A DNA stretch of 64,000 bases, from the NCBI RefSeq assembly GCF_029223525.1, contig NZ_JARHTQ010000002.1, positions 124,001 to 188,000 of the forward strand. The letters are read 5' to 3'. A program made the position numbers and the translations under genes. Source of the stretch: Streptantibioticus ferralitis. GTDB lineage: Bacteria; Actinomycetota; Actinomycetes; Streptomycetales; Streptomycetaceae. Positions 1 to 64,000 of the stretch are shown piece by piece; position 1 is the stretch's first letter, and every line of letters starts with the position of its first letter. A model generated the notes under the pieces. It saw only the letters and a list, made by a program, of their open reading frames with translations, searched no databases and was not told where the DNA came from.

Positions 1-162
1 GACCGTGTCCGGATCGTTCTTGTCCTCGCAGATGACGTACATCTGGCAGCCAGGTGCCGCCGCCAGCGCCGCCGCGACCCTCGACAGGATGTCAGCCAAC
101 TCGCCTCCCCTGCCGGGTTGAGCGCGCATGGTGACGAAACGGCCGATCGTAGGTGTGGACAT
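1..162 (-). CDS. ABM-domain (antibiotic biosynthesis monooxygenase-like) protein, N-terminal part
   Basis: Only the first 54 codons are in the window. The frame opens at an ATG at 162 and runs off the left edge without a stop. The peptide starts MSTPTIGRFVTMRAQPGRG, then has a helix-like ELADILSRVAAALAAAPG and a strand-like CQMYVICEDK. This matches the first strand, helix and second strand of the ~100-residue ABM fold. Small dimeric monooxygenases and YgiN-like quinol monooxygenases use this fold. No good Shine-Dalgarno lies before the ATG. Substrate cannot be told from this fragment. Family assignment is from pattern only. Confidence 0.6.
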   Translation of the reverse strand, partial: MSTPTIGRFVTMRAQPGRGGELADILSRVAAALAAAPGCQMYVICEDKNDPDTV

Positions 163-406
163 AGCGGGAGATTACCCAATGGGCCGGACGGTGTGTTCCG
201 CTACCGTACGTGTCGGCAGGCCGCCCTGGCTCGCGGGCGTGAGCCACCGCGCCGTCCCCTGTGCAGGCGTCGGGCGCTCCTCTCGTCCTACGAGGTCAGC
301 ACCAAGGTGGTCAACGCCACCGTGGCCCATCCATGTCGCAGGTCGTGCGGGCTGTACTGGGGGAGCTGAGCTGCTCGCCGCTGCCGCTCCCGTAGCGTCG
401 AGCAGG
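163..406. other. Intergenic, no gene recognised
   Basis: Short overlapping open frames occur on both strands, but none has a ribosome-binding site or a recognisable product. It separates the ABM gene start from the 3' end of the PhzF remnant, so the ABM promoter should lie here. Confidence 0.4.
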
Positions 407-862
407 TCACCCGGCCTTCTGCCACACGCTTTGGAGCCGGACGATTCGCTCAATGGTTGCGGTGCCACCGACGTGGACCAGTGGACCGGCCTCGCGCTGC
501 CAAGCGGAAGCGGTAATGGTGGCGGGGATACCGAGCGCATCGCCCATGTCGACGGTGATGTCGGTCATGCCCTCACGGGCCAGACGGGCGGCAAGGCAAG
601 CGGTGCTGTTGGCGTTGGCGATGTCCTCTGGGACGCCGATCGACGGGGCGAACATTCGGGCCATGGCGCGGCCGTAAGCCGTCGGTGTGCAGTACACGTA
701 GCAGCCCAGCAGCCCAAGGCGGTCGCAGGCATCACGAAGCCGGTCGAGGTTCGGGGCCAAGGCGGCGAGAACGGACCGTGTGGACACCGGAACCAGCATG
801 CGCGGCCGCCCCAGGGAGGCGATGCAGGCGCCGCGAGCGGGCATGTCCGACGTGAGGCCCAA
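407..862 (-). pseudogene. PhzF-family isomerase remnant (C-terminal half)
   Basis: The frame reads like the second half of a PhzF/DAP-epimerase-fold protein: RPRMLVPVSTRSVLAALAP, then FAPSIGVPEDIAN, then a strand-rich VDMGDALGIPATI and VHVGGTATIERI at the end. Intact PhzF proteins are about 280 residues, but only about 150 are recognisable here. Nothing upstream resembles the N-terminal half. The usual ATGSA-type loop after the PED motif has become ANANSTA, so the conserved glycine is lost. No RBS-linked start is visible. I infer a 5'-truncated, decaying gene. Confidence 0.5.
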
Positions 863-970
863 TGCGTGGCCTCGTGGGCCTGCTCGCCGCGCCGCTGGGC
901 GCCCGCACGACGCTCTGGCCGGCGGCGGTGTGGTCGGCCGTGAGTAGCGCGGCGGTGCTGGGCACTCCAA

Positions 971-993
971 GGGTCCGCGCGATACGCGGACCC
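971..993. other. Hairpin, 9-bp perfect stem
   Basis: Arms 971-979 and 985-993 are perfectly complementary around a 5-nt loop. It sits in non-coding debris between the PhzF remnant and ohr. No function is assigned. Confidence 0.35.
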
Positions 994-1113
994 CAGCCGG
1001 TGCGATGGCCGCCCCTCACATCATGTCGGTGGCGCGCCGTTCCCCCGCGGTGGACGCCGAGGCCACTTCCGTGCACATGACCACGCTCGGCGATCACCGG
1101 TACGACGCCGATC

Positions 1114-1147
1114 GGCTGCCCTGCCACCTGTCCGTGGCAGGGCAGCC
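1114..1147 (-). terminator. Likely terminator of ohr
   Basis: A 14-bp perfect stem (1114-1127 with 1134-1147) with a 6-nt loop lies 28 bp past the ohr stop codon. No U-tract follows, as is usual in Streptomyces. Confidence 0.7.
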
Positions 1148-1174
1148 GCAGTGTCGTCAGGGGAGACGCCTGGC

Positions 1175-1597
1175 TCAGATGGTCGTCTTGAGCGCCACCT
1201 CGATATTGCCGCGGGTGACATTGGAGTACGGGCAGACTTGGTGCGTGGCCTGCACGAGTTCGTCGGCGGTGGTCTGGTCCAGGCCCGGCAGGTGCGCGTG
1301 CAGCTCGACCGCGAGGGTGAAGCGTGCGTCGTCAAGGGCGAGCAGGCTCACCGTTGACGTGACGGTCGAGTCGGCCACGCGGACCTTGCGCTCGCTGGCG
1401 ATCAGGCGCAGCCCGTTGTGGAAGCAGGCGGCATAACCGGCGGCGAACAACTGCTCGGGGTTGGTCTTCTCGCCGCCGGGACCTCCCATCTCCTTCGGAA
1501 CCGCGAGGAGTTCGTCGAGGACTCCGTCGGTGGAACGGACCTCGCCGTTGCGGCCGTCGCCGGACGAGACGGCCTCGGTGGTGTAGAGCACGGGCAT
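1175..1597 (-). CDS. ohr: Organic hydroperoxide resistance protein (Ohr/OsmC superfamily)
   Basis: Thiol peroxidase that reduces organic hydroperoxides, cytoplasmic and dimeric in the family. The 140-residue product is full length for Ohr. It carries both redox cysteines: Cys58 in AAGYAACFHNG and Cys122 in HQVCPYSN. The family signature EMGGPGGEKTNPEQLFAAGY precedes the first cysteine. The ATG at 1597 was chosen because AGGAG sits 7 nt upstream and the product then starts MPVLYTTEA, as in known Ohr proteins. A longer in-frame extension has no RBS. Ohr genes are often controlled by an adjacent MarR-type OhrR, but none is visible here. The upstream neighbour is instead a broken XRE regulator. 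Confidence 0.93.
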   Translation of the reverse strand: MPVLYTTEAVSSGDGRNGEVRSTDGVLDELLAVPKEMGGPGGEKTNPEQLFAAGYAACFHNGLRLIASERKVRVADSTVTSTVSLLALDDARFTLAVELHAHLPGLDQTTADELVQATHQVCPYSNVTRGNIEVALKTTI

Positions 1598-1694
1598 GGT
1601 GACTCCTATCAGGGTTGCTGTGGGTATGTGGACGGTGCGGGCCGACACGACGTGGCGCTGCCGGGCGTTGTCTTTCGGCCGGCACACCGAGCGG

Positions 1695-2622
1695 CTATGG
1701 GGCCGGTTCGGTGGCCAAAGGGGCGCGCGGCGGCGTGGAGTCCGCAGGACGGGCGTGCCCGTCTGCGGCTGCGGCGGCCTGGGCGAGCAATGTCAGTGCG
1801 GCCTGCGAGGCCGACCCGGCTTCGGCGGTGACGGCGACGATGCGCTGCCCCGGCTTCGCAGGGACGGACAGGGCTTGTTGGGTGACGTCAAGGGATCCGA
1901 CAAGCGGGTGGTGCATGCGGTAGGCGGCGATGTCCCAGGCACGGACCCGGTGCTGGGACCACAAGGTGGTGAACTCCTGGCTGTGCATGGCCAGTTCGCC
2001 GATCAGCGCGGCCAACTGCGGATCGTCCGGGTAGCGGCCGACGGCCAGGCGGAGTCGGCCGACCACGTCCCTGGCCTTCTTCGGCCAGTCCTCGTACAGC
2101 TCGCGGGTGTGCGCGTCGCGAAAGACCAGGCGCGCGGTGTTCGGGCGCCCCTTCGGGTCAGCGGGGCTGTCGGGGGCGAGGTGGCCGGCGAACAGCGCGT
2201 GTCCGGTGCGGTTCCAGCCCAGCACATCGCTGCGGCGGCCGAGGACGATGACCGGAGTGTCTCCGAACGCGGCGATCAGCTGTTCGGTCGCGGCGGTGAG
2301 CTGCTCCGGCGCCGGACGTCGGGTTCGTGAGCGAGCGTTCTGGTGAGCGGCTTCGGCGAGGTCGTGCAGGTGTCGGCTTTCGGTGTCGTCCAGTTGAAGC
2401 GCGCGCGATCGCGTCCAGCACCTCGGGGGAGGCGTGGAGCGATGTCCCCTGCTCCAGCCGGATGTAGTACGACTCGCTGACGCCCGCCAGACGGGCCACC
2501 TCGTCCCGTCGCAGGCCCGGCACCCGCCGCTGCTCGCCGTACGTCGCCACCCCTACGTCTGTGGGCTGGAGTTGCGCACGGCGGGCTCGCAGGAACCGCC
2601 CCAACTGCGGCTTGCTGTCCAT
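1695..2622 (-). pseudogene. XRE-family regulator with MmyB-like C-terminal domain, frameshifted
   Basis: From the ATG at 2622 the frame encodes an HTH domain: LGRFLRARRAQLQPTDVG, RRVPGLRRDEVARLAGVS, YYIRLEQGTSLHASPEVLDA. After IARA the reading shifts. The expected MmyB-like ligand-binding half continues in another frame: VLGWNRTGHALFAGHLAP, then RDAHTRELYEDWPKKAR, up to the stop at 1695. The break coincides with an alternating GC tract at 2399-2407. Restoring one GC dinucleotide would join IARA to LQLDDTESRHLHDLAEAA, which is the normal continuation in this family. The product would be about 310 residues. It may be a real pseudogene, a slippage variant or a sequencing error. Confidence 0.85.
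2399..2407. repeat. Alternating GC tract at the frameshift of the XRE regulator
   Basis: Nine alternating G/C bases are read on the minus strand within the codons for IARA. The two halves of the XRE gene differ in phase by the equivalent of one missing GC unit exactly here. Confidence 0.7.
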
Positions 2623-2745
2623 GTGATCGAGTATGGGCGCGGGCACCGCGGCCCGCCTGCCCCTGCCAGTGTCAGCCAGGCTTCCCCGCGTGGGGACCTG
2701 CGGACGAACGCAGCGAGCTTTGGTGCCGAGTGCTCCACCGGGTCG

Positions 2746-3285
2746 CGAGGCGACCGCCTCATCAGCCGGGATGACACCGCGCTGCGAGAGCTCGCCGGTG
2801 TCGAGAACGTCGTCCACCTCATCGGAAATTCGGTGCTGGGATTGTTGCAACGCCCCTAGCTGCCAGCGCAGTTGCGACGGAATCCGGCCGTGATCCCGGC
2901 GGCGGTAGAGGAGTTCGCGCGTTGGGACGGTCCAGTACCCCTCGCCATCCGTCGATTCCCGCTTGAGGACGTCGAGATCGGAGGCGTGACCATCCCGGCC
3001 GGCGAGACGGTGTTGCTCTCCATCGCCTCGGCCAACCGCGACCCGGACCGCTTTCCCGACCCCGACCAGCTCGACCCGCGGCGCGCGCAGAGCGGCAACC
3101 TCTGGTTCGGCCACGGCATCCATCACTGCCTGGGCGCGGCGCTGGCCCGGGTGGAGGCCGAGACCGCCATCGAGGCGCTGCTTCGCCGCTTCCCAGGCCC
3201 GGCACTCGCCGTGCCGCCCGACGAGCTGCGGTGGCGGCCCTCGGTACGTGCTCGAGGCCTGACCTCTCTCCCGGTCACCTGGTGA
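2746..3285 (+). pseudogene. Cytochrome P450 remnant (C-terminal part, nonsense mutation)
   Basis: The frame shows the end of a bacterial P450. VVHLIGNSVLGLLQ follows the I helix, then PAAVEEFARWDGPVP contains the ExxR-like region, and the haem loop FGHGIHHCLGAALARVE is intact. A TAG at 2857-2859 interrupts the frame where homologues read HPDQLAxLR. Upstream of about 2746 no P450 sequence can be found, and the AGHET I-helix motif is degenerate (AGVENV). A restart at 2872 would give only 137 residues, which cannot be a working P450. I infer a truncated, decaying gene. Confidence 0.8.
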
Positions 3286-3346
3286 CGGCCAAAAGTACAC
3301 TCGCTTGATGCGCGACCAGGATCGGATGCGGTATGAAGGTTCCAGC

Positions 3347-3384
3347 GCCTGCCCGGTGTGCATCCCCCGTCGCACCGGGCAGGC
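3347..3384 (-). terminator. Hairpin after the secreted protein gene
   Basis: A 12-bp perfect stem (3347-3358 with 3373-3384) with a 14-nt loop lies 15 bp beyond the stop at 3400. Convergent genes flank it, so it could also act on plus-strand transcripts. Confidence 0.55.
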
Positions 3385-3399
3385 CTCTCCGAGCCGAGG

Positions 3400-3825
3400 T
3401 CAGAAGGCCGCTCGGCCCTGGTATGAACTTCCGGTCTGGACGAGTGGTTGCGTCTGGAAGTAGAACCGCGTCCCGTGCGTGACGTTACTGGCTATTACCG
3501 ACCACTCGGTCAGTCGGCTCACGATTGTCCAGCCGTTTTGGCACGTGTGGTTCTTGGCCCAGCAGACACGCACCTCAAGGCCGTCCTCCGTGTTGAGGCG
3601 GAGGTTGATGTCGTTGCAGCGGGACGTGGTGGTGTACGTGTTGCTGTAGCCGTTTTCCGGAAGGGACAATGCCACGGAACCGCCGTAGCAGGACGTTGCC
3701 ACGGACGCGGGCTGTGGGGCGGCCACCCTGGCCGCTGCCTGGGCGGGGGCTGTCAGGCCCAGAGTTGCCAGCCCGGCGAGGGTTGTGGTGGCTGCGAGTG
3801 CGGTGATGCCCTTGCGGACGTTCAT
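3400..3825 (-). CDS. Small secreted protein of unknown function
   Basis: The 141-residue product starts MNVRKGITALAATTTLAG and has a classic Sec signal peptide ending at APAQA-AARV. The mature part, about 110 residues, holds four cysteines (SCYGG, SRCND, VCWAKN, TCQNG), suggesting two disulphides outside the cell. It ends TGSSYQGRAAF. The ATG at 3825 was chosen because it gives a compact signal peptide. Longer in-frame extensions upstream have no signal or RBS. I do not recognise the family. Cysteine-rich secreted proteins of this size are common in Streptomyces. Confidence 0.75.
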   Translation of the reverse strand: MNVRKGITALAATTTLAGLATLGLTAPAQAAARVAAPQPASVATSCYGGSVALSLPENGYSNTYTTTSRCNDINLRLNTEDGLEVRVCWAKNHTCQNGWTIVSRLTEWSVIASNVTHGTRFYFQTQPLVQTGSSYQGRAAF

Positions 3826-4224
3826 GGCCTCGGTACCTTCCGTCGTGGTGGGACTGTGCGGCTGACCGCTGAGCCCTGGCGTGCAGACCACGGTGCACGG
3901 CGGTTGGCCGAAGGGCGAGAGGCGCTCGGGCAAGTGGTGTCCTCTCGGGACGTCCCACCCTCTGAACTGCTGTGATGAGGCATGGCGTGGCACTGCTGTG
4001 GGACGGCGAAGGCCGTGCACGCATCGATCCCGAGTCGCCGCCGCAAAGCCAACGGTGGCGGCCGCGGACGGAACGTCGGACCACCGGGCCGGGCGGCGCC
4101 CGGCGCAGGTCGTAAGGGGGTGACTTGGAGAGCCGACTGCCAGGCGTGGGGTCGCAGACGCGGGACGACGACTGGGGCTTCGGATAACTCCCCTGACATG
4201 TATGGCGATAGGTAGCTTGGACGC
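3826..4224. other. Intergenic, 399 bp, no gene recognised
   Basis: Divergent region between the secreted protein and the DUF3800 gene. Frames on both strands are present only because of GC richness, and none has an RBS or domain. It should hold both promoters. Confidence 0.4.
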
Positions 4225-4896
4225 GTGGCAGCGCGGATCTTCTACATCGACGACTCCGGCGCGGAGAGCACCGGCTATGTCGTCTACGGCTGGGCCGAGG
4301 TCGACATAGCCCAGTGGAGCAAGGCGCTGCGCCGCTGGTTGGACTTCCGTAAGCGGCTGTACACCGACGCCGGCATCCCCGCCGACTACGAGTTGCACGC
4401 CACCCAGTTCATTCCCGGCCGCGGTGAGCCATCCGGGAACCGGGCGTGGGACCGCCGCAAGAAGAACCGAGCGCAGGTCGCGCAGAACGCTCTCGCCACC
4501 ATCGCCGCCATGCCCGGTACCTTCGCCGGTGCGGTCTACCGTCACACACCGAAGAGGGGCCGCGCCTACCACGGCGAGCGCGCCGCGGTGTACGAGGCAC
4601 TCCTCGCGGACCTCGACGCCCGGCTCGGTGCCACCGGCGACCACGGCGTCATCGTCATGGACGGAGACGGCAGCGATCCGACCTATCAGCGTGAGCACCG
4701 CAAGCTGAAGCTGGCCACCCGGCACATCGTCGAGGACCCTTGGTTCCTCGGTTCCAACACCAGCCAGCCCGTACAGGCCGCCGACCTGCTCGCCTACACC
4801 GCGTACCAAGCGGTGCAGCGCCACGAGGGCAAGCGGTTCATGTGGGACTGGTGGGCCAGGCTGCTGCCGGCCGCCGACCCGCCCCGGAAGATCTGA
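4225..4896 (+). CDS. DUF3800 domain protein
   Basis: The 223-residue product starts ARIFYIDDSGAES, the DUF3800 N-terminal signature (hydrophobic strand ending in Y-x-D-D/E-S). It ends with the second signature QPVQAADLLAYTAYQAVQ. Between these it carries IVMDGDGSDPTY. The acidic residues at the strand ends resemble an RNase H-like metal site, and a nuclease role is suspected for the family. GTG at 4225 gives the short extension MAA before the first strand; the RBS is weak. The gene stands alone with a strong terminator after it. Family members are often found in mobile or defence regions, but no partner is next to it here. Confidence 0.85.
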   Translation: MAARIFYIDDSGAESTGYVVYGWAEVDIAQWSKALRRWLDFRKRLYTDAGIPADYELHATQFIPGRGEPSGNRAWDRRKKNRAQVAQNALATIAAMPGTFAGAVYRHTPKRGRAYHGERAAVYEALLADLDARLGATGDHGVIVMDGDGSDPTYQREHRKLKLATRHIVEDPWFLGSNTSQPVQAADLLAYTAYQAVQRHEGKRFMWDWWARLLPAADPPRKI

Positions 4897-4904
4897 GCAG
4901 CACA

Positions 4905-4930
4905 AAGGCCCGGCACTCTGGCCGGGCCTT
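4905..4930 (+). terminator. Terminator of the DUF3800 gene
   Basis: A 10-bp perfect stem (4905-4914 with 4921-4930) with a 6-nt loop starts 8 bp after the stop codon. Confidence 0.8.
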
Positions 4931-5092
4931 GAGAAAGCTAGACCCGGTGATCCCGCGTACGCAGGCCAGGTCCGCACAACGAGTATGCCATACCCCGCGC
5001 AGAGTCACACCCCTTCACACCTGGCGGGGCGCCGCGCGCCAGGTCGGCGTGGCGGAATCCGTGCGGCACGCGTTCCGTGAGCGCGGCTGCAG

Positions 5093-5116
5093 CGGCCTTC
5101 AGACAGTCTGAAGCCG
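5093..5116 (-). terminator. Possible terminator of the 5120-5587 gene
   Basis: A near-perfect inverted repeat of about 11 bp with one bulged base and almost no loop lies directly after the stop at 5120. Confidence 0.4.
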
Positions 5117-5119
5117 TTG

Positions 5120-5587
5120 TCAGATACCCGCCGAGGCCATTTCGATGGCCGAGCGGTAGTTGAGGGCTGTTGCCTTCACACAGGCGCCGTAAGTACGGTT
5201 CTTGCTGACCACCAGGAAGTAGTCGCGCAGGTTCTTCCAGTAGCTCACCAGGTAACCCAGCCCGGGAACGAAGCCTGGGGGCCTGGGCACCAGCGCGAAC
5301 GCAGCGGAGCACTTGAGGATCTCGCCGGTCGCCTGCGACAGGACGTCGCTCACGTCGCTGTTCATGTTCCATCCGGCGGCCAGCGAGTCGTCCCAGATGG
5401 CGCCCGCCACCTGGCGGAGGTCTTCCTGTTGCTGCGGTGTCGGGTCGTCGTTGAACACGCCGACGGCGGCGGGTCGTTGGGCTGGGACGCCGCTTGCCTG
5501 CGCCGTCCCCGCCGCGCCGACGGCCAGCGTCGCTCCGGCGACGAGGAGCGCCAGCGCGGGTGTCAAACGGGATAACCGTTGCCTCAC
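5120..5587 (-). CDS. Secreted protein of unknown function
   Basis: The 155-residue product begins VRQRLSRLTPALALLVAG with a Sec signal peptide ending near GTAQA-SGVPA. GTG at 5587 was preferred to an ATG 39 nt upstream. GGAGG lies 6 nt before the GTG, and the signal peptide then has the normal short basic N-region. The mature part has two cysteines (LKCSAAF and GACVKA) and an amphipathic stretch LGYLVSYWKNLRDYFLVV, too polar for a firm membrane call. No family is recognised. It is monocistronic. Confidence 0.7.
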   Translation of the reverse strand: MRQRLSRLTPALALLVAGATLAVGAAGTAQASGVPAQRPAAVGVFNDDPTPQQQEDLRQVAGAIWDDSLAAGWNMNSDVSDVLSQATGEILKCSAAFALVPRPPGFVPGLGYLVSYWKNLRDYFLVVSKNRTYGACVKATALNYRSAIEMASAGI

Positions 5588-5798
5588 CGCATCCTCCAGT
5601 TGTCCGTGGACCGGTCGGACTCGCATTCGTCAGGCACTGACGGGCCAACCATCGCGCATTGTCGCGGACACGGTCAACGCCCAGCGCATGACCGTCACGT
5701 GAACCGTGCCGACGGTGGGCACCTCCGGCTCAGCGGGTGACAGGCTGCACGGAAGATGGACTTGGGATTCCCGTAAGGGGAGACGCGAAGGTGGGGGC

Positions 5799-5930
5799 AT
5801 GGAGGACGGGACGCGCTGCATGATGTCGGTGCCCGAGGCCGCGGCAGCGCACGCCGACGCCCTGGAGGTGCGGATCCGCACCCTCCGGCTGCGGCGTGCG
5901 CTGCTACGAGCGGTAGCCGAACGCAGCCGC
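5799..5930 (+). pseudogene. Possible MerR-family C-terminal fragment
   Basis: A stretch reading HADALEVRIRTLRLRRALLRAVAE looks like the dimerisation helix of MerR-type regulators. No HTH domain lies upstream, and the frame runs on into unrelated sequence. It abuts the broken methyltransferase on the other strand. This rests on one helix pattern only and could be chance. Confidence 0.25.
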
Positions 5931-5931
5931 C

Positions 5932-6240
5932 TCAGCACGGCTGGGGTGCTACCCGTGCAGCCGCTCCCGCAGTTCCTCGACATCGGCGAGGAACCAGGTC
6001 TGCCGCCCACGGTTGGCCCAGGTCGAGGGCACGTCCGGGGGTGAGCAGGCTGCGATCCAGATAGGAAACGAGGTTCTCGTCCGGCTTGGCGACGAAGAAC
6101 GGTATGGGCTTGGACCGATCGGCGTAGAAGCCGTCCCACCAGGCGCTTCCGTCGGTCGTCGTCCATCGGTCGGCATCTGGCGCGAACAGGCTGTCCATGA
6201 GCCTGAGTACGTCGTCGATCGTGCGCACGCTCCGGTTCAT
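5932..6240 (-). pseudogene. Class I SAM methyltransferase, 5' fragment
   Basis: The gene has a real start: ATG at 6240 with GAGGGGG about 5 nt upstream. It then encodes VRTIDDVLRLMDSLFA, SAWWDGFYADRSKPIPFF and ENLVSYLDRSLLTPGRALDLG. That is the N-terminus of a methyltransferase family up to the first glycine of motif I. At about 6016 the homology stops and the frame continues as QPWAADLVPRR with no methyltransferase character. The SAM-binding GxGxG and everything after it are missing, so the product cannot be active. A deletion or rearrangement at about 6016 is inferred. Confidence 0.75.
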
Positions 6241-6560
6241 CCGGCCCCCTCTCGTGGTACGGCGATGGTAGGGCGGCTTCAGGTAAAAGACCACGTCAAA
6301 CGGCATGGCGGGATATCCTGAGGGCGCGTCTGAGGGCCGCTGACGCGGGCGGACACGGCATCCTCCCGGCCCTGCGTGCAAGGCCGTCGCCGCCCTGGTC
6401 CGGGGCCGCGACGGAGGCGTTCTTGGTCGCGCTCAGGCGGCATTTTCGCGGATCAGGACGTTGTGGCTCCATCAGTGGCGCCCAGAGTTCAGCCTCCTCC
6501 GATTCCGGTGCAAGGCCGGTCTGGCGACGGCTTCATGCGGGGGCGTTACCATCCCCGCCC
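6241..6560. other. Intergenic, 320 bp, no gene recognised
   Basis: Divergent region between the methyltransferase fragment and the membrane-anchored protein. No domain, RBS-linked frame or clear hairpin was found. Confidence 0.4.
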
Positions 6561-7301
6561 ATGAGCGACGACGTGCGCAACATCATCCTCGGGCTCGCGG
6601 CCAGCGCCATCAGTGCCGGTTTCGGCTGGTTCGTACGCACCTATGTCTGGCGGCGGCGACTGAGGCGCAAGCAGCGCTTCTTCGGGCTGCCGACCGGCTC
6701 CGAGTGCCTTCTTGTGGTCAACAGGGACACGAAGGCGGAGCGGGATTCAAGCGTGAGCCGACATGACGCGGTCGCGCTGATGGAACTGGCGGCAGTGGTC
6801 AAGGAGTGCGGCGCGCACGCCGAGATCCTGCCGCATGACCTGGGGCAGCAGGGGTTTGGCTCGCGTACGGAGTTCTGTGTCGGCGGACCGTCGTCGAACC
6901 TGCGCACAGCGGCGCATCTGAGGTCCCTGCTGCCGGGCGTCGCCATGAACGCCGGTGCTGAACTCGGCCCGGATCAGGGTGCGTTCACGATCGGTGGCGA
7001 GACGTACCGCATGGAGAGGGGGGTCGTGGAGTACGTTCTGCTGGCGCGGCTCACCGCGGGTAAGGGCGCTGGCAACGACCGGCCGGTGTTCCTCGCCTGT
7101 GGTCAGCGCGGGATAACCAACCAGGCGGCGGTGCGGTATCTCGCCCGTCACCACGGCCGTCTCGCGCGCAGTCATGGGTCGGACGCCACCTTCTGCCTGC
7201 TGCTGAAGGTGGTCAACTCCGATGCGTACGGTCCGGACATGGCCGAACTGGTCGCCGACGTGACACGAGCGGCGACCACTGCTCCGGTGGCCGCCGCCTG
7301 A
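6561..7301 (+). CDS. Membrane-anchored protein of unknown function
   Basis: The 246-residue product starts MSDDVRN and has one N-terminal membrane segment, IILGLAASAISAGFGWFV, followed by RTYVWRRRLRRKQR. By the positive-inside rule the ~200-residue domain should face the cytoplasm. That domain alternates strands and helices like a Rossmann-type fold: LLVVNRDTK, a helix ALMELAAVVKECGA, EILPHD, then TEFCVGGPSSNLRTAAHL, and later RPVFLACGQRGITNQAAVRY. The GGPxSN-R loop looks like a ligand or nucleotide site. I believe similar proteins are widespread in Streptomyces, but I know no function. The ATG at 6561 was chosen because upstream sequence in frame is low-complexity. Confidence 0.7.
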   Translation: MSDDVRNIILGLAASAISAGFGWFVRTYVWRRRLRRKQRFFGLPTGSECLLVVNRDTKAERDSSVSRHDAVALMELAAVVKECGAHAEILPHDLGQQGFGSRTEFCVGGPSSNLRTAAHLRSLLPGVAMNAGAELGPDQGAFTIGGETYRMERGVVEYVLLARLTAGKGAGNDRPVFLACGQRGITNQAAVRYLARHHGRLARSHGSDATFCLLLKVVNSDAYGPDMAELVADVTRAATTAPVAAA

Positions 7302-7619
7302 GGCTCGGGGCCCTGCTGAACTCCTGGGCCGGGGCGGTTCGTTGCCCGCGCGGCAGGCTTCGGCACGTCCTCGCAAGGTGGTCACAAGTTCCCCATGTGA
7401 CTGCCATAATCCCGTTTAACACTCAACAATTCGGGGGTCGTCATGTCGCAGCATGGCCAGTCAATGTCTTCAGGTCTCGGCGTAGGCGACGACCGCGATC
7501 CGTGCGGCCCGGCGGAGCGTCTGGCGGCGGAACGGGGCGGTGTGCCGGGTGATCGTCGTGCGGCTGGGGAAACGGCCGGTCGGCGTGCGACTCGGGAGCG
7601 GTCGTCGCACGCTGGCGGT

Positions 7620-7823
7620 ATGGGGTATCCGACTCTTGTGGTGCATCCGCCTCAGGACGGTGGGCGGCTGATGACGGTGCTTGGTGAGCCGGTCGGCGTC
7701 GCCAAGTCACCGGGTGACGTCGAGGAACTCCTGCGCCGTGCAGGCATCAATCCGGACGACGTGGCTCTGGATGATCCGGATCTGATCGAGTGGCGCGGCG
7801 GTGGACCCGAAGTCTGGGGTTAG
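7620..7823 (+). CDS. Small conserved actinobacterial protein, function unknown
   Basis: From the ATG at 7620 the product is 67 residues: YPTLVVHPPQDGGRLMTV, then VGVAKSPGDVEELLRRAG and IEWRGGGPEVWG at the C-terminus. Small Streptomyces proteins with the same VHPP start and the same IEWRGGGP-W end are familiar to me, and none has a known role. A longer start at 7443 (ATG with GGGGG before it) would add 59 low-complexity residues. I prefer the shorter form because the conserved part begins there, although its RBS is weak. Confidence 0.6.
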   Translation: MGYPTLVVHPPQDGGRLMTVLGEPVGVAKSPGDVEELLRRAGINPDDVALDDPDLIEWRGGGPEVWG

Positions 7824-8001
7824 CCAGCCGGTGCGGCTGCTGCCGCCGCGGGCGTCTTCGCAGGCCGAAGCGTGAGTTTGAGACGGCCGGGATCGCGACG
7901 GCGGTGTCCCGCGCCGTTCCGTCTGATCGCTGGGTTGTTCGGCGGCGGGTAGCGGGGGCGGTGGCTGGAGTTCCGCCGCCCCCTGGGTGAGGAGCTCCTA
8001 C

Positions 8002-8097
8002 TCAGTACCTGACGATCACGCAGCGGTGAACTCTGGAGTTCCAGCGGTAGTGGCTCCGGCAGCGCACCCGCGTGCCGAGCAACCTGAAGACGCTCAT
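8002..8097 (-). CDS. Possible 31-residue basic peptide
   Basis: A short frame starts at ATG 8097 with GGAGG about 8 nt upstream, a better signal than many long genes here have. It encodes MSVFRLLGTRVRCRSHYR followed by a short tail with one more cysteine, ending VIVRY. The peptide is strongly basic (eight Arg) with two cysteines. It lies on the same strand as, and about 220 bp beyond, the lux-like operon, after that operon's terminator. It could be a regulatory leader, a small basic peptide or chance. No family is recognised. Confidence 0.35.
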   Translation of the reverse strand: MSVFRLLGTRVRCRSHYRWNSRVHRCVIVRY

Positions 8098-8261
8098 GGC
8101 CGTCCCTCCTGGGGGTCGGGCCGAGAGGAATCGTCCCCGTCGATTCCATCCTCTCAAATGCCGGAGGCCGTGTCCTGCCCAAGCGCGCGCTGCGGCGACC
8201 ATCCCGGTCAGACCAGGGATGCCGCCCGCCGTCATGGGCCGGACACCGCGGGGGGTGGCCG

Positions 8262-8293
8262 CCGCGCCGCCGCGGTGCAGCGCGGCGGCGCGG
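8262..8293 (-). terminator. Terminator of the lux-like operon
   Basis: A 13-bp perfect GC stem (8262-8274 with 8281-8293) with a 6-nt loop lies 24 bp past the stop of the last operon gene. Confidence 0.75.
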
Positions 8294-8316
8294 GCGTGGC
8301 GTCAGGGTGCGAGGTG

Positions 8317-10842
8317 TCAGGGTGCGACGTGTCGGCGGTCGATGACCGAACGAAGCTTCCCGCTCGTGGCGGTCCGCTCGAAGTCAAGCGTGTCGACCGT
8401 CTCCACCGAGCAGCTGAGCAACTCCTCGTCCACCGCGCCGCGCAACTCCGGGCAGCCGTCCAGGAAGGCTTCGCGCGCCACGTCGGGCGCCGGTGCGTAG
8501 CGCCGGTCGAGACGGAGCGTCAGCTGCTCGCGTCCGGTGCCGGAGGACAGCACCATCTGCAGCTCACCGCGGTAGCCCAGGCGTTCCTCCGCGGTCCGGA
8601 CGAACTGGCGGTAGTTGTAGAAGTAGGTACCCACCCGCACCACATCGCCGTGCCGCCCCAGCAGTTCGATGCGCGGGGTATGACTGCCGCAGCCGCACAC
8701 ACCGGGCACCGCACGGCCCAGGTCGCCGATCTCGTAACGGTCGAGGCGCTGTCCCCGCCGGGTCCGGCTGGTGAACACCAGCCGCCCCGGCTGCCCGCCG
8801 AGCACCGGCCGGTCCTCCTGCGGATCGAGGATCTCCAGCGTGTGCAGCTCGGTGAGCACGTGGTGTACCGAGCCTTCGCAGTGGTCGCACTGGTAGCCGA
8901 GCGGTCCGAGGTCCGTGCTCCCGTACGCGGCCGAGCGGATCACCTCCACCCCGAAGTCCTCTTCCAGCGTGCGGCGTTGCTCCGCGGTGAAGTGCTCACC
9001 ACCGTAGAACACCTTGCGGATCCCGCCGTACGGGCCCAGCAGATCGGCCTGGGTGTGGAACAACTGCCACAGGTAGGACGGCATGCCGAAGACGGTGTCC
9101 ACCCGGTACTCCACTAGCGCCTCGGCGATGGCCCGGTGGTCGGGGCCAGCCGCGATCGGGATCTGGGTGGCGCTCAGCCGCTCCAGGATGGAGAAGAAGC
9201 TGATGAAGCTGCCATACATCCCGCCGCAGAAGAACAGGTTCGCCGCCCGGTCACGGCGCGGATCGAACCCCGCGGTCAGCAGGCCGTGCGCGGCGGCGCG
9301 CATCTGCGTGTCGTAGTCGTCGTGGGTGAAGACCGACAGCGCGGGCGCCCCGGTGGTGCCGCCGCTGCGGAAGTACAGCTGGGCGTCGTCCGGATCGATG
9401 TCACGCAGGGCGCGTTGCACGCCCGCCTTGTCCAGCAGCGGCCCGGTGGGCGGGGCGGGCTGGGCGACGGGGCGTATCAGGTCGTCCAGGCAGGCGACGT
9501 CGGCGAACTGGCCGTCCGCCTGCACGCTGACCCGGCGGCTGTAACGCTGTAGGGCGTACACCCCGTCGTGCGGCTCTCCGTGATAGCTGTCCGGCATCGC
9601 GCCGACCGGCGTGATCCGCAGCACCCCGGCCGCGATGGCGGCCCGGGACAGCGCCGCGATGTCGGCCTTGCTGCCGCCGATCGCCGCGGTCTGCAGATAG
9701 CGGCGCATCGGCCGCAGGACCGCGGTCAGCCGGGCCCGGGGCAGCGGCTTGACCCAGATGCTGCGGTGCAACGGGGAGGCCGTCAGCGCGGCCCGGGAGT
9801 CGGCCAGGACACGCCATGAACCGTCCTCGGCCGCGATGACCTTCGTCAGACCGAGATGGCTCTCCAGCCGGGCCACCAACTCGGTGGTGGTGATCTCGGC
9901 CCGGGCCGCCTCGTCGATCACCGGCGCCGGGCGTCCGGCCGACACCCCGGCCAGTACGTCGGCGAACCGCCGGGCGAAGGCGAAGACCTCCTCCGCGTCG
10001 TCCGTGTCGAGGTAGATCACCTGAGGGCTGGAACACGCCTGCTGCTCGAAGCGGCACACGTCCGCCGCCAGTGCGGCCAGCGTGTCCGGCGCGGCCCAGA
10101 CGTCGCGGGTCAGATAGCCGAACGAGATCTTGTGACCCCATTCGATCAACCGGCAGCCCGCCGGAACATGCGCGGCCACCCCCTCGACGGCCGCCTCGCC
10201 GCCCCAGACGGCCACCGCGTCGGCGGCCGCGCAGATGTCCCGCAGCCACTCCTGACGCCGCGACGGGAAGCGCAGCGCGATCAGCCGGGCGGCGATGGCA
10301 CCGGACGGGTCGGCCGCGGCCAGCTCGGCGAGCAGGTGCTGGGCGAGCAGGGTGTCCCCGCTGCTGGTCTTCAGCACGTTGACGTTGCCCGCGAGCAGGC
10401 CCTCGATGACGCTCAGCGGTGCGACGCCCGCCGAGTTGCCCGGCGCGATGTGCACCACGAGTCCGACCGGGGCCCAGGCCTCGAAGACCGTGGTACGCGC
10501 GTCCGGGCGGGTCAACCGGTCCGGCGCGGGGCCGCCGAGTTCCCTGCGCAGCTTGCGGGTCAGCGCCGTACGGCTGATGGCCTCCGCGATCTCGGCGAGT
10601 ACCGCGTCCGCCTCCTCGCCGTCCGTACCCGCCGCGATCAGGGGTTCCGCCAGTCGCGTGCGGACGCCCCGCGCCGGGTCCCGCAGCGCGGTGCTCAGCG
10701 CGTCACAGGCGGCCAGCACCGTGTCGGTGTCCAACGGCTCGGCCAGCGCCCGCTCCACGGTGGTCGGCAGATCGGCCAGTCGCTTGGCCGCTTCGGCGTC
10801 GTCGATGAACGCGCCTTGCCAGAAGTGGTCGTTGCCGGTCAA
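8317..10842 (-). CDS. LuxC-type acyl reductase fused to a PaaK-type adenylating domain
   Basis: An 841-residue two-domain protein. Residues ~1-455 form a LuxC/acyl-CoA reductase (aldehyde dehydrogenase-like). PVGLVVHIAPGNSAG lies in the NADPH region, and the nucleophile is Cys270 in RFEQQACSSPQVIYLD, the LuxC active-site signature. Residues ~470-841 form a PaaK/F390-synthetase-like adenylation domain with SGGTTGAP at 493-500, AAYGSTDLGPLG and YEIGDLGR. The position usually held by lysine after the TTGxP loop is alanine. The start is TTG at 10842. Its TTGA overlaps the stop of the luxE-like gene, and AAGGGA precedes it, so translation is coupled. Known family chemistry: LuxC reduces an acyl group received from LuxE to an aldehyde with NADPH. 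I infer that the fused ligase feeds an acid into the same reaction. Confidence 0.88.
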   Translation of the reverse strand: MTGNDHFWQGAFIDDAEAAKRLADLPTTVERALAEPLDTDTVLAACDALSTALRDPARGVRTRLAEPLIAAGTDGEEADAVLAEIAEAISRTALTRKLRRELGGPAPDRLTRPDARTTVFEAWAPVGLVVHIAPGNSAGVAPLSVIEGLLAGNVNVLKTSSGDTLLAQHLLAELAAADPSGAIAARLIALRFPSRRQEWLRDICAAADAVAVWGGEAAVEGVAAHVPAGCRLIEWGHKISFGYLTRDVWAAPDTLAALAADVCRFEQQACSSPQVIYLDTDDAEEVFAFARRFADVLAGVSAGRPAPVIDEAARAEITTTELVARLESHLGLTKVIAAEDGSWRVLADSRAALTASPLHRSIWVKPLPRARLTAVLRPMRRYLQTAAIGGSKADIAALSRAAIAAGVLRITPVGAMPDSYHGEPHDGVYALQRYSRRVSVQADGQFADVACLDDLIRPVAQPAPPTGPLLDKAGVQRALRDIDPDDAQLYFRSGGTTGAPALSVFTHDDYDTQMRAAAHGLLTAGFDPRRDRAANLFFCGGMYGSFISFFSILERLSATQIPIAAGPDHRAIAEALVEYRVDTVFGMPSYLWQLFHTQADLLGPYGGIRKVFYGGEHFTAEQRRTLEEDFGVEVIRSAAYGSTDLGPLGYQCDHCEGSVHHVLTELHTLEILDPQEDRPVLGGQPGRLVFTSRTRRGQRLDRYEIGDLGRAVPGVCGCGSHTPRIELLGRHGDVVRVGTYFYNYRQFVRTAEERLGYRGELQMVLSSGTGREQLTLRLDRRYAPAPDVAREAFLDGCPELRGAVDEELLSCSVETVDTLDFERTATSGKLRSVIDRRHVAP

Positions 10843-11996
10843 GACATTCCCTTCAGCAGTTCGGCGGCGGCGACCGCGCAACTGCGGTTGCGGCTCAGTC
10901 CGGCACGCCCGTGGATGGTGAACCAGTCGGTGCCCAGCGGGCATTCGCACTCTCCGCCCGGCTGGAGCGAGGCGAGATCTCCCATGACGACGCTGTGCGC
11001 CGGAACCGAGGTGATGTACGGCGAGGCCAGATGCAGATAGCCGCGTTCGCCGTACGGCAACGGCCGCAGCGTTTCGGTCGAGCGCACCGCCGCCCGGGAC
11101 CACACCGGCACATGCAACCGGTGGCGTTCGCACTCCACGTACGGCACGCAGTGCTCGACCGAACCGTAGGTGTCGCGGATCCGGTCGCCGGGGATGCCCA
11201 GTCGCTCGGTGACGGCCGCGTGGAAACGGTCCTTGGGGATCTGCCGGTCGGCGTGTCCCTTCCAGCCGCCGCCGAGCACCACCAGCGAGTCCTCGGGCAA
11301 CCGCAGCGCGGGGACGCCGAGTTCGCGCATCCGCTCCAAGGTGAAGTGCAAGAAGGCGGGGAAGCCCAGGATCCGGACCGGCAGCCCCTCGTCCGCGTAG
11401 CGCTGCAGCGCGTTCAGCACACCGAACACATCGAACTCATGACCCTTGCCGGTGTGCCGCAGGGCGTACGAGACCTGTCGCGCGGGTGCGAAGTCGCACA
11501 GGTAGTTGTCGGTGAACGAGGTGCCAAGCCGCATCTCGGGAGCCGGTTCATAGCTGTACAGAAGGTAGTTGACCGGCTGCTCGGGGGTGATCCACCCGTA
11601 GGAGTCGAAGATCCGGCCGACCATGCGCTGCGCGGCGCGGATGGTCCACTCGTCGAAGAACATCTGCGACTTCTGGCCGCTGGTGCCGGACGAGGTCAGA
11701 TGGAGGAAGACCTCGTCCCGGGGGACGGAGAGCACCTCGTGCAGCTTGAAGAAGTTGGCGTGTACGAGCGGCAGCGAGCCGCCCGGGGTGTCGGCCAGCA
11801 GCGAGCGGAAGAACGGGGAGCGCTGCGCGTGCCAGGCGTTGGCCTCCTCCATGGCGGCTGCGAACAGCGCGTCGGTCCGCTCGTCCTGCGCGTAGGGATC
11901 GGCCAGGTCGCACAGCCGCTGCACGTTCGGCAGCGCCGCGGGGTCGGGGACCTCGACGGGGGCGAGATGCGGGTTCGGCGGATTGGCGGGGTTCAT
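10839..11996 (-). CDS. LuxE-type acyl-protein synthetase/acyltransferase
   Basis: A 385-residue member of the LuxE family (ANL-like). In bioluminescent bacteria LuxE activates a fatty acid with ATP, holds it on a cysteine and passes it to LuxC. The adenylate loop TSSGTSGQKS lies at 101-110. The sequence continues with LLYSYEPAPEMRLGTSFTDN, VVLGGGWKGHADRQI, YGSVEHCVPYVEC and YLHLASPYITSVPAHSVVMG. The near-C-terminal Cys373 in NRSCAVAAAELL sits where LuxE carries its acyl-accepting cysteine. The gene starts with ATG at 11996, overlapping the upstream stop by ATGA. It is followed by the LuxC fusion with another 4-bp overlap. Length and motifs are complete. The acyl substrate is unknown. Confidence 0.9.
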   Translation of the reverse strand: MNPANPPNPHLAPVEVPDPAALPNVQRLCDLADPYAQDERTDALFAAAMEEANAWHAQRSPFFRSLLADTPGGSLPLVHANFFKLHEVLSVPRDEVFLHLTSSGTSGQKSQMFFDEWTIRAAQRMVGRIFDSYGWITPEQPVNYLLYSYEPAPEMRLGTSFTDNYLCDFAPARQVSYALRHTGKGHEFDVFGVLNALQRYADEGLPVRILGFPAFLHFTLERMRELGVPALRLPEDSLVVLGGGWKGHADRQIPKDRFHAAVTERLGIPGDRIRDTYGSVEHCVPYVECERHRLHVPVWSRAAVRSTETLRPLPYGERGYLHLASPYITSVPAHSVVMGDLASLQPGGECECPLGTDWFTIHGRAGLSRNRSCAVAAAELLKGMS

Positions 11997-13135
11997 GAGA
12001 CAACCTCGGGGAGGGGCAGATAAGTCGAAGTCCAGGCCGTCAGATACGCCGTCAGATACGGCTGGAGCAGACCGCCCGCGGCGACGTTGCGGAAGTCGAT
12101 CTGACGGCTGGTGCGGGAGAGCACCACATAGTCGTGGAAGCGGTCGGCGGACCGCCGCATGGCCGGGTAGACGGCGCCGGGTACGAAACCCTGGGCCAGG
12201 AAGGCTGCCAGCCCCGTGCTGTCGGCCAGCGGCAGCAGCGCCTCCACATAGTCGGCGCCGGCCCGCGCGACGGCGTCCATCAGCGGTTCGAGCAAGTCGG
12301 TGACCGCGCCGAGGTGCGGATGCACCGCGACCAGAGCGCAGCTACCGGCCGCCCGGTCCAACTGGGCGTACGCCTCGAAGCGGCCGTCGTCCGGCAGCAG
12401 TACGGCGTTGGGCGTGTGCAGCGGAAAGAAGCGGCTGGCCGGATCGGGGAACAGCTCCAGGAACCGGCGCCGCACGAAACCGGGCGCGTCGACGAGTTCG
12501 AAGTCGGCCCCCGAACGGGTCGTGGAACGCGGCGCGTTCGGGCCGGGCCGGGCGGCCGCCGGATCGCCGAAGCCGACGCCCGTGCTCTCCTCGCAGGCCC
12601 GCAGCAGCGGCAGCAGCGCCTCGGGCACTTCCGGCACGGTCTCCCGGCGGGTCAGGACGCCGTCCGCGTAGCGGACGAACAGCGCCAGGCTCTCGCAACC
12701 CTCGACCTCGGCCGCGTTGGGCATCAGGCCGACCGGCCGGAACCCGTTGCGCAGCACCACGTTCTGCGGACCGCGGGTGACCATACGGACCGTGGCGTAC
12801 ACCGAGTCCACGCCGCCGCCGTCGAACGCCGCCGAGCACACCGACCCGGTCAGCCGCCCGGCCAGGCCCCCCTGGCGGTGCGCGGGATGCACCGCGAGCC
12901 CCACCAGTTTGCCGACGCGGGTCCCCGGATCGGTCTGGACGACCGCGGAACCGGCCAGTTCACCGCTGCCGGTACGGGCGGTGAGCCAGTACGTGTGCGG
13001 GTCGGCGATCAGCCGCCGCATGACCGCGGGATCGCTGCCGAGCGCGACGGGGTAGCCGTGGCCGTAGACGTCGAAGTACAACTGCCGCAGATCGGCGATG
13101 TCGCGAAGTGCCGCCGAGGTGAGCGTCGTGGTCAT
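11993..13135 (-). CDS. Tandem GNAT-family N-acyltransferase
   Basis: A 380-residue protein. The first half is a clear GNAT domain: RVGKLVGLAVHPAHRQGGLAGRL supplies the acyl-CoA pyrophosphate loop at about residues 75-97, after LAGSAVVQTD. The second half (VRRRFLELFPDP, SCALVAVHPHLGAVTDLLEPL, AAFLAQGFVPGAVYPAM) looks like a degenerate second GNAT fold, as in other ~380-residue actinobacterial members. The ATG at 13135 was chosen over a GTG one codon earlier; it shares one base with the stop of the MFS gene. In this operon an amine-acyl transfer step before or after aldehyde formation is a reasonable inference. The true donor and acceptor are not visible. Confidence 0.8.
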   Translation of the reverse strand: MTTTLTSAALRDIADLRQLYFDVYGHGYPVALGSDPAVMRRLIADPHTYWLTARTGSGELAGSAVVQTDPGTRVGKLVGLAVHPAHRQGGLAGRLTGSVCSAAFDGGGVDSVYATVRMVTRGPQNVVLRNGFRPVGLMPNAAEVEGCESLALFVRYADGVLTRRETVPEVPEALLPLLRACEESTGVGFGDPAAARPGPNAPRSTTRSGADFELVDAPGFVRRRFLELFPDPASRFFPLHTPNAVLLPDDGRFEAYAQLDRAAGSCALVAVHPHLGAVTDLLEPLMDAVARAGADYVEALLPLADSTGLAAFLAQGFVPGAVYPAMRRSADRFHDYVVLSRTSRQIDFRNVAAGGLLQPYLTAYLTAWTSTYLPLPEVVS

Positions 13136-14427
13136 CACTGGTCACCAGCCATCGCCGCGGCCGCCTCCAGCGGCTCGTCCAGACCGTCGTCCGCGACGGA
13201 TTCGTGCTGGCTACGTCCGCCCAGCCAGCACAGCGCCAGGGCCGCCGGAACCAGCCCGGCCGCCTGCAGCAGGCACAGCGAACGCGGCGACAGGTGGTCG
13301 CCGAGGAGGCCGAAGACCAGCGAGGAGACCGGGAACGTCGCGCCCAGCAGGGCCTGCATGGCGGCGAAGAACACCGGCTTGTCGGCGGTGGGCACCAGCC
13401 GCTGGAACAGGGCGACGAACCGCACCCCGATCGCGCCGACGCACCACCCGGCGACCACCAGGCAGGCCGCCACGACGGCCTGGTCGGCGACCGCGCCCGG
13501 CACGCCCAGCGCGGCTGCCATCGCCACCAGGCAGGCGCCGCCGGTGGTCGCCGGGCCGCCGGGCAGCAGACGGCCGGTGAACGACCCCACCAACGCGCCG
13601 ATGCCCAGGGCGGATTCGAAGGTGGCGACCGTGCTTCCGTCGGAGTGCAGCACTGAGCGCGTGTACAGCGGCATGACCACGTACACAGCGGTGGTGAACA
13701 GGTTGGCCGCCGTCAGGCACCACAACACGTACCGGATCAGCGGGCGACCGCCGAGCACCTGGCGCAACGTCCGCCGTGCGGCGGTGGCCTGGCCGTCGGC
13801 CGCCTCCTCCGGGGCCGCCGCGAAGCGCGCCAGGCCGAGCACACCGGCCGCCGCCAGGTAGGCCCCGGCGCACCCCGCGAGCACCGCGGGAAAACCTCCG
13901 GCGTCCACCACCAGCGGGCCCAGCAGCCCGCCCGCGAGTCCGGCGAGCGACTGGGTGGCCAGCTCGAATCCGGTGGCCGCCTCGATGTCCGCGTCATCGA
14001 CCAGTTCCGGCACCGAGGTGGTCAGACACGGGTCGAAGAGCGCCTGGCACGCCGCCAGCACCAGCGCCGCCGCGTACGCGGTCACCAGCGGCAGCGCGTG
14101 CAGATGGGCCCAGCCCGCCACCCCGGCCGCGACCACCCCCGCCACGGCGGCCGAGACCCGGAGTACCTCCCGGTGCGGGTACCGGGCGATAACCCGGGCG
14201 ACCAGCGGGGCCAGCGCGACCGCGGGCAGCGTGCTCACCGCGAGGAAGGCACCGGAGGCCAGGCCCTGGTCACCGCCGATCGCATAGCCGACCAGCCACC
14301 ACACGGCGCCGACCTGGAACATCCGGTTGGCGGCCTGGGTGAGTACCTGGGCGGCCCATACGGCGCCGAACGCCCGGTTGCGCAGCACCACGGGCAGCCG
14401 CCGGGCGCTTCTCGGGGTCGCCGTCAT
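13135..14427 (-). CDS. MFS transporter of the lux-like operon
   Basis: A 430-residue integral membrane protein with about 12 hydrophobic segments. Examples are GAVWWLVGYAIGG, LVTAYAAALVLAACQALF and CLVVAGWCVGAIGVRFVALF. It has the MFS layout and the usual central basic loop. The sequence around the first segments (FGAVWAAQVLTQAANRMF) resembles MFS exporters of small molecules. The ATG at 14427 overlaps the stop of the PaaK gene by ATGA. Upstream in-frame residues have no RBS. Located between the adenylating enzyme and the acyltransferases, it probably exports the pathway product or confers self-resistance. Confidence 0.85.
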   Translation of the reverse strand: MTATPRSARRLPVVLRNRAFGAVWAAQVLTQAANRMFQVGAVWWLVGYAIGGDQGLASGAFLAVSTLPAVALAPLVARVIARYPHREVLRVSAAVAGVVAAGVAGWAHLHALPLVTAYAAALVLAACQALFDPCLTTSVPELVDDADIEAATGFELATQSLAGLAGGLLGPLVVDAGGFPAVLAGCAGAYLAAAGVLGLARFAAAPEEAADGQATAARRTLRQVLGGRPLIRYVLWCLTAANLFTTAVYVVMPLYTRSVLHSDGSTVATFESALGIGALVGSFTGRLLPGGPATTGGACLVAMAAALGVPGAVADQAVVAACLVVAGWCVGAIGVRFVALFQRLVPTADKPVFFAAMQALLGATFPVSSLVFGLLGDHLSPRSLCLLQAAGLVPAALALCWLGGRSQHESVADDGLDEPLEAAAAMAGDQ

Positions 14428-15686
14428 GACTGCGCCCTCTCGTCCAGCACCCGGATCAGCTTGCCCGAGCGGGCGTTGACCGCAAGCCCGCCCATCCGGG
14501 CCCACTCCACGGCGGGCGGGTGCACATGACCCGCCAGTGCGGCCTCGGCGTACAGCGGGCGGGCCGCGATCAGCTCCTTGGCGATGGCATCGGCCAACTC
14601 GCCCAGTCCGGTGGTGTCCTGGTCGGTCGCCAGCCGCAGCACCAGTCCGTCACGCCCGTCCCAGCGCCGGGTGACCAGTTGGATGCCGACCACATGTCCC
14701 GCGAGGTCCGCGGCGCCAACGATGTCATGGACGTCCTGCGTGTACAGCGAGACCGGGCCGACGCGCACGCCCTCCTCGGAGCGGCCGAGTATGCGGAAGT
14801 GCCCGGCGTCGGCGTCCACCCATTCCGCGCGGTCACCGACCGGATAGCGCAGGATCGGCATCAGCCGTCTCCGCAGGTCGGTCAGCACGGCACGGCCCGG
14901 CACACCGTTCGCGGTGATCGGCTGCCCGGTGTGCTCGTCGAGGATCTCCATGACGGCGTACGGGGTGAACGAGCGGTGGATGCGGGGATCCCCGCCGGGC
15001 ACGGCGGCGCCGAGCAGCCCGGCGTCCACACTCGCGTAACCGATGGAGCGCGGGGCGGCGTTGGGGAGTGCCCGGGACAACAGCCGGTGCTGATCGGAGA
15101 AGAGACTTTCCCCGCCGAAGAACAGCAGTTCAACCCGGGGAAGTTGGCGACCGGACGCGATGAGGTGGTCGGCCAGCGAGCACAGTGTGGTCGGAGTCCC
15201 CGCCACCACATCGACGTCGAATTCCGTCAGCGTGTGTACGGTCGACTCCAGTGGGGCCGCACCGCCGATCGGCAGTCGTACGTTGCCGACGGGGGAGTGC
15301 TGGAGTGCGTCCAGAATGAACGTGAAACTGGCGTAGAGCTCGCCCGCGTAGAACAGGTCCGCAACTCGGTGCCCCGGACGCAGCCCGGCCCCGACCAGGT
15401 TCTCACCGAAGGCGGCGGTGAATTCGCGCCACTCTTCACGTGTATAGAAGGAGAATTTGGGTGCCCCGGTCGTGCCACCGCTTTTGAAGACCACCGCTTC
15501 GTCCAGCGGCCCGGTCAACAGGCGATTGCCGCGTGGTGTGTTGGCTCGCCAGAACTCGGTCTGCGGCACCACCGGAAGGTCCGTCAGCTCTGTGACCCGA
15601 TCCGGCAGATCGGCGTAGAGCCGGGAGTAGAACGGTGAGTTGTGACGCACGAAGCGTATGAGTTCCGATATTTGTTGAACGGGCAT
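14424..15686 (-). CDS. PaaK-type phenylacetate-CoA ligase family adenylating enzyme
   Basis: A 420-residue ANL enzyme of the PaaK/coenzyme F390 synthetase branch. It has the ATP loop SGGTTGAPKFSFYT (Lys77 present), VVAGTPTTLCSLADHL, LLFFGGESLF, GYASVDAGLLG and the C-terminal hinge ILRYPVGDRAEW. It is full length for the family. It is the first gene of the five-gene operon. The ATG at 15686 has AGGGA about 5 nt upstream, and translation is coupled to the MFS gene by ATGA. Known reaction type: acid + ATP to acyl-AMP, often then to CoA. With a second PaaK domain at the other end of the operon, it may activate a different acid or supply the LuxE protein. The substrate is unknown; PaaK enzymes often take aryl or short acids. 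Confidence 0.88.
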   Translation of the reverse strand: MPVQQISELIRFVRHNSPFYSRLYADLPDRVTELTDLPVVPQTEFWRANTPRGNRLLTGPLDEAVVFKSGGTTGAPKFSFYTREEWREFTAAFGENLVGAGLRPGHRVADLFYAGELYASFTFILDALQHSPVGNVRLPIGGAAPLESTVHTLTEFDVDVVAGTPTTLCSLADHLIASGRQLPRVELLFFGGESLFSDQHRLLSRALPNAAPRSIGYASVDAGLLGAAVPGGDPRIHRSFTPYAVMEILDEHTGQPITANGVPGRAVLTDLRRRLMPILRYPVGDRAEWVDADAGHFRILGRSEEGVRVGPVSLYTQDVHDIVGAADLAGHVVGIQLVTRRWDGRDGLVLRLATDQDTTGLGELADAIAKELIAARPLYAEAALAGHVHPPAVEWARMGGLAVNARSGKLIRVLDERAQS

Positions 15687-15716
15687 CGATCCCTGCTTTG
15701 TGGCATGCGAAGGAGA

Positions 15717-15742
15717 GTGATGTCACATGGTGGTGAGATCAC
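15717..15742 (-). promoter_or_regulatory. Paired GTGAnnTCAC palindromes upstream of the lux-like operon
   Basis: Two 10-bp palindromes, GTGATGTCAC (15717-15726) and GTGAGATCAC (15733-15742), are separated by 6 bp and lie 31-56 bp before the operon's first ATG. Their centres are 16 bp apart. Placement and symmetry suggest an operator for a dimeric regulator. The cognate protein is not obvious in the window. Confidence 0.45.
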
Positions 15743-16076
15743 TTTGACGGGTGTGGCCGTCGTACGGGCCCTGCTGGCGGCAGCGGTCCGTACCCCGGAT
15801 TTCGGGGCTATTTCCGACGGGCGGGGAGCACGCTAGCTGTAACCGCGGTGGCCGGTGCAAGCGGGCAGGCGATTTCCGGCCGGTTCCGGCTGGAAAGAAA
15901 ACAGAAGGTGAATAGTCGTGTTCTGGCCAACTCGCCATGAGCTCGGGCCACTTGATGTCCCCACAGAACAATAACGGTACCACCCCTTCCGGCCCATTTT
16001 CGAACCGTGCTCGCGGGCCGCTGGGATACCCCTGTGCGGGTACCGTGGTATAGGCGGCGCGGCTGGAAAGCACTGC
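15743..16076. other. Upstream region of the lux-like operon, non-coding
   Basis: A 330-bp stretch between the operon promoter region and the glucoamylase terminator. It includes an A-rich patch around 15895-15925. I see no gene in it. Confidence 0.4.
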
Positions 16077-16104
16077 GGCCCGTCCCGAATGAACGGGACG
16101 GGCC
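16077..16104 (-). terminator. Terminator of the glucoamylase gene
   Basis: A 10-bp perfect stem (16077-16086 with 16095-16104) with an 8-nt loop begins 22 bp after the stop codon. Confidence 0.8.
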
Positions 16105-16126
16105 GGGTGGTCGGCGGGCCGGTGGA

Positions 16127-18640
16127 TCAGCGCCAGGAGTCGTTCAGCGTGACGGATCCCGAAGCGCCGGTCGTATACGAGCGGTTGGGATCGCTTTCCC
16201 AGGTGACGGAGCCGTCCGGATTCTTCTTCAGGTACTTGTACTGGACAGTGGTCTGCGCCGGGAGGGAGACCGTGCCGCTCCACACCGGGTAGGACGCCGA
16301 GGACAGCGGTACGGACTTGGCCGGGTCCCAGGAGCCCAGCGCCGGGACCGAGCCCACGACGAAGACGTTCTGGCCCCAGTAAGTGGTCGCGTTCTCGTCG
16401 AAAGTGACGGAGACCTGGTTCGGCGGACCGCCACTGGCGTACCGCTGGGCCACGATCGCCGGGGTGTCGACGGTCTTGCCCGCCGAGATGTCGACGGCCA
16501 GTCGCACGAACTGCGCCATCGTCCACATCAGCGGGGTCGCGGAGTTGTCCGGCTGCCCCTGGGTGAATCCGTCCGCACTGGCGCCGGGCCAGATCTGCTC
16601 GGAGATCTGGTAACCGGAGTTGGCCGCGTTCGCCATCGAGGCCAGCGTCGCCTGGGCGCCGGTCAGATCACCGGCCTGCACGTCGTACTCGCCGCGTTCA
16701 CCGCTGAGCACCGGCCACGGGCGGCCGACGCCCGCACCCGTGTAGTCGGCGCCGGACGAGGTCTCACCGTAGCCGTCGTGGTTGTAGCGGCCCCAATAGG
16801 TGCCGTAGCCGGGGATGACCGTCTTGATCGTGGCGTCCACCGCCGCCAGCGAGTTGGTGATCTGTGGTGACGACGCGGGCTTCACACCGAGCCGGGACAG
16901 CTCCAGGAAGCCCTGGTCGACGATGGCCCGTTGGTCGTACGTGCCACCGCCGTTGGAGATGCTGATCGTGTCACCGCTGTTGGGGTTGCCGTTCGGAGTG
17001 ATCCGTACGTAGTACGAGCCGCCCGCGATCGATCCCGTGGTGGTGTACGTGTGGGAGTCGACAGCCGTCTGGATGGCGTCGGCGTCGGCCAGATACGTGG
17101 ACGCGTGCGACGGGTCGCCGTTCGCGGTCGCGATCTGGGCGGCGCACACCAGTCCGGCGACCTCGGCGGCCATCGTCGACGGGGAGTAGCCGCCGTTCTC
17201 CTCCCACCGCTCCTGGCCGGTGGCCGGGCCGTTGCTGACGATGTAGTCGGCGAGCAACCTCACCTTGGACCAGGTGGCCGCATCGGTCTTGCCGAGCTGG
17301 TAGGCCAGCACGATGGGGAAGGCGACCTGGTCCTCCTGGACGCCGCCCCACTCCTGGGTGCCGTCCAGCCAGCTGTTCTGCTTGACGTAGCCGCTGGAGG
17401 TCACCTCGTTGGTGAGGATGTAGTTGAGCGCGTCCGCCGCGTCGGTGCTGTCACCGGCCGCGAGCAGGGAGGTGGCCATCTGGTACTCGTCGCGGGTCCA
17501 CACCAGGTGGTAGCCGTGTACCCCGGCGCTGTTGGCGCTGACGCTCCCGCCCCACGGGGTGAGCGGCGCGGCGACGAAACCGCCGACGTGGGTCTTGTCC
17601 TCGTCCGCCTTCACCTCCATCAGCGAGACCTGGTACTGCTGCTTGAGCTTGGCGTCCGAAGTGACCGAGGAGGGCGGTGCGTTGAGTCCGGCGTTCCAGC
17701 CGTGCCAGCCGGACTGGAAGGCGGTCTCGGCGCTGGGGAAGCCTGCGCTGAGTGAGGCGGCGGCGTCGCTGACCGCCGCGCCGGTGCTGGTGTTGAAGGC
17801 CAGGGCGAGGGTGAAGCTGGTGGAGCCGCTGGCGGACACCGGGATCTGGGCGGTCTGCGCGAGATGACCGGCGGTCGGCGCGGTCTGACCGGGTGTGGTG
17901 AGCTGGTGGCTGTTCATCAGCTCACTGGCTCCGTCGCCGGCGGTGCCCGCGTAGCCGGTGGCGGACGCGGTGAATCCGGTGGAGGCCGCCAGGGCGCTCG
18001 CCACCGATCCGTTCGCGGCCGTCAGATCGCCGCTGGCGGCGTCGGTGGATCCGGTGTTGCCCATGCCGTCGTTGTTCAGTGCCGGGTTGTACTGGGCGTA
18101 CAGCGACAGCGGTGTGCTGGAGAGGTTCTCGAATGTCGTGCGCATCAGCACCACGGAACGGGCCGGATCGGCGACGTACGTCTTGGTGATCTTGTACTTG
18201 CCGTTGGCCGCGGCGTTGGTCTGCTGCCACTCCAACGAGGTCGGATCGACGAGGGAGATGGCGTGGCTGGTGTTGGCCACCTCGTTGTCGGTGAAGGACG
18301 AGCCGTCGGTGACGTAGTACTGCAGCCCGAAGGTGTCGGGGGTGTCGGGCTGCGGATACAGGACGTTCTGCAGCTCGCCGTTGCCGAGGGTGTACCAGAC
18401 CTTCGACTGCGCGGAGAGCGCGTCGGCGAAGCCCTGTACGTTCGGCTCGTTCCAGTACGCGTCGGCACCCGGCGCTCCGGGCGCCGGGTCGGCGGCCGCG
18501 CTGCCCGCCGAACCGGCGAGTGCCGCGGCGGCCAGGGTGACCGCGGCGGTGAGGAGCGAGGTGCTACGGAGCCACGACGGCGCTCTCTTGGGTGGCCTCG
18601 CGGCCCTGCCGGGTGGCCTCTTGCTCGACATGTTGAACAT
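16127..18640 (-). CDS. Secreted GH15 glucoamylase/glucodextranase with C-terminal CBM20
   Basis: An 837-residue extracellular alpha-glucan hydrolase. A signal peptide covers residues ~1-50 (hydrophobic SLLTAAVTLAAAALAGSAG, cleavage near SAAA-DPAP). An N-terminal beta-sandwich typical of bacterial GH15 follows. The alpha/alpha barrel has GYHLVWTRDEYQMATSLL and the catalytic acid in ERWEENGGYSPST; the general base is probably in YQISEQIWPG. The last ~100 residues are a CBM20 starch-binding domain: NVFVVGSVPALGSWDP, PVWSGTVSLPAQTTVQYKY and the final VTLNDSWR. ATG at 18640 was taken as start; another ATG at 18631 is equally possible and neither has a strong RBS. The gene is monocistronic. It likely liberates glucose from starch or dextran. 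Confidence 0.92.
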   Translation of the reverse strand: MFNMSSKRPPGRAARPPKRAPSWLRSTSLLTAAVTLAAAALAGSAGSAAADPAPGAPGADAYWNEPNVQGFADALSAQSKVWYTLGNGELQNVLYPQPDTPDTFGLQYYVTDGSSFTDNEVANTSHAISLVDPTSLEWQQTNAAANGKYKITKTYVADPARSVVLMRTTFENLSSTPLSLYAQYNPALNNDGMGNTGSTDAASGDLTAANGSVASALAASTGFTASATGYAGTAGDGASELMNSHQLTTPGQTAPTAGHLAQTAQIPVSASGSTSFTLALAFNTSTGAAVSDAAASLSAGFPSAETAFQSGWHGWNAGLNAPPSSVTSDAKLKQQYQVSLMEVKADEDKTHVGGFVAAPLTPWGGSVSANSAGVHGYHLVWTRDEYQMATSLLAAGDSTDAADALNYILTNEVTSSGYVKQNSWLDGTQEWGGVQEDQVAFPIVLAYQLGKTDAATWSKVRLLADYIVSNGPATGQERWEENGGYSPSTMAAEVAGLVCAAQIATANGDPSHASTYLADADAIQTAVDSHTYTTTGSIAGGSYYVRITPNGNPNSGDTISISNGGGTYDQRAIVDQGFLELSRLGVKPASSPQITNSLAAVDATIKTVIPGYGTYWGRYNHDGYGETSSGADYTGAGVGRPWPVLSGERGEYDVQAGDLTGAQATLASMANAANSGYQISEQIWPGASADGFTQGQPDNSATPLMWTMAQFVRLAVDISAGKTVDTPAIVAQRYASGGPPNQVSVTFDENATTYWGQNVFVVGSVPALGSWDPAKSVPLSSASYPVWSGTVSLPAQTTVQYKYLKKNPDGSVTWESDPNRSYTTGASGSVTLNDSWR

Positions 18641-18928
18641 ATCGCTGCACTTATGCCTTTCGGTCGCCAGGGGTGGGGGACCTTGCGCGACTCCGCACAC
18701 GATCGAAGCACCGGAGGGAGTGTCACCGCCCTGAGGTGCGAGAACGGTGCTGCGTGAGCTTCCTCCGGCGACGCGTACCTGTCAATACTTCAAGCGGATG
18801 CCATCCGGGCGGGGTTGCCGTGTTCAAGCTGTGAAGTCAGCCTCGGGCGGATTCCGCCAGCAGACCGGCGTCGCTGGACTGGACGCGTCCCGGGTGCGGG
18901 GGAGAGGGCGTCGACTTAGTGTCACGGC

Positions 18929-20620
18929 ATGGGTCTCGTCCGGTCACGATCGCCGCTGTCCCGCATGCGGGGACCCCGGGGACCGGGCGGCATCGGCAGC
19001 ATTCTGCTGGCCGCGCTCGCCGGGGTGGTGCTGGTGATCGCCACGCTCGCGTACGCGGCCACGCTTCCCTACGCGCCGTTCATACCGCCGCCGACCGACG
19101 CGCGGGGCCCCCAGCCGAATCTGCACCCCTTCTACCAGCAGACGCTGGCCTGGACGCACTGCGGACGACACGGGGTGAGCACCAGCGTCGCATCGCGCCC
19201 GGGGCTGGCCGCCGCGGTCTCCGGCATGCAGTGCGCTCGGCTGACGGTGCCGCAGGACTACGCCGCCCCGGCCAAGGGCACCGTCTCGCTGGCCGTGACC
19301 CGCTTCCGTGCCCATGCCTCCGGACACCGGCTGGGCTCACTGGTCTTCAACTTCGGCGGCCCGGGCACCTCGGGCGTCGACCAACTGGCCGCGCGGATCG
19401 GTAGCTTCGCCCGCCTGCGAGACTCCTACGACCTGATCGGCCTCGATCCACGGGGTTGGGGCCGCAGCCACCCGCTGACCTGCACCGGCCCGCAGGGCGA
19501 ACCGCCCGCCGCCGCATCGGCGGACGCCGCGGCGCTGCTCCGCAGCCGTGATCCGGTCGACGACGCGGGGGTCCAACTACGGGCCGAGGCCGAGCAGTAC
19601 GCCCAGCACGCGCGCGCCTGTGCGGAGATCTCCGGCCCGATCCTGCCCTACGTCGGCACCACCAGCGTCTCCCGGGACCTCGATGTGCTGCGGCAGGCCC
19701 TGGGCGACCGCAAGCTCAACTACTTCGGGATGTCGTACGGTTCCAAACTCGGTGCGGTCTACGCCCACCAGTTCCCGCACACCACAGGACGCATGGTCCT
19801 CGACGGCATCGTCGATCCCTCCCTCGACACCAGGCTGACGGCCCTCGCCCGAGCCAAGGACGACCAGCGCGGCATCCGGAACTTCCTCGCCGACTGCCTG
19901 CGGGAGCACCCCGCCGAATGCCCCTTCCACGGCAAGGTGGACACCGCCGAGGCGCGGCTCCAGCGCAGCTACGACGCGCTGGACCGCCATCCGCTGGCCG
20001 TACCGGGCGCGGAACTCGACCAGCAGACCTTCAGCCACGCCATCGCGGACTCGGTCTTCGACCAGCACGCGTGGCCCGCGCTGCGCTCCGCGCTGCGCGC
20101 CCTGCTCGTCCAGCAGGAGCCCGTACCACTGATCCGGCTCGGTGTGACCGCGGTGGCCGGTGGCATTGCCCGGCCGTCCGGGCCGTCCCGCGTCGATCCC
20201 CCGGCTGACAACGCCTACGCCGTCAGCCTTGCCGTGGAATGCCGGGACACAGCGGACCGCTACACCCCCCAGGAGGCGCAGACGGCACTGTCGAGCCTGG
20301 TGCGTGCCTCGCCGATCCTCGGCGCTTTGAGCCTGCACGAGATGCTGGCCTGCACCGGATGGACGGGCGGCGGTGACAACTCATGGCGGGAGGTCCGGGC
20401 GGAGGGCGCGCCGCGGATCCTGATGGTGACGACGGCAACCGACCCGGTCACCCCGTACCGGGGCGCGCGGCGGATGGCGGCGGCCACCGGTGTCGGAGTG
20501 GTGCTGACCTACCGCGGCCAGGGCCATGTCGCCTACCGGCTCAGCGAGTGCGTCCGGCAGCGCACCGACCGGTTCTTCCGCACCGGTCTGATGCCGGCCG
20601 ACGGCGGGACCTGCGACTGA
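18929..20620 (+). CDS. Membrane-anchored alpha/beta hydrolase, tripeptidyl-aminopeptidase (TAP) type
   Basis: A 563-residue protein. After a basic N-terminus one hydrophobic segment, SILLAALAGVVLVIATLAYA (24-43), anchors or exports it. The hydrolase core has the oxyanion loop FNFGGPGTSGVDQ, DLIGLDPRGWGRS and nucleophile Ser269 in YFGMSYGSKLG. The TAP-like C-terminal domain supplies Asp in TTATDPVTPY and His in GQGHVAYRLS. This matches the SlpD/SlpE-like secreted aminopeptidases of Streptomyces, which cut tripeptides from protein N-termini. The start ATG at 18929 has almost no RBS and may be leaderless. It is transcribed divergently from the glucoamylase. Confidence 0.9.
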   Translation: MGLVRSRSPLSRMRGPRGPGGIGSILLAALAGVVLVIATLAYAATLPYAPFIPPPTDARGPQPNLHPFYQQTLAWTHCGRHGVSTSVASRPGLAAAVSGMQCARLTVPQDYAAPAKGTVSLAVTRFRAHASGHRLGSLVFNFGGPGTSGVDQLAARIGSFARLRDSYDLIGLDPRGWGRSHPLTCTGPQGEPPAAASADAAALLRSRDPVDDAGVQLRAEAEQYAQHARACAEISGPILPYVGTTSVSRDLDVLRQALGDRKLNYFGMSYGSKLGAVYAHQFPHTTGRMVLDGIVDPSLDTRLTALARAKDDQRGIRNFLADCLREHPAECPFHGKVDTAEARLQRSYDALDRHPLAVPGAELDQQTFSHAIADSVFDQHAWPALRSALRALLVQQEPVPLIRLGVTAVAGGIARPSGPSRVDPPADNAYAVSLAVECRDTADRYTPQEAQTALSSLVRASPILGALSLHEMLACTGWTGGGDNSWREVRAEGAPRILMVTTATDPVTPYRGARRMAAATGVGVVLTYRGQGHVAYRLSECVRQRTDRFFRTGLMPADGGTCD

Positions 20621-20659
20621 CGTCCGGTGTCCGCCGACCGCCGGCGGACACCGGACGTC
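20619..20659. terminator. Bidirectional terminator
   Basis: A 17-bp perfect stem (20619-20635 with 20643-20659) with a 7-nt loop fills the 41-bp gap between two convergent genes. It is the longest hairpin noticed in the window. Confidence 0.88.
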
Positions 20660-20661
20660 GT

Positions 20662-21066
20662 TCAGCGCACGGTGACGGTGCGGACCGCGGACGTCGGGCC
20701 GGGCTCGAAGCGGTTGCCGTGGGACTTCTCGAACAGCACGCCGCGGAATTGGTAGGTCCCCCGGTGCGTCGCCTTCACCCGCAGGGTGAGGCTGCCGCCC
20801 CCGCCGATGCCGGGCTTGGTGCACTTGAGGTCGCGCCAGGCGTGGTGTCCGGTCCGCTCCTGGACGCAGAAGCGCTTGATGTGGAAGTCGTCGTTGTCGC
20901 CGGTCCCCTTCAGATGGATCTGCCCGCCGACGTGCACGGTGCGCGGGCCCGCCGACAGCGAGATGTCGGACTTGGCGGAGGCGGCGCCGGCCGCGAGACC
21001 GACCGCCGAGAAGCCCGCCAGGGCGACGACGGCGGTGCGCAGCGCGACCCGGTTGAACCTGCTCAT
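20662..21066 (-). CDS. Small secreted protein of unknown function
   Basis: A 134-residue product with a Sec signal (VALRTAVVALAGFSAVGLAA, cleavage near ASA-KSD). The mature domain looks like one all-beta, Ig-like module: TVHVGGQIHLKGTGDNDD, LTLRVKATHRGTYQFRG and TSAVRTVTVR at the end. Two cysteines (RFCVQ and LKCTK) could pair. ATG at 21066 has AGGGGG about 9 nt upstream. Convergent with the TAP-type peptidase. Family not recognised. Confidence 0.75.
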   Translation of the reverse strand: MSRFNRVALRTAVVALAGFSAVGLAAGAASAKSDISLSAGPRTVHVGGQIHLKGTGDNDDFHIKRFCVQERTGHHAWRDLKCTKPGIGGGGSLTLRVKATHRGTYQFRGVLFEKSHGNRFEPGPTSAVRTVTVR

Positions 21067-21216
21067 GGTTTCGCATTCCCCCTTGCTGTACAGCAGTTGG
21101 CGCGAGCCCGGGGAAGAGGGTCGGGCTTCTCCCGGGCTCGTGACCCGTACGACCGCCTGGATGGCGGAATGCCAGGTACCGTTGCCGCCCTGTCTGTCAC
21201 TGGTTCATAACGGGCT

Positions 21217-22380
21217 CTACCAGGGGGTCAGGGTGAGCGTAAGTCCCGTCGGTGCCGTGTCCTGGATGTAGCTGGCGAACCCGGCGACGTCGTCGAAGGC
21301 GAAGCCGTACGCCTTGCCGTCCGTGGTGGCCGCGTGGATCGCCTTCGCGTAGTGGTTGGTGGTGTCGATGCTGTAGAACGCGCCGGCGTCGGTGACCGGT
21401 TGGGAGTGCTGGGAGGCGAGCACCGAGCGGTTGAACCCGGCGCCGAGCACGGCGGCGACCGGTCCGGTCGTACCGTCGTTGGGCGCGGCGAGCGCACCGT
21501 CGCAGTAGAGCACGTCACGGGTGGACGGCCGGGAGAAGGAGACCGAGCGGGGGCCGTTGAACGTGAGGGCGTCACCGCCGACCCGGCCGGTGAAGGTACC
21601 GGAGTCGACGGTGACCGTCAGATCCGTGCCGCGATAGGTGTCCCAGACCTGGCTGATGTACGCGTCGTAGTACGAGGACGAGAACAGCCCGGTGTCCAGG
21701 CCGTGGCCGGGGGCGATGACCCGCAGCTTGTTCCCGACGACCAGCTTGTCGAAGCCGGGCGCTGCGGCCACCGCGGAGAACACCGCATCGCGACCGCCCT
21801 GCCGGATCGTCCCGGTGGTCTGGTCGGCCGCACCGGTGAGCCGAAGCGCGAGCGGAACGCTGAACTGGTCGACGGCCGTCGTGTTGCAGTACATCCCGGA
21901 ACTGTTGAACGTGAACTCCGAGAAGTCATGCAGCACCTGGTAGTTGGGATCGAAGGACACCCACCCCGCCGGGTACTGGAGGGCGGGGCGGCCCGCGCCG
22001 TCGGCGACCGCCTTGAACTTCAACTTGTCACCGAGGGCGACGTAGATCCTGCCGGACATGGCGGGCAGGGTGAGCCGGGTGTCCCCGGAGGCGGCCAGCG
22101 GTATGGAGTAGTCGGTGTAGCCGTCGGCCCCGTTGTCGGAGAGCGCTACCGGGGTGAGCGTGCCGTCCGGCTTGACGTAGGCCTGCTGACCGGTGGCCAG
22201 ATCGGTGCCCACGATGTAGAGGCGGACCGAACTGTTGGCATACGTACCGGAGTTGTTCACCACGGTGAGCGGCAGGCTGCTGGCCGCCGCCGGTCCGGCG
22301 AACGCACGAGAAGTGAAGATTCCGGCGGTGGGGATGGTCGCTCCCGCCAGTCCGACGAGGAACGAGCGTCGCTTGAGCAT
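21217..22380 (-). CDS. GH64 endo-beta-1,3-glucanase, Tat-exported
   Basis: A 387-residue secreted beta-1,3-glucan hydrolase of the laminaripentaose-producing type, which attacks fungal-type glucans. The N-terminus MLKRRSFLVGLAGATIP has a twin-arginine motif (KRRSFL) and cleavage near AFA-GPA. The mature start LPLTVVNNSGTYANSSVRLY is typical of GH64. The two catalytic carboxylates of the family lie 16 residues apart; here Glu155 (DFSEFTFN) and Asp171 (TAVDQFSV) have exactly that spacing. Length is right for a single GH64 domain, with no added carbohydrate-binding module. ATG at 22380, AGGGA upstream. Confidence 0.9.
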   Translation of the reverse strand: MLKRRSFLVGLAGATIPTAGIFTSRAFAGPAAASSLPLTVVNNSGTYANSSVRLYIVGTDLATGQQAYVKPDGTLTPVALSDNGADGYTDYSIPLAASGDTRLTLPAMSGRIYVALGDKLKFKAVADGAGRPALQYPAGWVSFDPNYQVLHDFSEFTFNSSGMYCNTTAVDQFSVPLALRLTGAADQTTGTIRQGGRDAVFSAVAAAPGFDKLVVGNKLRVIAPGHGLDTGLFSSSYYDAYISQVWDTYRGTDLTVTVDSGTFTGRVGGDALTFNGPRSVSFSRPSTRDVLYCDGALAAPNDGTTGPVAAVLGAGFNRSVLASQHSQPVTDAGAFYSIDTTNHYAKAIHAATTDGKAYGFAFDDVAGFASYIQDTAPTGLTLTLTPW

Positions 22381-22635
22381 TGCGTGGTCCCTGAGGTGTG
22401 GGGGGTGTGACGTTCGCTCATGTTGCCTGAGAAAACGCCACGTTCAGGTGTTGAGCGGAAGCCAAGCAGAAGGGGAGGAATCCTTTCAAGAGGTGTGCGC
22501 AACGGGATCACGGTTGCCGTGGGGGGTACAGCTTGCTTCTCGCCCCGTACGCGACCCTACGCGCCCTTGACGGCCTCGGCGGTGCGGGTGACGCTCATGC
22601 AATCGAGCGCAATCGGATCGGCACCGGGAGAGGAT

Positions 22636-22899
22636 ATGGGGTTGCGTTTCCTGGGGATCATCCCTAACACGCCCGTCGACGACTCGCCGACTATTTGGCT
22701 GGACGAGGACACGGGGGATCTGCTGATCCAGTCCTACAAGGCCACGGAGGAAGAGGTGAAGGCGTGCCAGGAGATCGGGTCGATTCCCGGTCACTCCACG
22801 GATGTTCCGGTTCACGAGACGATCATCCGGCTTCCAGCCGTGATGCTGAAGTGCATCCCGCGACCGGAGGGTGGCAACGGTGAAGTACCCCGTACGTGA
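22636..22899 (+). CDS. Small protein of the DUF6879/XRE trio
   Basis: An 87-residue protein, ATG at 22636 with GGGAGAGG just upstream. It reads MGLRFLGIIPNTPVDDSP, then EEEVKACQEIGSIPGHSTDV and ETIIRLPAVMLKCI. It has no membrane segment. Small proteins with the same SIPGHSxxVPxxET-IRLP pattern are, to my knowledge, encoded ahead of DUF6879 and XRE/DUF5753 genes in Streptomyces. It overlaps the next gene by 20 bp. Molecular function unknown. Confidence 0.75.
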   Translation: MGLRFLGIIPNTPVDDSPTIWLDEDTGDLLIQSYKATEEEVKACQEIGSIPGHSTDVPVHETIIRLPAVMLKCIPRPEGGNGEVPRT

Positions 22900-23398
22900 G
22901 GGACTGGCCAAGGCGCAGCGCTCCGCCGTGCACCTGGAGATGCGTGACAGTTACACCCCGGACGATCCGGAGTTCGCCCGCTGGCGGGCTGGCCATCGAT
23001 ACGGCAACGACCCCGAGAAGCTGCCCGACTGGTGGGGGTCCTGGCGTGACCTCGTGACCGAGACGACGGCACGCGGCGTCGTGATGCGAAGGGCCCGCAT
23101 CGTCTCGGAGCCGGTCACGGACTACATCCGGTATGAGCATGACCTCACGTTCGCCAACGTCGCAGCGGGTGAATTGGTCCGCTGGCTGCCCCGACGCAAG
23201 GCTGCCGACCTTGCGCTACCGGGGACTGACTTGTGGCTGTTCGACGGGTCGTCAGTGCTGTTCACCTTCTTCTCCGGAATCGGCGAGGTAGTTGATCGGG
23301 AGTGGTGCACCGAACCGGCTGTTGTGGGTCTGGTCAGTTCGGCCTTTGAAGCGGTGTGGGCACGGGCTACACCGCACGAGGAGTACAAGCCGGTCTGA
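22880..23398 (+). CDS. DUF6879 family protein
   Basis: A 172-residue cytoplasmic protein. It reads AQRSAVHLEMRDSYTPDD at the start, then WWGSWRDLVTETTARGVVMRRARIV and a tail TFFSGIGEVVDREWCTEPAVV, the usual DUF6879 profile. GTG at 22880 was chosen because GGAGG lies 9 nt upstream; a GTG at 22871 directly abuts that GGAGG and is too close. It overlaps the preceding small gene and is followed after 6 bp by the XRE gene. Family members pair with WhiJ-like XRE/DUF5753 regulators and are thought to modulate them, by analogy with DUF397 partners. Confidence 0.85.
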   Translation: MKYPVREGLAKAQRSAVHLEMRDSYTPDDPEFARWRAGHRYGNDPEKLPDWWGSWRDLVTETTARGVVMRRARIVSEPVTDYIRYEHDLTFANVAAGELVRWLPRRKAADLALPGTDLWLFDGSSVLFTFFSGIGEVVDREWCTEPAVVGLVSSAFEAVWARATPHEEYKPV

Positions 23399-23404
23399 CT
23401 CGCC

Positions 23405-24253
23405 ATGCCCGCCTCAGGATCTTCAAGTGTTCAAGCAGCCCGGCGAGTCCTTGCCGATCGCCTTCGGGAGATGCGCCAGGACGCCGGGCTGGACGGCAGG
23501 GCCCTCGCCGCTGCGTGCGGCTGGCACCCATCCAAGGTGTCGCGAATCTCGACTGCGAGGACCGCACCGTCCGCCGACGACATCCGCGCATGGTGCCGGG
23601 CGTGCGGCAGGGAGGACCAGACAGACGATCTGGTCGCTTCGCTGCGGGCTGTCGAAGGCATGTGGGTGGAATGGCGCCGAATGGAACATGCGGGACTGCG
23701 GCGGGCGCAGGAGGCCGTTCTCCCCCTGTTCGAGCGCACACGCTGGTTCCGGGCCTACTCTTCGTGGTTCGTGCCTGGATTGCTCCAGACCTACGGTTAC
23801 ACGGAGGACGTGTTGCGCGCTGTCCAACGACGGCGGGTCACAGTCGATGACGTGGCCGACGCTGTGGCCGTCCGCATGGATCGGCAACGCGTCCTGTACG
23901 AGGGACAACGGCGCTTTGCGTTCCTCGTTGAGGAGTCGGTGTTGAGGAATGGACTGGGCAGCGCTGACACACAGACGGAACAGCTTGAACACTTGATCAC
24001 GGTCAGCGCCCTGCCCAACGTGAGCGTGGGAGTGGTACCTACTCGCCTGGGCCGAACGCGAATGCCAGTCGAGGGGTTCTGGATCTTCGATACTTCGCAA
24101 GTCAACGTTGAGCTTGTCTCGGGGCACCTCACGATCACGCAGCCCAGCGAGATAGCCATGTACGCGGACACGTTCACCACAATGGCTGACATGGCGGTCT
24201 ATGGAGCGAAGGCCCGCGCATTGATCACCAAGGCCCTTGACTTGCTCCTGTGA
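23405..24253 (+). CDS. XRE-family regulator with DUF5753 (WhiJ-like)
   Basis: A 282-residue DNA-binding protein. The N-terminal HTH (~10-70) has VLADRLREMRQDAGLDGR, ALAAACGWHPSKVSRIS and TAPSADDIRAWCRACG. DUF5753 (~100-280) follows, with RAYSSWFVPGLLQTYGYTED, a signature of the family, and VSVGVVPTRLGRTRMP. Proteins of this type include developmental and antibiotic regulators in Streptomyces, usually acting with a small partner encoded next door. Here the partners are the DUF6879 and 87-residue proteins in the same operon. The start has no strong RBS, suggesting coupling to the gene 6 bp upstream. Confidence 0.9.
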   Translation: MPASGSSSVQAARRVLADRLREMRQDAGLDGRALAAACGWHPSKVSRISTARTAPSADDIRAWCRACGREDQTDDLVASLRAVEGMWVEWRRMEHAGLRRAQEAVLPLFERTRWFRAYSSWFVPGLLQTYGYTEDVLRAVQRRRVTVDDVADAVAVRMDRQRVLYEGQRRFAFLVEESVLRNGLGSADTQTEQLEHLITVSALPNVSVGVVPTRLGRTRMPVEGFWIFDTSQVNVELVSGHLTITQPSEIAMYADTFTTMADMAVYGAKARALITKALDLLL

Positions 24254-24375
24254 TCCACGCGCAATCACGTGCGGCGAGGGCCTGCGTACCCCGTGCCCGC
24301 CCCGCCATCCGATGCGGTGGGCAACGGTATGGAGGATGACCCGCCTGGGCCGACCGCCGGTCATCTGAGTCTCCA

Positions 24376-24398
24376 CGCGTCGCGCCCGGCGCGACGCG
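24376..24398. terminator. Hairpin between convergent XRE and TetR genes
   Basis: A 10-bp stem (24376-24385 with 24389-24398) with a 3-nt loop lies 30 bp past the tetR stop. It may serve both directions. Confidence 0.6.
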
Positions 24399-24428
24399 CA
24401 ACATACGGATACCGCCCGGCGACCCGGG

Positions 24429-25001
24429 TCAGCCCTCGCCCCCCGGCATCAGCGTGTTGGCGACCTCGCGGGCGACAGTGAGGATGTCCAGGTCGGGCAG
24501 GGAGAGGTCCTGCGCGGCAAAGCTGGCGAGGTTGACGCTGAACAGGGCGACCCGGGCGCGGAGTTGGTCGGCCGGTGCGGCGTCCGGGCCGAGGATGAGG
24601 TCGACGAGCTCGGCGATCCGGCCCTTCACGCCCCCGCGGTCGGGCGCGAGATCCCGGATGACGTGCTGGTTGGTGGTGGCGAAGCGGGCGATCTGCAGGC
24701 CGCGGCGTCCGGACAGGTCCACCCAGCGTGACAGGATCTCGTCCCGCAGGGTGGCGCTGCGGGGCTGCGTGCGGCCCCAGGCGAGGAGATCGTCCAGTTC
24801 TTGGACGTACTCGTCGAAGAGGGCGCGGATGATGTCTTCCTTGCCCGCGAAGTGGTAGTACAGCGCGGCCTTGGAGATGTCCAGGCGCTCGGCGATCTCC
24901 CGCATCGAGGTCGCCTCGTAGCCATTCTCGGCGAACAGGTGGAGCGCGACCTCCTGGATCTCCGCCTTGGTGTCGCTGCCCTTGCGTCGCCGCTCGGTCA
25001 T
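24429..25001 (-). CDS. TetR-family repressor of the adjacent MFS exporter
   Basis: A 190-residue regulator. HTH at ~10-58: AEIQEVALHLFAENGYEATS, MREIAERLDISKAALYYHF, AGKEDIIRALFDEY. The C-terminal ligand-binding half begins LDDLLAWGRTQPRS and ends VANTLMPGGEG. ATG at 25001 was chosen for GAGG 7 nt upstream; an ATG four codons earlier has its GAGA too close. It is divergent from a 14-segment MFS gene. Two operator-like palindromes lie in the 155-bp gap, so drug-relieved repression of both genes is likely. Confidence 0.9.
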   Translation of the reverse strand: MTERRRKGSDTKAEIQEVALHLFAENGYEATSMREIAERLDISKAALYYHFAGKEDIIRALFDEYVQELDDLLAWGRTQPRSATLRDEILSRWVDLSGRRGLQIARFATTNQHVIRDLAPDRGGVKGRIAELVDLILGPDAAPADQLRARVALFSVNLASFAAQDLSLPDLDILTVAREVANTLMPGGEG

Positions 25002-25056
25002 GTCGTGCCTCATCTCTCGTCCGTCGACCTCGATCTTCCCCCATCGCAAGGCCGCA

Positions 25057-25076
25057 CTTGCCGACCGTCCGGTAAG
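25057..25076. promoter_or_regulatory. TetR-type operator candidate, box 1
   Basis: A 20-bp imperfect palindrome, CTTGC-N10-GTAAG, with core CGACCGTCCG. It shares the GACCG-N2-CGGTAAGTA block with box 2, 43 bp away, about four helical turns. Confidence 0.55.
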
Positions 25077-25099
25077 TAAGTTACCTTCCAAGGGTACGG

Positions 25100-25119
25100 C
25101 TTACTGACCGGACGGTAAG
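25100..25119. promoter_or_regulatory. TetR-type operator candidate, box 2
   Basis: CTTAC-N10-GTAAG with perfect 5-bp arms and core TGACCGGACG, on the MFS side of the divergent gap. The spacer between the boxes also contains an imperfect TAAG...CTTA inverted repeat. Confidence 0.6.
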
Positions 25120-25156
25120 TAGGCGCGAGAACCTCGGACCCCATGGGACGGACTTC

Positions 25157-26743
25157 ATGGCCACGGACACCCTGGCGGGCACGGGCGGCGCACCGCCCGA
25201 GCGCGCCCGCTTCAGCAGCCGCCAGATCCTCGTCGCCATGAGCGGCCTGGTCATCGCGATGCTGCTGGCCCAGCTCGACAACATGATCGTGGCCCCGGCG
25301 CTGCCGACGATCGTCGGCGATCTGGGCGGTCTGAACCATCTGGCCTGGGTGACCACCGGCTACATCCTGGCCTCCACGGTGGCGACCCCGCTCTGGGGCA
25401 AGCTGGGCGACCTGTACGGCCGCCGGTCCAGCTTCATGTTCTCGATCGTGATCTTCCTGGTCGGCTCCGCACTGGCCGGTATGTCGCAGAACATGGCGGA
25501 ACTGATCGGATTCCGTGCCCTGCAGGGCTTGGGCGCCGGTGGCCTGATGGTCGGCGTGATGGCGATCCTGGCCGAGCTGGTGCCGCCCCGCGAGCGGGGC
25601 AAGTACTCGGGCGTGATGATGGCCGTCATGCCCGTGGCGATGATCGGCGGGCCGCTGGTGGGCGGTTTCATCACCGACCACCTGAGCTGGCGGTGGGCGT
25701 TCTACGTGAATCTGCCGCTGGGCGTCATCGCCCTGGTCGTGTGCTGGTTCACCCTCAGGCGGCTGCCCTCGGGAAGCGGGGCGGCGCGGGTGGACTGGAG
25801 CGGCGCCGCGCTGCTGACCACGTGGATCACCGCCCTGGTGCTGATCACCAGCTGGGGCGGCAGCCAGTACGCGTGGGGCTCCTGGCAGATCGCCGCACTC
25901 GGCGTCATCACGGTGGTCGCCTTCGCGGTGTTCGTCGCCGTCGAGCGGCGGGCGAGCGACCCGATCATGCCGTTGAACGTCTTCAAGGACACCAACTTCT
26001 CGCTGGCCGGGGCGCTCAGCTTCATCTCCGGCTTCGCGCTGTTCGGCGGGGTGACCTTCCTGCCCCAGTTCCAGCAGTTCGTGCAGGGCGCCTCGGCCAC
26101 CAACAGCGGTCTGCTGCTGATGCCCATGATGATCTCCGTCATGGTCGTCTCGCTGGTGGGCGGCGCCCTCATCACCAGGACCGGCCGCTACCGCGCCCTG
26201 CCGATCGTCGGCAGCGCACTGATCGTCGTCGGCCTCCTGTTGTTCGCCACGATGGACACGCACACCTCCAGCACCACGACCGCGCTCTACATGGTGGTGC
26301 TCGGCGCGGGCATGGGCGGACTGCTGCAGACCACCGCGCTCATCGCTCAGAACAGCGTGCCCATGCGGGACGTGGGCGCCGCCACCGGAGCGTCGACCTT
26401 CCTGCGCAACATGGGCGGTTCGCTCGGCGTCTCGCTGCTCGGCGCGGTCTACACCAGCCACCTCAGCGACTACCTGACGGCCCACGGCTCGGCTGCCGCG
26501 CACCGCTCGGGCTCGGCCGCCCAGATGACCCCCGCCGCGCTACGCGCCCTGCCCGAGGCCGCCCGCCAGCTGTTCCAGAACGCCGTGGTCAACGGCATCG
26601 GGGCGATCTTCGCCTGGGGCGCGGCGATCGCCGCCATCGGGTTCGTCCTCGCCTGGTTCATCCGCCATGTCCCGCTGCGCGGCGCGACCACGGCACCGGT
26701 CGAGGCTGCCCCCGCCGTCGAGGAGCAGTCACTGACCGTCTGA
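25157..26743 (+). CDS. MFS multidrug exporter, DHA2 (14-TMS, EmrB/QacA) type
   Basis: A 528-residue membrane protein. It has the DHA2 signature LDNMIVAPALPTIVGDLGG in TM1, motif A WGKLGDLYGRRSSFMFSIV, RALQGLGAGGLMVGVMAI, and motif C around VMPVAMIGGPLVGGFITDH. About 14 hydrophobic segments are visible, ending AAIGFVLAWFIRHVP. These transporters export hydrophobic drugs by proton antiport. ATG at 25157; the RBS is moderate. It is controlled, by context, by the divergent TetR. A strong terminator follows. Confidence 0.93.
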   Translation: MATDTLAGTGGAPPERARFSSRQILVAMSGLVIAMLLAQLDNMIVAPALPTIVGDLGGLNHLAWVTTGYILASTVATPLWGKLGDLYGRRSSFMFSIVIFLVGSALAGMSQNMAELIGFRALQGLGAGGLMVGVMAILAELVPPRERGKYSGVMMAVMPVAMIGGPLVGGFITDHLSWRWAFYVNLPLGVIALVVCWFTLRRLPSGSGAARVDWSGAALLTTWITALVLITSWGGSQYAWGSWQIAALGVITVVAFAVFVAVERRASDPIMPLNVFKDTNFSLAGALSFISGFALFGGVTFLPQFQQFVQGASATNSGLLLMPMMISVMVVSLVGGALITRTGRYRALPIVGSALIVVGLLLFATMDTHTSSTTTALYMVVLGAGMGGLLQTTALIAQNSVPMRDVGAATGASTFLRNMGGSLGVSLLGAVYTSHLSDYLTAHGSAAAHRSGSAAQMTPAALRALPEAARQLFQNAVVNGIGAIFAWGAAIAAIGFVLAWFIRHVPLRGATTAPVEAAPAVEEQSLTV

Positions 26744-26753
26744 CCGGAACGCG

Positions 26754-26785
26754 GATGGCCCCACCGCAGCCGCGGTGGGGCCATC
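26754..26785. terminator. Bidirectional terminator
   Basis: A 14-bp perfect stem (26754-26767 with 26772-26785) with a 4-nt loop sits in the 55-bp gap between convergent MFS and P450 genes. Confidence 0.88.
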
Positions 26786-26798
26786 GTTGCGTACGCGG

Positions 26799-29700
26799 TC
26801 AGCTGCCGGCGTAGACGTCCTCGACGTACCGCCCCCGCTCGACCAGGTCCTGCCACCACCGTTCGGCCGCCGCCGCGTCCGCTCCCGTGCGGTCCGCGTA
26901 CAGCCGCTGGAACGCGGCGCGCACTCCCGGTGCCATCCGGGCGCCGTCACCGCAGACATAGACCTTGGCGCCGGTTTCGAGCAGCCGCCACACCTCGTCG
27001 GCCTCGGTGGCGATCCGGTCCTGGACGAACGACCAGTCGTTCTGCGGGGCCTTGAAGAACGTCGGCCGCATCGAGACCGCCCCCTGCGCCTGGGCGCTCT
27101 CCAACTCGTCGCGGTGCAGGTAGTCGACTTCCGGGTGGTCGCAGCCGAAGTAGCACAACGCCGGTGCGAGCGCCGTGCCTTGGCGGATCAGCGACACCCG
27201 GTCGGCGATCGCGCCCCGGAAGGGTGCCAGGCCGGTACCGGCGCTGATCATGATGACCGGTGTGCTGGGCCCGGACTCGACGCGGAAGGACTCCCGGCAC
27301 GGCTGGATCCGCGCGTACACCGTGTCCCCGGCCCGTACCCGGTGCAGATACGAGGACCCCACACCGTTGAAGGTGCCGCGCCCGGACCGGGCCGGAGCGC
27401 TGAGCAGCGAGACCATCAGGTCGACGTGCGTCGCGTCGGCGGCGGGCGAGGAGGAGACCGAGTAGTGCCGGGGGCGCATCGCGGGCAGCAGTTCCAGCAG
27501 CACCGGCCAGCTCAGACGGCCCTGGAGGGCCGGATGGTCCTCGATGACGTCGAGCAGGCTGCCGCGCGTCCCTTCGCCGGCCAACTGCCGCAGTGCGGCC
27601 TGCTCGGGCGGGCACGGGTTCAGCTCGGCCAGCAGGGCGAGGTGGGCGGCGGTGGGGGAGCCCTGCAACTCCACGTAGCGGCTGAGGAGTTCGAACACGG
27701 TGACCGGCCGGTCGAGGGGGAGCGTGGCCCGGGTCGGCCGGTGGGCGCGGATGCTGAGCACCGCACTCGGGTCGGCACCGAACAGCCGGACCGCCCGTTC
27801 GGCCAGCGCGGGATCGTTCACCGGAAGCACGGTCAGGTGATCGGCGGTCCTGTATGCGGCGCCCTCCGGGAGGGCGATGCGCACGAAGCGCTTGGAACGG
27901 CCGAGCGGGTGCCGCAGATCCGCGAGGTCGCCGGTCTCCAGCACCGTCATCGGGGTCATACCGTGCCGCTCGGCGAGCGCGTCCAGTGGCGCACCGGCGA
28001 CCTCGGTCACCTCGTACGTCCGGCCGGGACCGGCGCTGTCCGCGGACTCCGGGAGCGCGTCCGGGTCGCCGTACCGCTCCAGCAGCGTCCCGCGCAGCGC
28101 CGCGGTGAAGCGCTCGACGGATCCGGCCAGATCGCCCGAGGCGTCGGCCTCCGCCCGCTCCAGCATCCGGGTGCCGCCGAGCTCGGCGAGCCGGTCGTCG
28201 ATCAGGGTGGGCACCCGCTGGTATGTGGCCGCCCAGTTGCGGTCGCCGACGCCCAGTACGGCGAACCGCACACCGTCGGCGGCGCCGGGTGCGGCCTGCG
28301 ACAGCCAGCAGACGAAGGCGTCGGCGTCGTCCGTGGGCTGCCCGTTGTAGGAGGCGGCGACGATGACGACGGGGGAGTCGGTGGGGAGCGCGGCGGTGTG
28401 GTCGTTCAGCGCCGCGACACTGACGTCGAAGCCCAAGTGGTCGGCGGTGTCGGCCAGTTCGGCGGCGAACTCACGGCAGGTACCGAAGTTGGAGCCGTGC
28501 AGCACGGTGAGCGCGGTACCGGGCAGCACCCGGGACGGCAGCGGGGCGTCGGTGGTACCGTCGGCCCGGACCGCTTCGGCCGTGACCTGGCCGACCGCCC
28601 GAGCGGCCCTGCCGCGCTGCCGCTCCTGCGCCGTGCGCGGTGCCAACGTGAGGGTGCAGCCCTCGGGCTTGAGGGTGAGTGTCTCCTTGATCCGCAGCTG
28701 GTAACCGGCGTGGTCGAGGAAGCGGTAGCGGTGGATCAGCAGGCCGAGCAGCATGGTGGCCTCGTGCAGCGCGAACTGCCGTCCGATGCAGGCGCGTTCA
28801 CCGGTGCCGAACGGCTTGAAGGCGTTGGGCGAGCGCGCTGCCTCGGCGTCCGGTGCGAAGCGGTCGGGGTCGAACTCCTCGACGTTGTCGCCCCAGACGG
28901 GGTCGCGGTGCAGCATCGGCGTGAGCACCACCATGCTCTGCCCGGCCTTGATCGGATACCGCCCGCCGATCACGGTGTCCACCCGCGCCTGACGCAGGAA
29001 GGCGGCGGCGGTCGGCCACAGGCGCAGCGTCTCGTTGAGGATCTGGCGTACGTAGCGCAGCTTGCCGATGTCCTCGTAGGACGGCTCGGGGTCTGCGGTG
29101 TCCCCCCACAGGGCGTCGACCTCGGCCTGGGCCAGGTGCAGCACCTGCGGATTCTTCATCAGGTAGTAGAGGGCGAACGACAGGGTGCCGGAGGTGGTCT
29201 CGTGTCCGGCGATCAGGAAGGTGATCACCTGGTTGCGGATGTTCGCCTCGTCCAGCAACTCCCCGCTGTCCGGATGAGGTGAGCCCAGCATCAGACCGAG
29301 CAGGTCATCGGTCGAGGTGTCCCCGTTCGCCTTGCGCTTGCCGATCACCTCGTCGACCACCTCGGCCAGGAAGGCGGCGTCGGCACGGAACTGCGCGTCC
29401 TGTCGCGAGTGGTCGGCGCCCGGGACCCGTGCCAGGCTCTCCTGGCTGTACGCCAGCGCGCGCACCAGCGCCTGGACGAACGGATGCGGATCGGTCCGGC
29501 GGAACGACTCGAAGTCGTAGCCGAACCCCGACAGGCCGATGGTGTCCAGCGTCATCCGGGTCATGTCGTCCGCGACGTTCACCGGCACCGCATCCGCCAG
29601 GTGCGCGTCCCAGGAGGCGATGAGCCGCCGCGCCACCCGGAGCATGGTGGGGTGGTACGTCCGCATGGAGCCGAGCGCGAACGCGGGCAGCAGGATGTCA

Positions 29701-30026
29701 TGCGCCTTGGCCCAGTTGGGCTCCTCGTTGTACGCGGTGAACAGGCCGTCCGCGGTGATCCCCCGGACGTTCTCCAGCGCCGGGCCGATCCCCTTGCGGA
29801 ACCGCGTCTCGTCCGAGATCTCCTCGACCAGCTCCAGCGAGGAGGCGAAGGCGGTGTCCCGGTCGTGGAAGCGCTGTACGAAGAACGGGCCATGGCGGCG
29901 GGCGAGTGCGATCGCCCGTTGCAGCGGAGTGCTGGTGGGCGCCGCTGTCGACAGGTCGACGGTGGGCAACTCCAGCTCCGGGTACGCCCGGAGGCCCTGG
30001 ATCCTGGCGGACTGCGTGTCGATCAT
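26799..30026 (-). CDS. Self-sufficient cytochrome P450-NADPH reductase fusion (CYP102/BM3-like)
   Basis: A 1075-residue natural fusion, close to P450 BM3 in length, that hydroxylates long-chain or related substrates with NADPH without partner proteins. Haem domain ~1-460: ADGLFTAYN (Phe96 at the BM3 Phe87 position), I helix FLIAGHETTSG, ExxR in NETLRLW, haem loop PFGTGERACIGRQFA with Cys413. Flavodoxin domain from ~505: LTVLHGSNFGTCREFAAELA. FAD/NADPH reductase ~690-1075: RPRHYSVSSSP, MISAGTGLAPFRG, YFGCDHPEVDYLHRDEL, VYVCGDGARMAPGV. ATG at 30026 has GGGAGAGG 10 nt upstream. Divergent from a PAS-LuxR regulator with a palindrome between. Confidence 0.95.
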   Translation of the reverse strand: MIDTQSARIQGLRAYPELELPTVDLSTAAPTSTPLQRAIALARRHGPFFVQRFHDRDTAFASSLELVEEISDETRFRKGIGPALENVRGITADGLFTAYNEEPNWAKAHDILLPAFALGSMRTYHPTMLRVARRLIASWDAHLADAVPVNVADDMTRMTLDTIGLSGFGYDFESFRRTDPHPFVQALVRALAYSQESLARVPGADHSRQDAQFRADAAFLAEVVDEVIGKRKANGDTSTDDLLGLMLGSPHPDSGELLDEANIRNQVITFLIAGHETTSGTLSFALYYLMKNPQVLHLAQAEVDALWGDTADPEPSYEDIGKLRYVRQILNETLRLWPTAAAFLRQARVDTVIGGRYPIKAGQSMVVLTPMLHRDPVWGDNVEEFDPDRFAPDAEAARSPNAFKPFGTGERACIGRQFALHEATMLLGLLIHRYRFLDHAGYQLRIKETLTLKPEGCTLTLAPRTAQERQRGRAARAVGQVTAEAVRADGTTDAPLPSRVLPGTALTVLHGSNFGTCREFAAELADTADHLGFDVSVAALNDHTAALPTDSPVVIVAASYNGQPTDDADAFVCWLSQAAPGAADGVRFAVLGVGDRNWAATYQRVPTLIDDRLAELGGTRMLERAEADASGDLAGSVERFTAALRGTLLERYGDPDALPESADSAGPGRTYEVTEVAGAPLDALAERHGMTPMTVLETGDLADLRHPLGRSKRFVRIALPEGAAYRTADHLTVLPVNDPALAERAVRLFGADPSAVLSIRAHRPTRATLPLDRPVTVFELLSRYVELQGSPTAAHLALLAELNPCPPEQAALRQLAGEGTRGSLLDVIEDHPALQGRLSWPVLLELLPAMRPRHYSVSSSPAADATHVDLMVSLLSAPARSGRGTFNGVGSSYLHRVRAGDTVYARIQPCRESFRVESGPSTPVIMISAGTGLAPFRGAIADRVSLIRQGTALAPALCYFGCDHPEVDYLHRDELESAQAQGAVSMRPTFFKAPQNDWSFVQDRIATEADEVWRLLETGAKVYVCGDGARMAPGVRAAFQRLYADRTGADAAAAERWWQDLVERGRYVEDVYAGS

Positions 30027-30106
30027 GCCCGATGCCTCTCCCGGTGATGTCGGGGCTGTTGCTGACTCCACGATTGCCGAGTTCAGCGACCGTTCCGGCG
30101 GAAGAA

Positions 30107-30122
30107 CTACATAATTCTGTAG
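30107..30122. promoter_or_regulatory. PimM-type operator candidate
   Basis: The 16-bp inverted repeat CTACATAATTCTGTAG lies in the divergent gap, 81 bp before the P450 start and 112 bp before the PAS-LuxR start. It keeps the CT-N4-AWWT-N4-AG frame that I recall for PAS-LuxR (PimM) sites, though the flanking G/C triplets differ. Confidence 0.5.
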
Positions 30123-30233
30123 TGGCGTGAGAGTGTCCGTGCGGGCGCCGGGCGGGCTCGTGTGCTATGGAGGGAGTCTCCGGGCCGGACGGCGAGCGCG
30201 GAGCCGAGGACAGGGAAGGGAGAGGAGTGCACG

Positions 30234-30902
30234 ATGGCGGAGACGCCGGAGCAGCGGGCCGCCCTCTGGCGCAACCGGTTCATCAGCTTGCTCGACCGGT
30301 CGCCGGTGCCCATAGCGATCAGCCGCACCGACGGTGTGATCACGGGCGCCAATCCCGCCTTCGCCGCCGTCTGGGGGCTGCACCCCGGGCAGCTGACCAG
30401 CCGTCAGCTGTTAGAGCTCTTCACGCCCACCAGCGTCGGGCAGTTGCGCAAGCTGGACGAGGCGCTGCGGCTCGGACGCCGGTCCCGCTACCCGGTGCGG
30501 GTGAGATGGACGGCGAGCGGTACGAGCCATGACGGCCAGCTCGTCGTGGAGCCGGTGAGCGATCCGGAAGAGGAGTCGCCGCCGCTGCTGGTCACCCTGC
30601 ACCCCGACGAAGGACCGCGGGCGGTCGGCGGCCGCGCGGCGGCACGGCCGCTCGGACAGGCGCACGAGGTGGTGGTCAGCCCGCAGGAGGCCAGCATCCT
30701 GGCACTGGTCGCGGCGGGCAACACCACGGCGGCGGTCGCCCGTATCGTCGGGTTGAGCGCGGACGGGGTGAACTACCACCTGAAGCGGTTGTGCACGCTG
30801 GTCGGTGCCACGAACCGCACGGGGCTGGTGGCCAGGGCGTATGTGCTCGGGCTGCTGGACCCCGCGGTATGGCCGCCCGCGCCGCCGTCGACCGGAGGCT
30901 GA
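30234..30902 (+). CDS. PAS-LuxR transcriptional regulator
   Basis: A 222-residue protein of PimM-like layout. The N-terminal PAS domain (~15-95) has LLDRSPVPIAISRTDGVITGANPAF and the PAS-typical turn. The C-terminal LuxR HTH (~150-205) has SPQEASILALVAAGNTTAAV, ARIVGLSADGVNYHLKRL and TNRTGLVARAYVLGLL. ATG at 30234 has AGGAG about 6 nt upstream. Stand-alone PAS-LuxR proteins activate antibiotic or lipid-related genes in Streptomyces. Here the divergent fused P450 is the obvious target. There is no receiver domain, so it is not a classical two-component regulator. Confidence 0.9.
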   Translation: MAETPEQRAALWRNRFISLLDRSPVPIAISRTDGVITGANPAFAAVWGLHPGQLTSRQLLELFTPTSVGQLRKLDEALRLGRRSRYPVRVRWTASGTSHDGQLVVEPVSDPEEESPPLLVTLHPDEGPRAVGGRAAARPLGQAHEVVVSPQEASILALVAAGNTTAAVARIVGLSADGVNYHLKRLCTLVGATNRTGLVARAYVLGLLDPAVWPPAPPSTGG

Positions 30903-31093
30903 GGAGCTAGCCGGCGGGACCTGGTGCGACCACGATCCGCGCCGGGTCGCCCTCGTGACGCTCCGCCGACCGACCCCGAGGGCGCCGTCATGGTCGCCAT
31001 GTGGCCTCCTGGTTCCGGATTCCGGCATCGCACGCTATTGAGCAATGCCCAAGACCGTGTGGGCCGCCTTTCGGCAGTTGTGCCCGCCGTGGT

Positions 31094-31128
31094 GGTGGGA
31101 ATCCCGCCCCGACGGCGGGATTCCCACC
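31094..31128 (-). terminator. Terminator of the permease gene
   Basis: A 15-bp perfect stem (31094-31108 with 31114-31128) with a 5-nt loop ends 6 bp before the permease stop codon region. The convergent PAS-LuxR gene may use it too. Confidence 0.85.
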
Positions 31129-31134
31129 CCGCGG

Positions 31135-32736
31135 CTACGCCGAAGGCACGGGCGCGGCCGGAGGCGTCGTGGAAAGGTGCCGGGCACCCGAACGCACCGC
31201 CCACCAGAAGATGCCCAGCGACACGACCGCGACGGTGAGCGAGTCGTACGGAGCGGGCAGCCGGCCCGAGCCCTTGAACGTACCGAGCCACGACAGCAGC
31301 GTCAGCGCCGTCAGGTACACCACCAGCCAGGCCCCGCTGAGTAGTTCGTCGCGAAGTGACGCCCCGAAGCCGCCACGCCACATGGTCAGGAACACCAGCA
31401 GTCCGGCGAGCACGAGCGGCAGCGCCAGCCGCAGGTCGTGCCACCCCGACCAGTAGACGAACTCGCTGGACACCACGAAGCTGACCGGCGCGATCCACCG
31501 CACCCCCGGCACCCGCTCCGGGATCGCGCTGGTCGCCTGGGTACGGAACACGGCCGCGGCCACCGCGGAGGCCGCGTAGATCAGCAGGTACATGTCGCCC
31601 ATCACGCTGACGATGTCCTGCCAGCCGCCGAACGGCAGCAGGAACACCGCGATCACCGCGAGATTCAGCGCCAGCGCCCGATGCGGGATGCCATGCCGCG
31701 GGTTGACCTGCATGAAGAAACGCGGCAGCAGACCGTTCTTGGCCAGTGCGTAGGTGTGCCGGGCATCGATCGCCACACCTACGTAGGCCGAACCGCCCGG
31801 AGACAGCACGGCGTCGGCGTACAGCAGGCTCGCCAGCCACTGCAGATTGAGGATCAACGCCAACTGGCCGAAGGGCGAATCGAAGTTGACGCCATGCCAG
31901 CCGTGACCGAGCAGGCTGTCCGGCACGGTGAACAGGAACGCCGACTGGAGCCCGAGGTACATCAGCAGGGCCAGGCCGATCCCGGCCAGGACGGAAGCGG
32001 GAACGGTGCGGCGCGGGTTGCGTGCCTCGCCGGAGAAGTCCAGGGGCGCCTGGAATCCGTTGACCGAGTAGACGATGCCGCCGCTCGCCAGCGCGCTCAG
32101 GCAGGCGGCGTACCCGTACGGCGCGAACCCGCCGTGGTCGGTGAGCCGACCGGAATGCCATCCGGAGGCGAACAGTGCGATCACAGTGACGATCGGGACC
32201 AGGATCTTGAGTATCGACACGGCGTTGTTGAGCCGCGCGAACATGCGTACCGCGAACCAGTTCAGCGCGGTGAGCACCACACTGAGCGCGATCGCCAGCC
32301 CAAGTCCCGACAGGGTCAGCCGGTGCCCGTGGTAGATGCCCGGCAGGTAGTGCGCCGCGTACTGCATGATCGCGCTGATCTCCGCCGCGGTACCGCCCAC
32401 CGAGAGCAGTGCCGACCAGCCGATCAGCGTGCCCACCAGGCGTCCGCTGGCGTACAGCGGCCAGCGCACCGTGCCGCCGCCCTCGGGCCGTGACGCGCCG
32501 AGTTCGACCATGACCAGCGCCACCAGCCCGGACAGCACACCCGCGCCGACCCAGGACAGCAGTGCGGCGGGACCGGCGGTCTGTGCCGCGTACATGGCGG
32601 CGAACAGCCAGCCGGAGCCGACGATGTTGGAGAAGCCGATCGCGGTCAGACCCCAGAACCCGAGGTCGCGGCGCAACCGGTGCTCCTGCGTGGCCACGGT
32701 CGACGCATCGGCCTCGCCCATCAAGTGATCCGACAC
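31135..32736 (-). CDS. APC-superfamily amino acid/amine permease
   Basis: A 533-residue membrane protein with at least 12 hydrophobic segments. The N-terminus has the APC hallmark GLTAIGFSNIVGSGWLFAAM, the GSG helix break that binds the substrate amino group. Then come ALLSWVGAGVLSGLVALVMVEL and GGFAPYGYAACLSAL. GTG at 32736 was chosen: GGAGGAG lies 8 nt upstream, and the product starts MSDHLMGEADAS. Aspartate or glutamate and amine transporters share this layout. Substrate not predictable. Monocistronic. Confidence 0.9.
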   Translation of the reverse strand: MSDHLMGEADASTVATQEHRLRRDLGFWGLTAIGFSNIVGSGWLFAAMYAAQTAGPAALLSWVGAGVLSGLVALVMVELGASRPEGGGTVRWPLYASGRLVGTLIGWSALLSVGGTAAEISAIMQYAAHYLPGIYHGHRLTLSGLGLAIALSVVLTALNWFAVRMFARLNNAVSILKILVPIVTVIALFASGWHSGRLTDHGGFAPYGYAACLSALASGGIVYSVNGFQAPLDFSGEARNPRRTVPASVLAGIGLALLMYLGLQSAFLFTVPDSLLGHGWHGVNFDSPFGQLALILNLQWLASLLYADAVLSPGGSAYVGVAIDARHTYALAKNGLLPRFFMQVNPRHGIPHRALALNLAVIAVFLLPFGGWQDIVSVMGDMYLLIYAASAVAAAVFRTQATSAIPERVPGVRWIAPVSFVVSSEFVYWSGWHDLRLALPLVLAGLLVFLTMWRGGFGASLRDELLSGAWLVVYLTALTLLSWLGTFKGSGRLPAPYDSLTVAVVSLGIFWWAVRSGARHLSTTPPAAPVPSA

Positions 32737-32918
32737 GAAAGGGTCTCCTCCGTCGTTGTCCGCGGAAGGTCAAGACTGCCATGCGCGCGGTGCGCGCCTT
32801 CGGACCGTCCACGATAGGGACGGCTGTTCATCCTTCTGACCATCGATCAGGTTCCTGGTGCGCAAATTGGCCGCACCACTGGACATCGGTGTCCGGCGGG
32901 GCTAGCTTCACCCTTGTC

Positions 32919-32934
32919 GTTACGTATACGTGAC
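32919..32934. promoter_or_regulatory. Palindrome upstream of the PL14-like gene
   Basis: GTTACGTATACGTGAC, 7 of 8 base pairs symmetrical around TA, lies 70 bp before the lyase start. It could be an operator for a sugar-responsive repressor. No cognate gene is adjacent. Confidence 0.3.
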
Positions 32935-33003
32935 TAGCATTCGGCTATCTGAACAAACGGCCTGCCAGGTACATCACCGCACCCCATCCACCCAAGGAGC
33001 GAG

Positions 33004-33888
33004 ATGTCCCGCAACTCCCATCGGCAAGCGCCCCGGAAGCGCCGTACGGCCCTCGTCGCGACGGCGGTGGCGGCCCTCGCGGCCACGGTCACGGCCGGAT
33101 CGCTGACCGCGGCGCCCGCACGGGCCGCATCCGGCACCTGGACCGGTCAGTTCACCGGTTACAACTCCGCCGCGTGGCAGCGGTCCTGGGGCTACACCTC
33201 CCAGGGTTCCTGGGGCAAGTCCGACCTCAAGGCGGTCTCCGACCCGTCCGCGCCGGGTGACGGCTCGGCGCTCCAAGTGACCTATGGCGCGGGGTCATCG
33301 GCCAACTCCTGCTCCGACTGCGCCAATCCGGGCGGCGGCCAGTTCTACACCCAGCTGAGCAAGCTCGGCCGGTCCGATCTGGTGCACTCCACCACCTTGG
33401 ACCTGAAGTACTCGGCGAAGTTCCCGTCCGGTTTCGACTGGGGCAAGGGCGGCAAGCTGCCGGGACTGTACGGCGGCCAGATCGGCCAGGAGTCCGGCGG
33501 CAACCACGGCAACGGCTGGTCGACGCGGTACATGTTCCGCGCCAAGTCGGCTCCCGACGAGGGCGAGGTCTACCTCTACACGCCGACCAACTCCGGGCCC
33601 ACCGGGTACGGCGTCGATGTGGGACTCGGCGACTGGAACTGGCGGGCCGACGGTGCCTGGCACACCGTCGAGCAGCTGGTGAACCGCGCCACCGGCGACA
33701 TCACCGTCTGGTACGACGGACAGCAGGTACTCGCCGCCAAGGGTGCCGCCTCCGGCATCTCCGGCATCACCTTCAGCGGTGTCTTCTTCTCCACCTTCTT
33801 CGGCGGCCATGACACCAGTTGGGGACCGAAGAAGACCGAGAGCGCGGAGTTCGCCGACTTCTCCCTCTCCGCTTCCACGCAGCACTGA
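33004..33888 (+). CDS. Secreted polysaccharide lyase-like protein (PL14-type)
   Basis: A 294-residue secreted protein with a signal peptide of ~42 residues (RRTALVATAVAALAATVTAG, cleavage near ARA-ASG). The mature beta-jelly-roll pattern resembles PL14 glucuronan/alginate lyases and related viral proteins: KFPSGFDWGKGGKLPGLYGG, NGWSTRYMFR, GEVYLYTPTNSGPTGYGVD, HTVEQLVNRATGDITVWYDG and a C-terminal FSGVFFSTFFGGHDTSW. ATG at 33004 has AAGGAG about 5 nt upstream. It likely cleaves a uronic-acid polymer outside the cell. The exact substrate cannot be read. Confidence 0.8.
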   Translation: MSRNSHRQAPRKRRTALVATAVAALAATVTAGSLTAAPARAASGTWTGQFTGYNSAAWQRSWGYTSQGSWGKSDLKAVSDPSAPGDGSALQVTYGAGSSANSCSDCANPGGGQFYTQLSKLGRSDLVHSTTLDLKYSAKFPSGFDWGKGGKLPGLYGGQIGQESGGNHGNGWSTRYMFRAKSAPDEGEVYLYTPTNSGPTGYGVDVGLGDWNWRADGAWHTVEQLVNRATGDITVWYDGQQVLAAKGAASGISGITFSGVFFSTFFGGHDTSWGPKKTESAEFADFSLSASTQH

Positions 33889-33923
33889 GGCCGACCGGGC
33901 TCACCGAGGTCTGGCCGGGTCCG

Positions 33924-34520
33924 TCACGAAGAGGACGGCGGCACGGGCGCGGCCAGGCCTTCGAGCAGGGTGCGGGCCGCGCCCAGTACCAGGCCGCAGA
34001 TCTCGTCCGGGTCGGCGCTGGCCAGCGGCTCCTTGCCGACCACCACCCGCATCAGTCCTATGCCGAGCAGCCAGGACAGCACCAGGTCGGCCCGCAGTCC
34101 CTTGTCGTCCTGGTTGCTGAGGGTGGCCAGGACCCGGGCGTACTCGTCCCCCAACAGCCGTCCCGCCGTGGCCACTTCGTCGCTGCCGCCGGTCGACCGC
34201 AAGAACGCGTCCAGCGAGCGGTCGCCCCGGCGCGCATCATCGGACAGCAGCATTCCGCGCAGCGCCGCCTCCAGCAGGCCTTCCGGCGCGGTGGTCTCCA
34301 GCTGCTCGCGGCCGTTGCGCGCCAGCACCTCACCGAACAGGGCCTTCTTCGATCCGAAGTAACGGAACAACAGGGCCTGGTTGACGCCCGCGCGAGCCGC
34401 GATGTCCCGTACGGTGGCGCGCTCGAAGCCGCGCTCGGCGAACAGCGAGGCCGCCGCGTCCAGCAGTGCCCGCCGGGTCGCCTGGGCGTCGCGCGTCCGC
34501 TTCGGCTGGATCTCGGCCAT
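33924..34520 (-). CDS. TetR-family repressor divergent from the P450-ferredoxin pair
   Basis: A 198-residue regulator. HTH ~10-58: DAQATRRALLDAAASLFAERG, ATVRDIAARAGVNQALLFRYF, GSKKALFGEVLARN. The C-terminal half has the TetR_C pattern LRADLVLSWLLGIGLMRVVVG. ATG at 34520 is preceded by GGGAGGG. An 18-bp perfect palindrome lies between it and the P450 start, so it probably represses both itself and the P450 operon. The inducer is unknown. Confidence 0.9.
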   Translation of the reverse strand: MAEIQPKRTRDAQATRRALLDAAASLFAERGFERATVRDIAARAGVNQALLFRYFGSKKALFGEVLARNGREQLETTAPEGLLEAALRGMLLSDDARRGDRSLDAFLRSTGGSDEVATAGRLLGDEYARVLATLSNQDDKGLRADLVLSWLLGIGLMRVVVGKEPLASADPDEICGLVLGAARTLLEGLAAPVPPSSS

Positions 34521-34600
34521 CTGTGCATCCCTCCCCGGAAGTCCGTCAGGATAGCGGCCCACCAGGACCGTTGACGCGTCGCACGGCTGGATCTACGCTA

Positions 34601-34618
34601 TGTAAGCACGTGCTTACA
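34601..34618. promoter_or_regulatory. TetR operator, 18-bp perfect palindrome
   Basis: TGTAAGCACGTGCTTACA is perfectly symmetrical. It ends 14 bp before the P450 GTG and lies 81 bp from the tetR start. It must overlap the transcript start or RBS of the P450 operon. It has the GTAAGC-N4-GCTTAC form common for this TetR group. Confidence 0.8.
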
Positions 34619-34632
34619 CTTGGAGGCCCAGG

Positions 34633-35841
34633 GTGACCACAGCTGACACAGAGCGCTTAGCCGGCGTAGAGCCCCTCACATACCCCTTCAACGAAGCGAA
34701 AGGTCTCGGGATCTCCGAGGCCTATGAGCAAGCCCGCACCAGCACCGGGCTGCTGCGGGTACGGATGGCGTACGGTGAGCCCGCCTGGCTCGTCACGCGC
34801 TACGTGGACGCCCGGCTGGTGCTCGGCGACCGGCGGTTCAGCCGGGCCGAGAGCGTCCACCGGGACCCTCCCCGCCAGGGCGAGGCGCGGTCGGACTCCG
34901 GCATCCTCAGCATGGACCCGCCCGATCACACCCGGCTGCGCACGCTCGTGGCCAAGGCGTTCACCGTGCACCAGGTGGAGAAACTGCGGCCCGGCGTAAC
35001 GGAGTTGGCCGAGGAGCTGCTGGACGGGCTGGAGGCCTCGGGGCCGCCAGCAGACCTGGTCGAGGACTACGCGCTGCCGATACCGGTCGCCGTCATCTGC
35101 CGACTGCTCGGGGTGCCGGAGCAGGACCGGCCGCGATTCCGGGTGTGGAGCGACGCCGAGCTGTCCACCAGCTCGCTGACCGCCGAGGAGTCCGAGGCCA
35201 ACCGCGAGGAACTGCGCGCCTATATGGCTCAGCTGATAGAGCATCATCGGCGTTGCCCGCAAGACGACTTGATGACCGCGCTGATCGAGGCCAGGGACGT
35301 GGGGGACCGGCTCTCCGAGCTGGAACTGATCGATCTGTGCGTGGGGCTGCTGGTCGCCGGTCATGAGACCACGGCCACGCAGATCCCCAACTTCGTCTAC
35401 TCCCTGCTGGAACACCCCGATGAGCTCGCTCGGCTACGGGCCGACACCAGCCTCATTCCCACGGCGGTCGAGGAGTTGATGCGGTTCGTGCCGCTGGGCA
35501 GCGGTGCGGGCTTCCCCCGCTATGCGATGGAGGACGTCGAGGTGGGCGGCACGCTGGTCCGCGCGGGCGAGCCGGTGCTGGTCGCCGTGGGCGCGGCCAA
35601 CCGGGACGCGCTGCGGTTCACCGAACCAGGCAGGCTCGACATCACCCGCCAGGGCAACCAGCACCTTGGCTTCGGTCACGGCGTGCACCACTGCCTGGGC
35701 GCCCCCCTGGCCCGCCTGGAACTGCAGGAGGCGCTACGAGCCCTTGTCGTGCGTTTCCCACGGCTGCGTCTGACGGGGGACATCGAGTGGAAGACGCAGA
35801 TGCTGGTCCGGGGCCCGCGCAGCATGCCGGTGGGGTGGTGA
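34633..35841 (+). CDS. Class I cytochrome P450
   Basis: A 402-residue soluble bacterial P450. It has SMDPPDHTRLRTLVAKAFT (C-helix region), I helix LLVAGHETTATQIPN, ExxR in TAVEELMRFVP, and haem loop FGHGVHHCLGAPLARLELQ. All essential motifs are intact. GTG at 34633 has GGAGG about 9 nt upstream. It is followed after 6 bp by its own 3Fe-4S ferredoxin, so it takes electrons from a reductase by that ferredoxin. Expression is likely blocked by the divergent TetR. Substrate unknown; the arrangement is typical of xenobiotic or specialised-metabolite oxidation. Confidence 0.93.
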   Translation: MTTADTERLAGVEPLTYPFNEAKGLGISEAYEQARTSTGLLRVRMAYGEPAWLVTRYVDARLVLGDRRFSRAESVHRDPPRQGEARSDSGILSMDPPDHTRLRTLVAKAFTVHQVEKLRPGVTELAEELLDGLEASGPPADLVEDYALPIPVAVICRLLGVPEQDRPRFRVWSDAELSTSSLTAEESEANREELRAYMAQLIEHHRRCPQDDLMTALIEARDVGDRLSELELIDLCVGLLVAGHETTATQIPNFVYSLLEHPDELARLRADTSLIPTAVEELMRFVPLGSGAGFPRYAMEDVEVGGTLVRAGEPVLVAVGAANRDALRFTEPGRLDITRQGNQHLGFGHGVHHCLGAPLARLELQEALRALVVRFPRLRLTGDIEWKTQMLVRGPRSMPVGW

Positions 35842-35847
35842 CGCTCG

Positions 35848-36063
35848 ATGACCTGGCATATCGAAATCGACGGTCACCAGTGCATGGCCTCCGGGATGTG
35901 CGCGGGCATCGCGCCTGAGCTGTTCGCGCTCGACGACGACCACGCCCGCCCGCTGCACCCCGACGGCCCCGCCGACGAGCGGGCCCTGGACGCCGCCGAC
36001 GCGTGTCCGGCGATGGCCATCACCGTCACCGAAGGGGAGGAGGTCATCGGGCCGCGATCGTGA
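35848..36063 (+). CDS. 3Fe-4S ferredoxin, P450 electron donor
   Basis: A 71-residue single-cluster ferredoxin. Cys12, Cys18 (QCMASGMC) and Cys53 (ACPAMAI) give the C-x5-C...CP pattern of [3Fe-4S] ferredoxins; the fourth cysteine of a 4Fe cluster is absent (alanine or glycine positions). Also typical are AGIAPELFALDDD and the acidic tail. ATG at 35848 lies 6 bp after the P450 stop, so the two genes are co-transcribed and co-translated. Confidence 0.93.
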   Translation: MTWHIEIDGHQCMASGMCAGIAPELFALDDDHARPLHPDGPADERALDAADACPAMAITVTEGEEVIGPRS

Positions 36064-36130
36064 CCCGAGCCGTTTCGCGGGCACCGGTGGTGGAACTGCG
36101 CTTCGGCGCGGTCCGAGTGACCATGGAGCC

Positions 36131-37666
36131 ATGCTGCTGGCCGATGTCGCCCGGACGTCGCGAGAGGTCGCCGAGGCCTCCGCGCGCTCGCGGAAGGTCG
36201 CGTTGCTGGCCCGGCTGTTCCGTACGACGGAGCCCGCGCAGGCCCCGATCGTGATCACGTATCTGGCCGGGCGGCTGCCCCAGCGCCGTATCGGAGTGGG
36301 CTGGAGCACGCTCGCCGAACGGGTACCGCCGGCGGTCGAACCCCGGTTGGCCGTGGCCGAGGTGCACGCCGCGTTCGACCGGATCGCGGCCGTCACCGGC
36401 AAGGGCGCGCAGACCGAGCGGCGACGGCAGGTGCGTGAGCTGATGGCGGCCGCCACCGGCGAGGAACAGCGCTTCCTGCTCGCCCTGATCGGCGGTGAGC
36501 TGCGGCAGGGCGCACTGGACGCGCTGGCCGTCGAGGGGCTGGCGGCGGCGGCCGATGTCCCGGCGCAGGAGGTGCGCCGGGCGGTCATGCTGGGCGGATC
36601 ACTGGGCGCGGTCGCCGAGGCGCTGTTGGCCGAAGGCCCGGACGCGCTGGCCGACTTCCAACTGGAGGTCGGCCGTCCGGTACTGCCCATGCTGGCGCAC
36701 ACCGCCAAGAGCGTGGACGAGGCACTGGACAGGCTCGGTCCCTGCGCGATCGAGGAGAAGCTCGACGGCATCCGCATCCAGGTGCACCGGGACGGCGAGA
36801 CCGTACGGATCTACACTCGGACCCTCGATGAGATCACGCCACGGCTGCCCGAAGTGGTCACCGCGGCCCGTGAACTGGCTGCCGAGCGGCTGGTACTCGA
36901 CGGAGAGGTCATCGCGCTGGGCGCCGACGGGCGGCCGAAGCCGTTCCAGGAGACCGCTGGGAGGGTCGGCTCCCGGCTGGATGTCGCGGGCGCGCAGGCC
37001 TCACTGCCGCTCTCGCCGGTCTTCTTCGACCTGCTGTCCGTCGACGGTCGCGATCTTCTGGCCCACACCACGGCACAGCGCCACGCCGAGCTGGCCCGGC
37101 TGGTCCCCGAGCCGCTCAGGGTCCGCCGACTGGTCGCCAGCGATCCGCAGGACCCGCAAACCCGTGCGGCGGCAGGTGAGTTCACCGCCGCGACCCTGGC
37201 GCGCGGCCACGAGGGGGTGCTCGTCAAGGCGCTGGACGCCCCGTACAGCGCGGGTCGGCGCGGCGCCTCCTGGCTGAAGGTCAAACCCGTGCACACCCTC
37301 GATCTGGTGGTACTCGCCGCGGAGTGGGGCCACGGGCGACGCACCGGAACGCTCTCGAATCTGCATCTGGGCGCCCGGCAGCCGGACGGCACCTTCGCGA
37401 TGCTGGGCAAGACCTTCAAGGGGCTGACCGATGCGATGCTCGGATGGCAGACGGAACGGCTACGGGAGCTGGCGGTGCGCACCGAACCGTGGGGTGTGGT
37501 GGTACGACCTGAACTGGTGGTGGAGATCGCCTTCGACGGGGTGCAGCGGTCCACCCGCTACCCGGCGGGGGTGACCCTGCGCTTCGCACGCGTCCTGCGC
37601 TACCGCGAGGACAAGACGGCGGCGGAGGCGGACGCCGTCGAGGACGTACTCGGCTTCCGCCCCTGA
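36131..37666 (+). CDS. ligB: ATP-dependent DNA ligase LigB
   Basis: A 511-residue ligase that seals nicks with ATP. N-terminal helical domain ~1-185 (LLADVARTSREVAEASARSR). The nucleotidyltransferase core has adenylated Lys210 in AIEEKLDGIRIQVHRDG. Downstream motifs are IYTRTLDEITPRLPE, LVLDGEVIAL, HEGVLVKALDAPYSAG and SWLKVKP. The C-terminal OB domain ends VTLRFARVLRYREDK. Length and domains are full for actinobacterial LigB. ATG at 36131 has GGAG close upstream. It stands alone here. Another ATP ligase, at 60573, belongs to the LigC group. Confidence 0.95.
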   Translation: MLLADVARTSREVAEASARSRKVALLARLFRTTEPAQAPIVITYLAGRLPQRRIGVGWSTLAERVPPAVEPRLAVAEVHAAFDRIAAVTGKGAQTERRRQVRELMAAATGEEQRFLLALIGGELRQGALDALAVEGLAAAADVPAQEVRRAVMLGGSLGAVAEALLAEGPDALADFQLEVGRPVLPMLAHTAKSVDEALDRLGPCAIEEKLDGIRIQVHRDGETVRIYTRTLDEITPRLPEVVTAARELAAERLVLDGEVIALGADGRPKPFQETAGRVGSRLDVAGAQASLPLSPVFFDLLSVDGRDLLAHTTAQRHAELARLVPEPLRVRRLVASDPQDPQTRAAAGEFTAATLARGHEGVLVKALDAPYSAGRRGASWLKVKPVHTLDLVVLAAEWGHGRRTGTLSNLHLGARQPDGTFAMLGKTFKGLTDAMLGWQTERLRELAVRTEPWGVVVRPELVVEIAFDGVQRSTRYPAGVTLRFARVLRYREDKTAAEADAVEDVLGFRP

Positions 37667-37765
37667 GCCGGATGCGGCGTGTGGCGGGCTTGGCCGTCTA
37701 TGGCCGGATGGCTACGGAATCCATTGCCGAGCTACCCGGCCTGCTGGGGCTCGACGGCCGGTGCG

Positions 37766-37791
37766 GGCGGTGCGGCCATGGCCGCACCGCC
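37766..37791. terminator. Terminator after ligB
   Basis: An 11-bp perfect stem (37766-37776 with 37781-37791) with a 4-nt CATG loop lies between convergent ligB and the O-methyltransferase pseudogene. Confidence 0.7.
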
Positions 37792-37803
37792 TTCCGCAGT
37801 GCG

Positions 37804-38573
37804 TTACCTGATGCCGACCACCATCGAGTCGGGGCCGGCGAGGTGTTCCACCCGGCAGTCCCGGAAACCGGCCTCCGTGAGCCAGGCTCGGAAGTCGGCG
37901 CCGGTGTAGTCGAATCCGCCCTTGGTCTCGATGAGCATGTTGAGGCTCATCAGCCGCCCGAAGGCGTTCTCCCGGCGGCCGTCGTCGATCAGCGACTCGA
38001 AGACGATGACCGCCCCCGCATTCGGTAGCGCGTCATACGCCTTCTTCAACAGCATCCGCTTGGTGTGCAGATCCCAGTCGTGCAGGATGTGCCCGAACAC
38101 CAGCACATCCGCGGCGGGCAGTGGATCGGTGAAGAAGTCCCCCGCCGTGAACGACAGCCGGTCGGCGGTTCCCGCCGCGGCCACGTACTCCTCGAAGTGC
38201 GGTCGCACCGGAGCCAGGTCGAAACCCGTGCCTGCCCGGCCATCTCCAGCATCCCGCCGACGTAGCACGGCTCGGAGCGGACGAGATGGCGCGCCGAGTC
38301 AGGGGTGTTGGTGTACCGGCCGCCGCCGTCCCGGTCCAGCAACCCGAGCGCGACCAGGGTGTCGAAGAAGTCCCCTGCCCCGCGCGGATGCAGGTCGAGC
38401 CGGGACCGTAACTCCTCGCCGCCCAGCGGGGCCGCGGCGAGTGTGCCGAAGACGTCGAGCTCCACCGCGCTCAACAGCGCGTTCGCCTCCCAGAACCCAA
38501 GCCCCACTCGCATGATCCGCTCCGGCGACCCCGAATCCCCGTGTCCGCCGTGGTGCGGCTCTTGATTCGACAT
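37804..38573 (-). pseudogene. O-methyltransferase (AdoMet, DmpM/ASMT-like) with internal deletion
   Basis: The start is sound (ATG at 38573). The first ~115 codons encode the dimerisation/HTH half: [54 protein letters not shown]. At about 38240 the text jumps to the last third in another frame: [57 protein letters not shown], then the stop at 37804. In intact members about 100 residues, including SAM motif I (VDIGCAQG-like), lie between these parts. They are missing here, so the product cannot bind SAM. Confidence 0.85.
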
Positions 38574-38949
38574 CAGCTCGTCCCCTCTTTCGGCGCCCTG
38601 TGTATCGCCGCCCTTGGTGCGACAGGACCGATTCCGGTGGACACTACTGACGCTCGCCAGAGCGCACCCGGCCGTCAGTGGTACGACCGGGTGGACAGGT
38701 AGACGGAATTCTATTTCCGTTATGCGGTATCTTCGGCGCGCTGAAGCGGTGCGAAGCCTTCCCCAACGGCATGCTCCACGAGATCACCGCAGTCCAGGGG
38801 CTGCGGTGCCGGGCAATGCCGAGAGAGGATGGAGCGGAGTATCACGGTGCGGACCGGTGTGGACCGGGTCGCGAGCACAGACGGCACGGACGGGTCGCGC
38901 GGACGGCGCGGGCCACGGGCGTCACGACGGGCGGAAGGGGTGACCGGGA
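38574..38949. other. Intergenic, 376 bp, promoter region
   Basis: Divergent gap between the methyltransferase pseudogene and the SpoIIE-type phosphatase gene. A short AT-rich patch near 38705-38735 is the only departure from high GC. No coding frame is convincing. Confidence 0.4.
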
Positions 38950-41034
38950 ATGAGTGCGACCGACGCGTTCCCGGCCGGCCTGGGACCCGAGAGCACGGAC
39001 GCGGCTGCCCCGCCGGGCGGGCTGCTGGACGTCCTGAGCGTGGCGGCGGTGGTGCTGGACGCCAGCGGCCGGATCACCCTGTGGAGCCCCCAGGCGGAGG
39101 ACCTGTTCGGCTACAGCGCCGAGGAGGCGCTCGGCAGGTACGCGGCACGGCTGCTGGTCGACGAGCGGAACCGGGACCAGATACTCAAGCTGTTCGCCGA
39201 AGTCATGGAGGCCGGAACGTACTGGGCCGGGGTGTTCCCCGTCCGGCACAAGGACGGAAGCACCCGGCTGGTCGAATTCCGCAACATGCGGCTCCAGGAC
39301 GCGCACCACGGGTTCTACGCCCTGGGGATAGCCACCGACCAGGCGACCTTGCGCCGGTTGGAGACGGAGCTCTCGCTGTCCGTGCGGCTGGTCAGCCAGT
39401 CACCGATCGGACTGGGCGTCCTCGACACCGACCTGCGGTTCGTGACCGTCAACCCGGCGCTGGAACGGATCAACGGAATCCCCGCAGACCAGCACATCGG
39501 CCGCCATGTCCGCGAGGTGCTGCCGTTCCTGGACGCCGACAACGTCGAGTCACTGCTGCGCCAGGTGCTGGACACCGGCGTTCCGGTGCTGGACCAGTTC
39601 GCCACCGGCCGCACCCCTGCCGACCCGGAAACCGAGCACGCGTGGTCGGTGTCGTACTACCGCCTGGACGACCCCGCCGGGCGAGTGCTCGGCCTGGCCA
39701 CCTCGGTGGTGGACATCACCGAACGGCACCGCGCGGCCACCGAGGCGGCCGAGGCACGGGAGCGGCTCACCCTCATCGCCGACGCCACCGTTCGCATCGG
39801 CACCACCCTCGACCTCGACCAGACCGCGTGTGAGCTGGCCGACGTCTGCGTACCGGAGCTGGCCGACGTCGCGGCGGTCGACGTACTCGACTCGATAATG
39901 GACGACCGCCGCGGCAATTCGAGCGCGGACCGCGACCGCCCGGTCTTCCGCGCCCTCGCGGTGGCGGCGGGCTATCCGACCGAGGCCACCCGGGCGGCGG
40001 ACCCCACGGGCGAGGTCGCCGCCTACGATCCGGACCGGCTGATCACCCAGTGCGTGAAGACCGGCCGCCCCGTGCTGATCCCACGAGTGCGGCCGGAGGA
40101 CCTGCGCAGCATCGCCCGGGACGAGGTGTCGGCCGGACTCCTGGCCCGTGCGGGACTGCACTCCTACCTCGCGGTGCCACTGATCGCCCGCGGCTCGGTG
40201 GTCGGCGCGCTGGACCTCAAACGGGCCCGCAACCCGCTGCCGTTCACCGAGGACGATGCCGTGCTCGCCTGCGAGTTGGCCGCTCGCGCCGCCGTGTGCA
40301 TCGACAACGCCCGCTGGTACCAGGCCCAACGCCGGGCGGCGCTGACCCTGCAGCGCGATCTGCTGCCGCCGAGTCCGCCGCACCGCCCGGGACTTGAGGT
40401 CGCCTACCGCTACCAGCCCGCCGCGGGCACCAGCGAGGTCGGCGGCGACTGGTTCGACGTCATCCCGCTGACCGGCGACAGCACCGCGCTCGTCGTCGGC
40501 GACGTCATGGGCAGCGGCATCAACGCGGCCGCGACCATGGGCCAGTTGCGTACCGCGACCCGTACGCTCGCCGAACTCGGCCTGGACCCCGCGGACCTCA
40601 TGGGACACCTCGACCGTGTCGCCGACGGCCTGGGCCGCTCCATCGCCACCTGCGTGTACGTCGTCCACGACCCGGAACGCGGACAGTGCCGGATCTCCAA
40701 CGCGGGACATCTGCCTCCCGTGCTGATGCGGCCCGGCCGCGCCCCCGAACTGCTGGACCTGCCCACCGGCGCCCCGCTGGGAGTCGGCGGAGTGCCCTTC
40801 GAGACCATCGTCGTCGACGTGGCCCCAGGTGATCAACTCGTGCTGTACACCGACGGGTTGGTGGAGACCCGGGACACCTCGATCGACATCCGGCTGAACG
40901 CTCTGCTCGACGTGCTCTCCGGCCCGCACCGGCCGCTGGAGACCACCTGCGACATCCTGCTGCGGATCCTGCGCCACCCCGACGACCACGACGACGTCGC
41001 ACTGCTCATCGCCCGGTCCACCACCGACGACTGA
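38950..41034 (+). CDS. PAS-PAS-GAF-SpoIIE (PP2C) protein phosphatase
   Basis: A 694-residue soluble signalling protein. PAS1 ~20-135 (ASGRITLWSPQAEDLFGYSA), PAS2 ~140-260 (SPIGLGVLDTDLRFVTVNPA), GAF ~275-455 (SYLAVPLIARGSVVGALDLK), then the PP2C core ~480-690. The PP2C core carries ALTLQRDLLPP, the metal Asp in SEVGGDWFDVIPL, VVGDVMGSGINAA, ISNAGHLPPVL and DQLVLYTDGLVE. Such proteins dephosphorylate anti-anti-sigma factors in response to ligands sensed by PAS/GAF. They are numerous in Streptomyces. No anti-sigma kinase domain or partner gene is present. ATG at 38950. Confidence 0.93.
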   Translation: MSATDAFPAGLGPESTDAAAPPGGLLDVLSVAAVVLDASGRITLWSPQAEDLFGYSAEEALGRYAARLLVDERNRDQILKLFAEVMEAGTYWAGVFPVRHKDGSTRLVEFRNMRLQDAHHGFYALGIATDQATLRRLETELSLSVRLVSQSPIGLGVLDTDLRFVTVNPALERINGIPADQHIGRHVREVLPFLDADNVESLLRQVLDTGVPVLDQFATGRTPADPETEHAWSVSYYRLDDPAGRVLGLATSVVDITERHRAATEAAEARERLTLIADATVRIGTTLDLDQTACELADVCVPELADVAAVDVLDSIMDDRRGNSSADRDRPVFRALAVAAGYPTEATRAADPTGEVAAYDPDRLITQCVKTGRPVLIPRVRPEDLRSIARDEVSAGLLARAGLHSYLAVPLIARGSVVGALDLKRARNPLPFTEDDAVLACELAARAAVCIDNARWYQAQRRAALTLQRDLLPPSPPHRPGLEVAYRYQPAAGTSEVGGDWFDVIPLTGDSTALVVGDVMGSGINAAATMGQLRTATRTLAELGLDPADLMGHLDRVADGLGRSIATCVYVVHDPERGQCRISNAGHLPPVLMRPGRAPELLDLPTGAPLGVGGVPFETIVVDVAPGDQLVLYTDGLVETRDTSIDIRLNALLDVLSGPHRPLETTCDILLRILRHPDDHDDVALLIARSTTDD

Positions 41035-41036
41035 CC

Positions 41037-42017
41037 TCAGGCCCGCACACCCATCGCGCCGAGCAACAGCGGTAGCGAGCGGTGAAGTTCACGTTGCCAG
41101 TACGGCCAACTGTGCGTGCCGTGGCCGTAGAAGTCGGTGACCACACGGTGGTCGCCCAGCGTGTGCAGACGGTCGGCCACATGGCGGCTCTCGGCCAGGA
41201 AGAGGGTCTCGTAGGGGCTGGTGACGCCCGGCGGATCGAACGGCCCCGCGGTACCGTCCCCACAGGACAGGAAGACCGGCAGCCGCCGCAGCGAACCCGC
41301 CAGGACGTACGGATCATGCTCTGCCCAGACGGTCCGGTCGGCCACCGGATCGCCCCACAGCGCGTCCGGGTCGGCGCCCTGACCACGGACGATGGCCAGC
41401 ACGTTGTCCGGGCCGCCGCGCTGGTAGAGCGGATCGGCCACCCCGCTGTAGGAGGCGGTGGCCCGGAACATGTCCGGGTGCCGGGCGGCGTAGGAGAGCG
41501 CGCCGAAACCGCCCATCGACAGCCCCGCGACCGCCCGGTCGGAACCGGCGCCGTAGGAGCGTTCCAGGAGGTTCCGGAGCTCGGTGAGGTGGAACGTCTC
41601 CCACCGTGGCGAGCCGCCGGTCCCGTAGTTCCACCAGTCGCTGTAGAAGCCGGTCCGGCCTGCCTCCGGCATGACGACCAGCACATTGCGCAGTGCCGGG
41701 ATGCGTGCCAGGTCGGTCTTCGCCGTCCAGCCGGTGTAGTCGTCGCAGCATCCGTGCAGCAGCCACAGTGTGGGCCAGCTGCGACGCGTCCTCGGCGCCC
41801 AGCCGTCGGGGGTGAGCAGACGGACCTTGGCGGTGGTGCCCAGCGCGGGGGAGGAGATGGTCAGATCGACCTGGCGGGCGGCGACCCGCTGCTCGGCGAC
41901 CACCCGGGCGGTGTCACCGCCATGGGCCTGCGCGGGCGCGGCGGCCAGTCCCAGGACGGCCACAACTCCCGCCAGGGGCAGCAGAACCAGCGGCAGCATT
42001 CGACGGGTACGTCTCAT
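41037..42017 (-). CDS. Secreted alpha/beta-hydrolase esterase (Ag85/esterase D-like)
   Basis: A 326-residue secreted serine hydrolase. The signal peptide is ~1-31 (LPLVLLPLAGVVAVLGLAA, cleavage near AQA-HGG). Core motifs: WPTLWLLHGCCDDYTGW, VVMPEAGRTGFYSDWWN, nucleophile Ser167 in VAGLSMGGFGALSYAAR, and the late His in HGTHSWPYWQRELH. Overall this is the mycolyltransferase/esterase D fold; in Streptomyces, which lacks mycolates, such proteins are acyl-esterases. The ATG at 42017 overlaps the stop of the GH3 gene (ATGA), so it is co-translated with it. A role in removing acyl groups from wall glycans is a context inference. Confidence 0.85.
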   Translation of the reverse strand: MRRTRRMLPLVLLPLAGVVAVLGLAAAPAQAHGGDTARVVAEQRVAARQVDLTISSPALGTTAKVRLLTPDGWAPRTRRSWPTLWLLHGCCDDYTGWTAKTDLARIPALRNVLVVMPEAGRTGFYSDWWNYGTGGSPRWETFHLTELRNLLERSYGAGSDRAVAGLSMGGFGALSYAARHPDMFRATASYSGVADPLYQRGGPDNVLAIVRGQGADPDALWGDPVADRTVWAEHDPYVLAGSLRRLPVFLSCGDGTAGPFDPPGVTSPYETLFLAESRHVADRLHTLGDHRVVTDFYGHGTHSWPYWQRELHRSLPLLLGAMGVRA

Positions 42018-43783
42018 CGCTGGTATCCGATCCCCGAGCCGAAGCCGAACAGTGTCCCGCCGCCGGCCGCCTTCGGGACGGTGACCGGAAGCCTACCGAC
42101 CGGAGCCGTGCCCAGCAGCGTGTTCGCCAACGCGGTGACGGACACCGGCTGGTAGTCATAGGCGGCCAAGTACGTTGCCGCGGTGGGGTAGTACGCGATG
42201 TCGTACGGCCCGCCGACCGAGGCCACCGCGATCGGCTTGCCGGTCGCCAGCAGTTGGCGCACCAGGCTCTGCTGGGCGGGGTCGCTCCAGGCGTTGTAGG
42301 TCGTCACGACCGTGATGTCATTGGCCCTGGCCGCCGCCACGGCGGCGTCGATCGTGGCCTGGTCCGGCGAGCCGGTCCACAGCCGCTGGGTCGTCAGCCC
42401 CCGCGCGGACAGGTCGCCCGCCAGGTTCTGCGTGGTGGCCGTGCCCCAACCGGTGACCAGTACGTGCGCTCCGGAGTGCGGGGCCAGCGGGAGGAGATGG
42501 CGGGTGTCGCGCAGCAGGGTGACGGAGCGCCGGGCGATCGCCGCCATGGTGCCCGCGTCATCGAGTGGACCCATGGGAAGGGCCGGGTACGGGTGTGTGA
42601 ACAGGCCCAGCCGTGCCTTCATCCGCAGGATGCGGTACACCGACTGGTCGATGCGCGCGGTGCTGATCGTGCCCGCGTGCACGGCGTTCAGCACCGTCCG
42701 TACCGCACCCGGCAGATCGGGAGGCATCAGCAGCTCGTCGTCGCCCGCGTTGATGGCGTCCAGGATCACCTGCCCGGGGGCGATCCCACTCAGGGCGGCG
42801 GCGCTGAGGGCGTCGGTGATCACCACGCCGTCGTAGTGCAGGGTGCCGCGCAGCAGGCCCGTGACGATGGGCCGGGAGAGACTGGCGGGCAGCCCCGACG
42901 GATCGAGTGCGGGCGCGACGATGTGCGCCGCCATGATGGACGGCGCCCCCGCCGCGATGGCCGCCCGGAACGGCGGTACGTCCCTGGCCATGATCTGGGC
43001 GCGGGACTCGTGGGTGACGGCGACTCCGTTGTCGGTGTTGACCGTGGTGTCGCCGAGCCCAGGGAAGTGCTTGGCCTGCGCGCCCACTCCGCTGGACCGG
43101 TAGCCGTTCACCGCCGCGGCCGCGAAGCGGGCGGCCCAGGAGGTGCGGTCGCCGAACGCCCGGGGCCCGTCGGCGCTGTTGCGCGGATTGGTGTTGACGT
43201 CCACCACTGGCGCGTCGTCCACGTTGATGCCCAGCGCACGCAGCTGCGCCCCGCTGACCGAGGCGGCCCGGTAGGCGTCGCCCGGGTCGAAGGTGGCGCC
43301 TATGGCCATGTTGCCCGGCGACACCGCGAGCGGCGCGCCGATCCGGTTGACCACGCCGCCTTCCTGGTCGGTGCTGATCTGCAGGGGGACGCCGGCGTGC
43401 GAGGCGGTCGCGGCGTGCTGCAGACCGGCGGAGAGCGCCGCGATCTGCCGCGGGTCGCCCAGGTTGTCGCTCCAGGAGAAGTAGATGATGCCGCCGAGGT
43501 GGTACGCGGCCAGCAACTGCGCACCATTGCCCACATTGTTGCCGTACAGCCGGTGGTTGGCCGCGACATCCGCGGGGTTGGTGGTGGTGGCGGAGTCCCC
43601 GTAGACCTCGGAGACGAACAGCTGGCCGACCTTCTCCCGCAGTGTCATCCGGGCCAGCACGGAACGGATCTGACGGTCCGTCGGCAAGGCGGTGCCGGTG
43701 GCCGGAGCGAGCGGCGGAGCGGCGGCGGTGAGGGCGACCGCGGCGGCGGTCAGCAGGATGGGTGTGACCGCACGAGCACGCAT
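42014..43783 (-). CDS. Secreted GH3 glycosidase (NagZ-like)
   Basis: A 589-residue secreted GH3 enzyme with a signal peptide ~1-25 (AVTPILLTAAAVALTAAA). The (beta/alpha)8 domain has QISTDQEGGVVNRIGAPL (substrate loop), GAQAKHFPGLGDTTV and nucleophile Asp324 in GVVITDALSAAA. A second alpha/beta domain follows, ending VTVPKAAGGGTLFGFG. NagZ enzymes have an Asp-x-His acid/base pair just after KHFPG; here that place reads N-T-D, so acid/base chemistry may differ. ATG at 43783 has GGGAGG 9 nt upstream. Beta-N-acetylglucosaminidase acting on wall fragments is likely from the neighbours but not proven. Confidence 0.85.
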   Translation of the reverse strand: MRARAVTPILLTAAAVALTAAAPPLAPATGTALPTDRQIRSVLARMTLREKVGQLFVSEVYGDSATTTNPADVAANHRLYGNNVGNGAQLLAAYHLGGIIYFSWSDNLGDPRQIAALSAGLQHAATASHAGVPLQISTDQEGGVVNRIGAPLAVSPGNMAIGATFDPGDAYRAASVSGAQLRALGINVDDAPVVDVNTNPRNSADGPRAFGDRTSWAARFAAAAVNGYRSSGVGAQAKHFPGLGDTTVNTDNGVAVTHESRAQIMARDVPPFRAAIAAGAPSIMAAHIVAPALDPSGLPASLSRPIVTGLLRGTLHYDGVVITDALSAAALSGIAPGQVILDAINAGDDELLMPPDLPGAVRTVLNAVHAGTISTARIDQSVYRILRMKARLGLFTHPYPALPMGPLDDAGTMAAIARRSVTLLRDTRHLLPLAPHSGAHVLVTGWGTATTQNLAGDLSARGLTTQRLWTGSPDQATIDAAVAAARANDITVVTTYNAWSDPAQQSLVRQLLATGKPIAVASVGGPYDIAYYPTAATYLAAYDYQPVSVTALANTLLGTAPVGRLPVTVPKAAGGGTLFGFGSGIGYQR

Positions 43784-43980
43784 CAGCAGCCTCCCGACGA
43801 GAGGTGGGGATCCGACCAGGACGGTGCAGTGGTGCGCAGGCATTTCACCGCGCACCCAACCCTCTGTCAACGATCCCGGCACACCACCCGACAACGGTGT
43901 CGGCAACCCCGCACACATCATTGACCGGGAACCGTCGCATGCGTACGTTGCCATTCGGTACGCCGACGCAGGAGGCCGTC

Positions 43981-45240
43981 ATGGCACCGCTCAGCAGACG
44001 CGCTCTCATCGCCGCGACCGCGCTCGGCGCGGGTGCCGCCGGCCTGGCGGACCCGGCGAACGCGGTGCCCGGCCGCGACCGGCTGGTGACCGGCGCGGAC
44101 GTCCTGGCGGCGCAGGGCTGGCGCCCGCTCGCCGGACGCCGGACGGGTGTGCTCACCAACCCCACCGGTGTGCTGCACGATCTGACCCACATCGTGGACG
44201 CCATGACCGCCTCGGGTGCGCGCCCGGTCGCCGCGTTCGGCCCGGAGCACGGCTTCCGCGGCACCTCCCAGGCCGGCGGCTCCGAGGGCGACTACACCGA
44301 CCCGCGCACCGGCATCCCGGTGTACGACGCCTACGGAGCGTCCGCGGACCAGTTGGCGGCGATGTACCGCAAGGCGGGCGTGGACACGGTGGTGTTCGAC
44401 ATCGCCGGGGTCGGCGCGCGCTTCTACACCTACACCTGGACGATGTACGTGGCGATGCTGGCGGCGGTACGGACCGGCGCGGCGTTCGTCGTGCTGGACC
44501 GCCCCAACCCGATCGGCGGGCAGGCGTACGGGCCGCTGCTGGACCCGCGCTTCGCCACCGGAGTCGGGCTCAAACCCATCGTCCAGCAACCGGGCATGAC
44601 GGCCGGTGAGCTGGCGAGGATGTTCGACGCGCTGTTCCTGCCCGGCGACTCCGGCGGCCGGCGACTGAGCAGCCTGGACATCGTGCCGGTGCGCGGCTAC
44701 CGGCGCGCCATGCTGTTCACCGACACCGGTCTGCCGTGGGTGCCGCCCAGCCCCAACATGCCCACCGGTGACACCGCGCTGCTCTATCCCGGTACGTGCA
44801 TGTTCGAGGGCACACTGCTGTCCGAAGGGCGCGGCACCACCCGGCCGTTCGAGATGATCGGAGCTCCCGGGATCGACTGGCGCTGGGCGCAGGAGCTGAA
44901 CGCGATGGGCCTGCCCGGCGTGCGGTTCCGGGAGAACTACACCGTCCCCACCTTCGACAAGTTCGCCAACACCACATGCGGCGGCGTTCAGGTGCATCTC
45001 ACCGACCGCCGCCAGGTTGATGCCATCAGCACGGCGGTGGCCATGATCGTGACCGCCCGTCGGCTGTACCCGTCGGTCTTCGGCTGGCGCCCGGACCACT
45101 GGATCGACGATCTCACGGGCTCCAGCAGACTGCGCACCATGGTCGACGCGGGCGCCTCGGCCGATGAGGTGGTCGGCGCCTGGCACACCGAACTCGAGCA
45201 CTTCCGCAAGCGACGCGAACCGTTCCTGCTGTACCGCTAG
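43981..45240 (+). CDS. namZ: Exo-beta-N-acetylmuramidase NamZ (DUF1343, GH171), Tat-exported
   Basis: A 419-residue enzyme that removes terminal MurNAc from peptidoglycan fragments. The N-terminus MAPLSRRALIAATALGAG is Tat-like, with cleavage near ANA-VPG. The family core is clear: RRTGVLTNPTGVLHDLTHIV, AAFGPEHGFRGTSQAGG, VVFDIAGVGARFYTYTWTMY, LDRPNPIGGQAYGPLLD, PWVPPSPNMPTGDTALLYPG and LSEGRGTTRPFEMIGAPG. ATG at 43981 was chosen because AGGAGG lies 6 nt upstream; a longer frame from 43939 has no RBS. Divergent from the GH3 gene and followed 47 bp later by the AmiE-like gene. Confidence 0.92.
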   Translation: MAPLSRRALIAATALGAGAAGLADPANAVPGRDRLVTGADVLAAQGWRPLAGRRTGVLTNPTGVLHDLTHIVDAMTASGARPVAAFGPEHGFRGTSQAGGSEGDYTDPRTGIPVYDAYGASADQLAAMYRKAGVDTVVFDIAGVGARFYTYTWTMYVAMLAAVRTGAAFVVLDRPNPIGGQAYGPLLDPRFATGVGLKPIVQQPGMTAGELARMFDALFLPGDSGGRRLSSLDIVPVRGYRRAMLFTDTGLPWVPPSPNMPTGDTALLYPGTCMFEGTLLSEGRGTTRPFEMIGAPGIDWRWAQELNAMGLPGVRFRENYTVPTFDKFANTTCGGVQVHLTDRRQVDAISTAVAMIVTARRLYPSVFGWRPDHWIDDLTGSSRLRTMVDAGASADEVVGAWHTELEHFRKRREPFLLYR

Positions 45241-45287
45241 GCGCGCGGGCGCCGAGTGCGTATGTCCGAGTGAGGGGAGGACCCGCG

Positions 45288-47069
45288 ATGTTCGCTCGCC
45301 GAGCCGCCCTGGCGGCCGTGGCGGTGGCCGCGACCGCAGGGCTGATCGCCGGGACCGCGAGCGCCGGTGCCACATCGGCGCGCCCGGTCCGTCCCCCCGC
45401 CGCCGGGCGGTTCGACCAGCCGTACCGCGGTTTCGCGCCCGCCTGGACCGTGCTGCGCCATGGCACGCCCGAGCAGGCCGGGCTCGACCCGGCTCCGCTG
45501 CGTACCGCCGTGGACCAGGTGGACGCCTGGACCCGGCCCGACCCGGGCACCGGCCACCCGATGTTCTCCGGCCAGGTGACGCTGCTGGCCCATGACGGGG
45601 TGGTGGTGGCCGACCACCCCAGTGGGTACGCACTGCGCTACGCGGACCAGAAGGGCGATCCGCTCCCCGCCGACCAGCAGATCCCCATGCGCGCCGACAC
45701 CATCTTCGACCTGGCGTCACTGTCGAAGCTGTTCACCTCGATCGCGGCCGTCCAGCAACTCCAGGCCGGGCGCCTCGACCTGAACGCCACCGTCGCCGGC
45801 TACCTGCCGGAGTTCGCCGCCAACGGCAAGGGCTCGATCACCGTCGAGCAACTGCTCACCCACACCTCCGGCCTACCGCCGGACCCCAGCCCGCCGTTGT
45901 GGCAGTACCCCGACATGGGCTCCCGGATCAAGGCCATCTTGGACACCACACCGCAGCACCCGCCAGGCACCGCGTACCTCTACTCCGACCTGAACATGCT
46001 CACGCTGCAGCAGGTGCTGGAGCACATCTCCGGCAAGCCACTGGACGCCCTGGTACGCGACGGCATCACCGGCCCGCTGGGCATGCACGACACCATGTAC
46101 AACCCGCCCGCCTCCCTCAGGCCGCGCATCGCCGCCGAGGAGTACGAGGAAGGGCCCGGCGAGCCGCCGCGTGGACTGGTCTGGGGCCAGGTGCACGACG
46201 AGAACGCCTGGGCGATGGGCGGCGTCGCCGGTCACGCCGGGGTGTTCTCCACGGTCGGCGACATCGCGGTGCTGGCACAGACCATCCTCAACGGCGGTAC
46301 CTACCGCGGCCGCCGCATCCTCAGCCCGCACTGGGTGCGCGAGATGCTGACCGACTTCAACAGCGGGTTCCCCGGCGACGGCCACGGCCTCGGCTTCGAA
46401 CTCGACCAGCGCTGGTACATGGGCCGGCTGGACGGTCCCGCCACGGCGGGGCACACCGGCTTCACCGGCACCACCGTCGTCATCGACCCCGAATCGCGGT
46501 CCATCGCGCTGCAGTTCAGCAATCGCGTCCACCCGACCCGCGACTGGGGCTCGACCAACCCGGCCCGCCGCGCCGTCGCCAACGGCCTGGCCGACGCCAT
46601 GGCGGTCCGCGCGCCGCACGACGTACCGTCCTGGTACTCCGGCATCGGCGACGCGACCACCGCGACGCTCACCACGTCCCTCAGCCCGCTCGGCGGCCCG
46701 CTCGCCATCCGCTACAACACCTTCGTGGACACCGAAGCCGACTCCGACTTCGTCTACCTGGAGTCCAGTACGGACGGCGGCACCACCTGGCAGCCGGTCC
46801 CGGTGACCGTCACCGGGCGCGGCGCGCCGCCCGGCACGGTCTCCGCGCTGTCCGGTGGCGCCCGCTCCTGGTGGCGGGCGTCCGCGCAACTCCCCTCCGG
46901 AGCGGGCAAGTTGCTGCTGCGCTGGCGGTACACAACGGACCCCGCGTACACCGGTCGAGGGGTGAACGTGTCAGGAGTCCGGGTGTCCGACGGCCATGGC
47001 CTGCTGCTCGACGGCGACCGCGATCCCGGCGCCTTCGCCGCTGACGGGTGGACGCTGAGCGGCCGTTGA
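45288..47069 (+). CDS. Secreted serine hydrolase of beta-lactamase family (AmiE/YbbE-like)
   Basis: A 593-residue secreted protein with a signal ~1-27 (ALAAVAVAATAGLIAGTASA). The beta-lactamase-fold domain (~55-450) has the SxxK nucleophile Ser144-Lys147 (DLASLSKLFTS), YLYSDLNMLTLQQ (YxN-like), and TAGHTGFTGTTVVID (HTG, KTG-like box). A C-terminal ~130-residue beta-domain (DFVYLESSTDGGTTWQPVPV, WRASAQLPSGAGKLLLRWRY) resembles immune-inhibitor-A/MAM-like modules and is extra compared with Bacillus AmiE. ATG at 45288 has GGGGAGG about 7 nt upstream. Next to NamZ and GH3, it fits an N-acetylmuramyl-L-alanine amidase that strips peptides before MurNAc release. Confidence 0.88.
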   Translation: MFARRAALAAVAVAATAGLIAGTASAGATSARPVRPPAAGRFDQPYRGFAPAWTVLRHGTPEQAGLDPAPLRTAVDQVDAWTRPDPGTGHPMFSGQVTLLAHDGVVVADHPSGYALRYADQKGDPLPADQQIPMRADTIFDLASLSKLFTSIAAVQQLQAGRLDLNATVAGYLPEFAANGKGSITVEQLLTHTSGLPPDPSPPLWQYPDMGSRIKAILDTTPQHPPGTAYLYSDLNMLTLQQVLEHISGKPLDALVRDGITGPLGMHDTMYNPPASLRPRIAAEEYEEGPGEPPRGLVWGQVHDENAWAMGGVAGHAGVFSTVGDIAVLAQTILNGGTYRGRRILSPHWVREMLTDFNSGFPGDGHGLGFELDQRWYMGRLDGPATAGHTGFTGTTVVIDPESRSIALQFSNRVHPTRDWGSTNPARRAVANGLADAMAVRAPHDVPSWYSGIGDATTATLTTSLSPLGGPLAIRYNTFVDTEADSDFVYLESSTDGGTTWQPVPVTVTGRGAPPGTVSALSGGARSWWRASAQLPSGAGKLLLRWRYTTDPAYTGRGVNVSGVRVSDGHGLLLDGDRDPGAFAADGWTLSGR

Positions 47070-47202
47070 GGACGGCCGGCCGGTCATCGACACGACGCGC
47101 CTGACACGTTGAATCATGTCTGATTAATCGCCATATGTGAGTCTAGGAGGGATGCCGGCGGTATCCGGCTGCCGCCGTTGACGGAGAAGAGGGTGAGTAC
47201 TG

Positions 47203-48294
47203 GTGCGTCTGTCGGCTCGCTATACGACGTCCGCCTGTATCGCTGCCGCACTGCTCGGGGTCCAGGGGCTGCTCACCCCGTGGTCCACGGCCGCTGGCGG
47301 ACCGCTGGTCGTACCACTGGACCAGCCCGCATCCGGCCCGGGTTCGCCCTTCTGGGTGGATCCGCAGAACCGGGCGGACGAGCAGGCCGCCGTGTGGCAG
47401 GAGCGGGGCAGGGAGGACGACGCCGATCTGCTGCGGCGGATCGCGGATCAGCCGACAGCGACCTGGCTCGGCGAGGGGGACCCGGAGGAACGCGCGCGAC
47501 AGGTCACGATGCAGGCCCAACTGGCCCAGCGGGTTCCCGTGCTGGTGGCCTACAACATCCCGCACCGCGACTGCGGCCAGTACTCCGCGGGGGGAGCCGC
47601 GGACGGCGCCGCGTACCGCGCCTGGGTGGACAAGCTGGCCGACGGGATCGAGAACCGCACGGCGTGGGTGGTGCTGGAACCGGACGCGGTGGCCCAGCTG
47701 GTCACCTGTCCCGCCAGCCAGGGTGACGGCGAGCGGCTTGCTCTGCTGGCGTACGCGGTGCGGACGCTCAAGGCGCGGCCGAACACCTCCGTGTACCTGG
47801 ACGCCGGTAACGCGGGCTGGATCCGCAACCCGGAGCAACTGGCGGACGCGCTGCGGAAGGCGGACATCGAGCACGCCGACGGGTTCGCGCTCAATGTGTC
47901 CAACTTCCAGACCACACGGGCCAGTGGGGTCTACGGCCATCGGCTCTCCGCGCTGCTGGGCGGCGCGCACTTCGTCATCGACACCAGTCGCAACGGCGGC
48001 GGCCCCCTGCGGCGCTCCGCGGGCACGGAACCCGAGGGGGCGCAGCCCTGGTGCAACCCGCCGAACCGGGCCCTGGGCAGACCGCCGACCACGGCGACCG
48101 GCGACCGTCAGGTGGACGCCTACCTGTGGGTCAAGCGCCCCGGCGAGTCCGACGGAGCCTGCCGGGGCGGCCCGCCTGCGGGACAGTGGTGGCCCGACTA
48201 CGCCCTCCAACTGGCCCGCAGGTCCGGGGACTGGCCGTCCGTCAGTGAACATGAACCCAGCGGGCCTGTGATGGAGTCCCCCGCTGGTCGGTGA
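47203..48294 (+). CDS. cslZ: Secreted GH6 endoglucanase (CslZ-like)
   Basis: A 363-residue beta-1,4-glucanase with a signal ~1-31. All GH6 motifs are present: LVAYNIPHRDCGQYSAGG (Asp123), WVVLEPDAVAQL (Asp161, catalytic acid), SVYLDAGNAGW, HFVIDTSRNGGG, WCNPPNRALG and DAYLWVKRPGESDGACRGG. GTG at 47203 has AGAGGG about 10 nt upstream. The last ~18 residues (after SGDWPS) pass the normal GH6 end and overlap the convergent glxA-like gene by 53 bp. Next to glxA and cslA it should trim the beta-glucan made by CslA, as in the Streptomyces csl locus. Confidence 0.9.
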   Translation: MRLSARYTTSACIAAALLGVQGLLTPWSTAAGGPLVVPLDQPASGPGSPFWVDPQNRADEQAAVWQERGREDDADLLRRIADQPTATWLGEGDPEERARQVTMQAQLAQRVPVLVAYNIPHRDCGQYSAGGAADGAAYRAWVDKLADGIENRTAWVVLEPDAVAQLVTCPASQGDGERLALLAYAVRTLKARPNTSVYLDAGNAGWIRNPEQLADALRKADIEHADGFALNVSNFQTTRASGVYGHRLSALLGGAHFVIDTSRNGGGPLRRSAGTEPEGAQPWCNPPNRALGRPPTTATGDRQVDAYLWVKRPGESDGACRGGPPAGQWWPDYALQLARRSGDWPSVSEHEPSGPVMESPAGR

Positions 48295-50173
48295 GGAACA
48301 GCATGTACCAGCCGGACTGCAGCAAGGACGGGTCCTGCGGCACCGTGACGGTGACCGAGCGGTCATGCCGTACCAGGTCCAGCGCGATCGACCGCTGTTC
48401 CACGTCGGTGGCGTGGGTGACCGCGCTCGGGCGCATCAGCCGCGCCGCTCGCACCCCGGCGGCGGATGAGCTGGCGAACGTCATCGACTGCCCGCGATCC
48501 ACCTCCACCGGGCCGGAGCCCAGTTCCGGCCTGGTCCTCCCGTACAGATACGGCGGGCTGTAGACCTCGATGCGCTGCTCGAAGGGCGCGTCCTGGGTGT
48601 TGGCCTTGTCCGCGAACAGCGGGTTGGATCCGAAGACGGCGATCCGCCCGTCCGGCAGCAGCAGTGCCTCGGAGTGGTAGTCGCGGCCGACGGTCGGCGC
48701 GGCGGCCGGGCGGAACGTGCCGTGGGCTGGGTCGTAGAACTGCGCCCGGAGGATGTCGCTGGCGCTCTTGCCCCGGTAGTCGCCGGATCCGCCGGAGGTG
48801 AAGACGGAGTCGTCCGGAGTGAGCACCGCGTTGAGGTAGCGGGTGCCCTGCGGGAGGTCCGGGCCGTCCGTGTAGTGCGGGTGCTGCTGGGCGAGGTCCA
48901 CGACCGCGGTCCGCGCGGTGGACCTGTGGGACTCACCGACTCCGCCACCGCCGAGGATCATCACCGACTGCCGCTGCGCCGGGGGCAGCAGCACGGACGC
49001 GGAGGTCTCGGTCTGGTCGGGGTCGTGCAGGCCGGGGACCGGGGCGAAGGTGTTGGTGTGCGGGTCCCACACACCGGGTGTCCGGCCCTGGTTGGCCGGT
49101 CCGTACCCGGCGTTGGAACCCGAGTAGAACAGGTTGCCGCTCTTGGTGAGGAACAGCGCGGGATAGGTGGGGAAGTAGCGCGTGGGGCCCGGGGACCACT
49201 TGCGCGTCGCCGGATCGAAGATCTCGTTCTTGCCGGGAATGATCTGACCGATGTCGTCCAGTCCGGAGACGGCCATCACCCTGTTGTCCGCCAGCGTGAC
49301 CAGGGTCGGGTACCAGCGGGCCTCCGACATGGAGTCCACCTGGACGTAGCGCTCGGTGTCCGGGTCGAACGCATACGATTCCCTCAGCCCCTGGAAGTCC
49401 TTCTTGTCCAGGCCGAGTTTGGTCGCCAGCCCGTAGTGGTTGCGCGCTTCGCTGCCCTTGAGGCCGACGATCTCGTACTGGTCGGCGGTGTTGGAGATCC
49501 CGGCCTCGCCCTCGTTCACCGCCTCGACGTAGACCCGCGCCTCGCTCGCGGTGACCGTGACCTTCTGCGTGGGGCCGGACCCGGTCACCGTCTTCTTCGC
49601 CGCCGGTACCACGATGGGGAGTTGGGAGGCGTACTCCTTGCCGGTCGAGCCGCGGAAGACGGTGCCCTTGGGGAGCACCTGTGGCCGGTCGGGGCTTTCG
49701 TTCTTGACCAGCATCGCGCCGCCGGCCCGCTTCACATCGCCCTGGAGCTTCTCGTAGCGGGCCGTCCCGCCGGCCACCAGCAGCTGACCGTCGGGGAGTT
49801 GGGCGTGACCGCCGCAGAACATGTCCTTGGGGGTGGGGATCTCCTTGAAGGTGTTCTTCACCGGGTCCCACAGCACGCTCTGGAACGTCCCCGCCCTGAA
49901 GTTCTTCTCGTTGTTCCCCGATCCTGCGATCAGCAGCACCTTGCCGGTGTGCAGCAGCGCGGCGTGGATGGAGTTGATCCGGTACTGCTTGGGCACGTCG
50001 ACCAGGTCCCAGTGCCCGTAGAGTGCCTTGTACCGGGGCTGGTTGATCCTGTACTGGTGGTAGGAGTGCTCGGCGAAACCCAGTGCGGCCGGGCCGTTCA
50101 TCGCAGCGAGGACGACGAACGCCGTGGCACCGAGTGCGGTCTTACGGGTCTGCGGGCTGGGGCGGTACCTCAC
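48242..50173 (-). CDS. glxA: GlxA, galactose-oxidase-like radical copper oxidase
   Basis: A 643-residue extracytoplasmic oxidase, essentially the length of S. lividans GlxA. A single N-terminal hydrophobic segment (TALGATAFVVLAAMNGPAAL) anchors or exports it. Kelch-type beta-propeller. The Cys-Tyr cofactor pair is present: Cys120 in KDMFCGGHAQLPDG and Tyr288 in SEARWYPTL. Axial Tyr and His ligands are in VGRDYHSEALLLPDG and the last His ligand in VTHATDVEQR. GTG at 50173 was chosen: AAGGA lies 9 nt upstream, and the start is then just before the anchor. GlxA modifies the CslA glucan at hyphal tips. cslA lies 29 bp upstream on the same strand. Confidence 0.95.
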   Translation of the reverse strand: MRYRPSPQTRKTALGATAFVVLAAMNGPAALGFAEHSYHQYRINQPRYKALYGHWDLVDVPKQYRINSIHAALLHTGKVLLIAGSGNNEKNFRAGTFQSVLWDPVKNTFKEIPTPKDMFCGGHAQLPDGQLLVAGGTARYEKLQGDVKRAGGAMLVKNESPDRPQVLPKGTVFRGSTGKEYASQLPIVVPAAKKTVTGSGPTQKVTVTASEARVYVEAVNEGEAGISNTADQYEIVGLKGSEARNHYGLATKLGLDKKDFQGLRESYAFDPDTERYVQVDSMSEARWYPTLVTLADNRVMAVSGLDDIGQIIPGKNEIFDPATRKWSPGPTRYFPTYPALFLTKSGNLFYSGSNAGYGPANQGRTPGVWDPHTNTFAPVPGLHDPDQTETSASVLLPPAQRQSVMILGGGGVGESHRSTARTAVVDLAQQHPHYTDGPDLPQGTRYLNAVLTPDDSVFTSGGSGDYRGKSASDILRAQFYDPAHGTFRPAAAPTVGRDYHSEALLLPDGRIAVFGSNPLFADKANTQDAPFEQRIEVYSPPYLYGRTRPELGSGPVEVDRGQSMTFASSSAAGVRAARLMRPSAVTHATDVEQRSIALDLVRHDRSVTVTVPQDPSLLQSGWYMLFLTDQRGTPSQARWVHVH

Positions 50174-50202
50174 GGGATGTTTCCTTTGACTGGTGCGGTG
50201 TA

Positions 50203-52080
50203 CTAGCTGGTGCGCTGGGCGACGGGCCGGGGCGCCTGCCGGCGCGGCGCGCCCAACCGCTGTCTGGCGGCTGTGGCCCGCCACACCAGCAGTGGTGCGA
50301 GGGCGGTCAGCAGGGCGAGCACCGCCCAGATGCGCATCGCCACATGGGTGTGGCCGAGGAAGAACGACGCGGCCAGTGAGCCGCCGAAGAGCGCAGCCCA
50401 GCCCAGATGGGTGGAGAAGGTCGCGAGCCGGTCGGGGCTGGCGGAGTTCCCCTTGGGGGTGACCACGAAGCCCGCCTTGCGCCGCAGCAGGGCGCCGACC
50501 AGCGATCGGGCGTACAGCGGCGCGGAGAGTGCGGACATCACCATGCCCGCGGCGCCGGACGAGCCCTCCGGCTCATGCGGGCTGACGTTGTGCCGCCGGT
50601 TCCACAGGTACAGCCCGATCTGGAGAGCCGCGGCGTCGCTGTAGAGCATCATCCAGATCTGCGACTCGATGTGCACACCGGAGGCGCCCAGGACCATGAA
50701 GAGGAAACAGGAGACGCCGCCGAGGATCCAGTTGAGTGCCGAGATCGGATAGAACGAGACCAGCATCAAGTAGTTGAACAGACGGCCGGGAGACAGGATG
50801 AAGTGCGTCTTCCACAGCTGCCGCAGCAGCGTCTCGTAGGTGCCCCGGCTCCAGCGCAGCTGTTGGTTGAAGAAGTCGGTCCATGACGACGGGCCTTCAC
50901 CGACGGCCAGCACGTCCGGGGTGTACACCGAGCACCACCGGTTGCCGGTGCGCGGATTGCGTCTGCGGTGGATCTCCAGGCCGGTGGCCATGTCCTCGGT
51001 GATGGAGTCGTACAGCCCGCCGATCTGCCGCAGCGCGCTGATGCGTACGCAGTTGTTGGTGCCCACGAACATCGGCGCGCGGTAGGCGTTCCCGGCGCGC
51101 TGGATGAGCGCGTGGAAGAGGAACTGCTGGCTCTCCGAAGCCTTGGTGACCGCCGTGTCGCAGTTGCCGTAGACCTGGGGGCCGACGACGAACGCCACGT
51201 CGAGGTCCCGGAAGTAGCCCAGCATCCGCTCCAGGAACTCGGGCAGCGGTACATGGTCGGTGTCCACACAGGCCATGAAGTCGTAGTCGCGGCCGTGCGC
51301 GTTCAGCCAGGAGTTGTAGTTGCCGTGCTTGGTCTTGGCCCGGAACGGTCCGCTGGGCCGGTTCCACTTGTCCACGCCCTTGCGGGAGAAGTGGTGTACC
51401 CCCAACTCCGCGCACAGCGCCCGCACTTCGGGGACATCGCCCTCGTCCAGCAGCCAGATGTCCAGTGGGCCGTCATGACGCAGTCGCACCGCGCCCTGAA
51501 GGGTGGCGCGCACCATCTCCAGCGGCTCCTTGCCCGGTACGAAGCTGGTCAGGAACGCCACCCGGGTGCCGGGCTCGGGCCGGACCGGGATCGGGTCGCG
51601 GGCGACCAGTGTGGCGTGTGCGTTGGAGAGCACGTTGACCACGCGGAAGCTTTCGATGAGCCCGATGGAGACGAGCATCACGACGTCCAGCGCGGACTGC
51701 CACTCCGGGACGTAGCGCCGGTGCACCCAGTGCTCCGGCAGCATCAGCCACACCAGCAGCAGCAGCGAGAGGACCGGCGCCGCGGACAGCAGCAGGGCGG
51801 TCCGCACCCGGTGCCCTCCCCTGGCGAGCAGGTTGCGGTACCGGACCCGGTACGTCCCGTCCGGACCGGGTTCGGGTTCGGTGAGCGGTCCGGCGAGCTG
51901 GCTGAAGTGTTCGTAGTCGTACTTGGCGGAGCGTCGCACTCCGCGTCTGCTGGTGGTGGTCTGGTTGCTGGGCTCGCCGCTCGGCGAGCGAGGACCGGGT
52001 GCGATGGCCGGGACCGGCAAGCGGGTGTTCGTAGCTGTACGGCCGGTCGTCTGCCGGTCGCTGTCCTGCGAAATCGTCAC
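50203..52080 (-). CDS. cslA: CslA, cellulose-synthase-like GT2 glycosyltransferase
   Basis: A 625-residue membrane glycosyltransferase. A cytoplasmic N-terminal tail precedes TM segments (TALLLSAAPVLSLLLLVWLM). The GT-A domain has WLLDEGDVPEVRAL, FMACVDTDHVPLPEFL (DxD), YDSITEDMATGLEIHRR (TED) and FNQQLRWSRGTYETLL (QxxRW). C-terminal TM helices follow, ending WAVLALLTALAPLLVW. It polymerises a beta-glucan from UDP-sugar at the hyphal tip in Streptomyces. GTG at 52080 has GGGGA 6 nt upstream. The operon continues into glxA. Confidence 0.95.
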   Translation of the reverse strand: MTISQDSDRQTTGRTATNTRLPVPAIAPGPRSPSGEPSNQTTTSRRGVRRSAKYDYEHFSQLAGPLTEPEPGPDGTYRVRYRNLLARGGHRVRTALLLSAAPVLSLLLLVWLMLPEHWVHRRYVPEWQSALDVVMLVSIGLIESFRVVNVLSNAHATLVARDPIPVRPEPGTRVAFLTSFVPGKEPLEMVRATLQGAVRLRHDGPLDIWLLDEGDVPEVRALCAELGVHHFSRKGVDKWNRPSGPFRAKTKHGNYNSWLNAHGRDYDFMACVDTDHVPLPEFLERMLGYFRDLDVAFVVGPQVYGNCDTAVTKASESQQFLFHALIQRAGNAYRAPMFVGTNNCVRISALRQIGGLYDSITEDMATGLEIHRRRNPRTGNRWCSVYTPDVLAVGEGPSSWTDFFNQQLRWSRGTYETLLRQLWKTHFILSPGRLFNYLMLVSFYPISALNWILGGVSCFLFMVLGASGVHIESQIWMMLYSDAAALQIGLYLWNRRHNVSPHEPEGSSGAAGMVMSALSAPLYARSLVGALLRRKAGFVVTPKGNSASPDRLATFSTHLGWAALFGGSLAASFFLGHTHVAMRIWAVLALLTALAPLLVWRATAARQRLGAPRRQAPRPVAQRTS

Positions 52081-52343
52081 AGCATCCCCGTATGCATAGT
52101 GAAGACTGGCGCCCTAAAAGACGCGAATGTCTAATTTCAGGCAGAAGATAACAAATGATTTATGGACGGCATGACAGGCTGATCTTCGGCGCGGCGCCCG
52201 TCCCGCACTGGGCGCTGTTCTCGCGCGCGCCCCGCCATCTCCTGGCGGGCCGCACCCCGATCGGCCAGCGGGGTATCGCCAGGATGAAAATAGGACTGCC
52301 TGAGTCTTCTGCCCTTGCCGACCTCTCACCTCTAGGACGACCA

Positions 52344-53087
52344 GTGCGTGTTCTTCTTCCCGTTCCCGACCGGGATTTCGACGTCACCGAAGTGTCGGTG
52401 CCCTGGCGGATTCTGCGTGACGCCGGGCACGACGTGGTCTTCGCCACCGAACGGGCGGGCACCCGCCCCGCCGCCGACCCACGGCTGCTGTCGGGCGTCA
52501 TCTTCGGGCAACTCGGCGCCACGGAAGAGGCGAAGCGGTGCTACGAGGAGCTCACCCGGGCCGACGAGTTCACTGCCACCGCCGCGTGGTCGGATCTGGA
52601 CCCGGCCGCCTTCGACGGACTGATACTGCCCGGCGGGCACGCACCGGGAATGCGGCAGTACCTGGGCTCGCCCGTACTGCGTCAACTGGTCGCGCGCTTC
52701 TGGTCGTTGGACCGGCCGGTCGGGGCGATCTGCCACGGAGTGCTGGTGCTGGCACGGGCCACCGACCCCGCCACCGGCCGCGGCCTGCTCGCGGACCGCC
52801 GTACCACCTGCCTGCCCAAGTACATGGAACGCACGGCCTACTTGACCACCGCCTGGCGGCTCGGCCGCTACTACCGGACGTACCCGGCGTATGTGGAGGA
52901 CGAGGTCAAGTCCGCGCTGGACGATTCCGGCAGCCAGTTCCAGCGCGGGCCCAGGGTCCTCACCTGCCGCGGCACGGCGACCGATGACACACCGGCGTTC
53001 GTCGTCACGGACCGGAACTACCTGTCGGCACGATGGCCGGGTGATGCGTACCTGTTCGGCCGCCGCTTCCTCGAACTGCTGAAGTGA
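52344..53087 (+). CDS. DJ-1/PfpI family protein
   Basis: A 247-residue class-I-amidotransferase-like protein. VRVLLPVPDRDFDVTEVSVP starts the first strand, LILPGGHAPGMRQYLG forms the oxyanion side, and GAICHGVLVLARAT carries the elbow Cys130-His131. Acidic Glu17 near the start fits the conserved Glu. GTG at 52344 was chosen because AGGA lies 6 nt upstream and the fold begins there; in-frame ATGs at 52284 and 52155 would add unrelated residues. Family roles include glyoxalase III, protein deglycase and chaperone. The exact role is unknown. It is divergent from cslA and convergent with the uracil-DNA glycosylase gene. Confidence 0.85.
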   Translation: MRVLLPVPDRDFDVTEVSVPWRILRDAGHDVVFATERAGTRPAADPRLLSGVIFGQLGATEEAKRCYEELTRADEFTATAAWSDLDPAAFDGLILPGGHAPGMRQYLGSPVLRQLVARFWSLDRPVGAICHGVLVLARATDPATGRGLLADRRTTCLPKYMERTAYLTTAWRLGRYYRTYPAYVEDEVKSALDDSGSQFQRGPRVLTCRGTATDDTPAFVVTDRNYLSARWPGDAYLFGRRFLELLK

Positions 53088-53096
53088 ACTCGCCGT

Positions 53097-53768
53097 TCAG
53101 CCCAGCGCCTTGGCGGCCACCCGCAGGTCAGACAGCAGCCCCTGGTACGCGGCCTCCCGATCGTCGGCCCGCAGCACGGCGGACGGGTGGATCGTCGCCA
53201 CCAGCCGGCAACCGCTCCCACTGTCCGCCCCGTCGTCCCCGTCCAGCGGCGGAAGCCGCAGCAGGGCCCCACGCTGTTGGGTCACCCGGAACGACGGGCC
53301 CAGCAGGGCCTTACCCGCCGTCGCGCCCAGGGCAACGACGACTTCGGGGTCCACAAGCCTGAGTTCGGCGACCAGCCAGGGCCTGCACGCGGACACCTCG
53401 CGAAGGCTCGGGGCCTTGTGGATCCGCCGCTTGCCCCGCTCTGCCCGCTCGAACTTGAAGTGCTTGACCGCGTTCGTGATGTACGTCTGCGCCGGATCGA
53501 TGCCCGCCTCGTCGACGGCGCGCATCAGCACCTTCCCCGCCGGGCCGACGAACGGCCTGCCCTGGCGGTCCTCCTGGTCCCCGGGCTGCTCGCCGACCAG
53601 CACCATACGAGCCGCGACATCACCGGAGCCGAAGACGGTCTGCGTGGCTTCGCGGTACAGGGGGCACCCCCGGCAGTCGGCCGCGGCTGCCGCGAGCGCC
53701 GCCAGATCGGCCCCATCGGGTACGTGGGGACCCGCGTCATACGCTTCCGGCGCCCAACCGTGTGCCAT
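53097..53768 (-). CDS. UdgX-type uracil-DNA glycosylase
   Basis: A 223-residue iron-sulphur uracil-DNA glycosylase of the family 4 fold. Motif A is VLVGEQPGDQEDRQGRPFVG; the late motif is VATIHPSAVLRA. Cluster cysteines are Cys32 and Cys35 (CRGCPLY) plus SACRPW and SGCRLVA. The loop GKRRIHKAPS holds the KRRIH insertion that defines UdgX, with His117 at the position that in UdgX attacks and stays covalently bound to the abasic sugar after uracil removal. ATG at 53768 has GGAGG 6 nt upstream. Stand-alone gene; convergent with the DJ-1 gene. Confidence 0.92.
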   Translation of the reverse strand: MAHGWAPEAYDAGPHVPDGADLAALAAAAADCRGCPLYREATQTVFGSGDVAARMVLVGEQPGDQEDRQGRPFVGPAGKVLMRAVDEAGIDPAQTYITNAVKHFKFERAERGKRRIHKAPSLREVSACRPWLVAELRLVDPEVVVALGATAGKALLGPSFRVTQQRGALLRLPPLDGDDGADSGSGCRLVATIHPSAVLRADDREAAYQGLLSDLRVAAKALG

Positions 53769-53862
53769 GGCGGCCTCCGTCTGCCCTCGACGGTTTCGAT
53801 CGCCCCCCGCTGACCTGCGGATACCCAGCCCCGCGAGGTTCAGACCTCGACGGCCGACCGGT

Positions 53863-54750
53863 TCAGGCCAGCGTGGCGCCGCGCAGCAGCAACAGCGCGA
53901 CATCGACCACCGCGATGGCCATGGCGGCCAGGAACGGCGTACGGCCGCCGGCCCCCGAGCCCGGCGCGGCCACCGCGTAGCCGGACAGCGAGGCGGCGAA
54001 AGCGAGCGCCGCCCATCCGGCGGCGCCCACCGGCCCGGCAGGCCCGAAGACCAGCACCGCCGACGCGCTGAACAGCGCGCAGACCGCCAGCACCCTGGTA
54101 CGGCGCCGCCCCAGCCGCTGCGGCAGGCCGCGCACCCCGGCGCTGGTGTCGGCCTCGATATCCGGCAGCACATTGGCCGCATGGGCGCCCACGCCGAGCA
54201 GCGCCCCGGCGAGCACCGCCCAGGCAGCCGGCCAGGGGTGGCCGGGGAGCCCGAGCGTCACGGCCGCCGGCAACAGGCCGAAGCCGATCGCGTACGGCAG
54301 CCAGGAAGCGACCGTTGCCTTGACCCCGAGGTTGTAGCTCCAGGCCGCGGCCACCCCGACGAGATGCACGGTACCCGCGAGCAGCCCGTATCCGAGCGAG
54401 AACGGCACACAGGCCGCCAGCGCGACGCCCGCCGCCACCGAGACGGCGGCCGGGCGGATGTCTCCGGTCACCAGCGGCTTGTCGGCACGCCCGGCGGCGA
54501 TGTCCCGTCGCAGATCGACGCGGTCATTGCACCAGCCGACGGAAAGCTGTCCGGACAGCACCGCGAGCCCGGCCAGTGCGCACCCCGTCGCACCGCGCCC
54601 GCTCAGCGCTGTCAGGGCGGTCGCCAAGACGGCGACGACCATGGCCGGAGCGGGATGGCAGGCGCGGAACAGCCCGAGCAACGGGACAGGGCGCGCCCCG
54701 TACCGAAATCGCGGCTGGGCGTCGAATTCCGCGGCCTGGTCGATGGGCAC
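53863..54750 (-). CDS. UbiA-superfamily prenyltransferase
   Basis: A 295-residue integral membrane prenyltransferase. Motif 1 WCNDRVDLRRDIAAGRADKP gives the NDxxDxxxD Mg-diphosphate site, motif 2 NVLPDIEADTSAGVRGLPQR gives DxxxD, and eight to nine hydrophobic helices are visible. GTG at 54750 (MPIDQAAEFD) has only a weak RBS. Such enzymes attach a prenyl chain to an aromatic or other acceptor. It is divergent, across 180 bp, from a type III PKS that could make an aromatic acceptor. Acceptor and chain length are unknown. Confidence 0.9.
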   Translation of the reverse strand: MPIDQAAEFDAQPRFRYGARPVPLLGLFRACHPAPAMVVAVLATALTALSGRGATGCALAGLAVLSGQLSVGWCNDRVDLRRDIAAGRADKPLVTGDIRPAAVSVAAGVALAACVPFSLGYGLLAGTVHLVGVAAAWSYNLGVKATVASWLPYAIGFGLLPAAVTLGLPGHPWPAAWAVLAGALLGVGAHAANVLPDIEADTSAGVRGLPQRLGRRRTRVLAVCALFSASAVLVFGPAGPVGAAGWAALAFAASLSGYAVAAPGSGAGGRTPFLAAMAIAVVDVALLLLRGATLA

Positions 54751-54930
54751 CCGGGGATGCTATGGCACCGCCACCGCACCAACGCCCATTGCCGGGTACC
54801 GCGTTTTGCCGGGGCACCGGCGGACCACGGGCTGAAACCGCGGGCCGGGCGCCGTTGCCGCGGCGACATCGCAAGGCGAAGCCCGATAGCAATACCCGTC
54901 GATCGTGGTGAGCCGTGATACCCCTGAGCG

Positions 54931-55995
54931 ATGACGCGAATCGCGGCCGTTTGCGGGGCGCTTCCACCGCATCGTTACGAGCAGCGCGAAATCGCCGACG
55001 CGCTGGCCGCCATGTGTGTGCCCTCCGGCGTCGACCGAGGCGTACTCGACCGGTTGCACACCACTTCCACGGTGCGCAGCCGGTATTTCGCGCTGCCCCT
55101 TGAGCGGTACGAGACGCTGGGCGGTTTCGGTGCCGCCAACGACATGTACATCGAGGCCGCCCTGGAACTCGGCGAACGCGTCCTGCGAACGGCGCTCGCA
55201 CAGGCGGGGATCGAAGCCCGCGAGGTCGACCTGGTGATCTCCACCTCCGTAACGGGCATCGCCGCACCGTCAGTTGAGGCCCGGCTGGCCGGGCGGGTGG
55301 GCTTGCGGCCGGATGTGAAGCGGGTCCCGGTCTTCGGCCTCGGCTGCGTGGCGGGCGCGGCCGGAATCGCGCGGCTGCACGACTATCTGGAAGGCCATCC
55401 CGGTGCGGTGGCGGTGCTGCTGTCCACCGAACTGTGCTCCCTCACCCTGCAGAAGACCGACAACTCCATGGCCAACCTGGTGGCGGGAGCCCTGTTCGGC
55501 GACGGCGCGGCCGCGGTGGTCGCCGTCGGCCGCGCGCGGCCCCGCCACCACGCGTGCCGCGGCCCGGCGGTCGTGGCGACCCGCAGCCGCCTGTACCCGG
55601 GCACCGACCGGGCACTGGGCTGGGACATCGGCGACCATGGCTTCCGGATCGTGCTCGGCGGCGATCTGCCTGACCTGGTCAGACTGCAGGTGGGCGAGGA
55701 GGTCCGGGCGTTCCTCGCCGAGCACGACCTCAAGCCGCAGGATGTGACGGGCTGGGTCTGCCACCCCGGTGGCCCCAAGGTGCTCGACGCGCTGGCCGAG
55801 TCCCTCGGCCTGCCCCAGGACGCACTGGAGCTGTCCCGGCGCTCACTGGCCGAGGTCGGCAACCTCTCCTCGGCCTCGGTCCTGCACGTACTGCGCGACA
55901 CCCTCAGCCTGCGCCCGCCGCCCCCGGCAACCCCGGGACTGCTGCTCGCGCTGGGCCCCGGGCTCAGCTCGGAACTCGTTCTGCTGCGCTGGTAG
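54931..55995 (+). CDS. Type III polyketide synthase
   Basis: A 354-residue chalcone-synthase-fold enzyme. The catalytic triad is complete: Cys139 in VFGLGCVAGAAGIA, His278 in GWVCHPGGPKVLDAL, Asn311 in EVGNLSSASVLHVL. LGWDIGDHGFRIVLGGDLPD sits at the gatekeeper/pocket side. It condenses malonyl-CoA onto an acyl-CoA or malonyl starter to give pyrones, resorcinols or naphthols. The start is ATG at 54931. No methyltransferase or P450 lies downstream. The only partner is the divergent UbiA gene. Confidence 0.93.
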   Translation: MTRIAAVCGALPPHRYEQREIADALAAMCVPSGVDRGVLDRLHTTSTVRSRYFALPLERYETLGGFGAANDMYIEAALELGERVLRTALAQAGIEAREVDLVISTSVTGIAAPSVEARLAGRVGLRPDVKRVPVFGLGCVAGAAGIARLHDYLEGHPGAVAVLLSTELCSLTLQKTDNSMANLVAGALFGDGAAAVVAVGRARPRHHACRGPAVVATRSRLYPGTDRALGWDIGDHGFRIVLGGDLPDLVRLQVGEEVRAFLAEHDLKPQDVTGWVCHPGGPKVLDALAESLGLPQDALELSRRSLAEVGNLSSASVLHVLRDTLSLRPPPPATPGLLLALGPGLSSELVLLRW

Positions 55996-56076
55996 CCGCC
56001 GTGCGGACAGCCGCCGACCGCTGTCTCGACCCGAGCGGCCGTCGTCCATCGGGGTCCACGAAGGACACCGGATGGT

Positions 56077-56466
56077 TCAGGTGCCGGGCTTGCGGCCGTA
56101 GACGAAGACGTCGTCGCCGTTCCTCAGCAGCCCCCAGTACCTCCGGGCGTCGTTCGGCCGCATGCTGACACAGCCGCCCGAGCCCGGCGGAGACCAGACG
56201 CTCTTCGCTATGGAGTGGAACGCCTCCCCGCCGTCGAAGAACTGGCTGTACGGCATGTCGACCTTGTAGAGCGTCGACCAGTAGTGCAGCGAGCGCCAGT
56301 AGACGCGCTTCAGTCCCGTCCGGGTCGTGCTGCCCGCGCGCCCGGTACGTACCGGCACCGGGCCGTAGACGAGCCTGCGGCCGTCCTGGATCCAGCTCAG
56401 CTGCCGGGCGAGGTCAACGCAGGCGACACGGCCCCGGTTGGTCGGACAGTGACCGCCCCGGTTGGG
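56077..56466 (-). pseudogene. L,D-transpeptidase (YkuD) C-terminal fragment
   Basis: Reading back from the stop at 56077: GLLRNGDDVFVYGRKPGT, YSQFFDGGEAFHSIAKSVW, YWRSLHYWSTLYKVDMP and upstream VACVDLARQLSWIQDGRRL. This is the catalytic domain of a Streptomyces LD-transpeptidase. The nucleophile motif normally reading S-H-G-C has become SGGCVSM, so the cysteine is kept but its histidine is gone. Homology stops at about 56466. There is no start codon, signal peptide or N-terminal half. The 5' end is lost at the same place where the serpin loses its 5' end. Confidence 0.85.
56431..56465. repeat. Short direct repeat at a deletion junction
   Basis: GCCCCGGTTGG occurs at 56431-56441 and again at 56455-56465, inside the debris between the headless LD-transpeptidase and the headless serpin. 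It may mark the recombination that removed both 5' ends. Confidence 0.5.
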
Positions 56467-56483
56467 GTTGTGACCGGCCGCTC

Positions 56484-57292
56484 TCTGCTGCCTTCGACAC
56501 CGGCGTGCACGCCGTCGACTTCCGGGCCGATCCCGACGGAGCCCGCAGGACCGTCAACGATCTGGTCAAGCGGCAGACCGACGGGCAGATCAAGGGCCTC
56601 TTCCCGTCCGGGTCGATCGACGGCAGCACCCGGCTGGTGCTCACCGACGCGGTCACCTTCAAGGCGAAGTGGCAGCAGTCCTTCCGCGCTGATGAGACCA
56701 CTGGCGAGCACTTCCACCGCCTCGACGGGTCAACGAGCGATGCCCGGCTGATGAACCACGACGGCCGGTACGGATATGCCGAGGGCGCGGGCTGGCAGGC
56801 CGTTGAACTCCCGTACCAGGGTGGGCACCTGGCCATGGACGTCCTGCTGCCGAACAGTGGCGGCCTGCAGGGCCTGCAGGGGTTCGTCAGCTCGCTGACT
56901 CCCGGGCGGCTTGTGCAGATAGCCGGAGGTCTGCACGAGACCGGAGTGCGCCTGGCGCTGCCCCGTTTCACCTTCGACTACCAGCAGACGCTGAGCTCCA
57001 CCCTGGCGCGGCTGGGTATGCCCACCGCCTTCAGCGACGGGCAGGCGGACTTCGGCGGCATCGCGACCGATCCCGCGGAGCGGATCCACGTCCGGAACGT
57101 GGTGCAGAAGGCCCATGTGGCGGTCGACGAGGACGGCACGACCGCGGCGGCGGGCAGCGGAGTGGCCGTGGGCGTGGCCGCCGCCCCTCGCACACGGTGT
57201 TCCGGGCGGACCGCCCGTTCGTCTTCCTCATCCGCGACCTGCGGTCCGGACAGATCCTGTTCCTCGGTCAGGTCACCGATCCACGGCGGTAG
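56484..57292 (+). pseudogene. Serpin (serine protease inhibitor) fragment, truncated and frameshifted
   Basis: The frame gives serpin sequence from about residue 130 onward: TGVHAVDFRADPDGARRTVN, LVKRQTDGQIKGLFPSGSID, LVLTDAVTFKAKWQQSF, VQKAHVAVDEDGTTAAAGSG (hinge of the reactive loop). Near 57190 the phase changes, and the family C-terminus continues in another frame: HTVFRADRPFVFLIRDLRSG and ILFLGQVTDPRR to a TAG at 57290-57292. Both the N-terminal third and the continuous reading frame are lost. Bacterial serpins are about 380-420 residues. Confidence 0.87.
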
Positions 57293-57315
57293 CTCTCGGC
57301 AGGGCGCGGATCCCT

Positions 57316-57855
57316 TCAGTCCGCGCGGATCGGGGTGCGCAACGCGGTTCTGGCGTGGCCGATGAGGGCCCGGCCGGCCGGGCCGATCGGTCCTTCCGCT
57401 CGCCAGGCGAGCGCGATCCGCCCGCGCAACCGCGGGTGGGTGATGCGCACCGCGTGCAGTTCCGTCCGGTGCGCGGCCGCCAGGGAGGCAGGCAGAACGG
57501 CCACGCCCAGCCCTCGCGCGGCGAGTTGCACGAGCACCCGCGGATCGCTGGCCTCGAAGGCGACACGCGGCGGGAAGCCCGCCGCCGCACAGGCATCATC
57601 AACACGTGAGCGCAGGCCGGTGCCGCGGGGGAGGCTGATCAGCGGAAGGTCCCGCAGCCCCGAGAGCGTAATGGTCCGCCGCCCGTCCAGTGTGTGGCCA
57701 TGGCTGACCGCGGTGACCAGCAACTCGTCCGCGACGACATGGATTTCGACTCCCGATGGCGTCGTGGACCCCAGGCCGACAGCCACAACGTCATGCGCGA
57801 AGGGGCGGATGACCTGCTGAAGATCCTGCTTGAGGTGCCGCGGCGGTAACCCGAC
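57316..57855 (-). pseudogene. LysR-family regulator, effector-domain fragment
   Basis: Only the C-terminal effector-binding half is present: VADELLVTAVSHGHTLDGRR, DLPLISLPRGTGLRSRVDDA, RVAFEASDPRVLVQLAARGL, GVAVLPASLAAAHRTELHAV. The HTH domain and linker helix are absent. Between LPPRHL and VAVGLG roughly 20-25 residues are also missing compared with relatives. No RBS-linked start exists. It abuts the phosphodiester glycosidase gene by 15 bp. It is part of the same decayed patch as the serpin. Confidence 0.75.
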
Positions 57856-57869
57856 GTACAGGCAGGGGG

Positions 57870-59219
57870 TTAGGGCCTGGAGAACAGTCCGATGCCCTCG
57901 GGCACCAGCCGCTCGGTACCGTCGCACGGATGGTTGCGTACGGTCACCCGGTCGCTCCCGGGGTTTCGGGCGACGAGGGTGGCCGAACCGCCGCCGTCCA
58001 GGTCCACCGCGTTGTCCGCGCCGATGGCCCGCATCGTGTGGGCGAACTGGGTCAGCGTCATACCGTGGTGGCCCTGCGGATTGCCGTCCAGCGCCAGCAG
58101 GTACAGGCGGCGCCCGCCGGAGCCGTACCCGGCGCCCGCCCGGACCGCGCTCTGCCGGTCGTCGAGTCCGCGCAGCGAGCGGCCGTCGCGCAGAATCGGT
58201 ACCGCTCCTATCGCGAACCGCAGTGGCCGGGGCTGCACACGGGCCAACTGGTGTGCCAGGCTCGCCTGCTCGCCCTCGGCCAGTTGCTGCAGGGTCTGGG
58301 CCAGGCCGGTCGGCTCGCCGCCCTCCTGTGAGACGGTCTCAGCGGCCATCGTCAACGGCGGCGTGACCGGCGCGGATCCGGCGAGCTGGTGCTGCACGTC
58401 GACCCGTTCGCCGACGCGCAGCCGACGCAGCGCCTGGGCGCCGCCCTCCCGTCCGACCAGCACGACGGTGTCATGTCCGATGGCTCCGGAACCGGGCTGG
58501 TCGGAAACGGAGTTGACCCGGCCACCCCGCACCACCACCTCGTAGGTCTCCGCGCCGCATCCCGTGGCGCGCGGGCCGCAGACCGCGCGGTAGCGGGACG
58601 CCTTGCCCCACCGTTCGGTGAACGCGGCGATACCTCCCTCCGGAATCGCGTACTGGTTGAGTCCGCGCAACGCGAGGGTGCCATGTGCGGTGCCGACCGA
58701 ACCCGACACGGACACCCGGTCCAGTCGTGCCACGCCGTCGGTGGCGACACCGATGACGTCCTCCACCGAGGCGCCGCTGGGCAGGCGCGGTCCCATGCGC
58801 TGGCTCCGGGGCGCCGCCGCCTTGAGCATCTCGCCTTCGGAAATCGCCGGGCCGACGGCGGCGCCGGTCGCCGCCGCGCCTTTTATGTCGAAGAAATCCC
58901 CGTTGACACCGCCGACCGCGCCCTGTGCGTCGGCCATTCGCGACACGGTGTCCCGCGCCGCCACCGCGCCGGGACGCAGCAGACCCACCCGTACCCGGTG
59001 GTCGCTCAGGTCGGCGATCAGCACATGGCCGTAGGCTATGCCGTGTCCAGCGGGGGCCATGAAGCCCCGATACTCGACGCCGGGCGCCACCTGGGACCGT
59101 TCGGTGAATCGCACCGCGCTGTCGGCGGAAGCGTTGATCACCCCGGTCCCGGTGCTCAACACACCGGACAGGATCAAGGACACCCACGCCGTACGCAGAC
59201 GGCACGCATAACTGGCCAC
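57870..59219 (-). CDS. Secreted phosphodiester glycosidase family protein (NAGPA-like)
   Basis: A 449-residue exported protein with a signal ~1-33 (RTAWVSLILSGVLSTGTGV, then INASA). The C-terminal domain has the family marks: AVGGVNGDFFDIKGAAA, RLYLLALDGNPQGHHGMTLT, ADNAVDLDGGGSATLVAR. The closing motif is ERLVPEGIGLF. GTG at 59219 was chosen: GGGGA lies 4-5 nt upstream, and longer extensions would run through the tandem repeat. Family members remove GlcNAc from phosphodiesters or act on wall glycans. The activity here is unproven. Confidence 0.85.
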   Translation of the reverse strand: MASYACRLRTAWVSLILSGVLSTGTGVINASADSAVRFTERSQVAPGVEYRGFMAPAGHGIAYGHVLIADLSDHRVRVGLLRPGAVAARDTVSRMADAQGAVGGVNGDFFDIKGAAATGAAVGPAISEGEMLKAAAPRSQRMGPRLPSGASVEDVIGVATDGVARLDRVSVSGSVGTAHGTLALRGLNQYAIPEGGIAAFTERWGKASRYRAVCGPRATGCGAETYEVVVRGGRVNSVSDQPGSGAIGHDTVVLVGREGGAQALRRLRVGERVDVQHQLAGSAPVTPPLTMAAETVSQEGGEPTGLAQTLQQLAEGEQASLAHQLARVQPRPLRFAIGAVPILRDGRSLRGLDDRQSAVRAGAGYGSGGRRLYLLALDGNPQGHHGMTLTQFAHTMRAIGADNAVDLDGGGSATLVARNPGSDRVTVRNHPCDGTERLVPEGIGLFSRP

Positions 59220-59365
59220 GACTTCCCCAAGTCCTCTTCGGATACCGGATATCCAGACGAATACCCGTGAATTCGCTCTGATTAGCGGGGATATCCCTAC
59301 ATGGCGGAAGTACTCGCCGCATTGGGCGCGCAGGAATTGCGGGACGCCAGACGGTGTGGTTACTG

Positions 59366-59501
59366 GTTGATCAACGCTCCGGTTGATCAGGGCTGCGTCG
59401 ATCAACGCTGAGTCAGTCAACGCTGAGTCAGTCAACGCAGAGTCAGTCGACGCGGAGTCAGCCGACGCTGAGTCGATCAGCGATCAGTTGATCAGCGATC
59501 A
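59366..59501. repeat. 15-bp tandem repeat, nine units
   Basis: Units of 15 bp, consensus GTCAGTCAACGCTGA, run from 59366 to the last codon of the LigD-polymerase gene. The best units are 59412-59426 and 59427-59441, differing by one base. Outer units are more diverged, with GATCA replacing AGTCA. One unit has a 1-bp insertion. If translated it gives a pentapeptide repeat such as SVNAE or ALTDS. Confidence 0.85.
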
Positions 59502-60506
59502 GTGCCGGCGGGCCCGGCTCGGCTGGACCCGGGTCGGCTCGCCCTCGACCTTCGGGTGGTCCGGCGGATACGGCATATCGCCCAAGCCCTCGTCGTGGGC
59601 CTGCCGTTCGGCCAGTTCCAGCAGTGGTTCCAGGCTGAAAGCGTGCTCGGCCATATCCGCGTGCACATCGCCGAGTTCGGCGAATCGGGCCGGAACGGTA
59701 CGCAGGTCGAAATCCTCCGGTACCGCTTCCGGCAACTCCTCCCAGCGCAGCGGGGTGGAGACGGTGGCGCGCGGCTGGGCGCGCAGGGAGTAGGGCGAGG
59801 CGATGGTGCGGTCCCGGGCCATCTGGTTGTAGTCCACGAAGACCTTCTCCCCCCGCGACTCCTTCCACCAAGCGGAAGTGACCTGACCGGGCATGCGCCG
59901 CTCCAGCACCCGGGCCAGCGCGATCACCGCACGCCGGGCGTCGGTGAACGTCCAGCGGGGGACCAGCGGTACGTAGATGTGCACACCGCGCCCGCCAGAG
60001 GTCTTCGGCCAGCCGCGCAGTCCGTACTCCGCCAGCAGTTCGCGTAGCCCGTGGGCGGCGCGCACGGCGTCCTGGTAGTCCGTGCCCGGCTGCGGGTCGA
60101 GGTCGATCCGCAGCTCGTCGGGGTGCTCGGTGTCGGAACGCCGTACCGGCCAGGGGTGGAACGTCAGGCAGCCGAGGTTGGCCGCCCAGAGCACGGCGGC
60201 CGGCTCTGTCGGGCACACCTCGTCGGCGAAACGGCCGCTGGGGAACGTGATCCTGGCGGTCGGCAGCCAGTCGGGAAGGTTCTTGGGGGCGCGCTTCTGG
60301 TAGAAGAACTCGCCCTCGACGCCGTCCGGGAAGCGCTGCATCGTGGTGGGACGGTCGCGTAGGCCGCGGAGCACGCCGTCGGCTACCGCCAGGTAGTACT
60401 CGGCCACGTCCAGCTTGGTGAATCCGCGCTGCGGGTAGTACACCTTGTCGGGATTCGACAACCGCACCGTTCGCCCGGCCACATCCAGCTCGACGGCTCC
60501 TGCCAT
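59499..60506 (-). CDS. LigD-type polymerase/primase domain protein
   Basis: A 335-residue stand-alone LigD-Pol (archaeo-eukaryotic primase fold), used in non-homologous end joining and gap filling. It has LSNPDKVYYPQRGFTKLDVA at the start, PDELRIDLDPQPGTDY with metal residues Asp135 and Asp137, KTSGGRGVHIYVPL, and KVFVDYNQMARDRTIASPYS. No ligase or nuclease domain is fused. The start is at 60506. Divergent, 66 bp away, from a LigC-type ligase, forming the Pol/ligase pair common in actinobacteria. No Ku gene is in the window. Its last codons merge into a tandem repeat. Confidence 0.93.
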   Translation of the reverse strand: MAGAVELDVAGRTVRLSNPDKVYYPQRGFTKLDVAEYYLAVADGVLRGLRDRPTTMQRFPDGVEGEFFYQKRAPKNLPDWLPTARITFPSGRFADEVCPTEPAAVLWAANLGCLTFHPWPVRRSDTEHPDELRIDLDPQPGTDYQDAVRAAHGLRELLAEYGLRGWPKTSGGRGVHIYVPLVPRWTFTDARRAVIALARVLERRMPGQVTSAWWKESRGEKVFVDYNQMARDRTIASPYSLRAQPRATVSTPLRWEELPEAVPEDFDLRTVPARFAELGDVHADMAEHAFSLEPLLELAERQAHDEGLGDMPYPPDHPKVEGEPTRVQPSRARRH

Positions 60507-60572
60507 GGCTCCACGCTAGGTTCTGGCGGCCGTCGGCGCGCGCGGTGGACCGCTGGGACGCAGCATCGGAGT

Positions 60573-61634
60573 ATGCGCCTGCCCGTGATGCCGCCCGTCG
60601 CACCGATGCTCGCCAAGTCGGTGGCCGACATCCCGCCGAGCATGCAGTACGAGGCCAAGTGGGACGGCTTCCGGGCGATCGTCTTCCGGGACGGTGACGA
60701 GGTGGAGATCGGCAGCCGTACGGGCAAGCCGCTCACCCGCTACTTCCCGGAAGTGGTGGCGGCGGTACGGGCACAGCTGCCGCCGCGGTGCGTTGCGGAC
60801 GGTGAGATCGTGATCGCCCACGGCGGGCGGCTGCACTTCGAGGAGCTGCTGGAACGCATCCATCCGGCCGCCTCCCGGGTCCGTACGCTGGCAGAGCGCA
60901 CGCCCGCCTCGTTCGTCGTCTTCGACCTGCTGGCCCTGGGATCCGACTCGCTGATGGACACACCCCAGAGTGAGCGGCGCCAGGCGCTGCTGGCCGCGCT
61001 GCGGGACGCCGCCGCTCCGGTGCACACCGCACCCGCCACCACGGATCAGGCGCTGGCCCGCACCTGGTTCGGTCAGTTCGAAGGCGCCGGTCTTGATGGA
61101 GTGGTCGCAAAACCACTCGATCTGGCGTATCGGCCCGGGGACCGCGCCGTGTTCAAGATCAAACACGAGCGGACTGCGGACTGCGTCATCGCCGGATACC
61201 GGTTCCACAAGAGCGGTCCGGTGATCGGCTCCCTGCTGCTGGGGCTCTACGACGCCGAAGACCGATTGCAGCACGTCGGGGTCTGCGCCGCGTTTTCGAT
61301 GGCGCGGCGGCGTGTGCTCGTCGAGGAGCTGGCGCCACTGCGCCTCGATGACACCTCCGGTCACCCGTGGGCCGACTGGGGCGACGAGTCCGCGCACACG
61401 ACCCTGCGGATGCCGGGCGGCCCTAGCCGATGGAGTGGGGCCAAGGACCTTAGCTGGGTGCCACTGCGTCCGGAGCGCGTCTGCGAGGTGGCGTACGACC
61501 ACATGGAGGGCTCCCGATTCCGCCATACGGCCCAGTTCCGCCGCTGGCGCCCGGACCGCTCGCCGGAGAGCTGCACGTACGAGCAACTGGAGGAACCGGT
61601 CAGCTACAACCTGGAAGAACTGCTGGGCGGCTGA
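60573..61634 (+). CDS. ligC: ATP-dependent DNA ligase LigC
   Basis: A 353-residue minimal ATP ligase. Adenylated Lys29 in YEAKWDGFRAIVFRDG; then GSRTGKPLTRYFPE, CVADGEIVIA, ASFVVFDLLALG, LDGVVAKPLDLAYRPGDRAVF and KIKHERTADCVIAGY. The OB domain ends LRPERVCEVAYDHMEGSRFR, HTAQFRRWRPDRSPESC. No extra N-terminal domain, as expected for LigC. ATG at 60573. With the divergent LigD-Pol it probably works in gap repair or backup end joining. Confidence 0.93.
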   Translation: MRLPVMPPVAPMLAKSVADIPPSMQYEAKWDGFRAIVFRDGDEVEIGSRTGKPLTRYFPEVVAAVRAQLPPRCVADGEIVIAHGGRLHFEELLERIHPAASRVRTLAERTPASFVVFDLLALGSDSLMDTPQSERRQALLAALRDAAAPVHTAPATTDQALARTWFGQFEGAGLDGVVAKPLDLAYRPGDRAVFKIKHERTADCVIAGYRFHKSGPVIGSLLLGLYDAEDRLQHVGVCAAFSMARRRVLVEELAPLRLDDTSGHPWADWGDESAHTTLRMPGGPSRWSGAKDLSWVPLRPERVCEVAYDHMEGSRFRHTAQFRRWRPDRSPESCTYEQLEEPVSYNLEELLGG

Positions 61635-61933
61635 GCGGTGCCGGTCTGCCGGTGCGCGCGCTCGCCCGGCTTGCCCGAGGAGAACACCTGGGGACGGGGG
61701 AAGCCGGTGTCCAGGTTCTCGACGTTCCTACCGGTGAGCGACGGGCGACACGGGCAGTCCCTGTCTTCTGCCGTCGTCTCAGGGATCACCGAGTGGAGGT
61801 GCTGTCCTGAGTATCGAAGCGGCGTCGGGCCGCCTCGATCTGGCTCGGCCGCAAACTCCGGTCTGGTTCGCTTGGGCTTCGCAAGCGCCTTGTGAGTGGA
61901 CGGGGACGTCCCCGCGGATGCCGCGGCCGGCGG
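61635..61933. other. Intergenic, 299 bp, no gene recognised
   Basis: Between the ligC stop and the 3' end of the frameshifted gene. Short frames exist on both strands without RBS or recognisable sequence. Confidence 0.4.
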
Positions 61934-62440
61934 TCAGTAGGTGGAGATCAGCTGGTTGCCGGCGAAGGCGTCGCGGAGTCTTTGTTCTGCCAGGCGGGAG
62001 ATGAGCGCCGGCCGGCAGAACAGGGTCCAGGTGGCGGGGTCCCGTGACGCAGTCGGCGGGCGAGGTCGTCGGCATCCGGGCCGGGGATGGACAGATCGGC
62101 GGGGGCGGCGGGGCGATGCATCGCGTGGGTACCGAGCAGGGACAGGACGAACGACGAGTCGTCGCCCGGCGGGTGAGGCCGCATCAGGTAGAAGATCGCG
62201 CCGAGGACGGCTTCGCGGCGGGCGTTGAGGAGGTTGTGGCTGCGGCGGATGGTGCCTTCTGCGGCAACGAGGATGTCGGCGCCCGTGGCGGGGAAGGCGG
62301 CGACCTGGCGGCGGGCGATCTGGCCGCTGATCAGTGACAGGACGTCCTTCGCCCTCTTGCGGACCCTTGTCCTTGCCCAGCCACCGTGCCCGTCTTGAAA
62401 TATTCGGCACAGCCATCCGGCAATTGGCCGGGGGGTTGAC
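61934..62440 (-). pseudogene. Unrecognised gene, frameshifted
   Basis: Coding character switches frame. One frame reads KDVLSLISGQIARRQVAAF, EGTIRRSHNLLNARREAVL, AIFYLMRPHPPGDDSSFVLS and then LSIPGPDADDLARRLR. At about 62040 sense continues in a second frame as TWTLFCRPALISRLAEQRL, RDAFAGNQLISTY to the stop at 61934. A further phase change is likely near 62370. The concatenated text looks like one helical cytoplasmic protein of about 165 residues. I do not recognise the family. It could be sequencing error or decay. Confidence 0.45.
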
Positions 62441-62446
62441 AGGCAT

Positions 62447-63043
62447 GGCGCCGCACCGGAGGATTCCAGCAGTGCAACGCCGGATCGAGAGTTTTACGAA
62501 GACGCCATCGTCCTGCGGCTGACGCAGAAGAGACGCTCGTTTTGCGCCAAGGTCGATCTCCAGTCATTCTCTCCCTTCCTCAAGACCCGGGGCAGGTCTC
62601 CGACACCAGCTCGACATTCCTTCCACTCCTTCCAGCGAGCACGAGCACGCCCTCTAGGCCACTTTCTGTCCGATTACTGATAGTTTGCATTACTACAGTA
62701 GGAAAATATTCGAACTTGAGTAGCGCGCATGCTGACGGCTGGGCTCCAAGCGTTCAGGAAATGCTTCGAGCGCCCGGTTTTCACACCTCCCCAGCCACCT
62801 CGGGCACCCTCAATATTGTCTGTGGCGGAAACGATCGCGAAATGAAACAGCAGTTGTAGATCGTGATCGCTGATGCGGCTGGCGCTGGACAGCAGGCAGC
62901 GCGGGAGATGCACACCGCATATCGCAGCTCTCATACAGAGTGTTCGTTGGTCCCCGCCTGCGCGCCAGGCGTCAGGTTAATTCGTCAGACGTTTGCTGTG
63001 CGAGCGCCCCGCTTTCATCGGTTCCGGAAGTAGGGAGTAATCC
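62447..63043. other. Lower-GC stretch without a clear gene
   Basis: About 600 bp with visibly less GC than the rest of the window, including an AT-rich run at about 62680-62730. An open frame at 62542-62859 lacks an RBS and recognisable sequence. It may hold the promoter of the small secreted gene and mark the edge of a transferred segment. Confidence 0.45.
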
Positions 63044-63298
63044 ATGAAGCCAGCTATGACGGCCGCTGCCGTGGGTGCGTTCGCGCTCGCTAGCGTGCTG
63101 GTGTCCTCGCCGGCATACGCCGGCAGTAATGGCCAGCGGATCTACTTCCGCCCCGAATCCGGCCTGCCTTCGCGCACCAGCACCGTGCCGACCCGGTGCC
63201 CCCGGGGGTATCACCGCGGCAGCCGATGGATCCGTACGGCGCCGCACGGCACGCAGCACCTCACAGATTTCCGTCCGTCCACTCCAGCCAGCCTGTGA
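63044..63298 (+). CDS. Small secreted protein of unknown function
   Basis: An 84-residue frame from ATG 63044, with AGGGAG about 8 nt upstream. A short Sec signal peptide is clear: MKPAMTAAAVGAFALASVLV, with cleavage near AYA-GSN. The mature part is only ~58 residues, basic, with one cysteine: RTSTVPTRCPRGYHRGSRW and a C-terminal HLTDFRPSTPASL. No family is recognised. The mature part may be partly out of frame, because its composition is less biased than the signal part. Confidence 0.5.
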   Translation: MKPAMTAAAVGAFALASVLVSSPAYAGSNGQRIYFRPESGLPSRTSTVPTRCPRGYHRGSRWIRTAPHGTQHLTDFRPSTPASL

Positions 63299-63398
63299 TC
63301 GGAGGGTGTCTTGGATTCTGTGAAATTGGATTCCGTGAAAGCGGATGTGGCCGAATTAGGTGGCGGAACTTCCGTCACTGCTGAAGGAGGATCGCGGC

Positions 63399-63830
63399 TT
63401 GGATAGCGAATCGCAGGACCGTGTGTACGCAGCTGCCTCGGTCACCGCCTTCGACCACATCAGGCTGGACGTAGCGGACATCGACGTCGCCGAACGATTT
63501 TATGCCGACGCGCTCGGGCTGTCTAGCGTCGTGCGCTACGATCTGGCCGATCGCGTCATCCTGCAGATGGCGCCGGACGGCATACCAGCGGGTATAGAAC
63601 TATGGCAGGAACGAGATCTCGTGCCGAACCCGCATCCTACTCACCACGTCGCGTTTCGCGTCGCCGACGTTCCGGCATTGGTAGAACACATTCGCGCGCT
63701 CGGTTACCGAGTGGTCACCGAGCCATACCGAATCGAGCAAGAGACGGTGGCGTTCGTGGCCGACCCGGATCGCCACACCATCGAACTCAACGACTTCCTG
63801 GGACGCCCGACAGCAGGAGTACCGGCATGA
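63399..63830 (+). CDS. VOC-superfamily (glyoxalase/dioxygenase-like) protein
   Basis: A 143-residue single-domain VOC protein with two beta-alpha-beta-beta-beta modules: TAFDHIRLDVADIDVAERFY, ILQMAPDGIPAGIELWQE, then HPTHHVAFRVADVPALVEHI, VAFVADPDRHTIELNDFL. Metal ligands would be His in FDHIRL, Glu in IELW, His in THHVAF and Glu in TIELND. TTG at 63399 was chosen because AAGGAGG lies 8 nt upstream; a GTG at 63360 has no RBS. The stop overlaps the next ATG (ATGA), so it is co-translated with a SIS-domain protein. Substrate unknown; a sugar-phosphate or lactone role is possible from the neighbour. Confidence 0.85.
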   Translation: MDSESQDRVYAAASVTAFDHIRLDVADIDVAERFYADALGLSSVVRYDLADRVILQMAPDGIPAGIELWQERDLVPNPHPTHHVAFRVADVPALVEHIRALGYRVVTEPYRIEQETVAFVADPDRHTIELNDFLGRPTAGVPA

Positions 63831-64000
63831 CGGCCGACACCTCGACCGCTACGGACTCCCTGAACCAGCTCACCACAGCCCTGAGCGAGATAGACCTGCC
63901 CCGGGTCGCGGACTGGGGATCACGGCTGGCTCAGTTACGCAGCAACGGTCAGCGTCTGCTGGTAGCCGGCAATGGCGGGTCCGCAGCGCAAGCCCAACAC
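63827..64000 (+). CDS. SIS-domain protein, GmhA-like phosphoheptose isomerase, N-terminal part
   Basis: The first 58 codons are visible before the window ends. After an N-terminal helix (SLNQLTTALSEIDLPRVADW) comes LLVAGNGGSAAQAQH. That is the GmhA-type active-site loop GNGGSAxxAQH, which converts sedoheptulose 7-phosphate to a heptose phosphate in the family. AGGAG lies 8 nt before the ATG, and the start overlaps the VOC stop. In actinobacteria GmhA-like genes occur in heptose-containing natural product or glycan pathways, so a cluster probably continues to the right. Confidence 0.85.
   Translation, partial: MTADTSTATDSLNQLTTALSEIDLPRVADWGSRLAQLRSNGQRLLVAGNGGSAAQAQH

What the first reader, a model, noticed from the sequence alone, without database searches (positions are those of the whole stretch)
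8317..15686. Free-standing LuxC/LuxE acid-reductase operon with two PaaK-type activators, a GNAT protein and an exporter
Seen: five minus-strand genes whose stops and starts overlap at every junction. They encode a PaaK-type ligase, MFS, tandem GNAT, LuxE-type and LuxC-PaaK proteins, with an own terminator and a putative operator. Known: LuxE takes an activated acyl group on cysteine and LuxC reduces it with NADPH to an aldehyde. In bioluminescence the aldehyde feeds luciferase, which is absent here. Inference: the operon makes and exports a small aldehyde-derived or amide-derived molecule from free acids, without PKS or NRPS genes. I do not know a described system with this exact gene set.
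Basis: partly seen in the sequence, partly recalled or inferred. Interest (0 to 1): 0.86.

Follow-up and report, generated by a model that had tools for sequence, protein, structure and literature searches.

The report
Leupeptin-type peptide-aldehyde operon in Streptomyces
A compact five-gene operon that most likely builds and exports leupeptin or a close analogue, a protease inhibitor that ends in an aldehyde, by an enzyme route already described in gut and insect-pathogenic bacteria but not, as far as we could find, tied to Streptomyces.

Summary
In detail: five minus-strand genes (PaaK ligase, MFS, tandem GNAT, LuxE, LuxC-PaaK fusion), every junction a 4-nt overlap, catalytic motifs conserved in relatives. 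The kind of system is not new. It is best explained as a leupeptin-type operon (N-acyl-Leu-Leu-argininal). Leupeptin in Xenorhabdus is made by separate AMP ligases plus a reductase (PMC11212599, passage). Published leupABCD coordinates give about 5.8 kb with an adjacent transporter (PMC8283571, passage). Homologous gammaproteobacterial loci found here read LuxE, LuxC-PaaK, PaaK, GNAT in 5,757-5,857 bp. The full five-gene order occurs in 44 of 80 fetched loci, including Streptomyces roseus ATCC 31245, a named leupeptin producer whose genome shows one strong LuxC and no NRPS thioester-reductase over the curated cut-off. A related LuxE is in 71 of 375 sampled Streptomycetaceae genomes. Extras: a second locus type without the MFS gene, coexisting with the first in the three held genomes of this genus; and an upstream hairpin with covarying stem. 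No proven leup sequence could be compared directly, and the product is untested.

The parts
14424..15686 (-). PaaK1: stand-alone PaaK-type AMP-dependent ligase; proposed peptide-bond-forming ligase
   Evidence: glycine-rich motif kept in 87 aligned loci, C-terminal Lys in 85 with 2 gaps (a few rows cross-assigned with PaaK2)
13135..14427 (-). MFS exporter
   Evidence: MFS_1; weaker matches to MFS_3 and EntS
11993..13138 (-). tandem GNAT N-acyltransferase (ATG alternative start at 13135); proposed N-acyl-amino-acid synthase
   Evidence: AlphaFold model and structure matches
10839..11996 (-). LuxE-type acyl-protein synthetase; acyl Cys in GRAGLSRNRSC
   Evidence: Cys in 132 of 133 aligned rows, the other a gap; some genes appear twice among the rows
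8317..10842 (-). LuxC acyl reductase fused to a second PaaK ligase; TTG start
   Evidence: LuxC Cys in 129 of 130 rows, the other a gap
15716..15743 (-). hairpin upstream of the operon, 29 nt before the first start codon; stem covaries among near relatives
8260..8295 (-). strong GC-rich hairpin just after the operon, no U-tract

Best explanation
A leupeptin-type operon. The GNAT caps a free amino acid (leucine in leupeptin) with an acyl group from acyl-CoA. The two PaaK-type ligases activate the growing acyl-peptide as an adenylate and join the next amino acid (Leu, then Arg), giving N-acyl-Leu-Leu-Arg. LuxE adenylates the C-terminal carboxyl, takes it on its conserved cysteine and passes it to the cysteine of LuxC, which reduces it with NADPH to the argininal aldehyde. 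The MFS protein exports the protease inhibitor. Shown here: gene content, order, conserved active residues, homology to gammaproteobacterial loci that agree with the published leup operon in layout and size, and presence in a named leupeptin producer. Inferred: the order of steps, which ligase adds which residue, and that the product in this strain is leupeptin rather than a close analogue.
For: Five-gene order complete in 44 of 80 relatives' loci, 3 more cut or broken. A LuxE of 54-58% identity is in 15 of 392 genomes sampled from one gammaproteobacterial family (unnamed; Enterobacteriaceae by inference) and on two Salmonella plasmid records, followed by LuxC/PaaK, PaaK and a GNAT-sized or annotated GNAT gene (domains checked by Pfam in one locus). 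The run spans 5,757-5,857 bp in the 16 loci measured against 5,781 bp counted from the leupA primer start, or 5,831 bp for the whole published range. An upstream MFS gene is confirmed in L152; a transporter adjoins leupABCD in Klebsiella. PMC11212599 (passage): leupeptin in X. bovienii comes from separate AMP-dependent ligases and a reductase, not an NRPS. The operon is in S. roseus ATCC 31245 (L038), named the leupeptin producer in PMC10548850. That genome's best thioester-reductase match is 66.5 bits (cut-off 213.35) and lies in an epimerase/3Beta_HSD-type protein; it has one strong LuxC, 310.8 bits, and three matches at 21 bits. In the LuxE tree the 44 leup-type rows form one clade, 100/99. 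Foldseek lists histidine N-acetyltransferase, a tandem GNAT solved with a free amino acid, among the GNAT matches.
Against: The published Klebsiella primers do not match these loci at up to 4 mismatches, and the peptide comparison with them is indecisive. The gammaproteobacterial GNAT tested matches the window's weakly and only in the first domain. Ligase specificity cannot be read from sequence here. S. roseus is a draft genome of untold completeness. PMC10548850 and PMC11212599 (passages) attribute Streptomyces leupeptin to NRPS, the latter with leupeptin detected in strains that hold an antipain NRPS cluster. The tree tool warns that some deep joins link long branches.
Confidence: 0.82

Rival explanations
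1. Same enzymology but a different N-acyl di- or tripeptide aldehyde (another cap or other residues), not leupeptin.
For: The family spans several phyla and at least two locus types in Streptomycetaceae, so products may differ. The window proteins are only 64-73% identical to those of S. roseus, the GNAT 55%.
Against: The S. roseus copy has the same gene order and its LuxE falls in the same 16-row clade as the window's, 98/94.
Confidence: 0.25
2. LuxE/LuxC reduce a fatty or aryl acid to an aldehyde (as in lux, or as recalled for GriC/GriD-type aryl acid reduction), and the PaaK enzymes are CoA ligases.
For: Pfam and NCBIfam name the domains after lux and phenylacetate enzymes. The LuxC-LuxE entry 7xc6 is a sequence relative.
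Against: LuxE falls in a different clade from the nine other LuxE rows taken from the gammaproteobacterial order searched. NCBIfam lux scores are far below cut-off, 74 and 78 bits against 550 and 750. The layout match to leup and the recurring GNAT partner are unexplained.
Confidence: 0.08
3. Streptomyces leupeptin is made by an NRPS with a terminal reductase domain, and this operon makes something unrelated.
For: PMC10548850 and PMC11212599 (passages) attribute Streptomyces peptide aldehydes, leupeptin included, to NRPS.
Against: No thioester-reductase domain over the curated cut-off in the S. roseus ATCC 31245 draft genome, while each of the 5 other genomes searched has at least one. Those 5 also carry the operon, so they do not separate the two routes.
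Confidence: 0.07

Closest known systems
leupABCD leupeptin operon of Xenorhabdus, Photorhabdus and Klebsiella michiganensis (Li et al. 2020, not held, recalled and as cited in PMC8283571, PMC11480411, PMC11212599)
   Same: separate AMP ligases plus a reductase; four genes in about 5.8 kb; adjacent transporter; the homologous loci found here hold LuxE, LuxC-PaaK fusion, PaaK and GNAT
   Different: Streptomyces order is PaaK, MFS, GNAT, LuxE, LuxC-PaaK with the exporter inside the operon; the GNAT is longer (381 against 295-322 aa)
luxCE fatty acid reductase of bioluminescence (structure 7xc6)
   Same: LuxE Cys and LuxC Cys, ATP and NADPH chemistry (recalled)
   Different: two extra ligases, GNAT and exporter; scores far below the lux equivalog cut-offs
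NRPS-reductase peptide aldehydes (antipain, livipeptin)
   Same: product class: peptide aldehyde protease inhibitor (predicted here)
   Different: no NRPS modules or reductase domain in this operon

Membership tests
leup-type leupeptin operon | AMP-dependent ligases plus a carboxyl reductase encoded together, with a transporter | tested here: met
leup-type leupeptin operon | direct sequence homology to an experimentally proven leup locus | tested here: inconclusive
   proven locus not held; primers do not match the fetched loci; size and layout agree
leup-type leupeptin operon | present in a strain known to make leupeptin | tested here: met
   S. roseus ATCC 31245, L038
leup-type leupeptin operon | product is N-acyl-Leu-Leu-argininal | not testable with these tools
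   needs chemistry
lux fatty acid reductase | scores over the NCBIfam LuxC and LuxE equivalog cut-offs | tested here: not met
   77.8 of 750 and 74.1 of 550 bits
lux fatty acid reductase | conserved LuxE and LuxC cysteines | tested here: met
NRPS-reductase peptide aldehyde | NRPS modules with a reductase domain in the cluster | tested here: not met
   five genes, no such domain reported for them

The most novel reading that the evidence does not exclude
Streptomycetaceae hold two separate leup-type pathways that make different peptide aldehydes. The three held genomes of this genus carry both: the window operon, and a second locus with GNAT, LuxE and LuxC-PaaK facing a separate PaaK and lacking the MFS gene. 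The window operon is controlled by a structured RNA leader not described for any leupeptin locus we found. The same LuxE/LuxC pair has also been recruited next to RiPP enzymes (L093), so 'ligase plus LuxE/LuxC' would be a general non-NRPS way to put an aldehyde on a peptide.
Probability: 0.3. Interest if true: 0.65.

Novelty: new member of a known kind. Interest (0 to 1): 0.42.

Why it matters
Leupeptin was reported from actinomycetes in 1969 (reference seen), and two recent open papers still attribute its synthesis in Streptomyces to an NRPS. This operon is present in a named producer strain, and a related LuxE is in 71 of 375 sampled Streptomycetaceae genomes. It gives a simple, testable candidate for the real pathway and suggests that the gammaproteobacterial leup route is widespread.

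Tried and rejected
Considered and rejected: bioluminescence or fatty aldehyde supply; aryl acid reduction of the grixazone type (recalled, no call supports it). Sigma-70 promoter scan: nothing, 0 against 0.3 expected. Attempts to reach a Klebsiella genome by a published primer in 60 genomes (one 3-mismatch hit, in a 3.2-Mb genome, not followed) and by a guessed genus centre failed. The primer-peptide comparison was too short to decide. A distant search of E. coli genomes with Salmonella plasmid genes gave no match. Flanking genes are shared by at most about 10 of 48 Streptomyces loci, but my simple ORF caller mis-framed some genes, so synteny counts rest on tblastn. MFE z-scores of 95 bases upstream in 48 loci average only -0.67: the leader claim is limited to the window's clade. 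Rows dropped: L153 from the span list because its LuxC/PaaK frames are broken; L091 as a near copy of L090; L092 from the hairpin alignment because it lacks the hairpin. L146 is kept in the span list although its LuxC/PaaK frame is interrupted. In one search a few PaaK1/PaaK2 rows are cross-assigned, and some genes occur twice because overlapping loci were fetched.
Full report
Observation. The five genes are real. On the minus strand they read PaaK1 (420 aa), MFS (430), GNAT (381), LuxE (385) and LuxC-PaaK2 (841, TTG start), with a 4-nt overlap at each of the four junctions and no internal stops. Pfam and NCBIfam assign the domains. The window lies in an 8.8-Mb genome whose nearest named relatives in the scan are Streptomyces sp. 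RPT161 and Streptantibioticus rubrisoli, 86-90% identical over the operon's proteins. The next gene upstream is a GH15/glucodextranase protein with CBM20, then an alpha/beta hydrolase; I see no link to the operon.

Relatives. One scan of genome contigs with the LuxC-PaaK protein gave 80 loci, a capped list of 90 confirmed. In 44 the order PaaK1-MFS-GNAT-LuxE-LuxC-PaaK2 is complete on one strand by tblastn; 3 more actinobacterial loci are cut by a contig end (L029, L066) or broken (L067); the other 33 are from other groups. Of those 33, 16 have LuxE-LuxC-PaaK2-PaaK1 in a row (Azorhizobium, Bacteriovorax and kin, Desulfobulbaceae, Pseudomonas and one unnamed bacterium). The 13 clostridial-type loci (L077-L089) show LuxE and LuxC, one of them LuxC only. 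In a sample of 375 Streptomycetaceae genomes a LuxE with E below 1e-60 is present in 71.

Active residues. The LuxE acyl cysteine is present in 132 of 133 rows and the LuxC cysteine in 129 of 130, the remaining row a gap in each. The glycine-rich ATP motif and the C-terminal lysine of the two PaaK groups are kept in nearly all of 87 loci: Lys in 85 with 2 gaps for PaaK1, in 83 with 3 gaps and 1 Arg for PaaK2. Which residues are catalytic is recalled from the families. The only PDB match of LuxE at E below 0.01 is chain E of 7xc6, and LuxC matches chain A of the same entry. The GNAT model (pLDDT 86.9, pTM 0.87) has two GNAT-like halves. Its best Foldseek matches are single GNATs; tandem GNATs 2wpw and histidine acetyltransferase 9emp/9en3 align along the whole length but superpose poorly, rmsd 13-15.

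What it is. Passages read: PMC11212599 says that leupeptin in Xenorhabdus bovienii derives from a non-NRPS pathway of separate AMP-dependent ligases and a reductase. PMC8283571 gives four genes leupABCD, coordinates and an adjacent transporter. PMC11480411 describes the leup operon of Klebsiella and a pyrazinone derived from leupeptin. The founding paper is not held; I rely on citations and memory for it. I therefore looked for this gene set in gammaproteobacteria. At leup-like similarity (E below 1e-120) LuxE is in 2 of 394 genomes of one order (37 of 394 at 1e-20, mostly other LuxE) and in 15 of 392 of one family. It is followed by LuxC-PaaK, PaaK and a GNAT-sized gene, with domains confirmed by Pfam in L143. 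The run from LuxE start to the last gene's end measures 5,757-5,857 bp in 16 loci: 14 of the 15 family genomes, one Pseudomonas and one Salmonella plasmid. The published coordinates give 5,781 bp from the leupA primer start, or 5,831 bp in all.

Producer test. The operon is in S. roseus ATCC 31245 (L038), called the leupeptin producer in PMC10548850. If that strain used an NRPS, a thioester-reductase domain would be expected. Its best TIGR01746 match is 66.5 bits (cut-off 213.35), in a protein that Pfam assigns to epimerase/3Beta_HSD (65 bits for NAD_binding_4), whereas each of the 5 other genomes searched has a match over the cut-off. It has one strong LuxC, 310.8 bits; three further matches are at 21 bits, just over the cut-off. 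This is the most direct evidence, limited by the draft state of the genome.

Mechanism. From the families: GNAT caps Leu; two PaaK ligases build the peptide through adenylates; LuxE loads the C-terminal carboxyl on its cysteine; LuxC reduces it with NADPH; MFS exports. The fusion of PaaK2 to LuxC suggests that the last ligation and the reduction are coupled (inference).

Second locus. The same genome has a paralogous set on another contig, 66% for LuxE and 60% for LuxC. In the 375-genome sample 20 genomes have a LuxE in the band of 62-68% identity to the window's; identity alone does not define the group, since S. alboflavus (L047, 64%) has the window's gene order. I opened 12 of those 20: all 12 have GNAT-LuxE-LuxC-PaaK2, PaaK1 is convergent in 11 and co-directional in 1, and no homologue of the window's MFS shows in the stretches. 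The three held genomes of this genus have both types; every other genome with a match has one. In the tree the second type of these three genomes is a clade of its own (100/100) beside the window's group.

Leader. Upstream of the first gene 17 of 17 loci of the window's clade have a hairpin that ends 25-31 nt before the start codon. The mean stem score is 24.6 against 10.5 (sd 3.4) in shuffles, though 16.5% of shuffles reach the weakest, L016. On the MAFFT alignment, in which one subgroup is out of register by a base, 72.2% of cells pair, 7 of 11 pairs have changes on both sides, and cells with double changes number 22 against 12.2 in shuffles (0 of 500 as high; covariation score 2 of 500), higher than in all six slid versions. 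But pairs with a double change and further pair types are no more than in shuffles (193 and 363 of 500), and related sequences inflate such counts. L092 lacks the hairpin, and other Streptomyces loci have hairpins elsewhere or none. A transcript-level leader is my preferred reading; function is untested.

Literature check on novelty: searches showed no paper that ties this operon in Streptomyces to leupeptin. They cover an open-access library, some listings were capped at 15-30 papers, and Li et al. 2020 may already mention actinobacterial homologues.

Noticed in passing
L093 (Streptomyces europaeiscabiei linear plasmid NZ_CP109155.1), 886-9344: LuxE and LuxC beside a YcaO-like protein, an MBL-fold protein and an MbnB/TglH/ChrH-type enzyme: a possible RiPP whose C-terminus is reduced to an aldehyde.
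   Followed up: partly
L003/L004 (window genome, contig C88, about 57,000-63,500): Second leup-type locus with convergent PaaK and no MFS homologue; same layout in all 12 such loci opened.
   Followed up: partly
window 15716-15743: Hairpin with covarying stem upstream of the operon in 17 of 17 near relatives aligned.
   Followed up: partly
L090, L091 (Salmonella enterica plasmids CP054717.1, CP053580.1): A leup-like gene set on IncF plasmids typed as conjugative, near recombinase genes.
   Followed up: no
L063 (Methanomassiliicoccaceae archaeon): LuxE, LuxC and PaaK2 homologues in an archaeal MAG, at the base of the leup-type LuxE clade on a long branch.
   Followed up: no
window 24429-30071: P450 fused to flavodoxin, FAD- and NAD-binding domains, beside an MFS transporter and a TetR regulator.
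   Followed up: no
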